The notes under the pieces: model-generated
What the model was told of the DNA's origin: nothing
The model's input: the letters and a program-made list of their open reading frames with translations, nothing else
Databases searched by the model: none
Position numbers and translations under genes: made by a program
Part shown: one piece after another, positions 1-64,000 of the stretch
How the letters are laid out: the number at the start of each line of letters is the position of its first letter
Numbering within the stretch: position 1 is the stretch's first letter
Assembly: GCA_902728285.1 (NCBI GenBank)
Contig: CACVBU010000702.1
Location: forward strand, 1,278,929 to 1,342,928
Reading direction: 5' to 3'
DNA: 64,000 nt
Source of the DNA: Clytia hemisphaerica
Taxonomy: Eukaryota > Cnidaria > Hydrozoa > Leptothecata > Clytiidae

Positions 1-186
1 TCATTGACTTTTAATTGATTGCACCCGGCAAAATTGATTTGATACAGTATTCAAATATCTCAATGTCAAGTTTGTTCGCAGATTATGAAAGGGCTAATTT
101 GAGGTCTACAAAATGAAATGTTCTCCTCCCACAGAGCACTCTTGAAGGGCACTTATCTTGCAGCACATAACTGATGGATTAGAAGT

Positions 187-562
187 ATTACGCCATGTCA
201 ATTCAAGACAGCCTTAAGTCCATTTTTTCCATTTTGAGATAATTGACTTTAAAGGTTGACATGTGTTGGACTTTAGGATGACTGGAATTTAGGATTTAAG
301 GCTGTTTATGGTTGATATATTATGGAACATTCTAAATTCTTATTTTTTGAATTGCAAAATACACCTCTTTCCAGCATGCTGAAATAGGCGAAAAAATGGA
401 CTTAGGTCAATTTTCGAAAAAATGGACTTAGGTCAATTTTCGAAAAAATGGACTTAGGTCAATTTTCGAAAAAATGGACTTAGGTCAATTTTCGAAAAAA
501 TGGACTTAGGTCAATTTTCGAAAAAATGGACTTAGGTCTGTCTTGAATTGACACGGCGATTA
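187..562. mobile_element. 368 bp inverted-repeat element with ATTA target duplication
   Basis: Near-identical inverted termini of about 40 bp (191-230 and 520-558) begin CGCC and end GGCG, and ATTA lies directly outside both ends (187-190, 559-562). This fits a 4 bp target-site duplication. There is no coding capacity. The right half is made of a 26 bp tandem repeat whose unit resembles the inner part of the terminal repeat itself. Superfamily not assigned. Confidence 0.75.
389..538. repeat. 26 bp tandem repeat, about six units
   Basis: The unit contains the word ATGGACTTAGGTCAATTTTCG and repeats essentially without change. It lies inside the 191-558 element and runs into its right terminus, so the array probably grew by duplication of subterminal transposon sequence. 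Confidence 0.9.
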
Positions 563-812
563 GTTCTCGAAAGATGCTCCAGCAACCTTTTTATAAATAT
601 GTTTTTTTTCTTTTATAAGCATATGCAGGCTCAGTTTTGGGTACCTAAACAATGGCTCTATTGTTTGAGAACAAAAAAATAGCAAGCATAATGCCTGATA
701 TAGGGGCAGATACTCGCTTATAAAAAAATACTGTAACTTTCAGGTTTTGTAACTTTTTAATTTTATGTTTGGGTAAATAAACTATCTTTAAATTTGAATT
801 TGAAGTTCTTAC

Positions 813-3800
813 CGACATTGCGTGACGTTGAAGTTCATTCCAGAAGATTGAGGTCTTTCTTGTTCTGTGAAATCAGACACGTTGAATACTGAGAGACTCC
901 AATCAATGTATCCTTGTAACGTGGTCGCTTCGTTGTAGTAATATTTGTAGATGCTCCTAGGGATCATTTCCGAAGTCAGCGATAAAACAAATCCGTTGAT
1001 CAGAACGCCACACTGCAAAGAAATCAAGAAGATATCCTTAGCTCCTTGTCCTCCATTTTGCTGATTTTATCAAACTTGTACCCAGTGCCTAAGTACACTT
1101 TTTTAATGGTTATCAAGAAAACCAAAAAGTGATGTAAATTGCTCTGGCGTCCTGGGACATGAGGTTGGAATAGCTATTGGAAATGAGAGTCAGTGGTCAA
1201 AATAAACCTTACTTACGAAACTTGATATTAATACAGCGAATCTGCCTTGATTGTTCAAGTTTTGCAAAAATTCGCTGGATTTTCAGACTCTTTCGTATAC
1301 GAGGCCTCCAGTGGCTTGTGGATTAAGACATTTTACGCGATGGCTTGATTTGATGGCTCATTTTACTTTTTTTGGCATGATGGCGTTTTTGGTGTGATGT
1401 ATGATTTGGGCTAGGTGACAAGTCAATTTTGGGAGTTTTCGTGATCGGAAAAAAAAATTTGGCGTCATGAAGGGTACTCAAATAATAAGGAACTCACAGT
1501 GGTCAAGATGTTGAGGATATCATACCACACACCGATTCCAGAAGCATCCAAAGCTACAGGTCTCTTATAATGGAACACAAGTTGTATAGCACTGATTCTC
1601 AACTCGATCACGTTTGTAATGAGGGCAATGAAAGGAGCCAGTGGAAAAGCTGCAACGAACATGGTCACAAAACCATACTGTAATGCTGAAATTAAAGAGT
1701 AAATATTGCAGACGTTGCATTTTGGTTCCGTTCAAGCAATACAAGGTCCAAATGTGGGGAAAAATAATTTATCTTCTAGAGCTTTCAGAACTTTTTAATA
1801 TCATATGTTTAGGCATGTCATAAAGAATCAAACTGGAATGCTAAAAGTAGGCATTGCCCAAAAAATGAATTCCAAAATCAGAAAGACTCATTTTTAGAAA
1901 TCGTTGAATTCTTTTTGCAAAATGGGCTGTTCCATCAAAATTCCAAATCTTTTCAAGTCAGAAAAAATTATTGGAAATGTGTGGATACCCCATGGAAAAT
2001 AGCAAACTTTGCAAAGAAAACCTTGGAAAAAATTGTCTTCGTACTTTTAAGTGACGGTGGACGAACTAAAACCAGTCTTTTTGTTGAATTTAGAGACGGA
2101 GAAACCTCTTTTTGTATCTCACTGAGACGGAAATCCGCCTAACACGGAAGAACTTTGAGCACTGAATAATATCTCACCTGTATCTTGGTATTCAGTGAAA
2201 AGAAGGAAAACCGAATTGGATTCACATTCTTTTGAATTATCTTTTTCCCATTGTGGTTTGGACGTAACGTTCTTTGCACCGTACCACCAATTGCAAACGC
2301 GACGCTTTAAGTACCTGTCGAAAGAAGAACCAGGGTGACGGATATGTGGATATAATTTTATTACGGTCAACCCTCTCCCTCTCATTCATTTATACCTCTA
2401 ATACCAAAAGGGATCTTTCTGTAATTCGAGCTATGTTATTGTTCCCTAAGGTGCAAATGTGTTTAAAAAATACTCTATGTAATTTTTAATCTTTCTCATA
2501 AACCCTAACCCTAACCCTAACCCTGCGTCAGCCTGGGTTTAGGTCCTAGGCAAAAATTAGGTCCCCCCTGAGTTTTAAGTCCCCCCAAAGATTTATGAAT
2601 TTTTTGTTAGCCCCCAGGACTTTTGACCCTAGACAATTTCAAAAAATTGATCCCAGTATAAAAGGGTTTTTCAATGTAAATTGCGTTCTGTTCTAAGATT
2701 CAGATAAAATATTTTTCAAAAGGGGGAAAATTTTTCACATTCATGAGCTTCAATTTGAGTAATTGAAGCCAACTTGTATTAAGTTGAATTATTTTAGCCC
2801 CCACGTTAAGTGATGAGATTTTAGCTTCCCCCAAGTGCATAGGTCCCCCAAAAAAAGTGATGTACTTCCAGCCCCATCCTTTTTTGGGAAAAATTTAGGG
2901 TGTAACCCTCCCAACCAGCAGGTGGGGGAGGGGGGGTGACGCTATGTTTCTCTAATGCGAAAAAATCCTTGGTCCAGATCGATTTAGAGAGTCAACTGTT
3001 CACACATGGATAGGACTTAATTGCTCAACTGAACTGTTCTTAAAACTGTCGTCTTCTCGGTAATTGTATGAATGAGGAAAATGCTTTAGTTATTCCATGG
3101 ACTTTATGAAATAAACTGTGTTTGTTCGTTATTTGACCGAGCCCTCTAGCTAAAAAAATTGACGTGATACAGGGTTGTTTTAAATTCTCTTTACTTACGG
3201 TTGGCAGAGTTGGACAGTTTTTGAGAACACTTGTTGTCCAGCCATCAAAATTAATAGTTGAATGCATAACTCAAAGAAACATCCTTGCTCCCAACATCCT
3301 TCTATCCGATGAGTGCCTGGAACCAAACGCTTGTATTTACCAGGTGTCCCAACAAAATATTCATGTTTGAAAAATGCCGTGTAAAACACAGACGAATACG
3401 TATTACAGATACCAAACCAGAATAGTTTTATGGTGAACGATTTTTCGTAACCACTTTTAGTACGCGGATTTTCCCAGTCCGTTAATTTAACAGCAATGTA
3501 ATAATAAACGTATTTCAGAATATTGATGAAGATAAGGTTCATGAAAGATGCAGTGGCCGTGACGAAAATTTTCGAATGATCCTTAGATTGTCCTCCTTGT
3601 GAAATAAAAACACCAAATAGAATACTTCGGTATATGATAATCCCAATGACGGTTATTATCACCAAGGCAACAAAAAAGATAACAACAGAAAAAGCGCTTG
3701 CCACTTTGAAAACACGTCGCATCTGTGGTTCGGGGGTACATTCCGGTCTTTCGACTTTAATTTCATGAAAATTTAACGTGTTCCATTTATAAGCGAATTT

Positions 3801-6347
3801 CGCTTCTCGTCTTTTCCAAAACGACAAATAAAACACAGACCAGATTGACATGAAAATCGCAAAGACGGGGGTAGCTTCGTTATCGAAACAGCGAGTCATT
3901 TGTGAATACATACACGAAGTATTATGGAGATAATAATAAGAACATACTTTATCACAAAGTGGGCACATTAGGAAGGGCTTCTCATCTTGACATATCTCCT
4001 GAATGGGTACAGACCAGAGATTCGATAGACACCCATAAAAGAAAACCAGAAGCCCAACTATAGCAGCTGGTAGTAGAAAGGATGTGTAGAAACCTAGCCA
4101 TAGGAAATAGAATGCGATTTTCGATCCAAAATAATCGCAAACATCATGTATGGGTTGATAGGTAAACATACAACGAAAGGAGGCCCAATTTTGAGCTAAC
4201 CTCTCACGCAAGTTAAAGCCCTTCTCATCTTTGGTTTGAATGTCCAGGCTGGTTAGCAAGCTACTTTCTTTATCTTGAGACGGATTTTTGCCGGAACAAA
4301 ACACCCTTCTGTATTGGGTAAGCTCGTCGTGCAGCGGATAAGCAGCAGTGAATATTTTGTTTTGTATCAACACTTCAAGTCTTCTTTTGCCACATGTTCC
4401 TTCACCGAATGTTGAATTATTCAATATGATCCACACCAAGTACGAACGCAACTTTTGTGGAAATAATAACTCTGCTTTATCGTGATTCAAAAAGTGTTTA
4501 TCTCGTGCCTTCGTGTAAGCATCGTAATGATACCGTTTCCGATTTTTCGACCGATTTTCGTATGATTGGTTCCGAAACGGATTTATGTTTGTCCATCGCT
4601 CAATGATAGGGTCTAAATACACATCATACCTTTAAAAAGGAAAAGGAAGAAAAATTGAACCAAATTGAAGGTTCCATTCGAGATTGGAGGAAAATAACTA
4701 TACTTGTACGGTCTTCATTCATCAACAGGCTGCTAGATCATCAACACAGAAAACCCTTTCTTTGCCAAGCTCAATGCCAGGATTAGGTAAAACAAGAGAA
4801 CGTATGGTTAGATAAAAGATCAATCGCGTATTATTTGTTAGCCTGTTAGACGAAAACCGCTTTTTTATCGCGATTTAACAAAGAAAAAATTTGGTTTGTG
4901 GGAAGGTACTGGCTAGTTATTTGTCTGAAAACCTTTAAAACGTTCACGACCGAGCCCTTTTCTTCGAAATTCGACTTTGCAGAGGTTCCTTTTGGTCTCA
5001 AAAGTTATGGCCCTTTTAGATACAAACATAACGGTATTTTTATCCCTTTACTATACTCGTAGTCAGAGGCAAAAATGTTAAAACATGATTCAAAATTTTA
5101 TTTAGTTGGAAAGTGAATCACATGATGATCGCATTAGGAGCGATAGCCAAGTGGTCAAAGCCGTCAGCGTTTCAAACCAGTGATTCGCAGTTCGAATCCC
5201 CTCTCCTTCCAATGTTCCGTTCAGTTCATAGATAGCCGAGCCGGTTGGCCGTGGACCCCGTGAAAACAATCGAAAGACTGCCTAAATGTCCTAGATTACT
5301 GGGCTATCCACGTTAAATATCGACTCTATCTATCTATCAACATGATAAAGAATGGTCAAACTCACCATGTGTCATCATGATATTTATCTTCTTTGGTCGG
5401 TAATTTAACACAATATTTCTCAGCAACGAACTTCAAGATGTCTGTTGATGCTTTGACTTTCCAATACTTCATTCGGCCATCCTAAGAAAGCAAAATCGAT
5501 ATCTGATTCCCGCACTTGTGTTCTTGTCTATTCGAATATTTAGCACATTTTTCAAATTACATGTAAGAGCAAAGTGTCTAGATTCGAATATTTGGTTACA
5601 AAGAGGTTTTGTAAAACTTTATTATCCCTATAGGGCTGAAAAACAAAGTCTAAATTATGGTTTCCTTCGTATTTCCTCGTGTATTCCACACGCTGATCTT
5701 TTTGAGATTTTCAAAGTTATTTCAAAAACAGAACAAAGCGGATGCTTATTTTGAAATTTAAGTCATCTGAAGTATGTTACTTTTTCAGAATGTAGCCCAA
5801 CAAAAATAATATCTAGAATATAATAAGCTATAAAATTTGGCTTTTCCAGAAAAAAACCGTGCACCCCCTGTTGAGGAGGTCCAACCTTTTGTGACCTACC
5901 CCTTGGAATTCCAGGCAATTTTAGGATCATACTCCTCTGGAATTCCAAATTTTTACAAATTTTCAATCATTACCCCCTTGGAATTCCGCTAATTTTTGAC
6001 AGATTTTGGTCTACCCTTATGGAATTCCACTGCATTTCAAACCTTACCCCCTTGGAACGGAAATGGACCTCCTCAACAGGGGGTGCACGATTTTTTTCTG
6101 GAAAAGCCCATTTTACCTTTGAAAAGATGAGCTCAGAAACTTTCAACATCCCTCGTAATGTTTGCAAGTATTCTTTTTGTAATTTCTGAGGTCTTTCTTC
6201 GAGTTGCGTTTTCTTTGCTACTAATATGTAATCGAATGGTTCGTCCTGTTCGAATTCTGGTATGGACGGGTCTTTGTCCACGAAACATTGGATTGATGCA
6301 TTCTCACTGTCGGATGATGACTCGTCAGACAAATATACTGTCGTCAT
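813..6347 (-). CDS. Anoctamin (TMEM16) family membrane protein, 3'-incomplete
   Basis: Six exons are readable on the minus strand: 6117-6347 (ATG at 6347), 5366-5481, 3199-4629, 2178-2314, 1498-1685 and 813-1012. All junctions have GT-AG borders and continuous frame, giving about 767 residues; the final exons lie beyond the left edge. TMEM16 proteins are dimeric membrane proteins acting as calcium-activated chloride channels and/or lipid scramblases. The N-terminal 270 or so residues are cytosolic, with an acidic Ser/Asp-rich start. Membrane segments begin near residue 288 (YFLWLGFYTS, LLPAAIVGLLVFFYG). Family hallmarks follow: ELCIQL in the TM6 region, FVTMFVAAFPLAPF and GIGVWYDIL in TM7-TM8. 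Most of the N-terminus and the first membrane segments sit in one unusually large 1431 nt exon. By eye, several calcium-site positions of mouse TMEM16A are replaced (see findings). I cannot assign an ANO subtype. The start is chosen as the first ATG of an open exon with a good AACAATGA context. Confidence 0.93.
2503..2524. repeat. Short interstitial telomere-like CCCTAA run
   Basis: Three CCCTAA units plus CCCT lie in an intron of the anoctamin gene, directly followed by C-run-rich repeat sequence. The unit matches the common animal TTAGGG telomere repeat. It may be a repaired break or chance microsatellite growth. Confidence 0.8.
2525..2960. repeat. C-run-rich intronic repeat
   Basis: The stretch has many TAGGTCCCCC, AGCCCCC and TCCCCCAA blocks at irregular spacing and ends in a G-rich run (2920-2937). 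The style matches 8085-8400, 11823-11880 and 12845-12945, so these may be decayed copies of one family. No open frame. Confidence 0.4.
5138..5335 (+). mobile_element. tRNA-derived SINE-like element
   Basis: The head (5138-5212) looks like a tRNA gene: an A-box-like TAGCCAAGTGG and a B-box-like GCAGTTCGAATCC at normal spacing. A non-tRNA body follows, and the 3' end is a TCTA/ATCT simple repeat (5323-5337). RNA polymerase III boxes plus a simple-repeat tail are the SINE layout. It sits in the anoctamin intron between exons 2 and 3. A decayed Ser/Leu-type tRNA gene is the alternative. Confidence 0.6.
5838..6109. mobile_element. MITE with GGCTTTTCCAG ends and GGAATTCC minisatellite core
   Basis: Inverted ends of about 45 bp carry GGCTTTTCCAGAAAAAAA followed by GTGCACCCCCTGTTGAGGAG; they match each other across 272 bp. 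The interior has about five imperfect units of roughly 35 bp, most carrying CCCCTTGGAATTCC. It lies in anoctamin intron 1, a few bases from the exon 1 donor at 6116. Related ends occur at 34111-34367. Confidence 0.8.
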
Positions 6348-6714
6348 TGTTGTTTTGTATTTATTAGCTGAAAAACATATCTAGACCAAGGTATGGTTTT
6401 AGTTAAAGGTTTTCTTTTTACATAAGTGTATCCGTTTTATATCAGGCACATATTTCATACCAGGACAGTGTCTGCCTATTTTTATATTATGCTGATATAA
6501 GCAAAAAAATGTTTTTCTTTTCCTCCGTCTGGCCAATCTTGCTCCACATCCGTGTCAATTCAGCGTGCAAAAGCGTGTGAATAAAATTTGACGAGTAAGC
6601 AAACGATATCACTCTTATTTAAAAACAAAACCTTTAACAGTAGACTGTCCATATTTGACAAATAATCATTGTGTCATCATTGTTTTTTATTTATTGGCTG
6701 AAAGAAATATCTAG
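6343..6714. repeat. Direct repeat of the anoctamin start-codon region
   Basis: About 42 bp around and upstream of the anoctamin ATG (6343-6384) recurs imperfectly at 6672-6714 in the same orientation, including TATTTATT(A/G)GCTGAAA and ATATCTAG. The TTAA-flanked MITE lies between the copies. The far copy also has an ATG in the same relative place but no obvious long frame. Confidence 0.6.
6403..6637. mobile_element. TTAA-flanked piggyBac-like MITE, copy 1
   Basis: A 227 bp element (6407-6633) with ends AGGTTTT and AAAACCT, directly flanked by TTAA on both sides. TTAA duplication is the mark of piggyBac-type transposition. It shares most of its length with 18703-18927, 36190-36419 (inverted) and 61512-61748. 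Common internal words include CAGTGTCTGCC and CAATCTTGCTCCACAT. Non-coding. Confidence 0.85.
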
Positions 6715-8440
6715 CACAAGAGATTGTAAATTGTGCACTTCTAACCTAAACTACAAATAAAGTTTCATATACAACAAATCACTTCTCTCCTTTTCGTCTA
6801 TTAATAAAAACAGACTCTCTGTTTCGTGTCAACCAAGTTTTATAAGTTTAAAAACATTTCTCATTTTCTATGATTATAGATAGCGAAACGAACTTAATCT
6901 TGCTGAGAATTTAATACAATAAAGCTTATTACTTTTTGTTAATTATCACGCAGTCTTGAAATAAAGATCTTTTAAAATTTGACATGCAGAGATACTGAAA
7001 GAAAAGAACGGAGGGGATGCAGTTTATGCTTCCGAAGCTAAAGAAAATCTTATTTTTGCGGGAGGAGACGCCCTTTAACTGCGGAAAGAAAAAATTTGAG
7101 CAATCGAACTCAGCATCGAAATTTTGTTGATTGCCTTTTATGCATGCAAGAACGGTAGAAATAGTTTATGTAATTAAATAAATCTTTGTGTTGGACGGTG
7201 AAAAAGAATGCGGCTATTATATTTTGATTTTTCCCTTAATCTTTATGTGATACTTATTTTGAAAGGCTTTGAGAAGATATGAAGGGCTAATAAAATCTAG
7301 GATCGAGAAAAGTTGTTAAACGGTTTTCTATCGTAGATTTATGAAGAGTGAAGAGCCAGTACCATATCCCTTGTAACACATATATAAAGATGGAAAGTCG
7401 ACATAGACTTGATACCTGCTCTTCTGTCCGAAGAATAATTTCACATGATGCTCTTTATCTTTCCAACATCATAATGACTGGCATATTATAAATACAAAAT
7501 TTATTTCAACATTTTTTTTGCTAGAGAAATTAACATGATTCCCCATCATTTCATGTTTAAGTACACTGTGGATGTACTGTTCATAATCGAGTTCACATCG
7601 TTCATATAACTTTCATAATAAGGTCTTTTGATTGGTTTGTTAGCGAATAATGCATTCCCATTATGTTTCCATAGCTTCTTCTTGCGAAGTCTGAAATGAA
7701 GAATGAATCGAGTGATGACACTGTTGCTCTTTTTCCTCTGATCAAAAAATCAATAAATTATAAATATTGAAAAAAATAAGAAAATTGACAATGAGAAATC
7801 CCCAAAAAGATCAAAAATCAAGCTGGCAATAAAAGCTTAACATTAAGACCTCTTAGAGTTCCTGTTCAAACAGAGGCTAACTGGTTACTAGTCAGAAACA
7901 GCTGGAATGCAAAAACTTCAAGTAAGAGTGACAGTCCGACAGTCTTATGTTGATAACTTTATGGCTATTATTCCTTTCAAGGCAGATACTATCGCATTTT
8001 TTTCACTTCTATGCGAAAGTTTCTGTCGAACGAGAAATCTTTTTCCTCATTTTTGTTCAAGTCAACAAATCTTTCTTCCAAAACATAGAATGCACCCCCA
8101 TCCTGAGCTTAGGGGGGCCTAAAACTTTTTTTCGTTTGGGGTTACTTTTCATAAAAATGCAGGGGCTAAGCTTACAACCTTAATTGATTTTCAATTTTCA
8201 CAATGCATCATGTTGATATTTTGTCATTGGGAAAAAACTTATTTAGATGATCTTGTTGACAATTTTGTTTAAAATACTTTTTGATTTTCAGTTTTTGGAA
8301 GTGGGGACGGCATTCTAAAAATTTAGCTGGGGGCTATTTTAGCTCACCCCACCCCTAAAAATTGCTGGTGGCTGGACCCCTTTCCATACTATGCAAAAAA
8401 AAAGAATTCGTGAAATGCGACTCTACAATTTTGCGAGACT
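6715..8440. other. Intergenic: anoctamin 5' side to PSMA1 3' side
   Basis: AT-rich sequence with no exon I can support. It should hold the anoctamin promoter and the PSMA1 3' UTR and polyadenylation site; I could not place either. The part at 8085-8400 is C-run-rich repeat. No RNA gene seen. Confidence 0.5.
8085..8400. repeat. C-run-rich dispersed repeat
   Basis: Begins CATAGAATGCACCCCC, the same word as the arms of the 11823-11880 hairpin, and continues with AGCTTAGGGGGG, GGGGACGG and CACCCCACCCC blocks. It lies just downstream of the PSMA1 stop codon. Probably a decayed element; boundaries uncertain. Confidence 0.4.
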
Positions 8441-11400
8441 TTATACATTCAAAGCTATTCTCCTTACTGAGTCTTGTTCCATAGATTCGGGAGCGGCCGT
8501 TGCATCTTCTGTTTTGTCGTCTTTCTTGTCTTTGCTTTGATCAATCAATGCCAACTGTATACATCAGTTCATTCAAGTTAAGGAGGATAAAACATACTAA
8601 AACCTCACTTCAAGTAGGCGAAAATATCATTCGTTAAATGAAGGACTAAAACTATTTTAAGTACGAATTGGGATGGACATAACAAACGCAGGAGCCCCTA
8701 ATCCATAGAATTATTAAAAATTTATCCAAGGATTTTGAAATGAAAACCTAATGAAGATTACTACATAGCGCTTCTGAAATAAGCGTCTCCAAAAGTACAC
8801 ATTTAAAATTTAGAGGCTACCATGTGATGTTACTTGAATAGTTAATTCATATTTTAGATAAATGAAAAGATACAAATGGAGCGACATCTTCATTATCCAA
8901 CAAAGTCAATTTCTTGTCTTTCCCTACAACTGCTATGGTGCAATTCTAAAGAGTGAAGAAAAAAAGTTGTGTATTTTACTCGGTTTCACTTGACATGACC
9001 GGTCAAAGCAAGGTCTTTCGTCCGAGACGGAAAATGGATTTTACACAGCAAATTATTAGCAAATGTTAGCACACTGAGAAGGAAAGCTTTTAACACTGCT
9101 TGACATTGAAGAACTTCAGAAATATCAATATATACCGTATCCACGCAAGCTCAGTTCTTAAACGTTTCAATGAACAGATCCTAATTAGAGTTCTACGATC
9201 ATTAGAAGAAAGGCTTCTTCACAGACTGTATAGTTGAAACTGACATTTATTACCAAATTATATTAGCAAAGAAACACTAAAAAGGCTGCACTGATCTTTT
9301 GAGACAATAGTGTTCAGAATTTCACGTAAAATTTCCACAACAATTTAAAACTGACAGTCCAACTCAATTTTTTAACATAATTTTAATACCTTAGTTGTTA
9401 ATTCTTGTTCGTTGGGTAAACATTCTCTAAGCGATCTTAAGCCATGTGCGATGATTTCTTCGTAAGAGGCTGGAAAAAAAGAGAAAATTTCACCAGTAAA
9501 AATCAATAGCTCCTCTAAATAAAATAGATACAAAAATATAAAAGATATTAGCCATTAACATCGGAAAAATAACCTTCACAGAAAATCGAACAAGATTTAA
9601 TCTTGGGATATAAAAGTAAAGCAACTTACACTCTTGAAATTTGTCCAAGTTTCGTTCTAAGTATGTTCTTGCACTCTGCAAAATAAACAAATTGGTTGCT
9701 TTAATGACAATTTTAAAGACCAGAATATTAGAGGTATTTTATCAATCAATAACTCAGCTAAGCAATTTGAAGAGAAATTGAACTTGAAATAAGATGATGT
9801 GCATTTCGCAGACTTACCTGTGATCTTGCACCGATTGCCATGGATTTACAATCGAAATAGTTTGCTGATGGACACAGTTGATAAATGTGACTTCCTTGAC
9901 TCTATAAGTGGAAATATAATTAAAATAACGTTTTAATGTTCTTAAAAGTATTCAAAGAGCTTACTTATCACATAAATTTCGGGTCGCTGGTGGGAAGAAA
10001 TTCAAAGAATTTGTGTTCGATTAATCAAGGGTATAAAAACCTTTCTTAGTTGGTTGTTTTGGTTCACAGCCTTATCTTTCAAATATAGTGTCATCCCTGA
10101 TGCGAAATGTAACAATTGTGCGTAAAACTCAATGATAACAAACAATAAAGAAGTAGCTCAGCAATTCTAATTCACGTCGGTATTCGGCTATTGCCGACGC
10201 AAATGCCGTCGAGCTAAGAATTACCCTAAGAAGTAGGGTTTCTAAACATCAAAAAAGACAAAACATTAAACCGAAAATATCAACATAAAAAAGGTTAAAA
10301 GTTATTATCTTGTCATACATCGTAACCTGCAACGAGAATTCCGACGCCAAATGGACGTCTTCCGTATACTTTGGTAGGTTTTTGCATTTCTAAAATAATA
10401 AGAATATTAATTATCCAAAGATTCACAGCCAAAGCAATAAGTCAATGAAATACTGATAGATTTTTAAAAAATCAATAGGAATAAACATTACATCCTCTCA
10501 CTGAATTTCGATTCGACATTACAGTTTGTGATGAATTTTGATCTTACTTTCAGCTGTGGCGGTGACAAGTCTGGAAACTGGTAGAGCTTCTTCATAAACG
10601 TATCGAGAATTCAAACATTCGTCTTGCATAAAATTACTAAAAAGCAGAGAAGTAAAGGAAGCTTCAAAAAAGATATTTCTGGATATTTCATCCATAGCAA
10701 AGTATTTAAACGGTAAAACATGTTTATTTAACCATTGCAATGTCTTCTAACATTACATCACGGACCCAACAGCTGATTGGTTGTAAGTAACGTAAAATCA
10801 GTCAATACGTCACTTTCAAACAATCAGCTGTTGGGTCCATGGAAGACATTGCAATGGTGCATATCATGAATATGAATTGATGCAATTAAAAAACAGATTG
10901 CCTTGTATCATTTTTACGTGATTTTGACTTGCATGAAATTACTGAAAATAGGTGAAAAAGAAAAACTTCATCAATAGCATAGAGGTTTTTTACTTTTTGA
11001 GTCGATCTGATTAAAATTAAACATAGATTGATGTATCATTTTTGTAATTTCCACCGAGGCGCTTGCGGAGAAATGGCTCCATTGCAAACACAATATTAGC
11101 CTACCTTAATAAGCGACCATCAGAGGTAAGACCTGCAATACTGGCTGCGACATGGTCATCCACTGAAATGATCTTCCTTTGATATGATGAAAGTTCGGAC
11201 GATGATCTCTGAGGAAAGAAATGATAAAGTCTTGTTAGTCTAATGATAAACAATAATCTTGAAAAAAAAATCAAAATAGAAAAAAAGAATGCATCTTAGC
11301 TTCACTCCCCCCATGGCTGTGAGGGGGTTACCTACAGGTAAACTTTGGCCAGGGGCCACCTACTGAGCTAGGGCGACCTAATTTTTTACAAACTGAACTG

Positions 11401-12578
11401 GGGACTCAATTCTCAAAAGGGTTTAGTCTCTTACACTGTTTAGATAATAACTGCCTGACATGGGATTTGCACCCCAATTATCCCCAGTAATCGATGAAAA
11501 AGGCACTAATCCATAGCTTGCGCTCAGGGGGGAGCTACTATATACTAAGTCATATTAGTACTTTTAAGTTGACTTAGAAACTACTTTTCCTTTTGTAGTT
11601 TACAGATGGCATTAACAAGCAACGCATTATTAATATTGGCATTCAGGTAAAAGAAGGTAAAAAAGAAACATGTTATATATCATCAATTTCTTACCTTTAA
11701 GGCAACCAAAACAGCATAATCATTAGATTTGAGACCAACAGTAGCACTTCCTTGTTTCACAGCTTCCATTGCATATTCAATTTGAAAAATACGCCCCTGA
11801 AAATGAACGAAAAAAAACTAAACATAGAATGCAGAGTGACTTTTCAGGAGGGGTTAAGCTTAGGGGGTGCATTCTATGCTATACTGTTTAATTTTATTTT
11901 TTTAATTCAGTAATTTGAAACCTTAATATAATTCTATAAGAGCTTTAAAATTTAAAACAAACAGAAGACATACCTGAGGACTCCAAATACTGACATCATG
12001 ATCATATTGATTACGGTACTGAAATTAATAGATTTGAAATTTATAAAATATGCATGGACTTGAATTTACAGCTATCCATGAATCACGTTAAGGATTGTAT
12101 CAAAATTTGTTGAAAATGAGTAGACATTGAAGAGGGCTCTTCAGCAAACTTAAACATTCTATTTCTGTATATCCAAAGCTGAACAATTGTTTATAATAGA
12201 TTGTCTGGAAAATTATATTATGTTATCTAAAGCAGGGTATTTTACAAGCAATTTTCCTTAACATTGTTATAGTTTGAAAAAAGTCTCAATGCAGTGGTCA
12301 CCCAACATGGTTGGGTGATGAAGAAAATGTTTGCCCTTTAAATGTCGAAAATAGGTTTTTTGATTCATCAGTAATAGCCTGAAAATTTCGAACTTGATTT
12401 TGAAAAAAACAATTGCTGATTGTTAGACTCGATTGCATATACCCATTTCTCCATTTTAGAAAACTCCATTTGAAATTAACTTTTTGCCACAGAATGAAGG
12501 TGGTAAACAAGTGCCTAAAAACACCCTGTGTAAAGTGATATAAAATAATAAAAATGAATATGAAACTTTACTTACCAT
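8441..12578 (-). CDS. PSMA1: 20S proteasome subunit alpha type 1
   Basis: Eleven exons on the minus strand: 12576-12578 (ATG only), 11974-12018, 11695-11796, 11105-11208, 10548-10636, 10319-10389, 9818-9901, 9630-9675, 9390-9469, 8874-8945 and 8441-8554 (TAA at 8441). The frame is continuous through every GT-AG junction. The product is about 269 residues, against 263 in human PSMA1. It is a non-catalytic ring subunit of the 20S core, helping form the gated entry for ubiquitinated substrates in cytosol and nucleus. Seen: the alpha-subunit N-terminal signature ([30 protein letters not shown]), then [59 protein letters not shown] and [11 protein letters not shown]. The last exon is a Lys/Asp/Glu-rich tail typical of this subunit, ending in a hydrophobic decapeptide rather than the human acidic end. 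The initiator methionine alone occupies the first coding exon. Confidence 0.97.
10732..10890. mobile_element. Hairpin element in PSMA1 intron 4
   Basis: Arms CATTGCAATGTCTTC and GGACCCAACAGCTGATTG (10734-10781) pair with 10832-10858 with one gap. The downstream arm runs into TGGTGCATATCATGAAT. The same tail follows a different hairpin at 35934-36065, so this looks like a dispersed element with exchangeable stem. Confidence 0.65.
11823..11880. repeat. Short hairpin with CATAGAATGCA arms
   Basis: CATAGAATGCA at 11823-11833 is the exact inverse of 11869-11879, enclosing G-run-rich sequence. The same word begins the C-run-rich repeat at 8085. It lies in PSMA1 intron 2, just below exon 3. Confidence 0.6.
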
Positions 12579-14597
12579 GTTTCAAATATTTGATATTTGT
12601 TTTTTATTGTGTCACTCTATTGAAAAAATCAAAACATGAAGATCAGATAATTTTTCAAAAATAGTTTTTTTCATTGTTGTCTTTTTTGTTTTGATAAAAA
12701 TACTTGAACGTGTCTTCTCGACCACTGAAAGATAGTTATTTTTCCAGGTTGTATATGGGTAAAAAGTTAGCTATGAAATTGTTTCAATCTGTTGTTGGAA
12801 AATAGTTCAAAAATAGGGTCTTTTTATCTAAAAATTCTAGAAAATTCGCCAGCTAACAGGGGTTTGCCCCCCCTGTACCCCCACCAGGGCCAGCCCTGGA
12901 ACCGTTGGGGGGCTAAGCGCTCCCAAACCTTTAGCTGAAAAAAAAACGCCTTACGGCATTTTTGTTCGACTTCAACTTTTATGCCCCCTCAATAATAAAT
13001 TGCTTCCTACGGGCCTGCCTTCTATTTACTCAGTACAATGTTTCTCTTTGCTTAGCGGTCAGAGAGGTTTTTCTAAAGCAATTACAATGTGTTGTTATCA
13101 AAACTAAAAATAAAAATATATACCTTAATTGGTCTAATATTGATAAGCCCCATCTAATTTTATCCCCTTTCTTAAAAAGAGATTATAGGAATTATAGGTA
13201 GGTCAGAATTGCTGATTGAAAAGAGATTTTTCTTATCAAGCTGCTAAAGCAATAGATATTCCTATTATTATAGTTCTATCTCTAAAAAGGGGTGACAGAT
13301 GTGTCAACATTAACCAACTTATGGTAGGTTATTCCCAAGAGCAAATGCAACTGAAAAATTCTTACTTGTTAACCTTTCAGTTCTATAAAAAATTAATGTC
13401 TTAATCGGAAGCCCATCAAAAAAAGCCGCACTGAGAGTAGTAGAGTCGTTTGCTATCAGGCGTCTGTTTTAAGTGTAGTGATAACACTAAGGTGATACAT
13501 CATCTTTGACACTCTAGTTAAGTTAAATACATTTTCTAGAAACACAATGTCATGTTGAACCATTAAAAAGGCCAACACAAATTGCAATAAATCCACTATT
13601 GGAGCAATAGCAACTACTCTATCAATCCACCAGACACAGAAAATGCCTGGTGTTAATATTGAATACTAAAGATTATTCTATTAGTGACATGCCTCCTTTT
13701 TTTGTCAGATCTGCAAAACAGTTAAGGAAAACCTGGAAAAACCTTTGATGAAATTCTTGGTATTATTCTTATCGAGTTCATCCATCAAACAAGAAGTTCA
13801 GTAAACATTACAGTTCTTGCAGTAAAAAAACACCAGTCAGTGATGTTCGATTTTTGCCCCTTTTCGCACATGATTTCCACCCCTGGAAAACTTGGCCTGA
13901 ACACACCCTGGCCAGTTTGGGACTTTTTCAAGTTCAAAATTACCAAGTGGCTTCAAAAAATTTAGACCATACATAGGTCATTAAGTGTTACGATTTAAAC
14001 TGAGTTAAAAAAAGGCCAACTCCGCAGAATACCCCCAAAGTCCCTCATGAGTGGCTTTTCCAACAAATCCTCTTTGATCTTTTATTGTTTTTTTTTGTTT
14101 ATTGCTTGCATCAATGATGACTGACTTGCATGTCATTTCTGGAAATGAAAACAGAAGGTTTTTTCCAAAACTGCTTTTGCGGATTATTTATTTAGCATAA
14201 AGAACAGGTATAATTAATAAGGTTCAATCCAAAGTGCAGCATTGGCTATGAAAGTCCAATAACATATAAAAAGGTGAAGCATAGCATGGCAGTAGCGTGG
14301 TGTGGCAGGGGGCAGAGGGTGCAACTGCCTCCAAAGCAGCAGATTTTTCTAGGAGCTGCTGAAAAATGTATGAAGACACCCTGAATGTCTCATTACTAAT
14401 TTCCAGCATTCCTTTGCTTTTTTACACCTCAGAATTAGCATGTTTTAGACAAAAAGAGAAAAATACCCAAAAATGCTTGCTTCATTTAAAACAAGCAACA
14501 TGCTGAATGGACCTACCTAATGATTAACATCAGATGAAAATAAGAAAAAAGTGACAATAATTGTACAAAAATTCAGAATGGAAAAATAAACCTTGTG
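12579..14597. other. Non-coding region upstream of PSMA1
   Basis: Should include the PSMA1 promoter and 5' UTR. I see no other gene; the short frames here have no family features or splice context. C-rich repeat fragments occur at 12845-12945. At 13735-13835 is a sequence whose inverse lies at 23868-23942, a dispersed repeat. The word AGCAACATGCTGAATGGACCTACC (14495-14518) recurs inverted near 55250 and 59353. Confidence 0.5.
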
Positions 14598-14899
14598 CAG
14601 TGCTGCAAATAACGGCCGGAGACCGGTAATTACCGGCCATTTTGTAGTTTCTACCGGTCATTCTGAGGCTCAGTTTTTCATTTTGTCCGGTTAAAATTTG
14701 AAGATTAGAGGCTTAGATAAATACTTAATAGCGGTTCTAATTAAAAGAGGAACAGTTTTCAAACTAAAATAGGTGTTTAACCAATCTAAGTGATCACATA
14801 CTACAAAATTTTCTAAGATGATTCCACTAGACCCTCTGCTCGTTACACTCGAAAAATTACCGGCCAACTGAAATTTCCTTATTTGCAGCACTGCTTGTG
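14592..14899. mobile_element. hAT-like MITE
   Basis: A 296 bp element (14598-14893) with ends CAGTGCTGCAAATAA and TTATTTGCAGCACTG, flanked by CTTGTG on both sides (14592-14597, 14894-14899). Subterminal ACCGG/CCGGT words repeat on the left side (ACCGGTAATTACCGGCC) and again near the right end. CAGTG-type termini are common in hAT elements, but the visible duplication is 6 bp rather than the usual 8, so the class is provisional. Confidence 0.75.
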
Positions 14900-15029
14900 T
14901 GTTGAATAATGTAAAATGGTAAAAAGGAATGTCCCCAAATACGAAAATCACTTAAACCATTCAGACCCAAAAAACCTTTTAAGCTGTTTTTGGCCTAAAT
15001 TTGCCCAAAAAAAATTTCCTTAAAAATCT

Positions 15030-15771
15030 GGCTCCGTCACATTTTGAACATTGTCATTCTGCATCATTGTGCAAAAAATCAGAAAAAATTATGAGTCAAC
15101 ATTGAGAAAAGCTATATTTTCTTATTTGGTTAAAGGGAATTTCCCCCAAAATACGAAAATCCGTCTTTTAAGGCGAATAAGAATTTTCCGGGAAAAACCA
15201 CTTCAGCCATTCTTTAGAGAATCTTGCCCTCCATCTTTGTACAAAAAATCAGAAAAAAGTAATGACAGAATTTTGCACAAAGTCCAAAAACCCTATTTTT
15301 AGGCAAATTTTGGCCCAAAATTGCACAAATATATATTTTTTCGAAAATCGGGCTCCGACACATTTTAGGCATTGCCATTTTGCATCATTGTGCAAAAAAT
15401 CAGAAAGAAATAACGAGTCAACATTGAGAAAAGCTATATTTTCTTATTTGGTTAAAGGGAATTTCCCCCAAAATACGAAATCCTCTTTTTAAGGCGAATA
15501 AGAATTTTCCGGGAAAAACCACTTCAGCCATTCTTTAGAGAATCTTGCCCTCCATCTTTGTACAAAAAATCAGAAAAAAGTAATGACAGGATTTTGCACA
15601 AAGTCCAAAAAACCCTATTTTTAGGTAGTTTTTGGCCCAAATTTGCCCAAATAAATTTTTTCTCAAAAATCGGGCTCCGTCACGTTCTGGGCATTGCCAT
15701 TTTGCATCATTGTGCAAAAAATCTGAAAAAACTAATGAGCCAATCCTGAGAAAAGCTGGTAACAGACGGAC

Positions 15772-15803
<32 letters not shown>

Positions 15804-15862
15804 ATGGGTTAATTTATAGAACCTCCACCGGGGCACCCGGCGGTAGGTCCAAAAAGAGATTT
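15030..15862. repeat. Internally repeated element ending in a TAGGTCC hairpin (family P, copy 1)
   Basis: A unit containing TGCAAAAAATCAGAAA, CCCAAAATACGAAA and CCGGGAAAAACCACTTCAGCC occurs twice (about 15060-15400 and 15390-15720). A GGAC/GAAC tetranucleotide run (about 15766-15803) follows, then a short terminal hairpin ending GGTAGGTCCAAAAA. The inverse orientation appears at 52816-55110 and 63411-63720. The reading frames through it are just the repeat translated; no known protein domain. Confidence 0.75.
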
Positions 15863-16189
15863 TACTATTGATAGGGAGCACAAAAATCTAAACTTTCGCA
15901 AATCGCCTTCCCCAGTTTACATGACCAACCCAATGTTTTGTCTACTTCTGACTGAATTTGGCTTTCTGATGATTTTGATGGCGCTGAGTCAAGTGAAGTA
16001 GACAAGAGAGGATATCACCATTCTGAATTTTTTCACTTTTGTTTTCAAAAATCATATGAAAACATCAAAACAATAAAATATATTCTAAAGCACCATCAAA
16101 TTTTTTAAAACTATAATAAAAACATGAAAATACCTCCAAAATTTGAAAAAGATTGGTTCATTGGTCATGGTTTTGTTTCTTTTTCTCTA
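15863..16189. other. Non-coding spacer
   Basis: AT-rich sequence between two dispersed repeats. I see no gene, RNA or regulatory structure here. Confidence 0.4.
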
Positions 16190-16875
16190 AAAAGGGACTG
16201 GCATGTGCGTTTGCGTAGGGTAAAATGGCGAAATGCGAAAATCGAATTTGGCAAAAAAATTTTGAAAAAGACCCTACAAGATTTGACTATATCTTTTTAT
16301 TCCATGAAGAGATTACTTTCAATGGGTAAGCTTTCTAGAAATCCAAACATAAATTGCATAGCTTTTACCAAAAAATAGCACTTTAGGATCAGAAACAAAA
16401 ACCAGCTTTTTCCAATTTTCTTCGAGTTAAAGGAATTAATTCCTTGTTTGTTTTGATCTGAAATTTTCAGTAGGGGTGGCCAACATGGTTCCCTTGCTCA
16501 TATCAAGGGGGGGGCGAGACGGGGTAAGAGAATTAAAGTTTCTAAGTAAAATCTTAATTATATCTTTTAAATAGATTGTCCCAGCCTTATCCCTCTTTCA
16601 GTAAAGCTTCCTATACCTTTTGTCCTTCAGAAAAACCAAAAATATTGGCCTTAATTGCTTGCTTTCAGTTCCTGTAGCCAGTAGTGTGACCCCCTGTATT
16701 TCTATTTTAATTTGCGCGGGTTTTTTAATAGAGATGTCACATGACTCAAATCCCGCAGTCTTATTGAACTAGAGAAAGCGAAAGTGAAATCGCGCGATCT
16801 GATTGGATGAAAAAAGACCGCGGGAGCTGGAAACAAATGGAATTCTCTAGAATTCTCATTCAAAAACAAGATGGC
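16190..16875. repeat. Dispersed repeat B, copy 1
   Basis: Matches 57635-58245 in inverse orientation over most of its length. Shared words include GGGTAAAATGGCGAAATG, GCTTTCTAGAAATCCAAACAT, AACATGGTTCCC, TCGCGCGATCTGATTGGATG and AACAAGATGGC. Not coding. The CG-rich end resembles promoter-like DNA, but I cannot show activity. Confidence 0.7.
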
Positions 16876-18702
16876 GGCAAGAAAAGCACATCTTTTGCTT
16901 TGGACGAAAGGTTGTAAATTCTGGTTGATTTTAAGGTTTTATCTTATCTTACTTATCTCATTTACTTTAATTAGTAGAGGCTTCTTCAATGTTTGGGGAA
17001 GGTAAGTCTGTAAAAGTTATTTGTTTTTCAGTGGAAAAAAGTGTTTAAAAAAGCATTTTTTGTGCTCAAGGTTTATTTTTCTTCGCAAATTTTTGTCTTC
17101 AATCTTAAATAGACGAACGAGTATTTGACTGATGGTTATGATTTTTACACAGAACATAGTAAAACTATTCAGGAACTTAGACCTTTTTACAGAATTTCAA
17201 AAAATCTGTTAGTTCTGGAGATATATTGAAAAGTTAAGACATGGGTAGTTCGCGTTCGTGTTTCGCGTTCCCAAACCAAACGCACGTGTAAAAGGAAGTT
17301 CATTCTGTGATGGTGGCCTATCTTGAAGTGAAGGTGGTTGAACAAAATGTTTTTGGCATATCCAGATGATCTCAATTGAACGGAATCGAAGATCGAACCA
17401 AATCGAACGCAATCGACCGATTGAAATTCGATTGTCGAACGCAATCGAATTTCAATCGAACGTCAAAATTCTGGGTAATATTCGATTTAGTCCAGGCAAT
17501 ATGGGGCATGAGGTACCACCTTGACGGCGAAAAAGGTTTGAAACTGTTTTTCGGTTCGAGGGTACGTGGCAATCGTTTTTGGAGCCGATTAGCCTGGGGT
17601 AGGGTACTGCATTTCAAGATATCTCATGAACTACATATCAAAACCTATTAAAACTTTGCAGGGTTCTAGATAAAGCATCAAAAATTGTGTGTGAAAAATT
17701 TCAAGATGGTAGCACGAATAATGTGTATTTTACAGACCCGAATATCAAAATTTTGTAAAAAAATCTAGTTAAAAAAAATAATAAAACTTTTCAATTTCAC
17801 ACAGGGCCAAATTCTTCCATGAAATAGATGTTAATGCCTTCATTGCTTGTAGTCGGTAGAGTTGTAGCATTGTGGAAAGTTTTATTGATTTTAGACGACT
17901 ATTTTTTGATTTACAGTCCATTTATTTTGAAAAATTCGGTCAAAACTGCCCCAAAATACAAGAAAAATTTTTGACGTTTTTCTTTATAGCTCAGCATAAG
18001 GCCAAGTAAACCTCATTAAAATTTCACAGATGTTAGTTTTTAAGGCCAGGAACATTCAAGTGAAGTTTCGAGATGGTGGAATAAAAAATGTGTATTTTAC
18101 AGACCAGAATATTTCGAATATCTCTCTTTAGTTTTGACACCTCAACGTTGTCTGAGACTCATATTTTCAATCAATTGAAGCATTTATGTTGATAATATCT
18201 ATAACTATATATACATTCTTAGTTTAGAAGTCTGACTTAACAGTTTTTAAGTGCCTTTGGTATTTTACAGACCACTTTTCTGGCTGCTTTTGATTTAAAT
18301 AAAATTGACTCAATTTGAAATATCTCACTTGTCATCAAGTCATGTAAATCAAAGTTGAAATGCTTTTATAATTTTCATAATGTGTTGAAAATGCGTTCCT
18401 GCTCAATTTAAATCAGATGAGACGATTAGATGGAAAATGTAATTTACAGACCAGATATATAAAGCGTTGCACGAAACCCCGCTACGTTGACTTGTGGAAG
18501 CAGGCAAACAAATATATCCCTTAAACATTTTATTTATCTGATTGGTATTTTACAGACTAAGCCTTCCCTTTTTTGTGTATATCTATATAAAAGTAGCTGA
18601 AAATGAATACATTTAAAGTATTATGCTGCACTATCAAACAAGACTGACACAGTTGACCTGTGTTGACATTGTAGTGGAAAAGTCTTAATAACGACTCAAA
18701 CG

Positions 18703-18927
18703 TTAAAGGTTTTACACAAGTGTTCCCATTTCATATCAGACACATATTTCATAACGGGACAGTGTCTGCCTGTTCTATTATGCTGATATAAGCAAACAAT
18801 GTTTTTCTATTCCTCTTTCTGACCAATCTTGCTCCACATACGTGTCAATCCAATGGGAGAAAGCTTGTGAATTAAAATTGATGAGTAAGTAAACGATATC
18901 ACTCTTATTTAAAAAGAAAACCTTTAA
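18703..18927. mobile_element. TTAA-flanked piggyBac-like MITE, copy 2
   Basis: Element 18707-18923 with AGGTTTT/AAAACCT ends and TTAA on both sides. It lies in the spacer of the large foldback structure. Confidence 0.85.
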
Positions 18928-21000
18928 GTTTAATAATCTTGATAACTATTAAGCTTGTATTAGTACTAGTAGGACAGCCTAGATTAGTAGGATACATGTA
19001 ACATTCTCAAGGTGGCGTACAGTACCTAATCTAAATTACAGATCAAAGCCATCAGTATCGGCACGTTAGGTCAAGCTTGACATTACTTTCTAGGCTTTAA
19101 AACCTTTTCCTAGTTCTAATTAATACAGTTTTTCGTCGATATCTTTAAGACACTACTAATGAAGATTTTGCTGTATCAACTTAAAGAGAGTATGGTGGTA
19201 TCCGTAACCCTGAAAGATCAGTAAAACTTTTACTTGGGGCCTTATACTACATCAGATATAATTTTTTTTTGCATTTATCGGTTATCTCCGAACAGACCCT
19301 GGTTGATCCACTAAGTTGTACGAGAGATCACATTCGCAACATCACTTTAGATTAGAGGGTTGAAATGGCGATCTGATATGAGAGATTTATCTGGGAACTT
19401 GTCTAAAAAACCTTTTTTTGTGCTGGTTTTTAAAAGGTTTTCAATTTTTAGCATAAAAATCTAAAGAAGAAAGTAGCTCCAGTCTATGCTAGGTTATGCG
19501 GTTGATTCTCACTCAGGTCTTTTTATTCGAATCAATTTAACCAGGACGGGATGGGATGTTTCTTACGCTAAATTGTGTAATGGCTACCTCCAACTTTTAT
19601 ACGACCACCTTAGACCTACATTGCTGAATCACATTTACTGATGACTACTATGCATCTGATCGCCGAACTCCTTGAGACAACGATGAGATATATTTTTTTC
19701 TAAAACATTATCTTCCCAGGCGAGCGATGAGGAAAATTCGGTAGTAGCGGTCAAGGCGCTAACCTGTACTATGACTCACCCCTACACACCAAACCAACTG
19801 AGCTAACAACCACTAAGCTAACCATAGCCACAAGTCTTAAAATACCCCTTAAAAGCAAGAGATAGTCAATCCCATTGGATACTTTTCTTAACCTTATTCC
19901 CACAGATTCAATAGGTCGTTGAGACAGGGATCTTCTAATGATCAAATCTAAAATGATATTCAATTTTGGTTCTTTAAAACCATTCAACTTGCATTGAAGA
20001 CGATTGTCTCTTGTTTCCCTGTAAAAAGAATAGCGAGTACCAACATTGATACAATCAAGGTCGTAATATTTGAGAAAAAAGGGAAATCCACCGGGAAGTT
20101 TTTAAAACCACAATCGACTTGTAAGTGCTCTAAAGTACGTTCGAAAAGTAGAGTTTTAAGTCTGAGTTTTAACGCTAGACTTAAGACTTAGGAGGACCTT
20201 AGGATCTGAGGATTCAAAAGTTCAAAAATAGTCCAATAAGGCTCAGAATATAGCCTGGAAGTCTGCCAACCCCTCCCTAATTGAAATATTCGATTAAATT
20301 AAAGAGATAGCCCAAAATCGACTTTCTCGCCTGAACTTTAAATCTTGAAAAACGTTAAAATAAACGGAATTCTCATTATATTTCAACCATGATTGTAGTG
20401 CAACACTATTCTTGGTAAGTTTAAACTTTGTATTTCTTAAAGAAATAAAAGAAATAGCAGATGTTTTAAATGATTCACGTGCACAGTAGAAATATTGACA
20501 TAACGAGACCAGCACGAAGGATCGCCGTAGGTCTTTTGAATCGAACAAAGGTTACTGAAAATTTACAAAATTGGGTGAATAATGATATTATTGGTCATAT
20601 CTATCCTACAGTGTGTCCGGAGGATAGTAGAATAACGAATCCTCAAGTTCCTCAGTTTTCTATTAGAAAAATCTGTTGAAGCAACATATCCTGAGGATTT
20701 TTTTGTACCAATCTGTTCCCCTTTTTTCCGGATATACTCTACTGTTTGTTTTTTACATTATTTTTGGCATATGTTTTGTAACAGTGAAAAACACCTCAAG
20801 GAATCAAGATTAAGATCCCAGATAGTTTCGAGATGACAAGTGTTAGAGATAGCGAGCACTTTTAGCCTAAATTTGCTTGCCAAAAATATAAAGTGCTTTA
20901 TGTGACGAGCATCAACTGCTCGGGATATGTATTTTTGGTAAGCTTGATGAAGTCAAATGTATGCTTACGATTATCATTTCACTATTTAAAGTTTTATTGA
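18928..21000. other. Foldback spacer, no gene recognised
   Basis: About 2 kb without a supportable exon. The minus strand around 19795-19806 carries TAGCTCAGTTGG, a good A-box, but no convincing B-box or tRNA fold follows; at most a decayed SINE head. The rest is unassigned. Confidence 0.35.
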
Positions 21001-22261
21001 TGGAAAATGCCTTATATTTTCTGGTCTGTAAATTATTACATTTTCCCAATTTCATGTAATTAAAAATAAGCAGAAACGCATGACAATTTTAAAAGCGTTT
21101 CAACTTTGATTTACATGACTTGATGACAAGTGAGATATTTCAAATTGAGTCAATTTTATTTAAATCAAAAGTAGCCAGAAAAGTGGTCTGTAAAATACCA
21201 AAGGCACTTAACAACTGTTAAGTCATACTTCTAAACTAAGAATGTATATAAAGTTATAAATATTATCAACAAAAATGCTTCAATAGATTAAAATATGAGT
21301 CTCAGACAACGTTTGAGGTGTCAAAACTAAAGAGAGATCTTAATTTTTAAGAAAAATTCGCAATATTCTGGTCTGTAAAATACACATTTTTCATCCCAAC
21401 ATCTCGAAACTTTACTTGAATGTTCCTGGCCTTAAAAACTAACATCTGTGAAATTTTAATGAGGTTTACTTGGCCTTTTGCTGAGCTATAAAGAAAAACG
21501 TCAAAATTTTTTCTTGTATTTTGGGGCAGTTTTGACCGAATTTTTCAAAATAAATGGACTGTAAATAAAAAAATAGTCGTCTAAAATCAATAAAACTTTC
21601 CACAATGCTACAACTATACCGACTACGAGCAATGAAGGCATTAACATCTATTTCATGGAAGAATTTGGCCCTGTGTGAAATTGAAAAGTTTTATTTTTTT
21701 TTTAATTAGATTTTTTCACAAAATTTTGATATTCGGGTCTGTAAAATACAGATTATTCGTGCTACCATCTTGAAATTTTTCATACAATTTTTTGATGCTT
21801 TATCTAGAACCCTGCAAAGTTTTAATAGGTTTTGATATGTAGTTCATGAGATATCTTGAAATGTAGTACCCTACCCCAGGCAAATCGGCTCCAAAAACAA
21901 TTGCCACGTACCCTCGAAACACCCCCTCTGAAAAGTTATTGCCCCCTGGTTAGCCTGAAAACCATCGCGATTCTCAAAATATAGATGTGTTTGAACCCAA
22001 AAACAGTTTCAAACCTTTTTCGCCGTCAAGGTGGTACCTCATGCCCCATATTGCCTGGACTAATTGGTTCGATTGTTGTTCGACTGGTTCGATCGTCAAT
22101 TCCGTTCGATTGAGATTGTCTGACTTTATTCTTGCAGCTTCCCAACATCCAAGCTCTCAAACATCACGAGCCGAATGAAATTACTTTCGATTTCCCGTAT
22201 AAATTGTGCGATGAACAATCCGGGGGTCATTGAATCGACGATCGGACGCAATCGAACATCC

Positions 22262-22790
22262 AGTCTGCAGTTAGGAACATTTGGCGAGCTCCTGTACACG
22301 GCCGCAATCAAAAAAATCATAACGTCACTCAATAAAAAATGGCGTTCGTGTCTTTTCACACTTTTTTTTGCCTAGATGATGTAGCAAACATAGTAAGTAT
22401 AAGCACACTGTGCTTTTAATTGGCTGACAATTTCTTTTGCGTCGGAAAAACTTTTTCAAACTTTCAGCGATGATTGATCAAACTGTTACAATGAAAATTA
22501 TTCAGCGCATTTTTTATCTTCTTACCTTCTTCATCTTTAATGAAGCACTCGAAGTTTACTGAAAGTAAGCACATAAGATATTCTTATAATTAATGATATT
22601 CATTTAAACACACTTCTTTATGCGCTGCTGTGGAGTGCATGACGTAACTCGCGCGGCAACTAACTCGCCTTCTGTTGGAAGATTATATTGGGCGTTTTGG
22701 CGTTACCACACTCGACGCAGCGAGCGCCTTTGTCTTTCCGCAACTCTTTCCACCATTTTAGATGGCCTTAACAATAGATCCAAAAGGGCG
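22262..22790. repeat. Dispersed repeat A, copy 1
   Basis: Matches 56660-57161 in the same orientation: GTTAGGAACATTTGG, AAAATCATAAC, GCAAACATAGTAAGTATA, AACTCGCCTTCTGTTGG and TTATATTGGGC. The central part is richer in CpG than its surroundings (22620-22740). Non-coding. Confidence 0.75.
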
Positions 22791-23079
22791 CCATAATCTT
22801 GGAAGATAATTTGTTTTGGTCTCCGGCTTTGGGAAGTAGCAATGTTTTTGGTTGTTTTCGATGGAAAATGGTAAGAAACTTAAGTTTACAAGTGTCATTT
22901 AATTTTTGCTGGCTTATAGAATGGCAGGATCCTGGATGGTTTCCCTAACTGGTCTGGAAAGGAAGGAAATGTTACACCGGAGCTGCGCCAACTTAACTGG
23001 GAAAAGTTGAAGGCAGCAGATCTCAAACCTCAAATCTACGCCGGAGATCTCCGGCGCACAAGCCGCAATTTCCAGACTG

Positions 23080-23245
23080 GTCGAACATCAATCGAACGCA
23101 ATCGAATCTCAATCGAATCTGAAAATTGCAGTAATATTCGATTGAGATTCTATTGCGTTCGACAATCGAATTTCAATCGGTCGATTGCGTTTGATTTGGT
23201 TCGACTGCTTCGATCGTCGATATGCCCCGTTCGATTGAGAGATTG
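23080..23245. repeat. AATCGAACGC-rich repeat block
   Basis: About ten copies of a roughly 10 bp word related to AATCGAACGC, in both orientations, so the block can fold on itself. It matches the blocks bordering the foldback arms at 17375-17465 and 22065-22130, plus a short piece at 22225-22258. Confidence 0.7.
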
Positions 23246-23249
23246 TCTG

Positions 23250-24088
23250 GCTCTGGGCATACCGTAGAGTCGTCTAATCTCGACATACGTCTTGCAATCT
23301 CGACATAGCTGTAGGCTGGTCTTCGAAATAAAAAATCAAACATAAACAAATACATACCAAAGTTATCAATCAATCACTAAAATGTACTCTCTCTCTATCA
23401 CGTCACAGATTGTTAATATAATATGAGAAATGTGAAGTGTTATTACTTATATTTGAAAAGAAAACTTTAACGATGTAGTAATCGCTAAAAACTAATTAGC
23501 ATACTTTCAACGAAGATGTCCAAATCACAACAACACAACATTTTGCACGCGAGGAATTTTTTAGTAGACATTTTTACCGTGAACCGAAAATAATAAAAAG
23601 AACCCGGTTTCCTTTTGAATTTAATGTGACCGCCATACTGGCAATCACGGCGTGCGGCCTGTTAGCGCCTAGAGCGTGTGTTTTTATATATAAGGAAGGG
23701 GAAACCAGGCTAAGCGCGCGAATTATTTTTATCACGTGACTTGAAGCGTAATAAAGTTGTAAAATTTTAATGATGGACACGAGAAAGTTACGAGGAAGTT
23801 TGCATGCGTTTCGTGTGTTGTGTAAAACTGCTTATAATTTGGCTGTTTTTTTAATTGAAAGGATTGCAATGTTTACTGAACTTCTAGTTTGATGGATGAA
23901 CTTGTTCGATAAGAATGATACCAAGAATTTCATTCAAGGTTTGTTTTGAGTATTTTACAGATCCGGTGTCGAGATTGCAAGACGTATGTCGAGATTAGAC
24001 GACTCTACGGTATTGATGGAACTGATTGAAGAATCGTATTCTGGTTTTCATGTTATTAAATGCTGTTTTAGAGCTAGCCTGCTTTATC
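23250..24088. other. Repeat-derived non-coding stretch
   Basis: Contains GTCTAATCTCGACATACGTCTTGCAATCTCGACAT (23272-23306, its inverse at 23969-24005), which suggests a further inverted-repeat element spanning about 23260-24010. Also here is 23868-23942, the inverse of 13735-13835, and 24022-24076, which recurs at 48655-48702. No gene. Confidence 0.5.
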
Positions 24089-24480
24089 AACTACAGTCAG
24101 GCACATCCTGGCAAATGAACGGGGTGAGCATTTGCATGGGGTATTCGTCACCCAGTGTAAATGAGATAGGACGTCTCAGGCTAAAATCGTGAAAATGAAT
24201 AAAAATGAACTTCAAACTGAAAAAGGGGAAAAAGGAAGAAAACTGGGAACTTTATTTTTTCATTAAAAGTTTTTTCAATCTTCGAAGACAAAATTGAACC
24301 ATGGAAAAAAAATTTCATCTATGCAGTTCTTTGAAATTAAGCAAAATATTTCCAACCCGGTTTAATTAAACTGGGTATTCGGCGCTATTACGTCACTTTC
24401 ATTTTCGACACCGTTCATTTGCCAATGGTCGCAAGTGAAAAATACCCCGTTCATTTGCCAGGATGTGCCTGACTGAACTA
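24089..24480. mobile_element. CAGTC-ended element with 5 bp duplication (AACTA), copy 1
   Basis: A 382 bp element (24094-24475). The ends CAGTCAGGCACATCCTGGCA and its inverse match for over 30 bp. AACTA lies directly outside both ends. The terminal pentanucleotide and duplication length are shared with 42498-43258 and 46830-47444. Non-coding. Confidence 0.85.
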
Positions 24481-24876
24481 CATTCTCGTTTTGGTCTAAA
24501 AGTAAAGTTAAACTCACCACAACTCAGTCTGTAGACGACCACCTGACCACTCACTCCAAAAAAGTCACAGCGCAAATTCTGAGGTTAAAATCTATGATTA
24601 CTCAACTTCTAACCATAAAATTGCTCGAAAGTAGGCAATGCGAAATCTCAGTATTTAGTAAAATGTGCTAGGTCACTCTGGCTATCCTTTCGTGTTAGCC
24701 TCACATCCATGTATTCCCGGGCTATTTTCACCGAACTCTAAAATCTAGACTTTAATTTTGAGTTCGGTGTACCATACTGGGGGCATACTGTAAATTCTCC
24801 GTATCGAACAAAACCTGACAAAACCAAATCTTCAAAATTCAAATTTTCGAACTTTCGCTCGAAACATAACTAAAAC
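24481..24876. other. Non-coding spacer
   Basis: No gene, RNA or repeat family recognised between the two flanking elements. Confidence 0.4.
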
Positions 24877-25165
24877 GTATCGCCCCGGGGGGAGCACTCG
24901 ATTTTGAAAACGAATCGTTCGTTTGGCCAAAATTCAGGTCTCTAAAAGCGGATCCTTACAGTGTGAAATTTCTCAAATTTTATCTCAAAATTTGGTATTT
25001 TCTCAAATTTTACACCCTTGCTTACAGTGCACTTTTTCCCCATTTTTCCCCACTTGCTCACAAATCAACCCTTACAGTGCAGTTTCCAAAGTCCAAAAAA
25101 CCTTCCCTTAAGGGGCTGCACGTCTGGTAGGTCACTTACCTGGAGTACCCCCCCCCCGGGCGTAT
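24877..25165. mobile_element. Putative inverted-repeat element with CGCCCCGGGGGG ends
   Basis: The left end CGCCCCGGGGGGAGCACTC and the right end GGAGTACCCCCCCCCCGGGCG are imperfect inverses. Between them are short internal repeats (TTTCTCAAATTTTA; CTTACAGTGCA(C/G)TTT). Boundaries uncertain because the homopolymer runs limit precision. Confidence 0.5.
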
Positions 25166-25180
25166 TGCAAACCTTGTACA

Positions 25181-25548
25181 CCTCTACTCTTGTCTCCCGA
25201 ATAGACGTCCCCCCGCTAATTGTTAAGAGCAAAATAAATCCATCCCCCCCGCTCTTATTAAGACCCCCCCCGCTAATTGGATTTGAATAATTAATTTTTT
25301 TATTACAGTGTAGATAGACCTTAAACTTTGTTAAAATTTTCCTTTTTGTTAGTATTGGTTCTTATTTTACGTGTTCATTTGTTAAAGTTTCACTTTTGTT
25401 GTTGAAATTGATATCAGTTAAAAAAATCATGTCTTCAAATTACCCCCCCCCCTCTTATTCCATCCACCCCACTTATTAGAATTTAGAAAATTTTCCTACC
25501 TCCCTGCTTATTCAGACCCCCCCCCGTCTATTCGGGAGAAGAGTAGCG
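25181..25548. mobile_element. MITE with TCTCCCGAATAGACG ends
   Basis: The left terminus at 25181-25212 and its inverse at 25520-25548 match through CTACTCTTNTCTCCCGAATAGACG. Inside are several C8-C10 runs adjoining CGCTAATT or CTTATT words. Non-coding. Confidence 0.75.
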
Positions 25549-26819
25549 GTTTAGAGTGCAGGAGTTTTGCTTTCATTCAACCAAATTCAACATGTGCAAT
25601 TCGGTTGAAACTCCTTGAACTTGAAAACGATATCGTTCTACTCCTAGGCTAGAGTCACTTCATGATGGCATGGGGTACGTGATTAAATCACGAGACCTTG
25701 ATTTTAAATATTTGTTTTGAAAAGTTCCAATCATCCATTGAAATTTTGTCGTCAGCAGAAATTAAGCAGCAAAAAACGAATAATCCTTGCTGGATAGAAC
25801 CTACGTGGGGGACTCGTTTTTTCCAAAATTTGCCGAAATTTGCGAAAAAAGTGACCCTGAATAGGACTAAAATTCCAAAATTTTCTACTTTTTCCCCAAA
25901 TTTTCCAACAAAGGCACCCTACGAGGGACTGATTTTTCTATTTTGGTGTTTTTGCGACCCTACCTTGGACTCGTGGAGGTTAAAAAGGTACCCTGAGCAG
26001 CGGCGCATCCCCGTAACCCATCTTGCCCTAGTACCCCCTGGGTCTTATAAAAACGTGCATTCCAGTATTCTACCTTTCCACATATGGCCATGCTTCCTCC
26101 CAACCAAAACTGAACATTTCCATTGAATAATCTCTAATTTAAGAATTCAACAGTACTTTTAAGATATTTCAACAAACTGCAACAACAAACTTGAATTATT
26201 TACAAAGTCTTCTCAAAATCTTACAACAAACAAACAATATTTATATATAAAGGAGTGAGGGATAAATAAAAAGATTTACAAGGTATAATATTAAGGCGCT
26301 ACATAAATACCTACACATCTACAATAAAAGTGTTCTCCATAAACAATGCTAAAATATTCTACAAATCTAAACTTTACAAAGTGATATAAATTATAAATAT
26401 ACAGTTTTTTTTTTGAAAAGAATAATTTTTACAAATATTTTAAAACTTTTTTTTTCTAAATATTTGTCATTAAATAAATGGTGCAAAGTAGGCAACTCTA
26501 AAAAAGCCTCTAGGATTCTGGTGATATTATATAGTATAGCCGTCAAAAAATAATTGAACAAAACAAGGATTGCTTAAGGTCAAATTTTCGAAAGGAATAA
26601 GAAATTTTAGGAATAAGAAACAATCTGAAAAAGTTGATCACTTGATCTCAATTTTTTGTGATGACGTTCTTGTACAGGCTTATACGTTTTTTTATAATAA
26701 CATGAAAATTTCACAAAAATACTCACAAAATGATTAAATTAAGAGCATTTTAAGAACATCTTTTGGCTTAAAACTCAAAACGTTTTAAATGTGTTCTCAT
26801 AAAAGAACGTGTTCCATTT
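25549..26819. other. Non-coding region 3' of the coiled-coil gene
   Basis: The first half (to about 26125) has a chance open frame on the plus strand with no family features. The second half is very AT-rich and should contain the 3' UTR and polyadenylation site of the minus-strand gene; I did not fix its end. Confidence 0.4.
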
Positions 26820-29800
26820 TTAATCATCCCGTTTCTTTTTCAAATACCAGTTTGTTCGCTCTTCTTCCTTGTCCAACAAACTTTGAAAATACCAATTCAT
26901 CCCTTCCGCTGCTCTCTTTTCCTCTTCGTCACGAGAATCGGCCCGTTCATGCATCATTTCAGTATACCAACCATTTTCGTCATAAACCTGAAGACATAAG
27001 TAACCAGAGTGAATTTTTTTCAATCATCTTTTAGAAAATCTTTATCGAAAAAACGTAAGGAGTAATAACAAGCAAGTTCGTTAGTGAACAACAGGGTGGA
27101 CCAATCTAATCTTCGTCGTAGCTTGAATACTCAGACCAGCGAGTGCTTAAAGAAATAATCAATGAAAGTCTGATAGATAGCAGTTTTGTGCTTATTGAAA
27201 AGATGGGAGTGGAATATTGTGAAAAGAAGAAAGTTCTAAATATTTCTAAAAATGAAGATTGAAAATAAAGTAGAAAGAAATCAGCTCCTTCAATAAATTT
27301 GCTGTGTATTATTTTTCACTGGAGTGATTCTTCAATCCTAGAAGATTATTAATGTGAAAAATAAATTTATCAAAAAAAATTTATTCAATCAATCGAAAGA
27401 TATAGTTGTAAATTTATGTCTGATTGACTTTAAAAAAAACAAGATCCAAAGCTTCTGATGAAAACAGAAGATCATGAATGTTTCTACAAGAAGTTGATTT
27501 TCTTCGTCTTCTTCATTTTCTGTCTTCTTTTTTTTAATTTTTCTAATTCTTAATTTTTTGGTGATATTCCACTTTTGAATATCTTTCTAACGAACAAAAA
27601 AACCGCTACCTAATTCGAATTCTATCAAAAGTGAACTTTTTTGGCTCCACTGAAGATTATATTGAGACAGACTTAAGTAGGTGTTGACAGCAGACACTGT
27701 GAACGACAGTGATATCTTTAAACCACCACTTCTGGACTTATAAGCTGTAAACAATACAATTTGAAATCTCCACCATTCTTTTTATACCGGGTAACTGAGA
27801 CAGGGGTGTTGTAACTAAATGATCAACGAATAAAGAATTTGTTCTTACGTCATTATGGTCTCGTTCATCTGCACGGCTCTCTGATCGTCTGATGTACCAT
27901 GATGGATAAGGAATTTCTTCTTCAGGTTCTTCATCAAAAGATCCAATGTTTTCCTCAGCATCTGTTGCACTCCTATTTCGTTCCAATTTCGCATTTTGAA
28001 CTCTTTCTTCAAATTCTTGAAATCGTTTAGGGGGTGTCGGTTTTTGAGGGCGGCGTTTTGACATTTTGGGTGGGCTTGGTTTGGGCGGGTAGGGTGTGAA
28101 AGACTTTTTATGTTCTTCTTCCTCTTCTTCGCTACGTACCACGTAATATTCTTCCTCCCCGTTGACGTACTTCATGACGGTAAACGTCTTCTTTTCCCCG
28201 TCGACCTCGATTGTCGATAACGTGCTTTCAACCAACGTCGCCTTGTCAATTTCACTCCTTTCTTTGTTTTCTTTCTTGTCAGTTTTTTCTTCCTCTTGGT
28301 TTTTAATCTGGTCCGTATTTTTGTCTGATGTTTGCTTTGATTTTGCATCTTCTGCATAACTCCTGATTCGATAGATCTCTTCAGGTTCCTCAATTTCAGG
28401 GTTCGGGTCTGTAAAATATTCAATTTCAACTTTGGTGTTTGTATTGAATTCAGCTTCTTCTACAACCTTGTTTGTTTCTTGTTCTGCAAAATACTCAATG
28501 TCAACATTCAGTTTTGTATTATATTCTGGATTTTTCACGTACTCACCAGTAGTCAAATCTTTGAGATAATCGTACGCAGATTTGGTTTTTGATGGTTTAA
28601 AGTTAGGATTTCTAACAGTTTCCCCTGTTGTCAAATCTTTCAAATCCTCCACAGAGTTTTTACTCTCCTCTTCATTCTTTATGCAATTATTCTGGTCTGG
28701 ACAATACACACTTGGTATAATTGGAAGGTTTAAATTGACTAGCTCATCATCATAAGAATCGCCGTGTCGGAATTTCTCTAAACTTCGAGCTTTTCGTCGT
28801 TGCTTTTCACGGATTTTTCGCTGCTTCTTTTCTGCTCTTGCTTTTCCTTGTTTAGCAGATCTCTTTATTTTATCCAATTGTATTTGTGATTGGTTATGTC
28901 GCTTCTTGTAGTAATCCAATTTTCGTTGTAATCTATAGGTATTGAAAAACAATTCACTATTTTCACTGCATAATAGGTAGGCTTTATTGTATTTTCTTTA
29001 TGATCAGCGTAAAAATCCCTAAAGCTTTGGACTGTCTACTTTGCAAGCTTCCACATGACGAAAGATGAAGAAATTCCAGAAAGCTTTCAAAAGTGAAGGC
29101 ACCACGGATGCTTTTTAAATATGGTACGGCGAATGACAAAATTTTAAAGCTATTTTACCGACGTACCCGGTGTGCCATGCCTGAAGCGAAGCTTAAAATC
29201 TGTTAAAATAGTTCTCAAAGCTTACTCCATCTAAAAAAAATAGCCAATGAGCTATAACTTAAAGCTTAGAGGTCATGACATGACAACTTATTTAGCAAAA
29301 AACGTTGAATTCTGAATCAGGCTAATACGGAAAAACTTGGAATATTGTACGCATTTAAAAAAAAAATTATAAAGATATATACCGATCATTGATCAATTTA
29401 ATGGCTTGATATTCCTCTTCATTTTCATCTTCTCTTTCAAAACATTTCTTCTCTTTTGTTTTCTGTTGCTCAACAAATTTCTTGAATTTCATTTTCATCT
29501 TCTTAATTTTGCTTTCATATTTTTCTTTTTGACGTTCCAACGATTCTTCGAGATTTTCCAAGTTTTGACGTAAATTGAAACGTTCGAATCTCTCCCAATG
29601 ACGTTTTTCTTTTTCCAGTTGATGAATTTGCTTTTTGAGTTGATGGTTGTGATCTTCAAGTTCATTAATCTTCAAATAAAGAGGAAATGAAATATTATTG
29701 TTGTTCTTCGAAAAGGATATTTGAGCCGAAAACCTTTATGATATACAACGGACTACCCAAAGTCCACCGTCACTTCAAGTAATAAAAAGTATTTTTCCAA

Positions 29801-32800
29801 GGGTTTCTTTGAATTTTTTCTTCAGTTGCCAAGTGTTCCCAGCATTCATTTGTGTGGATGCCAAAACACAATTTAGAGATTTTTTTTGACTCGAAAAGGT
29901 TCGTCTTCCCCCTAGAGCAACCCAATCACTGAAGATGGGTGTCGAACTAAAAGACTAATTTGTTTAAGTGATAGAAAGATTTTAATCATAGAAAGTGCTT
30001 TACAAGTGTTCAACCTTGAAGGGAACTGAGAATAAGTTCGAACTTTAATTCGAATGATACGAGTTAGGGTCAGGGAGACTCTACTGTACTGTAGAATATT
30101 CGGAGGGATATTATGATACTAGCCGGTACCCGGCGTCGCACGCCGGTTAAGCTGTAGCTGAACGCACTAACAGTCCTTTGGATGTTATGAAGCTGGCTTA
30201 AAAAAACGATCAAATGAATAAAAAGATATTATCAAAGGTTGACTCTAACCCTCCCCCGGAAATCTTTTTCTCACTTTGCTCACATTAAATACGGCGTCCA
30301 GTTTTCGACAATTTGAGAAAATGTCATGGTAAAGAGGAGTCAATTCTAAATTACTTTTTTTAAACCTTGTCATAACTTTTCGAATTTAAACATGTAAAAT
30401 GACGTACACAGTTTTTAACAGTATCAACCACTTGTTTATCTTTTCTTGCTTTTTATCATCCTTTGAATGCTGTTATTGTTCGACAAACTTTTTAATTTTT
30501 ATGTTTTGATTTACATTTGAAATGTCCTTTTCTATAAAAGAAACTTGTTTTGTTTTGAAAAGAATTCGAATGTCAAGATAAATAAGTCAATTCTAAATTG
30601 CTTTTTTTAAACCCTTGTCATAACTTTTCGAATTTAAACATGTAAAATGACGTACACAGTTTTTAACGGTATCAACCACTTGAATGTTTTTATTTGAAGA
30701 AAGAGATGGACTAATTTTTTCTGTTGCTTTTTATCGCCCTTCGACAAACTTTTTGAATTTATGTTTTGATTTACATTAGAAAGGTTCTTTTCAATAAAAG
30801 AAACTTGTTTTGTTTTGAAAAGAATTCGAATGTCATTAAAAAATACGATCGTTAAATACATTCGAAAACATTTCAAACAAATAAAAAGAGAAAAACAGGA
30901 TCGGGCAAAGCTGTGCAGAAATTAAAATTACTAAATGTAGATGAGCCTTAAATTTCAAAACAAAGGCTGAATAGAGTCTAAACCAGGCTCTATCCGATCT
31001 GTCAATCAAAACAAACTTATCGAGAACAAAACATCGCTTGCGAAATCTTTTGCAAATGGCGCGAATCCAATAGAACAAATTTGTGGAGCAAATGACTAAA
31101 AGTCATAATTCTAAAACACAAACAAAGTGCAAACGAAAGTGGTGACACACAGACACACAAAGCACCGCTATTAGTATATAGATTACAGATATTAAGAGCC
31201 ACCCGCTATTTACCTCATCCTGATGTCTCGCTCTTTGTTTTTCTCTCACTTCTTTCAATTTCATCTTCAACTCCAGTTTTTGTGCTTTCAACCGTCGAAT
31301 GCGCTCACGTCGCTGCTCTTTTGTCTCGTCCATCTTGCGCTTCATGTCTCGCTTAGCTTTCTTCAAAACCATTTTTGATTTCGACTTGTAGAGTCTATAA
31401 AATTAAAATCAAAATTTTTTTATAAGAATATCCAAAATTTTTGAAGCCTTCAGATGTTCTTAACTTTTTCAGTTTCAAGTCTAAAAATGATTCGTTTTCA
31501 CGGTATATTTCTATCTTAGTAATAATGAACCATAACAAGCAGTTTCTTCATTTTTTGTTTTTCGAGTCTCTATAACTCGAAAACCCACGGGGGAAACAAA
31601 TTTGTTCGAGTTAGAAAGGAAAACTCGAGTTACGGAGACTAGTTTTTACGACATTGTTTAACTGAAGGGAGCAACAAACTTGTTCGAGTTAAGAAGACAA
31701 TCGAGTAATAGAGGTTCGAGTTATAGAGACTCCGTTGTATTATGGGAAATTTTCCTCACCTGAACATGCCCATGAGTTGATCTAATTTCAATTTCAACTT
31801 AGCTTTTTCAGCTCTAAGTTGATCTTCGACTGACTCAATACCTGCAGCAATACATTCTTTATCACATCGTGCGCCTCGCTCAGACAACAAGTCTACAAGC
31901 GGATTCTCCTTTTCGCAGGTCGTTTGTTGTTCATGGTCGAACTTTTTTTCTTCTTTTTGTTTTTGATGCTCTTCGTGTTGTTTATGCTGATATTTTTCAT
32001 TAACCACCTGAAAAAAAGATTGAATAATTTAAATTTTATATCACAAAAACATACAAGGGCTTCCGAAAAATCACAAGCGCTTTCTTCACAGGCTTCTTTC
32101 CTTTATGGCTTTACCATTACCACTAGCGCCTTTACGGTATCCTTCTCCTAAAGAAACAAACAAAACTCCCTTATTTTGCGGCTTCTTTCCTGTATGGAAG
32201 AATCGAGACTATCTACTCGGGTACACTGACCTTTTTATATCCTTGGACCAAGTCAAATCCACCATCTTTGATCTGAGTTTTTTTTTGTTTGAATTGATAC
32301 CCGAGAAGAAGCCATTGCAATGTTAAAGATTACATCATCAAAAGTATTCCAGGAAAATTAGATCTAGCGCTCTCGATGCATTTTCACCGCTATTGAGTAG
32401 TACCGCCATTAGGGTACCAATTTCTTCGATCAAAGATTTTTTGTTAGCCGGGATTGAGTAACTTCGTCCAGGGACAGTCAGTGCTAAGGCTACCTATTTC
32501 TGAAAGTAGCCCAGGGTTTTGTTCTTATAAAAAAAAGGTAAGCAAAAAATCCGTTTACCTTTTTCTGATTTTCTTCTTCGAGGAATTCAGCATATTGATC
32601 TTCATCCATGAAGATTTTGTGGCAATCTGGACCTGGTTGAATGTCTTTCATATCTGTTCATGAAAAGATAAGTAAGTCTTAAGGAGAGAAGATGAAAAGG
32701 GCTGTAGGATGTAGTATAGGCAGGGGGTATGAAAATTTTGTACCAACGTGTTTTAGATAGAATCCAAAAGATATTAACGTGCACTTCCTTGTTAAGCAAA

Positions 32801-35800
32801 GGGTCTAAGTACATGTAATTATGTGTCTTCAATTTAATATTTTACTGGAGCCTCCAGAATCCGAACCTGTGTTACTCGAATTTCTTCTCGATTCGAACAA
32901 AATTTCTTGTTTCTTCACTGAACAATACCTATGTTTCTATAACTAGAAAAAGGTTCGATTCTCTGACGTGTTGGAGTTATTGTAACTCCCTGGTAGTTAA
33001 TGATTTTGTCCATAATGTCAAGTACGAGAGTGTAGGTCACATACCGGGTGCGCCACAAAAAAGTTTCTGTCTTTAAAACTAATTTTCTAGAAATTTAAAG
33101 ATTTTAAAAGAACCATTCCTATTTTACTGATTTTCGGTTTTAGATTGGATATAGTCTATGTAAGGCTGGGTCTACCTCGAAACCAATATTTTATGTATTT
33201 TCATGAATTTTACCAGATTTGTTTGCCTTTTTCGACGAATTTTCTGCCTTTTATTGAAATTCAACTTTCCTTTACACAACAAAAGGTCATTTAGACAGCT
33301 AATTATCATTTTTAATGACTGAAACGAAAATACTGATGTATCATGTAATTATGCTTCTGTTTAGTTTGATAGGTCGATTTTCAACGTTTTCGAGCACTTT
33401 CAGAAAGTAACTTTTTTATTCAATTGAGCATAACTTTTGATCTAATGAATCGAATTTAATAAATGACCCATCAAAATTTAAGTTTATCTTTCTTCTTTCC
33501 AGTTAAGTATTATGGTTCTTTTAAAATCTTTAGATTTCTAGAAAATTAGTTTTAAAGAGAGAAACCTTTTTGTGGCGCACCCGGTACTTTAATCGGATTA
33601 AATTTCGCGAGATTAAATTTTGCGAGCGAAAAAAATCGCGAAATTTCGCGAGCCAGGAATCTCACGCGTTTTCGCGAGTTTTAATTTCGCGAAAATGGCA
33701 AAAAATCGCGAAATCGCCAAATTTAATCCCTCGAAAGTTAATCCGATTAAAGTATTTAAAAAGGCTATTGATTACCGATCATTGTTTCTTCATAAATCTT
33801 CTTAGTGGTTTGGAAAACTTGGATGCATTCTGGATTGTCATCAGCTTCGGGAACGAAAGGATCTTTAGATGAACTTTCTGGTGCCTTTGGTGTATTGTCT
33901 TGAGCAGGTTGTTCTGCTGCGACTTTGGCAGCATCTTTGTCACATCTGAGATCTTCACGAATGTCAGCCCAAACACATTGTGTTACTGGTTCACTGTTTG
34001 CACCATCAGAGAATTGAATCATGTTTATTGTAAAAGCAACTTCTTCCTTCTCATTGGTTGGTTCACCTTTGGTAAAAGAAAAGAATGTCGATGGTTAAAA
34101 AGAAGAGAATGGGCTTTTCCAGAAAAATTCACCCCTACTGTTGAGGATATTGATTTTTTGAAGTATCGAACCCCCTGGATATCCTACTTTATTAGTGAAG
34201 ACCCCCTGTATATCCACTCTTAAAAATATGCTCAACCCCCTGGATATCTTCTCTTATAAAGATGCTTACACCTGGATATCGTATCTTTTACTTGAAAAGA
34301 CACTTTACCCCTGCATATCCACTTTTGAACAAAAATCGTGGGCATCGACTATTTCTGGAAAAGTCCAATGTCGATGGTTGAAATCATTTCATTATTGGCC
34401 ACAGTGATTCTATCTTCAAGTCACGTGAGGATTTTTTTTCACATTATGTAAAATTCATATAATTCTGTTCTCATTTCTAGGTCGTACACAGGTTCAATCT
34501 CGACCTCGTTCCCTGTGTACTATCGGCTTTTTATATGCTTACTGATAGCGCTAGATAATATACGTTTATCAGTAACGTAAATAAAGCCTGGAATACATGG
34601 GGACGAGGTTGGTCCAATGTTTATAATTTTATTTTTCCTGACACAGACTAAGAAGGTAAACTGTAATACCTTTCTTAAATGTTGGCTCGTCATTATCATC
34701 GACTTGTCGGAGACTTTCCTCTGGTTTTGGGAAAGAAGGTCTCTTGGAGGGTGACGAGGGTGGTGGACAGGTGCATTTCTGTGGCGGTTGAACGGGCGTT
34801 TGCTTCAACTTCTCATCAGCTACGATATTTCCATAGCTAAACATTTTACGGAAACGTTGGACATTTCGAGCCTTCTTCTTGACTACTGCAGAGTCAGGAT
34901 GAAAACTTTTCACTTCTTTTTTCCATTTGTTTTTCAAGTTGATCCATGCTTTGTTGACGTGGTTTGATAGCCTCTCCACTGGTTTTCTAAGACTAGCGAA
35001 CGGTGATCCAATATTGAGATCAGGGATTGCACTGCTAAGGGCAATCAAACATGTTGAGAATGAGAAGCTCTCTGTGGATAGGTCTTGACCAATCTTAGCG
35101 CACGTTCGAAGTTTGGATAATTTTAGGGATGTATACTTGTTTCTCCAGTATGCAGCATCACGTCTTTGGTGACTGATCTGGTCTGTTAAATTGGTCAGGA
35201 GCTCTTCATCAGTGGTATTATGATATTCTGAGGAATGTTCTTCAACCACATAAACAAATGAATCGTCTCCACCAAGCAAGTAATTCTTGATTTGTGATTC
35301 CAAGTCCAGATTTTTGCTTCGTTTTTTCCAATACCAACTCATGCGTTTGTACAGACTAGCACGTTTCTTGTAATCTTCGTAACCGATCTTCATGGTCTGT
35401 AATTTGCGCTCCATTTCTCTGTTCTTGGCTAGCAGTAGTTTCATTGAATCTTTGGTAGTTTCAAACTCGTTATCAATGTAGATGAATTCTTCTATAGAAA
35501 ACGATAATAGAAAATACTTGAAAAAATATCTACTCATAGTCAATTGATACGTAATCCAAGGTTAAAAAGTCATAGTTTCAGATCTTCGATAGGAGATTTT
35601 TTTAACTATTCCCATCTTAAACTTCAATAGGCCTTTCATAAATTACGTCACGAGCAACGTTTACATCGTTTTCAAAATATTGCTGTGGTAAATGATTCCC
35701 AGAGGAGTTCACATAAGAAGTTGACCCTATTTATAAAGTTGAAGGCTCAAAAGCTTCAACCATCTTAACATTAGTTTCAGAACAAGGCAGCCGTCTAAGC

Positions 35801-38800
35801 TACGAGATGGATTAACTAGGATCGAACCCACAACCCTTGGATTGTAAGGGGGATGCTCTACCGATTGAATTATCCGGCAAAGCTAATATTAAAACAAATG
35901 CAATCACTGGAGAGTCTTCTGAGAACTTTTAGAATTTTCCACCCAATACTTCACTTAAACAATAGAAAAAGTGACGTATTGGGTGGAAAAAACAAACAGA
36001 AAAGTTGCATAATTTCGTAAAGTCATTGCAGTGGTGCATATCATGAATTAAAACAATTGCAATCATACCAGGTGGTTGTCCATCAATTGTTGGTAACAAT
36101 GAATTACGATGGTCATCAGCTGGTTCGGATATCAATCGGAAAGTAAACAAAGATCCAATTCCTAAAATTTGAAGAAACAAAAGACGAAATCAAAGGTTTT
36201 GTTTTTAAAATAAGACTGATATCGTTTGCTTGCTCATCAATAAAATTGAAGCTTTTTCAAATCGGACATTGGTACGGATGTGGAGCAAGATTGATCAGAA
36301 AGAGTAAAAAAACCCCTTTTTTTTGCTTATATCAGCACAATGTAACAATAGGCAGACACTGTCCTGATATGAAAAATGTGTCTGATATGAAACGGGAAAA
36401 CTTTATGTAAAACCTTTAAACTGAAAGAAGAAATTAACGGTTCTCACCAGTTCCCACAGACATACCAGCAGCGATAGATACACAGAATAATATAACCAGT
36501 GTTGTTGTTTTGATTGTCACAATTTCTTCTCGTTCTTCCGTCACATCTTTCTTGATGTACATAGAATCGAAGAGTGATGCTAACCCATAGGTACTCATTG
36601 TCATGATGTCATTCTCATCGTTCAAAATATCTTCACTTTCCTGATGGAAGGGGAGAAAAAAAGAATATAGTGAAGTTATATACACTGAAGAAGATACAAA
36701 CTAGCGACTAACCATGACGATGTGTAATGTCACTCTAGAGTCACCTGTCAGCTTAACAAGAAGAAAGAAATTAAAACATAGGCACAAAGTCTAACGATAC
36801 AGTTAGGTACAGCAGAAAAGGAATAGCCTGCGTAAACTTAATACTGAAATGATATTGACACATGTCAAAATATAAATACAATGGAGTCTCTTTAACTCGA
36901 ACCCGCACGGGGAACACAAATTTGTTTGTGTTAAAGGAATTTTATGGAGTAAGGTTTATAAGGCATTGTTAACTGAAGGGACAAAAAAACTTGTTCGAGT
37001 AAAGGAGACATTTGAGCTGTAGAGGTTCCAGATAAAGAAACTTTACTGTAGTCAATTTGTAAGTAGGTAATTCAATTGCTTATTATTCTTAAAATCGGTT
37101 GATGGTGATTGACCAATGTGTGTTTTATCGATCATAGACTTTTGAACGCATAAAAAAGTCGTTCTTGGATAAGGGATTGGGGACAGTCTAATATTTCTTT
37201 AAGAAGTGATGGTGATGTCTTTTAAATGAGCTAGAGACGAAGAGAAAAGTTCTAAGAATGTCAATCATAGGTTTAGTTTTTAATCAAGGCAGGGTTTTTT
37301 GTATAAAAAAGATTATAATTTGGAAAAGTATTGAAGGAAGTAGTAAGTAGCAAAGCTGTGAAAGTCAAAATCTTCTTGGTATCCAAACAGTCAGAACGAC
37401 ATTCATTCCAAACTCGTTTCCTTTTAACAAGTTTGAGCAGCACAATTCACTTTAAAATGAAAGATAAGCATAAAGTACCTTTTGCTGCTTGTATTCTTCA
37501 TTATCAACTTTGGTAAAATCATCAGATTCTGATTCTTCTGTTTTTGTAAGAGTTTCATTTTCATCAGACTCGCTTGTCACAATGACTTCTTCTTTATCTT
37601 TAATCTTTTCATCTTCCACTAGTTTTTGGTCAGCCTTCTTCCTTTTCTTCTTCTTTTTGTCTTGTTTAACTACCTTTTGAACTTCTTTGGGTTTCGATTT
37701 GGAGCTTTCTTGCTCTGTTTTCGAAAAATCTAAATGAAATACCATGAATGAATTCCCAGATAATCACTTAACAGTCTTAAAAAATTACATCGACTGACAT
37801 TATGACCCAGCATTGAGATTAGATTAGGACTAGAAGGGAGGGTGTCTTTTTTAACTCTATATTATAAATGGATCATATTTTTGGGGTTTGTCTAATATAA
37901 GGTCACTCCGATTCTAAAAGAAAATTGTTCAATAGACATTTTTTCTAACCTCTCAAGATACTTTCTTTTTTCATTTGTAGAATCTCAAGATCGATAGCTG
38001 ATCCTTCACCAACAATTTCGATACCGTAATCTTCAACATCAACATTTGCTGACTCCCCATCATTCATAATGGCATCATTATTGTGACCAAGTTCCACTGC
38101 TAACACATCTTCTGCATCTTCGATTTCATCAGAATCAATACTATCATTCGGACTTGCATTCTTAAGAAGAGCCTAAAATAGAGAAATTCATTGCATTGTT
38201 TATGTTCAAAATCTCAAAAGATTTACTTGTGCTTGAAAGCATAATAGCTCGGGTAAATTAATGCGTGTCCAAATTTTTTTTAATTCTTCGGACCCATCAT
38301 CACCCCTCCTAGCATAATAAACTATACCTTTAAAGAAGCGCATTACGATGTAGAACATGAAAATCGGTGTTACTTAAATTTAGGTTTTGCCAATTTTGCG
38401 AAAAACCGCAAAAACCAAAAAATGCTGACGTCAGCAAAACTTGTTTTTTAAATAACTCCAGTTTGCCTAATGGTATAAACATGAAATTTAGACCAAAGCT
38501 GCACATTATTAAAAGGATCATTTTGAAAAAAAATTTTTTTGAAATTTTGCTGATGTCTGTACTTTATTGCAAATTTTCGTATTTTGCTGATTTCTGCTGA
38601 CGTCAGCAAAATTTGAAAAATATGATTACGCAAAAAAATTTTTATTACTGATATCCAAGTTATTTGAAAAACAAGTTTTGCTGACGTCAGCATTTTTTGG
38701 TTTTTGCGGTTTTTCGCAAAATTGGCAAAACCTAAATTTAAGTAACACTAATTTTCATGTTCTACATCGTAATGCGCTTCTTTAAAGGTATAATTTATTA

Positions 38801-41800
38801 TGCTAGGAGGGGTGATGATGGGTCCGAAGAATTAACGAAAATTTGGACACGCATTAATTTACCCGAGAGGTTATTAATCTATTCCATTTTGTATACTACA
38901 AAATATTAAAAAAATAACACACAAATTCAATGGAAGGAAAACAACCTATCCTTTCTCAGAAATGAGATACTGCAGACCTACTCAAAGTGTAGTGAAAGGC
39001 CTTTAAATTTTTTATTCTATAGCATTTTGAGACAGTTCATAAAAATGAAAATGAAGTGAGTCCTCTGAGGAAGTCAATTTCAACATTGAAGTATAGCAAT
39101 CAATACCTGAGCATACAAGCTGGATGGTTGATCTTTGGTTGAAATAATTTCAATATCCGCATCTGTCAACTCATTGTTATTGTTTTGCTTGGTATAGTAG
39201 TCTTCACACACTTGAAGTGGTTCACTTTCAAAGGTGCGAACTTTGTTTTGAGGGATAACTTCATATTGATGTTCATCAGATGAAGAATTAGCATTTATGA
39301 ATTCGAACTCATTACGACGTTGCTGATCTTTCTTGCGTTGTTGATTCTTTGATTTCTATGGTAAACATATTATACACATAGGTTACTCTAAATTTATTTT
39401 TATATTTCTGAATTCTTATAAGCTTCGAAATTATTGCAATAAGTTTAAAACTAAAATTTATAATCTCTATCCTATCAACTAAACCTTGTGTAATAGTTTA
39501 CTTGTTCCAGAGAATCAATCAAAGAAAGTGAAATTAACAATATTACTATAGAATATCTGTGAGAAAGGATATTTTTTTTAAACTTTGAAAAAGTAGAGAT
39601 GGCAAAAAAGGTGCTAGACAAAACAATTTTACATTCATTTTTATTGGCAGATATCAATAAAATTATTTCACTGCAAGTCAAAATTTACAATCTGTTTTTC
39701 TCAGCCACACACTCATGTTTAATAATGAAGTGATTTGGTTATGTTTACCTTACTCAGGTAAGTTGGACTATACTTACTTCAGTATCTGTGATATTGAAAA
39801 TGCCCTAAGAAGTACCTATAGGAGAAGAGCCTACTAAACTTTAAAGGATTCCTTTATTTTACATTACAGCAATTTTATTCAAGGTTTAGTAGGGAATTAG
39901 AGAGAATTCATATTCGTAACAAGCTTTGTAATGTATCCAACATAAAGCAGTCAAGTTTTTTAGAAAGAAAATTTTGTGTTTAATTTGATCAAAAATTAGT
40001 TAATAAACCTAAATTTACTAATCCTTGTTTTGTCCGACCACGCTACTTCTTTTCAACCTTGACCTGATAGAAATCACTTATCAAACCCATGGTGCTAACA
40101 ATTATTCAAAATCATGTTAAACAAATAACAGTTTTTATCTTATCAAGCTGTGATGCATAATTAAACAACACAGTAATTGAATTAATTAAATATAATTAAT
40201 GTATGTTGTATTGAATAGCCAACAGTGGGGTGTGCTTCTTGTATGGAGAGCTTACTTAGCTTTATCATAGTATGATAGTGTGCACATTGAAAATTAAAAA
40301 ATAGATCTCATTAATCATTTTGTAATCTACATGTTTCTATGGCTGATCTAGAGAAAATTTTGTTTGCTTTTGTTTTGATTACTCATTCCTCATCATCAGG
40401 TACCTCTTATTCTTAGTTAGATTTTTTCTTAGGGATTTTAAAAACTAAAATTTTTAGTATTTTTTTCTGAAAACTATTGAAATGAATAAAAAGTGATGCA
40501 GCTATTAAATTAATGTATTTATGAAATATAATGTATGTAAGTAATGAAACCAAAATAATTAAAATATAGTAGGAAATAATAGCACAGATTTCAGAATATG
40601 CTGTACAAAAAATCTTGAATATATTCACAAATGGTTTATTTTGTATAGACAGTCATATATCTTTGAATGACAAATAATATAAAAATAGAGTTTTTAAAAA
40701 TGAACAGTTTTTGATTCAAAGAAAAATTTGATGAATTTTAAAAGCATAATACAATGTGGTTTCAGTAAATGTTGAATGCACTTGACCAAAATGTTATGAC
40801 ATTTTTAAACAAACTTTGAAAAATTCATATGCATTTGTCATGGCTGAAGAATAGGTTCAAAGGAATTTTCATAAAGTTTTTAAAAGTTTTATTTTCAATT
40901 ATTTACGAAATCCTTTTTAAAAATATATCAACTTCATTTTACTCTGGTTTTAATGGCTATTCACTATTACCAAGATATCCATCACAAGTCTTTTTATATA
41001 AATTTTTAATTTAATTGTTAAATTTCTCAGACAAAAGCAGCAAAAGCAAAGCTAAAATTGATGTGGAAATAGGTGTAAGAGAATTTACTTTTACTTTAAA
41101 TTCTATCTATGAACTTCTTTCCTGTGATTACAAAATTGTCAAAATTGTAAACGCCATTGAATCCACCTTTTCACTTCATAACAATTTTAGTAGAATTAAA
41201 AATTGTTCATCCACAATTTCCATTTTATAATCCTGTGGACGACATGGATTTTTTGTAACAGTTTACCTTTGAGAAACTTCTTGGATTTTCCTATACCTGG
41301 CAAGAAAATACGAAAATAGAGCAAATTTTCTGGATTTTCCAATACTGATGACCGAATAACCAGAAAAAACCCTGGATTTTCCTTATCCTTTTTTAATTTT
41401 CTTATTATTTCCAATTGAAAAAAAAGAGAAAAATCTCTGTCATCCACAGGAGGTTATGGTTTTTTTCTGGAACTGCCCAATTTGAAAACTCTCTAGGATA
41501 ATATTCCTAGCCTAAAGTTTACAAGGAAATATGTTTTGTCTGTGCAATGCCACCGCATCATTTGACCATGATCTAAACTATTGTGTATTGAAAATTTCCC
41601 CATAAAAATATTAAACAAAATCCATCTGCTAGCAATTTCTTTGGGTTGTAAACAAGCAAACAGAACTAAATTATAATCACAATTTAAACAATTGCAAAAT
41701 TTAGCTAGCCATTTGGTTCATTACTGTATTTATTGAATAAATACTAGACCACAATCAGAAATAGCTTCTATCAATGGATATTTGAAATAATGTACACAAA

Positions 41801-42084
41801 AATAATGCCTTTACTCTGCTATGCTAGCCTGGCTAGCAGTTCATCATATTATAAATGGTTTGAAGAGAAGAGCTGAAGAGAGGAAAACAAAGAAGTTTCT
41901 GATGATATGCTAACTTGACTACTACAGTACGTACCTTTAAAATTTGGTTTAGATTTTAATTTGGATGGCAAAGAAAAAAGCTGCTTGCAAAAAATGCAAA
42001 AAAGGAAAAAGAACAGATAAGTACCTTGCTCTTCTTGTCTTTGTTGTCTACAAAAGCCCAGTCTTTATTTCTTCGACTTGCCAT
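26820..42084 (-). CDS. Single-pass coiled-coil protein, candidate CCPG1/PBXIP1-like ER-phagy receptor
   Basis: Fourteen exons on the minus strand: 42025-42084 (ATG at 42084), 39107-39355, 37950-38172, 37479-37729, 36448-36640, 36069-36161, 34670-35491, 33776-34066, 32559-32653, 31760-32007, 31214-31394, 29383-29669, 27849-28932 and 26820-26987 (TAA). All have GT-AG borders and matching phases, giving about 1414 residues. Residues 1-300 are charged and acidic, with WAFV at 9-12 (a canonical LIR core) and DIEII/YGIEIV/DLEIL motifs at 87-91, 152-157 and 164-168. One membrane segment lies at about 306-333. Beyond it are NTT and NLT sequons (448, 457), a Trp/Tyr-rich QRRDAAYW region (about 465), then long Lys/Glu coiled coils to about 1060. 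A DLTTGE repeat occurs near 1098 and 1124, followed by an acidic, proline-rich tail. CCPG1 in vertebrates is a type II ER protein with an N-terminal WTVI LIR and a luminal coiled coil; the resemblance is architectural, and the name is inference. The exon model is firm. Confidence 0.7.
30337..30836. repeat. Tandem duplication of about 248 bp in an intron
   Basis: 30337-30584 and 30585-30836 are close copies in the same orientation (GTCAATTCTAAATT..., ...AAAATGACGTACACAGTTTTTAAC..., ...AAAGAATTCGAATGTCA). Each has a few indels, so the duplication is not brand new. It lies between exons 11 and 12 of the coiled-coil gene. Confidence 0.85.
31563..31737. mobile_element. Mariner/pogo-like MITE with GAGTCTCTATAACTCGAA ends
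   Basis: The right end reads inward from TACAACGGAGTCTCTATAACTCGAACC. The left end has GAGTCTCTATAACTCGAAAACC. AACTCGAA-type ends following a TACA start are typical of pogo/Tigger-type elements. A second copy is at 36889-37050. Intronic. Confidence 0.65.
33042..33586. mobile_element. Foldback MITE with TACCGGGTGCGCCAC ends
   Basis: Arms of about 75 bp (33042-33118 and 33508-33586) are near-perfect inverses, including TTTCTAGAAA(A)TT and AAAGATTTTAAAAGAACCAT. TA is present at both outer ends. Non-coding, in the intron below exon 8 of the coiled-coil gene. Confidence 0.85.
33585..33754. mobile_element. Small TA-flanked MITE rich in TCGCGA
   Basis: Ends CTTTAATCGGATTAA and TTAATCCGATTAAAG (33587-33601, 33738-33752) are exact inverses and are flanked by TA. 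The interior carries many TTTCGCGA words in both orientations. Its left TA (33585-33586) is also the right TA of the neighbouring 33042-33586 element. It ends about 20 bp from the exon 8 donor. Confidence 0.85.
34097..34380. mobile_element. MITE with GGGCTTTTCCAG ends and GGATATCC minisatellite core
   Basis: GGGCTTTTCCAG (34111-34122) is matched by CTGGAAAAGTCC (34355-34366). The interior holds about six units of roughly 35 bp with CCCCCTGGATATCC. The 13 bp word AATGTCGATGGTT occurs just outside both sides (34084-34096, 34368-34380) and may mark the insertion boundary. Same family as 5838-6109 but with a different palindromic core. Confidence 0.75.
35795..35881 (-). repeat. tRNA-like sequence (decayed tRNA gene or SINE head)
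   Basis: The minus strand reads GCCGGATAATTCAATCGGTAG, then GGGTTCGATCC at tRNA spacing: a good B-box and a fair A-box. The anticodon arm CCCTT-7-AAGGG can pair, but the loop lacks the usual T before the anticodon and the acceptor stem does not close well. I would not call it a functional tRNA. It is in the intron between exons 6 and 7. Confidence 0.5.
35934..36065. mobile_element. Hairpin element with TTTTCCACCCAATAC arms
   Basis: TTTTCCACCCAATAC(T)TCACTT at 35934-35956 is the inverse of AAGTGACGTATTGGGTGGAAAA at 35968-35991. About 35 bp later comes CATTGCAGTGGTGCATATCATGAATT, the same tail that follows the unrelated hairpin at 10732-10858. Confidence 0.65.
36190..36419. mobile_element. piggyBac-like MITE, copy 3 (inverted)
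   Basis: Element 36194-36415, inverse orientation to the other three copies. TTAA is intact on the right (36416-36419) but reads TCAA on the left, one change. Intronic between exons 5 and 6. Confidence 0.85.
36889..37050. mobile_element. Mariner/pogo-like MITE, copy 2
   Basis: Begins TACAATGGAGTCTCTTTAACTCGAACCC and ends AAACTTTACTGTA, with shared interior words with 31563-31737 (CACGGGG(A)AACA, AAATTTGTT). More diverged at the right end. Intronic between exons 4 and 5. Confidence 0.6.
38249..38867. mobile_element. 619 bp near-complete palindrome with CTCGGGTAAATTAATGCG ends
   Basis: Arms of about 200 bp (38249-38450, 38665-38867) are inverse through CTCGGGTAAATTAATGCGTGTCC, TCGGACCCATCATCACCCCTCC, AAAGAAGCGCATTACGATG and TTTTGCGAAAAACCGCAAAAACC. 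The centre carries several TGCTGACGTCAGCA palindromes. It lies in the intron between exons 2 and 3, starting about 80 bp from the exon 3 acceptor. Confidence 0.88.
39356..42024. other. First intron of the coiled-coil gene
   Basis: 2.67 kb, very AT-rich. Apart from the inverted-repeat element at 41232-41451 I see nothing coding or structured in it. Confidence 0.6.
41232..41451. mobile_element. MITE with CCTGTGGA ends and TGGATTTTCC repeats
   Basis: The left end CCTGTGGACGACATGGATTTTT and the right end AAAATCTCTGTCATCCACAGG are inverses with two differences. The inside has TGGATTTTCC at about 50 bp spacing, three to four times, echoing the minisatellite cores of 5838-6109 and 34097-34380. Just outside the right end is TTTTTTCTGGAACTGCCC, which resembles the CTTTTCCAG end of that family. 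Confidence 0.7.
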
Positions 42085-43565
42085 TGCAAAAGTCTTGAAC
42101 CATTCCTTGTATGAAAATGTTTCTGAAAAAAATTCTCGTTTGTCTTTGCTTGGGATGCACTCAGCTAAAAAATGTTTGGAACTCTGCTGTGGAAAACAAT
42201 TTTTTTTCGAAAGTTTGTTTTGATCACGTGACTCATAAATTATTCAAACAAAAGCGATAAAAAATGCGGGAAATAGCGGCCCGGATCATTTTTCCTATGA
42301 GTAACTTCCGCATCTTTCTAATAGAAAAGAGGGATCATTTGAGTTATTTAGTTATCAAAATATCAAATTTGAAATTACATGTTACTTCTTTTCTGGAAAA
42401 AATTCAGAGAAGAAGTTAGAAAGTCAAAATACAGGTGGATTAGATCGATGGCTCCCGGGATAGCTTTCTTACGGAACTAAAACTTGCATAAGTTAAGTTG
42501 ATCAGTCGAGTACTATTGCAAATTAGGAGAAATGCGGGTATTTCGCTTAAATAGGATGAATTATCCTAAATAAGATAAAATCGATAGCTTAGTTAGGAGA
42601 AATAGAAGAAAAAGTTGATTTTCTGAACAACTTCAGAGATCCGCGTCTTTTTAACTCTCTGAATCAATTATACTCATAAAGAAGATCATGTTAGGCCAAA
42701 TGTTAGCTTCTTATCAGCGCGGAGTGAAAAAATATAAAACATTTATCCTATTTTGGATAAAATATACAAATTAGGAGAAATAATGCTTTTGTTACACGCT
42801 TTGCCGTATGAAAAATATGAGCGTGAATGAAAAGTGTCGAAGGACGAGAAAGTGTTCATTCTCCTTGACACAAACCACACAAACGTAAATTGCGCAAATG
42901 TGTCTACTACAATAGGATAAGTTTATTTATATCTAAGTTTCTATTTCTTCAAAACATCGTTACGAGCAAAGTTTTTACTAAGAGAGTTTGATGCATAAAA
43001 TCTGAAGTTTGTCAAAAGTTGAATAACTTCTGAACGCACGCTGACTGATGGATCAGACTTCACAAGCATACTATACTGGCTCCAAATTTCTTAAATTATG
43101 CAAAGCTTGACGCGGATCTCTGAATTTGTTCAGAAAATCAACTTTTTCTGCTATTTCTCCTAACTAAGCTATCGATTTTATCTTATTTAGGATAAATCAT
43201 CCTATTTAAGCGAAATACACGCATTTCTCCTAGTTTGCAATAGTACCTGACTGTTGATGTTAATTTATGTAAAATTAGAGAAAATATTATGTTTCAAATT
43301 TACTTTCAAGTCTTCCAAATACATAAAATGGCTTTTCAATAGCACTTTTATCTAATTTTTAACAAAATTTAAGATTTCTATAGTAAAATATGCAGCCTTT
43401 TTCTCACGAATGTTGCAAAATGATTTTTCACTCAGTAGATTTATCGAATTTGCTTTCACATCCAGTGTACCGATAAAATCAACGCGGGTTTTGCGAAGTA
43501 AAGCATTTTTATTACGGATTTTATAATCAGACCTGAACGACGGATTTTAATTTAACAGTTCAAAG
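42085..43565. promoter_or_regulatory. Divergent intergenic region, coiled-coil gene and LSM6
   Basis: The two start codons face away from each other 1481 bp apart, so both promoters should lie here. 42503-43253 is a transposon. That leaves about 410 bp on the left and 310 bp on the right as candidate promoter sequence. I see no clear TATA box or initiator. Inferred from gene order alone. Confidence 0.5.
42498..43258. mobile_element. CAGTC-ended element with 5 bp duplication (TTGAT), copy 2
   Basis: A 751 bp element (42503-43253). The arms of about 145 bp are nearly perfect inverses (AGTACTATTGCAAA, AGGAGAAAT, AAGATAAAATCGATAGCTTAGTTAGG, AAAAAGTTGATTTTCTGAAC). TTGAT lies directly outside both ends. 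The motif GGAGAAAT recurs inside and next to the arms. Non-coding. Confidence 0.9.
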
Positions 43566-46500
43566 ATGACCGACTCCAGCAAACGTCAAGATCCAAGTGA
43601 TTACCTGAACCAAATAAAAGGGAGACCAGTCAGTGTGAAACTCAACTCTGGGGTTGACTATAGAGGTATACATTTCATCATTTTTTTATTATTTGACCTT
43701 ACCTCTTTTAAAAGTATGTAGAGTCCCCTGCCCAGTTGGCGACCGAACGTCTTTGAACCCAGAAAAGTCATACAAAAACAAACCTCTGGAGAATTTCTTT
43801 TGGTAGTAATCTGCCTTGACCTATTTCCCGTACTGTGTAAAAAAAGTTCTAGAAAAGAACGAGTAGAATCCGAAAGATCCAACTTTGCACGGAAGCACAT
43901 GAAAAACCCGGATTTTTCGAAAAAAATAAAAAATGGCTACCTGTGGACAAAAAAGCCTCGTAAGAAAAAACGCTTCAACTCCCACTCCAAAAAATACTTG
44001 TCCAAAACGATGAATATGTTAGAAAGCATTTCTGTAAAAATCAGCTCGATACTAGGGTGCGCACTCGTCGGGATTTTTTGCGCGGAACGAGGAAGAATTT
44101 ACAAAAATGAACTTCAATGCATTAGTACTTACCTTTAAATCATCCAAATCTGTTCATTCTTTTTTTAAATCAATCAGGAATTATCAGGGAAACAAGTAAA
44201 AAAAACTGCATCCAGGTATCTATTTTCTTTCCAAAGATATTCATGTTTTTCGACGTCAAGGTGAAAACGCGATTTAGCGCTGACCACGGCACCGGAAAAT
44301 TCTCGACCCACATTGAAACAATTGGCTGTCGCTATTGAGCTGGTTCATCTTTTCAATCGCGGTTTTTTTAGTAAACCCAGGGTAAGATTAGGCTACAATC
44401 TATCACAAAGTGCTTTATTTGAAAATCTACAGGCCGTCTGGAATTTTGAAAAACAAGAAGAAATTGCGTTTTTTTAACAAGATTGCGGATTTTTTCATTT
44501 AAGCACCATACACCATCTGAAAGCTGAGGATTTCAGCTTTCTAGTGGTGAAATTTATTTTTAGCTATCATTTCCAGCTCATTAGCGATAAGCTAAAGTTT
44601 AACAGTCATCGGGCCGATTTTCAGACCGCGCCAGCAAAACTCCTCACGCCCCGCCACGCGGAAGGCTAGAATTCACCCGCCATCTTTAATGTTTTTCGGT
44701 GCTGTCCAAAGGTCATTTCTTGGTTGCGCGTGGTAGGGAGACGATTCCTTGAAAAGGTGTTTTTTTCGTGGTTTGAAAATGGAATAACTTTGGAACTACT
44801 TAACCAATTTTAACAAATGACCCCTCATTTTTCTCACAAAGGTAAGGACTTTCAAATAAAATTAGTTTGGTTTTCAAAATTTGAGGGGAAAATTTTGGCC
44901 TGACCACCCTATCGATACAGTTTTTTTCGTTTGAAATATTGATAAAAAAGTTGACGCAATCAGCTTCGAAATTTGACGTCCAGTCTGCGGCCGACCAAAC
45001 TCAAAAAATGAAAAAGAAGACTCTACATTGCGATTAAAAAATTCCAGACGCGAAGAGAAAAAAACAGACATAAAAAATTCCCGCGTTTTTATCAAATGAA
45101 GACTCTCCATAGACCGCCACTTTCAAAACAAAACAAAAACAAACTTTAGAAAAAAATGGCGACTTGAAGAAAAATTCTGAAAAAACATGCCGAAGGGAAA
45201 TGTAAGTGAGCTATTTTAAAACAAAAGAACGAGTGTAAATAAATGTAATACGGGAAAGCTTATGAGTTTTTTTATCATCCTGATCAATTAATACGACCTT
45301 ATCTTCAAGTAGAGCACTGATTTTATCTTTCTCGCGAACGGTCGCAGACTGGTACGTCGGTCGGGAACTGGGCACTAGTACCGCTCGCTTCGAAAGTTTT
45401 TTATTCTAAGAAGATCGCCTCAAATAAAAAATCAAAACAAACACGAAGAGCATGTTAAATTTTGTCTAACCGTTGGTCGAAAAAGATTTTCAAAAAAGTA
45501 AAAAGTAAGTGAAAAATTTGAATCAAAAAATTTCGGTTGACAACTGGGCAGGGTACTCTACCTGCGCCTTTTTATGTAACCTACAGTAACTAAATACCGT
45601 AAATCACCGATTAAGCGCCCCGCTTGAATTAGCGCCCCGCTCGAATAAGCGCCCCCCATTTAGTTAAAATAATTTTATAAGCGCCCCGCTCGAATAAGCG
45701 CCCCCTCCAGGGAGGGGCGCTTTCGTTCGAATTGCAATTGGTGGCCTATAGACCTTTTCGCCTTTCCATCCGCCATATTGAATTGTATGCAAAAATTATG
45801 GTGGCCGAATTGCCGTGGTGAAATTCCCTTAGAAAGTATGCAAAACATATGCAAAAAGAAAGTATGAATTAAAAACTTACATGCATAATTGGCATTATAT
45901 TAAAGTGTAATCATGTAGAAGAAAAATTAAATTTGCTTTTCTTGAAAACTAAAAACAATTATATTCACCCATCTCTTAGAACAAGCACTTCAAAAGACCA
46001 TAACATTAGACAGAAACTCAAACTGAAAAATCACCCGCGAAGGTAAAAAACAATCCTTATTCGGCTGACGGCAAATTATTCTCCTGGGAATAGAGCCGCC
46101 AAATGATCAAATCAAAACATTGAGAAAGTGTGACGTCATAATTACTGCTTTCAGTTTGCGTGTTTTGAAAGTTTGATGTGTGTACTCCGTCTTCGTGGAA
46201 TTTTTTTATGGCATGAAAACAGAATATGCAATGTCTTTAAGAACAAATTCCTAAAAGGCTCTTGTTGTTCTGTAAATATTTCCTTTTGGATTAAGAAATT
46301 CCATCTTTTATTGTTCTAATGATTATAATATTTATTTATAAGATGCTTTGTTGTCTTTTTAATCTTTGTGTAAACTTGCATATGTTTTGCATACATTCCA
46401 ACTAAATCCAACCACGGCATTTTCGTTCCTGTATTTTTGCATACAATTCAAGATGGCGGACAGAAAGGCGAAAAGGTCTATGCTAATTTCCGGGATAAGA

Positions 46501-49500
46501 ATTTCTCTTCAGATGATTAACAGTCGAAAAAAATTGGAACAAAAATAAAAATCAAGGTCTTTAAGCTTTCTTTTTTTTCTGTTTCTTTTTCTTCAGATTC
46601 GTTTTTCACTTTTACAAATCAAAGCAGGGAAGTTTCTTCAGCTAGATTCATCCTTTTTGAAGTTAAGTTTAAGCATATTCCGAATTTGTTGATATACGAA
46701 TTTCTTTCTTTACGAAAAAAAAAATAAGCGCCCTGCTTGAATAAGTGGCTGCTTCCCCGCTTGAATAAGCGCCCCCCTCAGAGCCTGAAGTATTAAATAA
46801 GCGCCCGGGCACTTAATCGGTGATTTACGGTATGCAGTCAGGTGTTTAAGATATAAACTGCAACTATTGCTCTTTTCGGCAATTATTGCCGAAAAAAGCA
46901 ATTTTTTCAACGATGAAATGCAGAATCAGCAGAAAAATAAAAAAGTAAATAAATGAAAATTGCCGTTTTCGGCAATTATTGCCGTTTTTGGAAATAAAAG
47001 TTGATTTTATTATTGAACACCGTGGTATTTGACACCCTTGCCAAAAGTAGGCCCACTGTGCCTCGATTAGTTTTGTTTTCAACTGGTTTTTGTTGGAAAT
47101 GCAGATAGCAAAATCGAGTCATATGTAAACAAATTTACAACGGGGGTTTTGTTATCTCTTTCTGGCTGTGTTTCGGCATCGATGCAGGATCTTTTAACAT
47201 ATTATTTTAGAACTTTTCATGTTATTGAGCAACGAAAAATTGAAAGAATCACTTTTAAAAATTCGAAAAACCTTTTTCTCAATGCAATTTTACTATTTTC
47301 AAACACCTCTGACATCTTTGCCCTTCAAAGGACAAAATATTTTGCTGATTCAGGATTTCATTGTTGAAAAAATTGCCGTTTTCGGCAATAATTTCAGAAA
47401 AGAGCAATAATTGCAGTTTTTATCTTAAACACCCGACTGGTATGTGGCTTCTGCTGTTTTCACCTCACGTTCACTAGGCGGCCATCGAAAAAATGCTCTG
47501 TTCGCGTCGCAACGGGTGTTAAAAATGCATGCGGCGGGCGGACGGGCGGTCGGAAAAATTCCCGTTTTTTTTAAATTACGCCAGTAATTCGGGGGCGAGT
47601 GGTGACGCAAACAAAACGAACAAAAAAGAACAAACACTTTAAAAGAACAAATTGGTTTTCCTGGATTTTTTCAGCTTCTCCGCACCGGAAAATCAGCAAA
47701 AAATATGATGCGGGCGGGTGACGCGAATAGAACAATTTTTGGATGGCCGTCCTACCCTACTCTGTACTAGACAGGAGAACTGTCCTGTATTTTTATAATC
47801 TGATGTATACAGGACAGGTATGACCTCTGAGGCAGATTTCAAAAAATTTACAATGGAAAATTCTAATTTAGCGCTGTCCTCACTTACTAAAATAAAAACC
47901 AAATTTGGGAAGTTGCACTTTCTCTAAGAAAGTGTGACCAGTAAAAGAATAACACAATTTGATTGGCTACCGTGAGAGTGGGTAACTTGCATCAGTGAAG
48001 GCTAGCATGCATAGCCCTAAAATGAATGACCTGGCTGGTCATTAAAATAAACTATATTCAGCTTCGCTCACACAGTATAGACCTAACTCTTCATACAGAA
48101 ATTACGGGAAACATATTTGGACTTTGTACCCTATTATGCTGCACTCAAGCAATTGAGTCAAAGTCCCGCAAAGGCGGGACAAAAATCAGTTTTTTGAAGT
48201 TTGCAAAAAAACGTCACATAGAACATCTTTCAAATTCAGTATGTGAATAGAGCAGTAAAAAGTACAACTTTTCTATTTTTCCTTTTTTTTTGCAAAGGTT
48301 CTAGGAATGAAAATAAAGGGATAATGATAATTGAATACTATCCATTGATGACCCGCGGCACTATCGTAAAGCTAGAATCGCTTTGCGTACTCTTTTCTTG
48401 AGAAGTTGATTGACAGATTGAAGTTTTTCACACGCGCAGGAGTTCGCGGAGCGTTCTCGGCTCAATCCTCAGACCGTGTTAAAAATGGTAGACTCAGCTG
48501 GGACAGATCATTTCGATGGAAGTTGTTGGAATGTTTACAAGGCTCTTGGCAGAAAATCGTTTGTTTTGTTGTCAATGATGACAGTGCGGTTATTAATTTT
48601 GTTAAATCTGACTAATTGATGTTTGTAAGTGCACTTTATAGTTTTGATTCCCATTGAAGAATCATATTCTGATTTTCATGTTATTAGATGCTGTTTTAGA
48701 GCTTTAGAGCTACACTGTCACAGCTCTACTCTACAGGGATTTTTTCAAGCACTTTGAGCTACTACTGTTTTTGTATAATTAGATTGAGTTTCAGATGCTG
48801 GACAAAATGCGAGCTAAGCAAGCGGGATTTAGAGCTGGGGTCTGGGGGCGGTCTAAGTCCCCAAACAAGGGTTCTAAAAAATTTTTTACTCCAAATTTGG
48901 CCCTGTATTGCTTTAAACAAGAACAAAACGTGAATACATTAACAATAAGGGCCGGTGTAAAAAGGGCCAATTAGATAAATAGAAAGAGTTGTGGCAAAAG
49001 CGAAAGAAGGAATAACAACAAATCTGTTTTTTTAATGAAAAAATCTACAAAAGAATTTACAAGTAATAAGGAGGATTCTCTTAAAAATTAATTTCATCAA
49101 GAACAAATCTCACATACACCCCTGTCTCTTACTCTATTCTTTATCGAATTATGCGTGTTTCAAAGATCACTTTTATCAAATCACGTTCTTCGAAACTATT
49201 AAGAGTGTTTCAAAGATCACTTTTATCGATTCGCTTTTTTGTAACTTTTATGAGTGTTTCAAAGATCACTTTTATCAAATCGCTTTATTCTTTGTAACTT
49301 TTAAGAGTGTTTCTAAGTTCACGTTTACCAAACTAACCACTTTCTCTATTACTTTTCAAATGTTTTGACTTTCTAGACGGAATGAAGATTTGATATTGAA
49401 AAGAAAAGTTCCTAAAGTTTCCTTATACCTCATCGACCCCGAATAGTTTTTTAAAGCAATTTTGCTGTAAATCTGTAATGACTTTTATCTCAATTTTGAC

Positions 49501-52500
49501 CCCTTCTATAAAGTTATCCTTTTGAAAAAAACTTAAATGAAAGAAGTAACTCAATAATTAAATTCATTCCCCGTTCCAAAAATCCAAGTAAATACAAAAT
49601 AAATTTTCTTAGAAATCTTTTCCCATTACATTTCATTTGTTGTGTATGTTAAATCGTTTGTGACGAACGTTTTTTGAATGATTCTTTAAAAGCATTCGCA
49701 GCAAACGGAAAAGCATTCTTGGCGTACGGTTTCATAACTCAAGTTTCGTAAGCGTTCTTCACTAACGGTTTTCTTTTTAAGCCGTTTGTCACAAACAGGT
49801 TAAAAAGTATGAGCGTTCGTCGCGAACGGTTTCGATAAAACTTTTTTGTAGGGCGTTCGCGAAGGATGCAAAAGCATTCCACTCGTTCCGATTCGAACGG
49901 TTTCTGACCCAGTAGTGTTGTCTTTACTCTATATATACTGATTAAAAACAAACAATTGGCGTTTCTGAGAAAACTGCTTTGAAACTTTTTTCTTGTAAAA
50001 TTTTTTTTTATATTTCGGATTGAGTATTTTTGCCGGTATACGGTAGTAAAAAAGTGCTTAGAAAAATCCCTGCTCTACCATTTTTGTTTTGATTTAACTT
50101 TGTATTTTAATGACCAGCCAGGTCATTCATTTTAGGGCTATGCATGTTAGCCGGCCGGTGTGCCAGGGTCCAATCGGTGCTCACTGGTCAGGGGGATGTG
50201 AGAGTACACGCCTGCACCGTTGGGGGTCCTTTAAAGTGCCATCAAAAGCCGGCAAAAATTGCCAAGAATGACCTCCTCAATTGAGGCTGCTACACCCCTT
50301 TCTCACTAGGAAAAATGGCCGGTGGGACCAATCGAGGCCTCTACAGCCCCCACAGCCTACCACAGCCCTTGGGATACCCTCTGCCTTGCTTTCCCTCAAA
50401 GCCAGCACCCTTCATGAGTCACCGAAGCCTTTAAAAGGCTTGGAAAGGCTTGAAAATTGGTCAAAATTGGAAAAGAATGACCTCCTTTGGGCTGGTACCC
50501 AAAGGAGGTCATTTTTCGCAATTTTTGCCGGCTTTTGACAACACTTTGAGGAACTTTGAAGGACCCTCAACGGTGTAAACTTGTACCCTCACACCCCCCT
50601 GACCAGTGGGCACCAATCGGGGCCCCCGGGGCCCCCAGGGGCCGTCCATGGAAGTACCCAAAGGAGGTCAATTTTTGTTGTCGAACTTTTTCATACAGAG
50701 TTTTCTGTCGAATTTGTCGAACCTTTCTTGTTGACGAATTTGTCGAACCTTTCTTGTTGTCGAATTTGTTGAACATTTCTTGTTGTCGAACTTTGTCGAA
50801 CTTAAGAGCCAGTTTTTTTAAGAATGGGGTAGTTTGGGGCAGTTCCAATAGTTTGAAACTTAGATTTTTTTCATTTTTGGATATGTTGTTAACCCTTTCC
50901 GGACGCATGATTTCACGGCTATATGACGCAAACAAAAATTTGATTTTTGACTGGCTTCACTAAAATTGCAATAGAAAGTGATTGATAAAAGATATCACGA
51001 TAAGTAATACCTCGTTTTTTTCACATTAAATAGGGGTTTTGAAATACCAAAAAAAAATTTTTAAATATGGCTGACACCTGGTCACGTGACCGAAAAATCG
51101 GCAGGTTCTTTTTCGGAAAGGCAAAATTTTTGACTTTGAATAAAGAAATAGAGTTAAAGGTATTTGCTTTACACCTTGAACTTTGAATATGATTTAGAGA
51201 ATTGAATTACTGGCCGGGTAAAAAAAATTTAATGTCAAAAGCTTTCCAAGAATCTGAGTAAAGTGATTTTTTGTCCAAAATTTTGAGCAATTTTTCCCTT
51301 ACAGCAGGGGGGGTCCATGTACAAAAAAGCGGCATGTATCATGGGGTGGGTGGGTGTTTTCAAAAAAAATTTGCTGTTTAGTACTTGTGTATTATACATT
51401 GGGTGTCAGGGTCAAATTTCTGATTTGCTGTTTAGTATACGTGTACTATACAGGGGGTGTCAGGGTCAAATTTCGGATTTTCTGCTTAGTATTTGTGTAC
51501 TAAAAAGCCAAAATCAAATCAAATTGTGATTTATTTTAGATTTTTGTCGAAATTTTTTTTAAATTCTCAATTGTTTTTGTCAATTTTCGAGAAAATAATT
51601 TGAAAATTTTTTTATGGGAAGAACAAACAACTTGCCCCAAAGTTTCAAGTTTTTTGGCTTAAAATTTTTATTTTATGAAGGGGTGTAGGGGTATATTTGG
51701 TGGTTTTCTGGATAGTATATTGTACTATGTAAGGGGGGTGCTGGGGTATATTTGGCAGTTTGCTTGATAGTATATTGTATTATACAGGGGGTGTCAGGGT
51801 GTATTTGGGAGTTTGCTGGATAGTACTGGATAGTATATTGTAAAATATAGGGGGTGTTGGGGTGTTTTTGGGAGTTTGCTGGATAGTATTTTGTACATTT
51901 TGTACTATAGGGGTGGGTGGGTGTTTAAAATTGAAATTTGCTACAAAGTACTGATACATGCCGCTGTTTTGTACATGGACCCCCCCCTGCTTACAGATTT
52001 AGCCTGAGTAAATTTACAACAAACATTGAAAATTTATAATTCTAGTTGTAAACAAGATATCGAAAAGCGGTTTTTTGCAGGTTACGGGAAATTTATCTCA
52101 AAATCATTATTCAAAACTATGTTATTGTATTTTGGCGCGAAAACTGTTAAAATCTTCTACAAAGCTATGGGCCACCCGGTGGCCCGTGCGTCATATAGGA
52201 GCAGGATTCATGGGCCACCCAGTGGCCCGTGCGTCCGGAAAGGGTTAAGTACAATGAACTGAGTAAAATCCCAAAATATTTTGGTCTGAAAATCCATAAT
52301 GGCGGATTCATGCCAATTTGAAGTTTTTGACATTTTTGGGCATTGCACTTAAAAAGTTTTTTGATATAGAACCATGCTTTCTCAAATACAAATGAGGAAT
52401 TGGTTTTTGGTGATTCTGAGACTATGGCCAGTAAACTATACAATTTTCAAAAAAAATCAAAATTTTCAAAATGGTAGCTGGAGTTATGACGTCACAAAAA

Positions 52501-55500
52501 CAATACAAATTTGATTTTAGGGGTATTTTAGAGCCATCTGACCTGTCCCAGGGGAGTTTGTTACTGCTCAAAATAATAATTTCTGGTAGTTCAGTCCCTG
52601 GTCTATCCATTTGAAGTGATTGCAATAAAAAATTCTGGCCCTACTGGCCCCTAGAGGCCCAAAAAGCCAATAAGGTCTCAAAAAAGTACCAACTTTAGCT
52701 CAATTTTCCTAGAAATCCCAACATTGTCTGACCTCCAACTCTTCTGGTTCCTGAAAGACAACCCCCTGGTCTCTTATGATCAAAAGAGAAACTTATGTGA
52801 TCTCCTACCATAAATTTTTGGACCTACCGGGAGGTCCTTTAATTTGACCGTTGTCCGTTCGTCTGTTACAAGCTTTTCTCCGGATTGGCTCATTAGTTTT
52901 TTTTAATTTTTTGCACAATGATACAAAATGGCAATGCCTGAAAAGTGACGGAGCCCGATTTTTGAAAAAAATTTTTGGGGGGCAAATTTGGGCCAAAAAC
53001 TACCTAAAAATAAGGTTTTTTGGACTTTGTGCAAAATTGCTTCATTAGTTTTTCCTGATTTTTGGCAGAAAGATAGAGTGCAAGGTACCCTAAAATGTGG
53101 CTGAAGTAATTTTTCTCGGAAAATTTTTTTTTGTCGTCAAATACGGATTTTCGCAAATTTGGGCCAAAAAACTACCTAAAAATAAGGTTTTTTGGACTTG
53201 GTGCAAATTGCTTCATTAGTTTTTCCTGATTTTTGGCAGAAAGATAGAGTGCAAGGTACCCTAAAATGTGGCTGAAGTAATTTTTCTCGGAAAATTTTTT
53301 TTCGTCGTAAAATACGGATTTTCGTTTTTTTGGGGAAATTCCCTTTTACCATTTTCCTGTTAGCAGCTTTTCTCGGGATTGGCTCATTAGTTTTTTTTAA
53401 TTTTTTGCACAATGATACAAAATAGCAATGCCTAAAAAGTGACGGAGCCCGATTTTTGAAAAAAAAATTTGGGGGGCAAATTTGGGCCAAAAACTACCTA
53501 AAAAAAGGTTTTTTGGACTTTGTGCAAAATTGCTTCATTAGTTTTTCCTGATTTTTGGCAGAAAGATAGAGTGCAAGGTACCCTAAAATGTGGCTGAAGT
53601 AATTTTTCTCGGAAAATTTTTTTTTGTCGTCAAATACGGATTTTCGCAAATTTGGGCCAAAAAACTACCTAAAAATAAGGTTTTTTGGACTTGGTGCAAA
53701 ATTGCTTCATTAATTTTTCCTGATTTTTGGCAGAAAGATAGAGTGCAAGGTACCCTAAAATGTGGCTGAAGTAATTTTTCTCGGAAAATTTTTTTTCGTC
53801 GTAAAATACGGATTTTTGTTTTTTTGGGGAAATTCCCTTTTACCATTTTCCTGTTAGCAGCTTTTCTCGGGATTGGCTCATTAGTTTTTTTTAATTTTTT
53901 GCACAATGATACAAAATAGCAATGCCTAAAAAGTGACGGAGCCCGATTTTTGAAAAAAAAATTTGGGGGGCAAATTTGGGCCAAAAACTACCTAAAAAAA
54001 GGTTTTTTGGACTTTGTGCAAAATTGCTTCATTAGTTTTTCCTGATTTTGGCAGAAAGATAGAGTGCAAGGTACCCTAAAATGTGGCTGAAGTAATTTTT
54101 CTCGGAAAATTTTTTTTTGTCGTCAAATACGGATTTGCGCAAATTTGGGCCAAAAAACTACCTAAAATAAGGTTTTTTGGACTTGGTGCAAAATTGCTTC
54201 ATTAATTTTTCCTGATTTTTGGCAGAAAGATAGAGTGCAAGGTACCCTAAAATGTGGCTGAAGTAATTTTTCTCGGAAAATTTTTTTCGTCGTAAAATAC
54301 GGATTTTTGTTTTTTTGGGGAAATTCCCTTTTACCATTTTCCTGTTAGCAGCTTTTCTCGGGATTGGCTCATTAGTTTTTTTTAATTTTTTGCACAATGA
54401 TACAAAATAGCAATGCCTAAAAAGTGACGGAGCCCGATTTTTGAAAAAAAAATTTGGGGGGCAAATTTGGGCCAAAAACTACCTAAAAAAAGGTTTTTTG
54501 AACTTTGTGCAAAATTGCTTCATTAGTTTTTCCTGATTTTTGGCAGAAAGATAGAGTGCAAAGTACCCTAAAATGTGGCTGAAGAAGTTTTTCTCGGAAA
54601 ATTTTTTTTCGTCGTCAAATACGGATTTTCGCAAATTTGGGCCAAAAAACTACCTAAAAATAAGGTTTTTTGGACTTGGTGCAAAATTGCTTCATTAGTT
54701 TTTCCTGATTTTTGGCAGAAAGATGGAGTGCAAGGCACCCTAAAATGTGGCTGAAGTAATTTTTCTCGGAAAATTTTTTTTCGTCGTAAAATACGAATTT
54801 TCTTTTTTGGGGGAAATTCTGTTTTACCATTTTCCTGTTAGCAGCTTTTCTCATGATCGGCTTATTATTTTTTTTCATTTTTTGCACAATGATACAAAAT
54901 AGTAATGCCTAAAAAGTGACGGAGCCCGATTTTGAAAAAAAAAATTGGGGTAAATTTGGGCCAAAAACTACCTAAAAATAAGTTTTTTTGGACTTGGTGC
55001 AAAATTGCTTCATTAGTTTTTCCTGATTTTTGTCAGAAAGATAGAGTGCAAGGTACCTTAAAATGTAGCTGAAGTAATTTTTCTCAGAAAATTTTTTTTC
55101 GTCATAAAATTTTCAAAAAAGACGACCAAGTTACACAATGATAAAAAAAAATAAATCAGACGTTTTTGCATTGTTCTAAAACTTATTGTGTTTGCTCAAT
55201 ACCAATAATAAAATGTAGAACGCCTACTTTTATCTGATTTTGATCAACAGGTAGGTCCATTCAGCATGTTGCTTGTTTATCTTTATTTAAAAATATTCTT
55301 AACATTGCTTGAAAAATGACTAAAATTTGGGATATTTTGGCCCATTGGCAAACTTCAAAGGGGTTTAGGTCACTTAATTTGTTATAATATAAGAGCTATG
55401 ATGAATTTATATAAAAACAATGAAACTAGGTGAAAAAAGTTGTCAAATGTGCTTTTTTGGGCCAAAAAGGCTTTTTTTTCAAGTTTTTGACTAGAGTTGA

Positions 55501-58500
55501 GGTCATTCTATTGCAGCCAGTAATTGGCAGTTAGAAAGTAAATTTTATCTGAAAATCATGATTCCTCATCACATTCCAGAAAGGTTTCTAGGAAAATCAA
55601 ATATGGTACTCTTTGAAAGCTTATAGAGGCTGAAATTTCACTCAAAGGCGGCTTCTAACTCCCCTGACCCCCTTAATTTTGTAAAATTGACTTAAAAGTA
55701 CATTTTTGGCTAAAATTTTTGCCCAAAATGAGCACCCATTGATACTTGATTCTTGATTTCGTGAAAGGGTCCTATAGATAGTTCAAGAATTTATCAGAAG
55801 CTGGAACCTTTCCCATTATTTTAAAGATTAGGGCTAGCTCAAAGTCAGTCTTAACTCTAAAATCCTAAAAATCTTGACAATGCTGCTCAAAACAACAATT
55901 TTTGCTCAAGATTGAACAGCAAATGAGCCCACTAAGATAATGAAATCTTGGTTTTTGGAAAGTTTCATGGGGATAGTACAAACATTCATCAAGATCTTTA
56001 CCTCCTGATCTACCATTTAAGGATCAAGTCTGTCAAAATGTGCTTCTAAACTCTCAAATCTTCAAAGGTGAACTTTACCAACCCCATAAAACAATTTTGC
56101 TATCAACCTGTTTGCTCTCAAATGCAGTTAAATGAGCCCAAAGTTCAAATTATCCAAAGAGAAGGAAAGGTTTAGGAATATTTTGTACTTTTGGGCTTAT
56201 CTCTAAGTATTTAAAGGGAGAAAGGTTGATGGTAACGCTCGTCCTTCGGACTCGTGCAAATTACTATTTTCTCCTTTGTTACTCGTGATTAATCGTTAAT
56301 TGCACTCCAAACCATACGATTACTAGTACTAATCGAACTGTTCGATTAATTACGTCTGGTTTATCCCTTGGTAGTACACTCTGTGCAATTTGTCTGTTTG
56401 ATAAAAAAATTCCTGCATGGAGACCTCTGGGATGAAGTATGATTTATAAATAGCAACACTTTTCTCTTGTCGTCTCCCCCTCTCCCTCTCTCAACATTGC
56501 AACAACACTCCATAGCAGCAGTCAGTTTGAAAAATCTCAAATGAGAAAAGACAATGACAACAGACCCTCTACTGCAATGAATTTTGAAAAAAGCCATAAA
56601 TACTGGATTTGTGTACAGACAGCACTTTCACCCAGACAGTACCACACTTTAGTTTGCGTAGGCAGTTAGGAACATTTGGTGAGTTCCTGTGCGCGGCCAT
56701 AATAAAAAAAATCATAACCACACTCATAAAAAAATCACGTTTGCATCTTTTTTTACGGTTTTTTTCCTAGACGATATAGCAAACATAGTAAGTATAGCAG
56801 ACTGTTCCTTTTTAATTGACTGTAACAAATTTCTGCTTCAGTAGAAATTTCTCCAACTTTCAACAATGATAGAACAGCAGGCCTATTTAAACAAAATTAA
56901 CCAGGCGCATTTTATCTTTCTACTTCATCTTCAATGAAGCTCTGAAAGTCAAATAGAATTAAGCACATAAGATGTTCCTAAAATTGTAAAATACTGTTCG
57001 CGCTTTTGCTACGGTGGAGTGCATGTGCATGAAACTTGCGCTGTAACAAACTCGCCTTCTGTTGGCTGATTATATTGGGCATTTTGGCGTTGCCAGCCTT
57101 AAAGCAGTAGTTGCCTTTATTATTCCGCAACTCTGTCCATGATTTTAAATGAGCTAACAATATACCGTCAACTGCTCTAACTTTGGACTATCTGACAAAA
57201 CATGGGATGGCAATTCGGCCACCATTTCACCGAACCTCCAAAGTCATTTGATTTGAGTCAATAAACAGCATATTAAAAATTACACGATTTCTCTTTCGCA
57301 CCGAGTAGGCTTTTAAATCGTAATATGAAAAAAATCTGTAGTGGAACACATGCGGGTGTCTGGAAAGAAGAAGAACAAATTAGTGGTTGCACACTCTAAT
57401 TCTCCAATCGGCGTCCGGTCATTTTGAATGAAAACGAAAAAGTTAAAAAAGGGCACGCTATCAGTGAAAGTTATTGTGACATGTTATGACAGAAAGCATG
57501 ATTGATAAACTTGGTGGAGTTATCAAAACAAATTTGTTGTCAAAGAGATTTAACAGTAAGTGAAAATACAGGACAGATATCAACAGTCCCGTTTCGACCA
57601 ATCGTCCCAAGTTAGAGCAGTTGACGGTACTGCCATCTTGTTTTAGAATGAGAATTATTTTTTGTGCCAGTTCAAATGGAAATTTTTCCATCCAATCAGA
57701 TCGCGCGATTTCATTTTTTCTTTCTCTAGTCCAATAAGACACGGGATTTGAGTCACGTAACATCTCTATTGAAAATTAAAGGCCAATGTTTTTGATTTTT
57801 CTGAAGGAAAAGGTGGCATAAGGCTGGGACTATTTATTTAAAAGATAAGGGCAAAAAGGCACTTTTTGGGTAATAATTAAGATTTTACTTAGAAACTTTA
57901 ATTCTGTAAACCCCGTCCCACGCCGCCTTGATATTAGCGAGGGAACCATGTTGGCCACCTCTCCTGAAAATTTTAGATCAAAACAAAAAAGGATTAAATT
58001 CCTGTAACTTGATGAAAATTGACAAAAACTGGTTTTTGACTGTTTCTGATCCTAAAGTGCTATTTTTTGGTAAAATATTCATGTTTGGATTTCTAGAAAG
58101 CTTATCCATTCATTGTCAATATATTTTTTATTTGAAAGTAATTGCTTCATGGAATAAAAAGATAAAGTCAAATCTTATAGGGTAATTTAAAATAGAAAAA
58201 TTGCCTAAATAAATCGATTTCACATTTCGCCATTTTACCCTACACAAACAAAAGTGGCCAACTCTCAGGCATTGGGCCTGAGCATGAGACTCACACATTT
58301 TCACATTGTCGCATGCAATATTTGAAAGTTTTGATGTTTCCAATTTTTGGAACAAATGTTTCCTCAATTTTCCAATTTGTGGAACAAATGTTTACCTGAT
58401 TTTCGATTCTTTAGAAAAATGTTCTGATTTCTAATTTTGGAGAAACCAGGCTAAAATTTCAGATTTTGCTTCAAAATTTTTATCCCACACAAAATGAACA

Positions 58501-60160
58501 CCTCAATAAATTTGATTATCAAAGTAATAGTAATTAATGATCGAAGTAATTGAACGACACCAATTATTGATTAACAATCAAATTTCAAGTACCAAAGTTT
58601 CAATCCCGCAATGCTCTGTTTGAATGAATTTTCAACATTCTGGCTGTCCGTATTGGCGGCTATCGCATCGCTAAAAATAATCCTCACAAATATTTGAAAT
58701 ATTGGTCATTCGACAAATTTAACAAAAATAGTATTAATGAAAAATAGCCTCTCTTTAGCATCATAGTATTATAATGTGTTTTAGTGCTGCCAACATCCTA
58801 ATGCACCAAATTAAATCCCCACAAATAATTCAAGAAATATTGACCAATTGCCAAATTAAATCTACACAAAATTAATCCACATGTATGTATATGCCAAAAA
58901 GCTGTATCTCTTGGCAAAGGGTGTCAGCTGTAAGATAAATAAAGTACTACATTTTCAGTCTCTCACACTGCAAAATTAGCGTTAGATTACCGTGTATTGA
59001 TCCTGATTAAACAAAAATTTCTTGATTAGTACGTTAACTTCAATAAGTTTGCTTGACATCGCCTGGCTTAAGGTATGCAATTTATGTTTAACAAAAAGTA
59101 GTTCATTGTGTTATAAGCAAGAAAACTGATTTCTGAAAGTCTTATGTTATGATATTTTTGTTTGCAATCGGATACAGAAACTCACCAAATGTTCTTAACT
59201 GTTGTATATATCTTTAGGTTTGCGTTTTTTTTAGTTCCCCATCTATCCCAATCCCGAAGCAAAAGGTTATCATTTAATTTATTTATTTGATTGTTAGTGT
59301 GAAAAAATACATTCTTCTTCTTATCTCTTTAAACAGTAAAATATAAGTACCAGCAGGTACGTCCATTCAGCATGTTGCTTGTTCAATTTTTCTTTTCTAC
59401 TGCTTTAAATTTTCAGGTGTTTTAGGAAGTTTGGATGGTTATATGAACATTGTTTTGGAGCAGACTGAAGAATATGTCAATGGGCAGGTAAAGATCTCTC
59501 GAATTTTGCATAACTTCTGTTGTAACAATTTTTGATAGGACCAGCAAAATGTTTGATTTGAGTTGCTTTTGCATGGAAATTTTGATTTAGATTGTTGTCC
59601 AACTTCCATTATTTACACAGCACCTGCAACCTAAACTGTTTTTCAAAGTTAAATTTCGATTTTTTTCCATTTTGCTGAGTTGCAGGATGTTTTGAGACCC
59701 ATTTTCACAACTTAAGATATAGTATAGAGCGTGCCCTCAGCACCTCAGCCTGACTTCCCAATACCTTGGTGTGGGTTTCGACCTCTCCCAAAGGGTTGTT
59801 CCCTTGCCAAGTGAGCAGCTGCGATCTGGAGTCAAACCTTAGTGCAGCAGCCAAAGTTACTGACCAATAATGTCACAGTGCTATTATGTAAGACTTCAAT
59901 TTTTGTTTTTGCAGCTCAAGAATAAATATGGGGATGCCTTCATCAGAGGAAACAATGGTAATGCAATACTCATTTTCCCCTTTCATAAATAAAAATTGCT
60001 TTATTTGTATGCAATTTAGTTTTCTGGAAAACATTTCAATCCTCAAAAAAAGTGATTTTTCTCAAGTTGCACCAAATTTTGTCCATCTTTATCTTCTTTC
60101 AAAGGAATTTGTTTATTATTTTTAGTGTTGTACATAAGTACGCGGAAGCAGAAGGTTTGA
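43566..60160 (+). CDS. LSM6: U6 snRNA-associated Sm-like protein LSm6
   Basis: Four exons: 43566-43665, 59417-59487, 59915-59957 and 60126-60160 (TGA), with GT-AG borders and continuous frame. The product is 82 residues against 80 in human LSM6. LSm6 is one of seven Sm-fold proteins in the LSm2-8 ring on the U6 snRNA 3' end (nuclear splicing) and the LSm1-7 ring (cytoplasmic mRNA decapping). Sm1 motif: GRPVSVKLNSGVDYRGVL, then GSLDGYMNIVLEQTEEY. Sm2 motif: DAFIRGNNVLYIS, where the RGNN sequence contributes to RNA contact in Sm folds. The short basic end is STRKQKV. Exon 1 and exon 2 are 15.75 kb apart, very large for an 82-codon gene; that intron is filled with transposon-like sequence. The start is the first ATG of exon 1, aligned with the family start. 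Confidence 0.97.
43718..45561. mobile_element. 1.84 kb inverted-repeat element with GTAGAGTCCCCTGCCCAG ends
   Basis: The left end (43718-43747) and right end (45533-45561) match as inverses over about 30 bp. I see no transposase inside; 43800-44138 is open on the plus strand but basic and repeat-like. It is the first of a row of elements in LSM6 intron 1. Confidence 0.75.
45595..46832. mobile_element. 1.24 kb element with TACCGTAAATCACCGATTAAG ends
   Basis: Termini are exact inverses over about 22 bp. Each is followed inward by repeated (T)AAGCGCCCC(G)CTTGAAT words, three to four on each side. A second inner inverted repeat joins CTTTTCGCCTTTC(C/T)... near 45755-45795 to its inverse near 46445-46480. 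TA at both tips fits a TA target duplication. Non-coding. Confidence 0.85.
46830..47444. mobile_element. CAGTC-ended element with 5 bp duplication (GTATG), copy 3
   Basis: A 605 bp element (46835-47439). The ends CAGTC(A/G)GGTGTTTAAGATA and their inverse match for over 50 bp, with several CGGCAATTATTGCCG palindromes just inside. GTATG lies directly outside both ends. Its left duplication overlaps the last bases of the 45595-46832 element, so it inserted at that element's edge. Confidence 0.9.
47445..47999. other. Intronic spacer in LSM6 intron 1
   Basis: Between two transposon-like elements. The part at 47500-47560 is GC-rich (GCGGGCGGACGGGCGG). ACAGGACAG words occur at 47770-47820. No gene. 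Confidence 0.4.
49149..49330. repeat. Tandem repeat, about 50-60 bp unit, four copies
   Basis: Each unit starts GAGTGTTTCAAAGATCACTTTTATC, followed by (A)TCGCTTTNTT and AACTTTTA. The last copy is more diverged. Confidence 0.85.
49650..49910. repeat. Array of CGTTCG...CGAACGG palindromic words
   Basis: Six or seven partial palindromes of the form AGCGTTCGTCGCGAACGG, most with one to three changes, spaced about 20-50 bp apart. The best copy is at about 49811-49830. The regular structure with unlike spacers is unusual for a simple minisatellite. Confidence 0.65.
50167..50620. mobile_element. 450 bp inverted-repeat element with CCAATCGGTGCTCACTGGTCAGGGGG ends
   Basis: The left arm (50170-50275) and right arm (50510-50620) pair with few changes, including TTTGCCGGCTTTTGA and AGAATGACCTCCT in opposite orientation. 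The middle has its own ACCTCCTTTGGG/CCCAAAGGAGGT hairpin (50480-50510). Confidence 0.8.
50690..50805. repeat. 27 bp tandem repeat
   Basis: Four units of GTCGAATTTGTCGAACCTTTCTTGTT with small changes, between two larger elements in LSM6 intron 1. Confidence 0.85.
50889..52248. mobile_element. 1.35 kb piggyBac-like element with CCCTTTCCGGACGCA ends
   Basis: Element 50893-52244: CCCTTTCCGGACGCA and its exact inverse TGCGTCCGGAAAGGG are flanked by TTAA on both sides. TTAA-CCCT is the classical piggyBac junction. Near the right end GGCCACCCGGTGGCCCGTGCG repeats once. It has no transposase; a second element is nested at 51305-51989. Confidence 0.88.
51298..51996. mobile_element. Nested hAT-like element with minisatellite interior
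   Basis: CAGGGGGGGTCCATGTAC (51305-) and its inverse (to 51989) are flanked by CTTACAG on both sides. Arms extend about 40 bp (GCGGCATGTATCA). The inside is about ten imperfect 50-60 bp units with GATAGTATATTGTA and GGGGGTGTNAGGGT words. It lies inside the piggyBac-like element 50893-52244. Confidence 0.85.
52249..52815. other. Intronic spacer in LSM6 intron 1
   Basis: No gene or clear repeat boundary. GC-poor sequence with CTGGCCCCTAGAGGCCC at 52648-52664, an imperfect palindrome. Confidence 0.4.
52816..55110. repeat. Satellite-like array, about 494 bp unit (family P, copy 2)
   Basis: Starts with the TTTTTGGACCTACC hairpin and a short GTCCGTTCGTCTG run. The unit marked by CCTGTTAGCAGCTTTTCTC recurs at about 53356, 53850, 54344 and 54834, a period of about 490-494 bp. 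Each unit holds two copies of a 170 bp subrepeat (GGTTTTTTGGACTTNGTGC, GAAAGATAGAGTGCAAGGTACCC, GTGGCTGAAGTAATTTTTCTCGG). The middle units are almost identical. Frames on the minus strand repeat with it and carry no known domain. Confidence 0.9.
55111..56659. other. Repeat-like non-coding sequence in LSM6 intron 1
   Basis: 55240-55277 carries AGGTAGGTCCATTCAGCATGTTGCTTG, also at 59353 and inverted at 14495. At 55300-56220 is AT-rich prose-like sequence without a frame. 56230-56370 is rich in CGATTA/TAATCG words. No exon found. Confidence 0.4.
56660..57161. repeat. Dispersed repeat A, copy 2
   Basis: Same orientation as 22262-22790. It stops at AACAATA, where the 57162 element inserted. Confidence 0.75.
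57162..57629. mobile_element. 468 bp element with TACCGTCAACTGCTCTAACTT ends
   Basis: Exact 21 bp inverse termini, with TA at both tips. It separates repeat A from inverted repeat B, so it probably inserted into a composite A-B element. Non-coding. Confidence 0.85.
57635..58245. repeat. Dispersed repeat B, copy 2 (inverted)
   Basis: Inverse of 16190-16875 with many point changes and small gaps. Confidence 0.7.
58246..59416. other. 3' end of LSM6 intron 1
   Basis: AT-rich, no gene. 59349-59380 carries the dispersed GTCCATTCAGCATGTTGCTTGTT word. The intron ends in TTTAAATTTTCAG before exon 2. Confidence 0.5.
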
Positions 60161-60694
60161 AATTGTCATGTTCTGTTGAGTTATTTCGTGTTGACTACGT
60201 GCAGTAACAGGGTGAAAACCTTCATACAATCACCGCTGTCTAGATAAATGTCAAAATGAAGAACAGGAGGCTTCGTTTATCAATTTCTGAATATTTGTTT
60301 TTGAACGGCAATCTTTTTATATTTATGTAAATAGTAATCATATTTTTGTTTTAGGGCAATCAGAATAAAAGATACTTGCGTTTTCTTTTTGCTGAATCTC
60401 ACCCCAAATGCAACCTTAGTAAAAAATGTGTTTCCTGGGTTGCAAGTGAAGGAAAAGGTTCTTTTTCTCTTCTTGATTTTAGTGAAATATGTTCGCACTC
60501 ATCATAGCTGACTTTAAGAAATCCATTTGTTTTTCTTAAAAAAATTAGGCTTTGTCTGGCTTGGCAAAACACCCACTTTAGCCTGTTACAATATTTTTGT
60601 CAAATCCATCAATTATTTTGTTTATTATATTTGTTATATGTTCTTTATATTTTTCAGTAAAAATAAGCAAACCATAATTCAAAAATAATTCAAT
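60161..60694. other. Intergenic, LSM6 to TBCA
   Basis: 534 bp between same-strand genes, holding the LSM6 3' UTR and the TBCA promoter/5' UTR. TTTTTCAG at 60650-60657 could be an acceptor for a TBCA 5' UTR exon. No other feature. Confidence 0.45.
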
Positions 60695-62042
60695 ATGCCT
60701 CCAAAAGACCCAAAGCTTCGCAACATTACCATCAAAACTGGAGTTGTCAAAAGGTATAATTCAAGATTGGTTATAAAAATTAACTGTTTGTTGAATAAAT
60801 TTGATTTAGTTTTAAATGAATAATCTATGCAAAGTTATAGTGCTAAATTGAACTGAAAATCAAGTCACCTTAAAGAAAGAAATTTTTGATTGCAGATTTT
60901 AATTTTGCGGCTCACAGCTCAAAATTCGGAAGTTTCGCAAAACTTAATTTCGCAGTTGAAAGAATTTTTTGTTCATGATACATGGCCTATTTTGCCCTGA
61001 AGAGACTAATTTCAGGGGTCATTTTTTAAGTTCTGAAAATATCTGTGTTTCGAAGAATTTAATTTTGCAAATTTATCATAAAATCGCGTCTGCGAAACTT
61101 TCTTTCCTTAAGGTAGTTACAAGAATTATCTGTTTCTTAAACAAATGTTGACCGATTTTGATTTAAATGAAAACCCATGCAAAATTACCAAGAGTGCCAA
61201 AATTGAACTAAAAAAAAACAAGTTACAGCTTAACTTTATAACAAGTAGAGCAGTGTTTAGTAGTTAGTCTGTCTGATACTCACAATACACTTTTCTTGAG
61301 ATGATTTTGAAAAACATCTAAATATTACCAAAGCAACTAAATTTGAACAAGACTGGCCTATGCAAAGTATATTATACGAGATGCTTGACTCTAAAAAATA
61401 AAGGAATTGATTGAAACAACCATAAAAAAGGAATGGAAAGAGCTTGTAATCTATCACCTTAAACCGAAACTAGGAAAAAATCCATAATTTTGATAAAGCT
61501 GTATTAATCCATTAAAGGTTTTATTTTTACATAATTATTGTTCCCGTTTCATATCAGACACATTTCATATCAGGGCAGTGTCTGCCTATTGTTATATTAA
61601 GCTGATATAAGCAAAAAATGTGTTTTTCTTTTCCTCTTTCTGATCGATCTTGCTCCACATCCGTGTCAATCCAACGTGGAAAAGCTTGTAAACTGAATTT
61701 GATGAGTAAGCAAACGATAATACTCTTATTTGAAAACAAAACCTTTAAGTGTCATCATTTTGTAACTCCAAACTAATGATAAAATTAATTCTGATGGGGT
61801 TAAAAAACAGGGTTGCATCGGTTGCAGTTCTCCTAGATTTAGACCTACCGGTACAGAACTGAAAAAATTCAGTGATCTCATATGATGAGGCCATTGGCAC
61901 TGAATGGGTTAAACAATATTGTTTTTGTTTATCCAGGTTAGCAAAGGAGAAGACAATGTATGAAAAAGAGACAGCTCAGCAAGAAGCCAAGATCGAGAAA
62001 ATGAAAGCTGATGGAAAAGACGAATATGATATCAAGAAAATG
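60695..62042 (+). CDS. TBCA: Tubulin-specific chaperone A, 5' exons only
   Basis: Two exons: 60695-60753 (ATG) and 61937-62042, joined AG|G at an arginine. They give the first 55 residues of a protein normally about 108 long. TBCA is a cytosolic three-helix bundle that holds beta-tubulin released from the CCT chaperonin and passes it along the tubulin folding pathway. Seen: the family start with IKTGVVKRLAKE, then MYEKETAQQEAKIEKM (helix 1) and DEYDIKKM ahead of a GTATGT donor. The remaining exons for helices 2 and 3 are not found up to 64000 and should lie beyond the right edge. The intron carries a piggyBac-like MITE at 61512-61748. The second intron, if it reaches past 63014, contains an exon of a potassium-channel gene on the other strand. 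Confidence 0.93.
61512..61748. mobile_element. TTAA-flanked piggyBac-like MITE, copy 4
   Basis: Element 61516-61744 with AGGTTTT/AAAACCT ends and TTAA both sides, in TBCA intron 1. Same orientation as copies 1 and 2. Confidence 0.87.
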
Positions 62043-62701
62043 GTATGTTTCTTTGATCAATTTTGGTCGTAATTTTTTGTGTTTCTGACCTGTCGAAATT
62101 TGCCGTTTGCCTGGGCCTAAATAGTCTCTACCAGTATAATTGTTTTCATTTAGAAAGGGTTGTCAGTTTCTGCTGTATATTATCAGTGTTGATCTCTGCT
62201 TAATCTGCCAATTACCAATTAGGCTGGACTTAAAAAAATGTTGGTTTGTCGTCAAACCGATCGACTCGTCTCTAAACTTTCAGACCTAAAAACCTTTATT
62301 GCTATTTTGACGAAGAGAATTTTTTTCTTCAAAAATTATAAAATATAGACAAAAATTTCATAATTGACCAAAATAAAAACATTTCCGACCGACCGACCCA
62401 CCTCCAAAATCTAGGGTCGGGTGACTGCAAACCAAGAATCTTAAGTCCAGCCTTATATTTACATCTTTTTGTAAGAAAGCTACAACTGTCATATAAATTC
62501 GTATTATAGTTATACGCTTCTGTAACTCTTATAATAGATAAGTTTTGATTCTAAAATCTTGATGACTCGATTTTGATTTTGACGAAGTTTTCGCATGCAT
62601 CAAAAGTTCAGTTGGAAGTATTTCTTTAATCTAACTAAAATCCTTGTTTCAAAGCCTTTCCACGTTCTTAGAGAAATTTTTACTAGGTTGTTAAGATAAT
62701 C
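62043..62701. other. Non-coding, TBCA intron 2 / channel gene 3' side
   Basis: I searched for TBCA helix 2 sequence on the plus strand and found none. The area should include the 3' UTR of the minus-strand channel gene. Paired words GGCTGGACTTAA (62223-62234) and TTAAGTCCAGCCT (62441-62453) are inverses, with ACCGA/TCGG words inside, so 62222-62454 is probably another MITE. Confidence 0.5.
62222..62454. mobile_element. Putative 233 bp MITE with AGGCTGGACTTAA ends
   Basis: AGGCTGGACTTAA at 62222-62234 and TTAAGTCCAGCCT at 62441-62453 are exact inverses. Just inside are TTGGTTTG(T)CGTCA and CTGCAAACCAAGAA, also inverse-related. No duplication checked with certainty. Confidence 0.65.
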
Positions 62702-63014
62702 TCAATCAATTGTATCTTCCAACGAACCCAGTACTTCTTGTATATCTTTATTATTCCATTGTCCAGAAGTGCTTTCACATAACACTTTGAACATATTCCC
62801 TGAGTTACTTCTCACCATCTTGACTGTTCTGAATGTCTTAAAGGATTTGTCGGTTCCAAGTGAAGTCAAAGTACTGATAAACGAAGCAAGCAGTGAGTAG
62901 CTAATGTAGAATAGGATGATGTATGTCATGACCAAAGCCGACTGTGTTGCGCGACCAAGGCTTCTGAAGTAAGCCATGTCATAACGGATATCCCCGAAAC
63001 CAATTGTGCTCAAA
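62702..63014 (-). CDS. Potassium channel C-terminal exon, probably two-pore (K2P) type
   Basis: A single terminal exon of 103 full codons ending in TGA at 62702. It is preceded by a CTAG acceptor at 63015-63018 and enters one base into a codon. It starts with LSTIGFGDI, a potassium selectivity filter. The GFG form, rather than GYG, is typical of the second pore loop of K2P leak channels. It is followed by about 20 residues, then a hydrophobic segment (about residues 27-50: SALVMTYIILFYISYSLLAS) matching the last membrane helix, and a short cytosolic tail of about 50 residues. Upstream exons would lie at higher coordinates; none is seen before 64000. Whether the gene is intact cannot be judged. 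Confidence 0.8.
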
Positions 63015-63410
63015 CTAGAAAAAGGAATTCATTATTTTTTCTCGTTTTTCTTGGTGGGAAACTGGGTTATCACTAGATCTTTACTTTTGGCAGCGAGCAA
63101 AAAAAACGATAATTAATGTTGCTAAGAGATGTTTTAAAAGCTTGAGTGGAAAGCAGTCAAGTGAACGAAATGGAATTATCACCTTATATCCTAAAGGCTA
63201 AAAGCTGCAATTTTTATCTGTTAAATATTATCTTGACGGACTTAGACACTGAAGAAAATGTTAAACTTATCTCTAATTTAGATGGCCCACTTTTCGCCCT
63301 ACCTATTCTAATTGTAAATTAAGGTGATCTTAAAGTGTGCTTAAAGTGTGCTGTCTAAAGTCAATGCATTGCGCTCTTTTGACGTCTATGCAATCAATGT
63401 CTTTCAAACT
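63015..63410. other. Non-coding between channel exon and repeat
   Basis: Intron of the minus-strand channel gene by position. No exon or RNA recognised. Confidence 0.45.
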
Positions 63411-63720
63411 TTTTGGACCTACCCCGGTGGGGTGGAGGTCCTATAAATTAACCTTCGTTCGTTCGTTCGTTCGTTCGTTCGTTCGTTCGTTATTAGCTTT
63501 CCTCGTGATTGGCTCTTTGATTCTTTATGATTTTTTGCACAAAGATGCATAACTATAAACCCTCGAATGTGACGGAGCCCGACTTTCAAATAAATGGGCA
63601 AATTTGGGCCAAAAAACGGCTAAAAACGGGAATAATTGGATCATTAATTTTTTCTGATTTTTTGCATGAAAGTGGTATCATAGGTAAAACATGGCTCAAG
63701 TAGATTTTTTCAAAACAATT
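63411..63720. repeat. Family P repeat, copy 3, with (TTCG)n
   Basis: Starts TTTTTGGACCTACCCCGGTGGGGTGGAGGTCC (hairpin), then about nine TTCG units (63457-63490). GTGACGGAGCCCGA and GGCAAATTTGGGCCAAAAAAC are shared with 52816-55110. Only one unit is present here. The last 280 bases to the window edge hold nothing I can identify. Confidence 0.75.
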
Positions 63721-64000
63721 TTGTTGGCTCAAAAAACGCATGTTTATCTATAAGAATTACTCTTAATAAGCATACGTCAATGTTCTTAGCCAAATTACTC
63801 AATTTTTTGATGAGATAGATGTTTTTTTGCTCACAAAGTCTTGAATATTGAAAAATATTTCAAGAGCATGAAATTTTCGTTTCTAAACGTTTTTTTTATA
63901 AGAAACAAACGACTAATTTTAATAGATCGTCACTGTATGTGTTCTGAATGATTGTTTAATGGTCACGCTCACGTAGATATCAATTATATATGTGTTAAAA

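Follow-up and report, generated by a model that had tools for sequence, protein, structure and literature searches.

Does an invertebrate possess an ER-phagy receptor of the CCPG1 type? The question is raised by a gene on the minus strand of a 64,000-nucleotide stretch of Clytia hemisphaerica DNA, hereafter the window, for which a sequence-only reading had proposed a candidate receptor of the CCPG1/PBXIP1 type.

Gene structure and second genomic copy

The gene runs from 42084 down to 26820, and its 14 exons (Table 1) are joined by 13 GT-AG introns into an uninterrupted frame of 1414 residues, in agreement with the 14-exon protein initially read from this DNA. Its start codon is the first in-frame ATG following a stop. 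A colinear second copy (C419), encoding 1415 amino acids, is found in the same assembly. It retains the frame and all splice dinucleotides, including the exon 11 acceptor AG, and differs in length in frame, by 12 bases in exon 8 and by 9 bases in exon 13. Exon 1 with its 15-base flanks is 98.9% identical between the copies, and no change is seen in the membrane segment, the LIR or the FIR-core sites. The dN/dS ratio between the copies is 0.19 overall, 0.13 for residues 1-305 and 0.097 for residues 306-630. The preserved splice sites and frame, together with this dN/dS ratio, show that the gene is real and that selection acts on it. Genome searches with exon 7, with the membrane region and with the C-terminus gave, for all three queries, no match at E <= 1 outside this locus and its C419 copy, and thus no further paralogue is seen.

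In the 1 kb upstream of the ATG, neither copy contains a UPRE, ERSE, ERSE-II or CARE word, which speaks neither for nor against induction by ER stress. E-box/CLEAR-like and AP-1 words found upstream were rejected: they occur 6 and 12 times, respectively, across the 64 kb, and the second copy keeps neither match.

Table 1. Exons and short motifs of the gene, in window coordinates.
Feature	Position	Strand	Content
Exon 1	42025..42084	-	residues 1-20: start codon, di-arginine R4-R5, D-WAFV LIR
Exon 2	39107..39355	-	residues 21-103: EFEFI, YEVI and DIEII motifs
Exon 3	37950..38172	-	acidic, cytosolic part
Exon 4	37479..37729	-	cytosolic part: basic patch KKKKKRKK and DFTKV 248-252
Exon 5	36448..36640	-	residues 262-325: juxtamembrane part and bulk of membrane segment (306-325), by hydropathy
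Exon 6	36069..36161	-	end of membrane segment (326-330), then start of presumed lumen
Exon 7	34670..35491	-	residues 357-630: helical stretch, then Pro-rich stretch
Exon 8	33776..34066	-	gene model
Exon 9	32559..32653	-	gene model
Exon 10	31760..32007	-	gene model
Exon 11	31214..31394	-	charged; coiled coil by eye only
Exon 12	29383..29669	-	charged; coiled coil by eye only
Exon 13	27849..28932	-	end of charged region, DLTTGE-V-NP unit twice, acidic stretch and first of the WY units
Exon 14	26820..26987	-	three more, C-terminal WY units and stop codon
WAFV LIR core	42049..42060	-	residues 9-12; D at -1, D at +4; same in second copy
FIR-core-like motif DIEII	39143..39157	-	residues 87-91; same in second copy
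Sequons NTT448, NLT457	35184..35219	-	sequence

Membrane segment and long C-terminal part

The layout of the protein is that of CCPG1 or of yeast Atg39, with a W-type LIR, a polar cytosolic part, one membrane segment and a long lumen. By hydropathy, a single strongly hydrophobic stretch is found at residues 306-330 (best 19-mer mean of 2.16, at 309-327), which corresponds to the one membrane segment placed near 306-333 by the sequence-only reading; the best 19-mer elsewhere reaches 1.27, at 499-517, and the N-terminus is not hydrophobic. The flanking charges, in our own reading, leave the orientation of the segment undecided. The acidic region that had been described is present in that residues 1-310 carry more acidic than basic side chains (74 D/E, 48 K/R), but residues 1-100 are balanced (18 of each). 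C-terminally of the membrane segment, the protein is indeed as long as had been claimed, with about 1080 residues. The two close sequons are also there, yet the number of sequons is not above chance, with 4 in the lumen against 6.0 in shuffles and 4 against 2.8 in the cytosolic part. As for the "long coiled coils" of that reading, their basis is composition together with a low-confidence AlphaFold2 model of exon 7 alone, which is all-helix when the two copies are given as input (mean pLDDT of 46.5). Amphipathic 18-mers do occur, such as that at 521-538, whose moment of 0.59 is the second among ten listed.

Searches with the whole protein returned no Pfam family up to E 10, a null result that is uninformative since the CCPG1 sequence used here likewise returns none up to E 1. 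The one NCBIfam match (E 7.7) is meaningless, the three iron-sulfur protein chains matched by residues 1-630 in a PDB sequence search (E 1.4-1.7) are not meaningful, and one scan of viral contigs gave no relative.

Short motifs of the N-terminal part

WAFV lies at residues 9-12, where it had been noticed. Within the first 25 residues, a W-type core arises in 3.3% of shuffled whole proteins, a figure that concerns the sequence motif only, and an aromatic LIR core in 19% of shuffled cytosolic parts. The second acid-preceded LIR-like motif of the earlier reading, YEVI, was located at 51-54, with D47 and E48 ahead of it. LIR-like cores are frequent, 16 being present in the whole 1414 residues. When D/E is required at -1, and with P values that are uncorrected here as for all motifs below (four patterns in the main shuffle run, further patterns in other runs), 3 cores are found in the cytosolic part versus 0.66 in shuffles (n = 4000, P 0.02) and 3 in the lumen versus 2.50 (P 0.46). 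No GABARAP-type motif, (W/F)(V/I)xV, occurs in the cytosolic part.

The published core of the motif binding the FIP200 Claw (FIR), with D/E first, is present 8 times in the cytosolic part versus 2.85 in 4000 shuffles (P 0.006), and 7 times in the lumen, which serves as internal control, versus 6.96 (P 0.55). The six-residue FIR consensus given in a review, which DIEII fails, shows no excess in the cytosolic part (3 versus 1.69, P 0.23) and an excess in the lumen (10 versus 3.34, P 0.001). Other FIR-like patterns give, by shuffling, 0.06 for DI..[LIVM], 0.03 for DI..[LIM] and 0.006 for [DE][IV]..[LIVM]. A six-residue pattern shaped after the motifs had been seen (0.0006) was dropped as post hoc, the published core being preferred. 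FIR1 of CCPG1, according to the published description, contains S22, D23, I24 and E25.

A di-arginine is present at residues 4-5, which is a published position for type II ER signals and is expected in 1.7% of cases by chance. This di-arginine and the cytosolic excess of the FIR core, an excess that the longer consensus does not share, are additions to the earlier picture.

These motifs bear on whether the protein could instead belong to the type II coiled-coil proteins of the ER or Golgi and serve as a structural component or scaffold, like triadin, junctin or other proteins with a charged lumen, its LIR- and FIR-like words having arisen by chance in an acidic tail. Such words are short and frequent, the lumen is charged, the sequons are at chance level and domain databases give nothing beyond a meaningless match, as would be consistent with this role, even though the CCPG1 sequence used here lacks a Pfam match too. 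The excess of the FIR core is nevertheless confined to the cytosolic part, and the LIR is placed at the extreme N-terminus and is identical in both copies. Moreover, triadin and junctin have short cytosolic tails, unlike the 305 residues found here. We consider a scaffolding role possible, but less likely than not.

Comparison with CCPG1, PBXIP1 and Atg39

Human CCPG1 and PBXIP1, the only two human sequences compared, entered every comparison in versions not taken from a database record. PBXIP1 (HPIP) is a single-pass protein with a coiled coil and a charged part containing tryptophan, features that the Clytia protein resembles, and both proteins have an N-terminal tryptophan as well as a charged lumen in which tryptophan occurs. 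Region by region, comparisons with this PBXIP1 sequence are nonetheless at chance level: shuffles are as good in 3940 of 5000 cases for the membrane segment (as are 13 of 21 decoys), 382 of 1000 for the cytosolic part, 748 of 2000 for the coil end, 1691 of 2000 for the W-rich part, which scores under the shuffle mean, and 1037 of 2000 for the C-terminal domain. That the gene is an invertebrate PBXIP1 is very improbable.

With CCPG1, several features are shared. A basic patch precedes the membrane segment in CCPG1 and likewise in the Clytia protein. CCPG1 is not known to have an N-terminal di-arginine, which sets the Clytia protein apart. The lumen of CCPG1 is a coiled coil bearing regions that interact with cargo, and CCPG1 is induced by ER stress; on the Clytia side, helices are modelled in exon 7 at low confidence. 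According to published descriptions, CCPG1 also has a W-type LIR near its N-terminus (W14 and I17), FIR-like motifs of acidic and hydrophobic residues in its cytosolic tail, a single membrane segment and a long luminal C-terminal part; the latter comprises 518 residues, compared to about twice as many in Clytia. The Clytia protein further differs in that no UPR word is found upstream, that sequence similarity is not significant and that the C-terminal domain common to CCPG1 and PBXIP1 is not found, as the sequence-only reading had suspected.

The protein might be a true deep homologue of CCPG1, which may hold alongside a role in ER-phagy. Its weak hints with human CCPG1 run collinear. The membrane segment scores 31 versus 20.3, with 134 of 5000 shuffles and 0 of 21 decoy segments as good, although this test is weak, as the human paralogues CCPG1 and PBXIP1 themselves give 69/5000. 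The cytosolic part scores 93, which is reached by 2 of 500 plain shuffles and by 13/1000 and 16/1000 block shuffles (72 when reversed), and the comparison of CCPG1 with PBXIP1 likewise gives 93 (1/1000). Other comparisons weaken this kinship. BLASTP against human CCPG1 gives a best E of 0.75, and a 20-residue CCPG1 peptide used as query gave no match. The membrane segment with the first part of the lumen is equalled by 23 of 1000 plain shuffles, but by 138 of 2000 when the parts are shuffled apart, and the lumen by 15 of 300 plain shuffles, but by 112 of 300 block shuffles. For the C-terminal domain, 548 of 2000 shuffles are as good, versus 0 of 2000 for CCPG1 with PBXIP1. The resemblance of QRRDAAYWRNKY to the end of the CCPG1 coil, which had been noted in support of the assignment, does not withstand the whole lumen as control, as 490 of 1000 shuffles are equal and the reversed lumen scores higher (41 versus 36). 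CCPG1 is, in addition, termed vertebrate-specific in the two papers drawn on here (PMC5791736, PMC9126229), and no title on an invertebrate CCPG1 was found among the literature matches listed (CCPG1 with PBXIP1, invertebrate, Hydra or metazoan; PBXIP1 with ER and autophagy; cnidaria with ER-phagy).

In sum, pairwise similarity is significant to neither protein; weak hints from the membrane segment and the cytosolic part, at 1-3% by shuffling, favour CCPG1, and none favours PBXIP1. Of the CCPG1/PBXIP1-type assignment, the layout stands, strengthened by the second copy, R4-R5 and the FIR-core excess; a PBXIP1 affinity is unsupported, and kinship with CCPG1 is hinted at but not proven by sequence alone. 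We regard deep homology as possible, while leaning against it. If it held, the family would predate vertebrates, and the C-terminal domain would have been gained in vertebrates or lost here.

Atg39 has a luminal amphipathic helix. It is compared here by layout: as described in the published account, yeast Atg39 is of type II, with an LIR at 5-13, a cytosolic Atg11-binding site at 52-59 and a luminal C-terminal part. The layout of the Clytia protein fits this description, with its N-terminal LIR and a predicted type II orientation that would place the C-terminal part in the lumen. Atg39 differs in having 398 residues in all and in belonging to the perinuclear ER.

Proposed function

In the best reading of this layout, the protein would span the ER membrane once, in type II orientation, and would act as a selective ER-phagy receptor, as do CCPG1 and yeast Atg39. 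The N-terminal 305 residues would lie in the cytosol and R4-R5 would keep the protein in the ER through retrieval. WAFV, and perhaps also EFEFI, YEVI or DFTKV, would bind Atg8, and acidic hydrophobic motifs such as DIEII could bring in the FIP200 Claw. Luminal cargo might be collected by the helices in the lumen, upon which the loaded ER patch would enter the autophagosome. Atg8 is present in the genome (11 exon matches, best E 2.8e-22), as is ATG101 (E 1.6e-35); FIP200 (PF10377, PF04108) was not found by searches that are exon-blind. We consider the chances evenly balanced that the protein is an ER-phagy receptor working like CCPG1.

A broader proposal, which we put forward as unlikely though not negligible, is that ER-phagy receptors of the CCPG1 type did not originate with the vertebrates, and that C. 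hemisphaerica has a form with a lumen twice as long, a different C-terminus and a switch between ER residence and removal. As R4-R5 stand four residues ahead of W9, COPI and Atg8 binding would compete, in a switch-like manner. An invertebrate protein in which autophagy motifs, membrane segment and long lumen follow one another as in CCPG1 would take the CCPG1 family back to early animals, or would indicate that the layout of CCPG1 and Atg39 was arrived at independently.

Results

Gene model and second copy

The 14 exons were placed on the minus strand from the coordinates of the sequence-only reading. Each of the 13 introns has GT-AG ends, and splicing yields a 1414-residue frame with a single stop, its start codon being the earliest in-frame ATG following a stop; neither AATAAA nor ATTAAA was seen within 600 bases 3' of the gene's stop. 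The strongest support for this model is a second copy on contig C419 of the same assembly (417 Mb, 951 contigs), probably the uncollapsed other haplotype, which is colinear with the gene region, matches within the 30 kb compared being spread over window 25,196-50,387 (those of 250 bases or less were discarded). It contains 14/14 exons with all donor and acceptor dinucleotides retained, and the only coding length differences, of 12 and 9 bases, are each divisible by three. The whole model behaves as coding sequence: an alignment of 1411 codons gives dS 0.095 and dN 0.018 (ratio 0.19). By part, the ratio is 0.13 (residues 1-305), 0.10 (306-630), 0.27 (631-997), 0.21 (exons 13-14) and 0.47 (1110-1340), the last part being only weakly constrained. 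The 14-exon gene initially claimed is thus upheld by its introns, its open frame and its conserved copy. Searches of the genome at E up to 1 with three parts of the gene (exon 7, membrane region, C-terminus) give matches solely at this locus and in the C419 copy.

The MITE-like insertion of intron 2 differs between the copies, since the C419 copy is without about 620 bases there (window 38248-38867).

Features of the window and of the second copy
Feature	Position	Strand	Observation
Gene	26820-42084	minus	14 exons
Second copy	G000 C419:3386000-3415999		colinear with window 25196-50387
MITE-like element, intron 2	38241-38874		pair of 217-base arms separated by 200 bases; complementarity 96%
Repeat, intron 11	30338-30835		260-base unit, twice, 83% matching
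CLEAR-like E-box overlapping an AP-1 word	42223-42235		about 150 bases 5' of the ATG; inner TCACGTGA retained in the C419 copy, AP-1 word not retained there; such words not rare within the window
Anoctamin (TMEM16) exons	1468-4628	minus	PF04547, E 1.7e-76 and 2.4e-25, plus dimerisation domain
Exon-like frame like a potassium channel pore	62705-63028	minus	Ion_trans_2, E 0.008, under curated cut-off
Several near-identical frames	52906-54908	minus	e.g. FLAQICPPNFFFKNRAPSLFRHC; looks like a repeated element
Similar frames	15048-15868	opposite to the preceding

Protein anatomy and N-terminal signal

Residues 1-305, presumably cytosolic, are polar with a KKKKKRKK patch (74 D/E against 48 K/R over residues 1-310). 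They precede the sole strongly hydrophobic stretch, residues 306-330 (best 19-mer 2.16; next best, residues 499-517, 1.27), in agreement with the single membrane segment previously placed near 306-333. Residues 331-1414, the putative lumen, are charged, and sequon number is at chance level in both parts alike. Structure prediction for exon 7 gives seven helices, indicating a helical tendency at most, since mean pLDDT is only 46.5. DLTTGE-V-NP is repeated in exon 13, and four WY units are C-terminal (W1343, W1366, W1391, W1406).

A di-arginine missed by the earlier reading lies at residues 4-5, four residues ahead of W9. As excerpted from PMC2799409, consecutive arginines at 2-3, 3-4 or 4-5 from the N-terminus are an ER signal, first described in type II membrane proteins; such a signal arises in 1.7% of shuffled proteins. 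R4-R5 supports a predicted cytosolic N-terminus and ER residence.

LIR and FIR motifs

The LIR core WAFV (residues 9-12) has D at -1 and at +4; according to part of a review (PMC7615515), GABARAP binding depends critically on acidic residues in positions -1 and -2. Mutations made in CCPG1 target W14 and I17 of the LIR and, in the FIR motifs, S22-D23-I24-E25 and S104-D105-I106-L109 (PMC5791736, in extract). Crystal structures define a FIR core that opens with an acidic or phosphorylated residue, followed by a bulky hydrophobic one, any two residues and finally L/I/V (PMC7946963, in extract). With its first place restricted to D/E and 4000 shuffles as control, residues 1-305 contain eight matches (DWAFV, EFEFI, DIEII, DVLAV, DLEIL, EVQKV, DFTKV, EIVTI) vs 2.85 in shuffles (P 0.006), and the lumen 7 vs 6.96 (P 0.55); all motif P values are nominal, four patterns having been used in the main test and others in further tests. 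EIVTI, which abuts the membrane, is unlikely to be usable. The approximate human CCPG1 sequence has 4 vs 1.22 (P 0.03) and the approximate PBXIP1 sequence 1 vs 0.99. The review's six-residue FIR consensus, which DIEII fails, shows an excess in the lumen (10 vs 3.34, P 0.001) and none in the cytosolic part (3 vs 1.69, P 0.23), and a pattern search finds no GABARAP-type motif in the cytosolic part; these results count against the FIR-core finding.

Comparison with CCPG1 and PBXIP1

The human sequences compared are approximate: ten published CCPG1 residues agree, but the CCPG1 version used has a length of 807 vs the published 757. BLASTP against both gives no significant match (best E 0.75, in the membrane segment). 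Against CCPG1, this segment scores 31 (shuffle mean 20.3; 134/5000 equal or better) in a test of little power, because the human CCPG1-PBXIP1 pair itself reaches only 69/5000. The segment outscores 21/21 decoys from the neighbouring anoctamin and mitochondrial cox1 and cob. The cytosolic part scores 93, with plain shuffles as good in 2/500 and block shuffles in 13/1000 and 16/1000. Adding the first luminal stretch to the membrane segment gives 23/1000 with plain shuffles and 138/2000 with the parts shuffled apart. The coil segment said to resemble CCPG1 scores 36 vs 22 locally (33/3000 shuffles as good; 59/3000 with local shuffles), a resemblance lost in the whole-lumen control, where 490/1000 shuffles are as good and the reversed lumen scores 41. 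For the whole lumen, 15/300 plain but 112/300 block shuffles are as good. The C-terminal domain common to the human CCPG1 and PBXIP1 sequences used (143 vs 29.6 between them, 0/2000) is not found here, as had been suspected (548/2000 and 1037/2000), and PBXIP1 is at chance level in every region compared.

Overall, the layout is CCPG1-like, homology with CCPG1 is possible, and membership is unproven. Of the proposed CCPG1/PBXIP1 type, the layout stands; significant similarity, likeness to PBXIP1 and the common C-terminal domain do not.

The mitochondrial contig of the assembly has 14,551 bases; cox1 extends to its end, TGA is read as tryptophan, and frames read by eye give nad4, cob, cox1 on one strand. 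This order and the terminal cox1 fit linear hydrozoan mitochondrial DNA.

Discussion

CCPG1 is termed vertebrate-specific in passages of two papers (PMC5791736, PMC9126229), and no invertebrate CCPG1 is among the literature titles listed; annotated relatives may already exist in protein databases. PMC12005454 describes CCPG1 as unique among mammalian ER-phagy receptors in having a long luminal domain, and as binding luminal cargo. The order of parts in yeast Atg39, as extracted from PMC9126229, matches that of our protein, which shares the CCPG1/Atg39 layout and is not assigned to the CCPG1 family. Atg8 (11 exon matches) and ATG101 are found in the genome; intron-blind searches with PF10377 and PF04108 gave no FIP200, control genomes being negative (PF10377) or below cut-off (PF04108) as well. 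By analogy, the protein would most likely work as CCPG1 does: R4-R5 would retain it in the ER, its Atg8- and FIP200-binding words would face the cytosol, and its luminal helices would gather cargo, all binding steps being ones that we infer.
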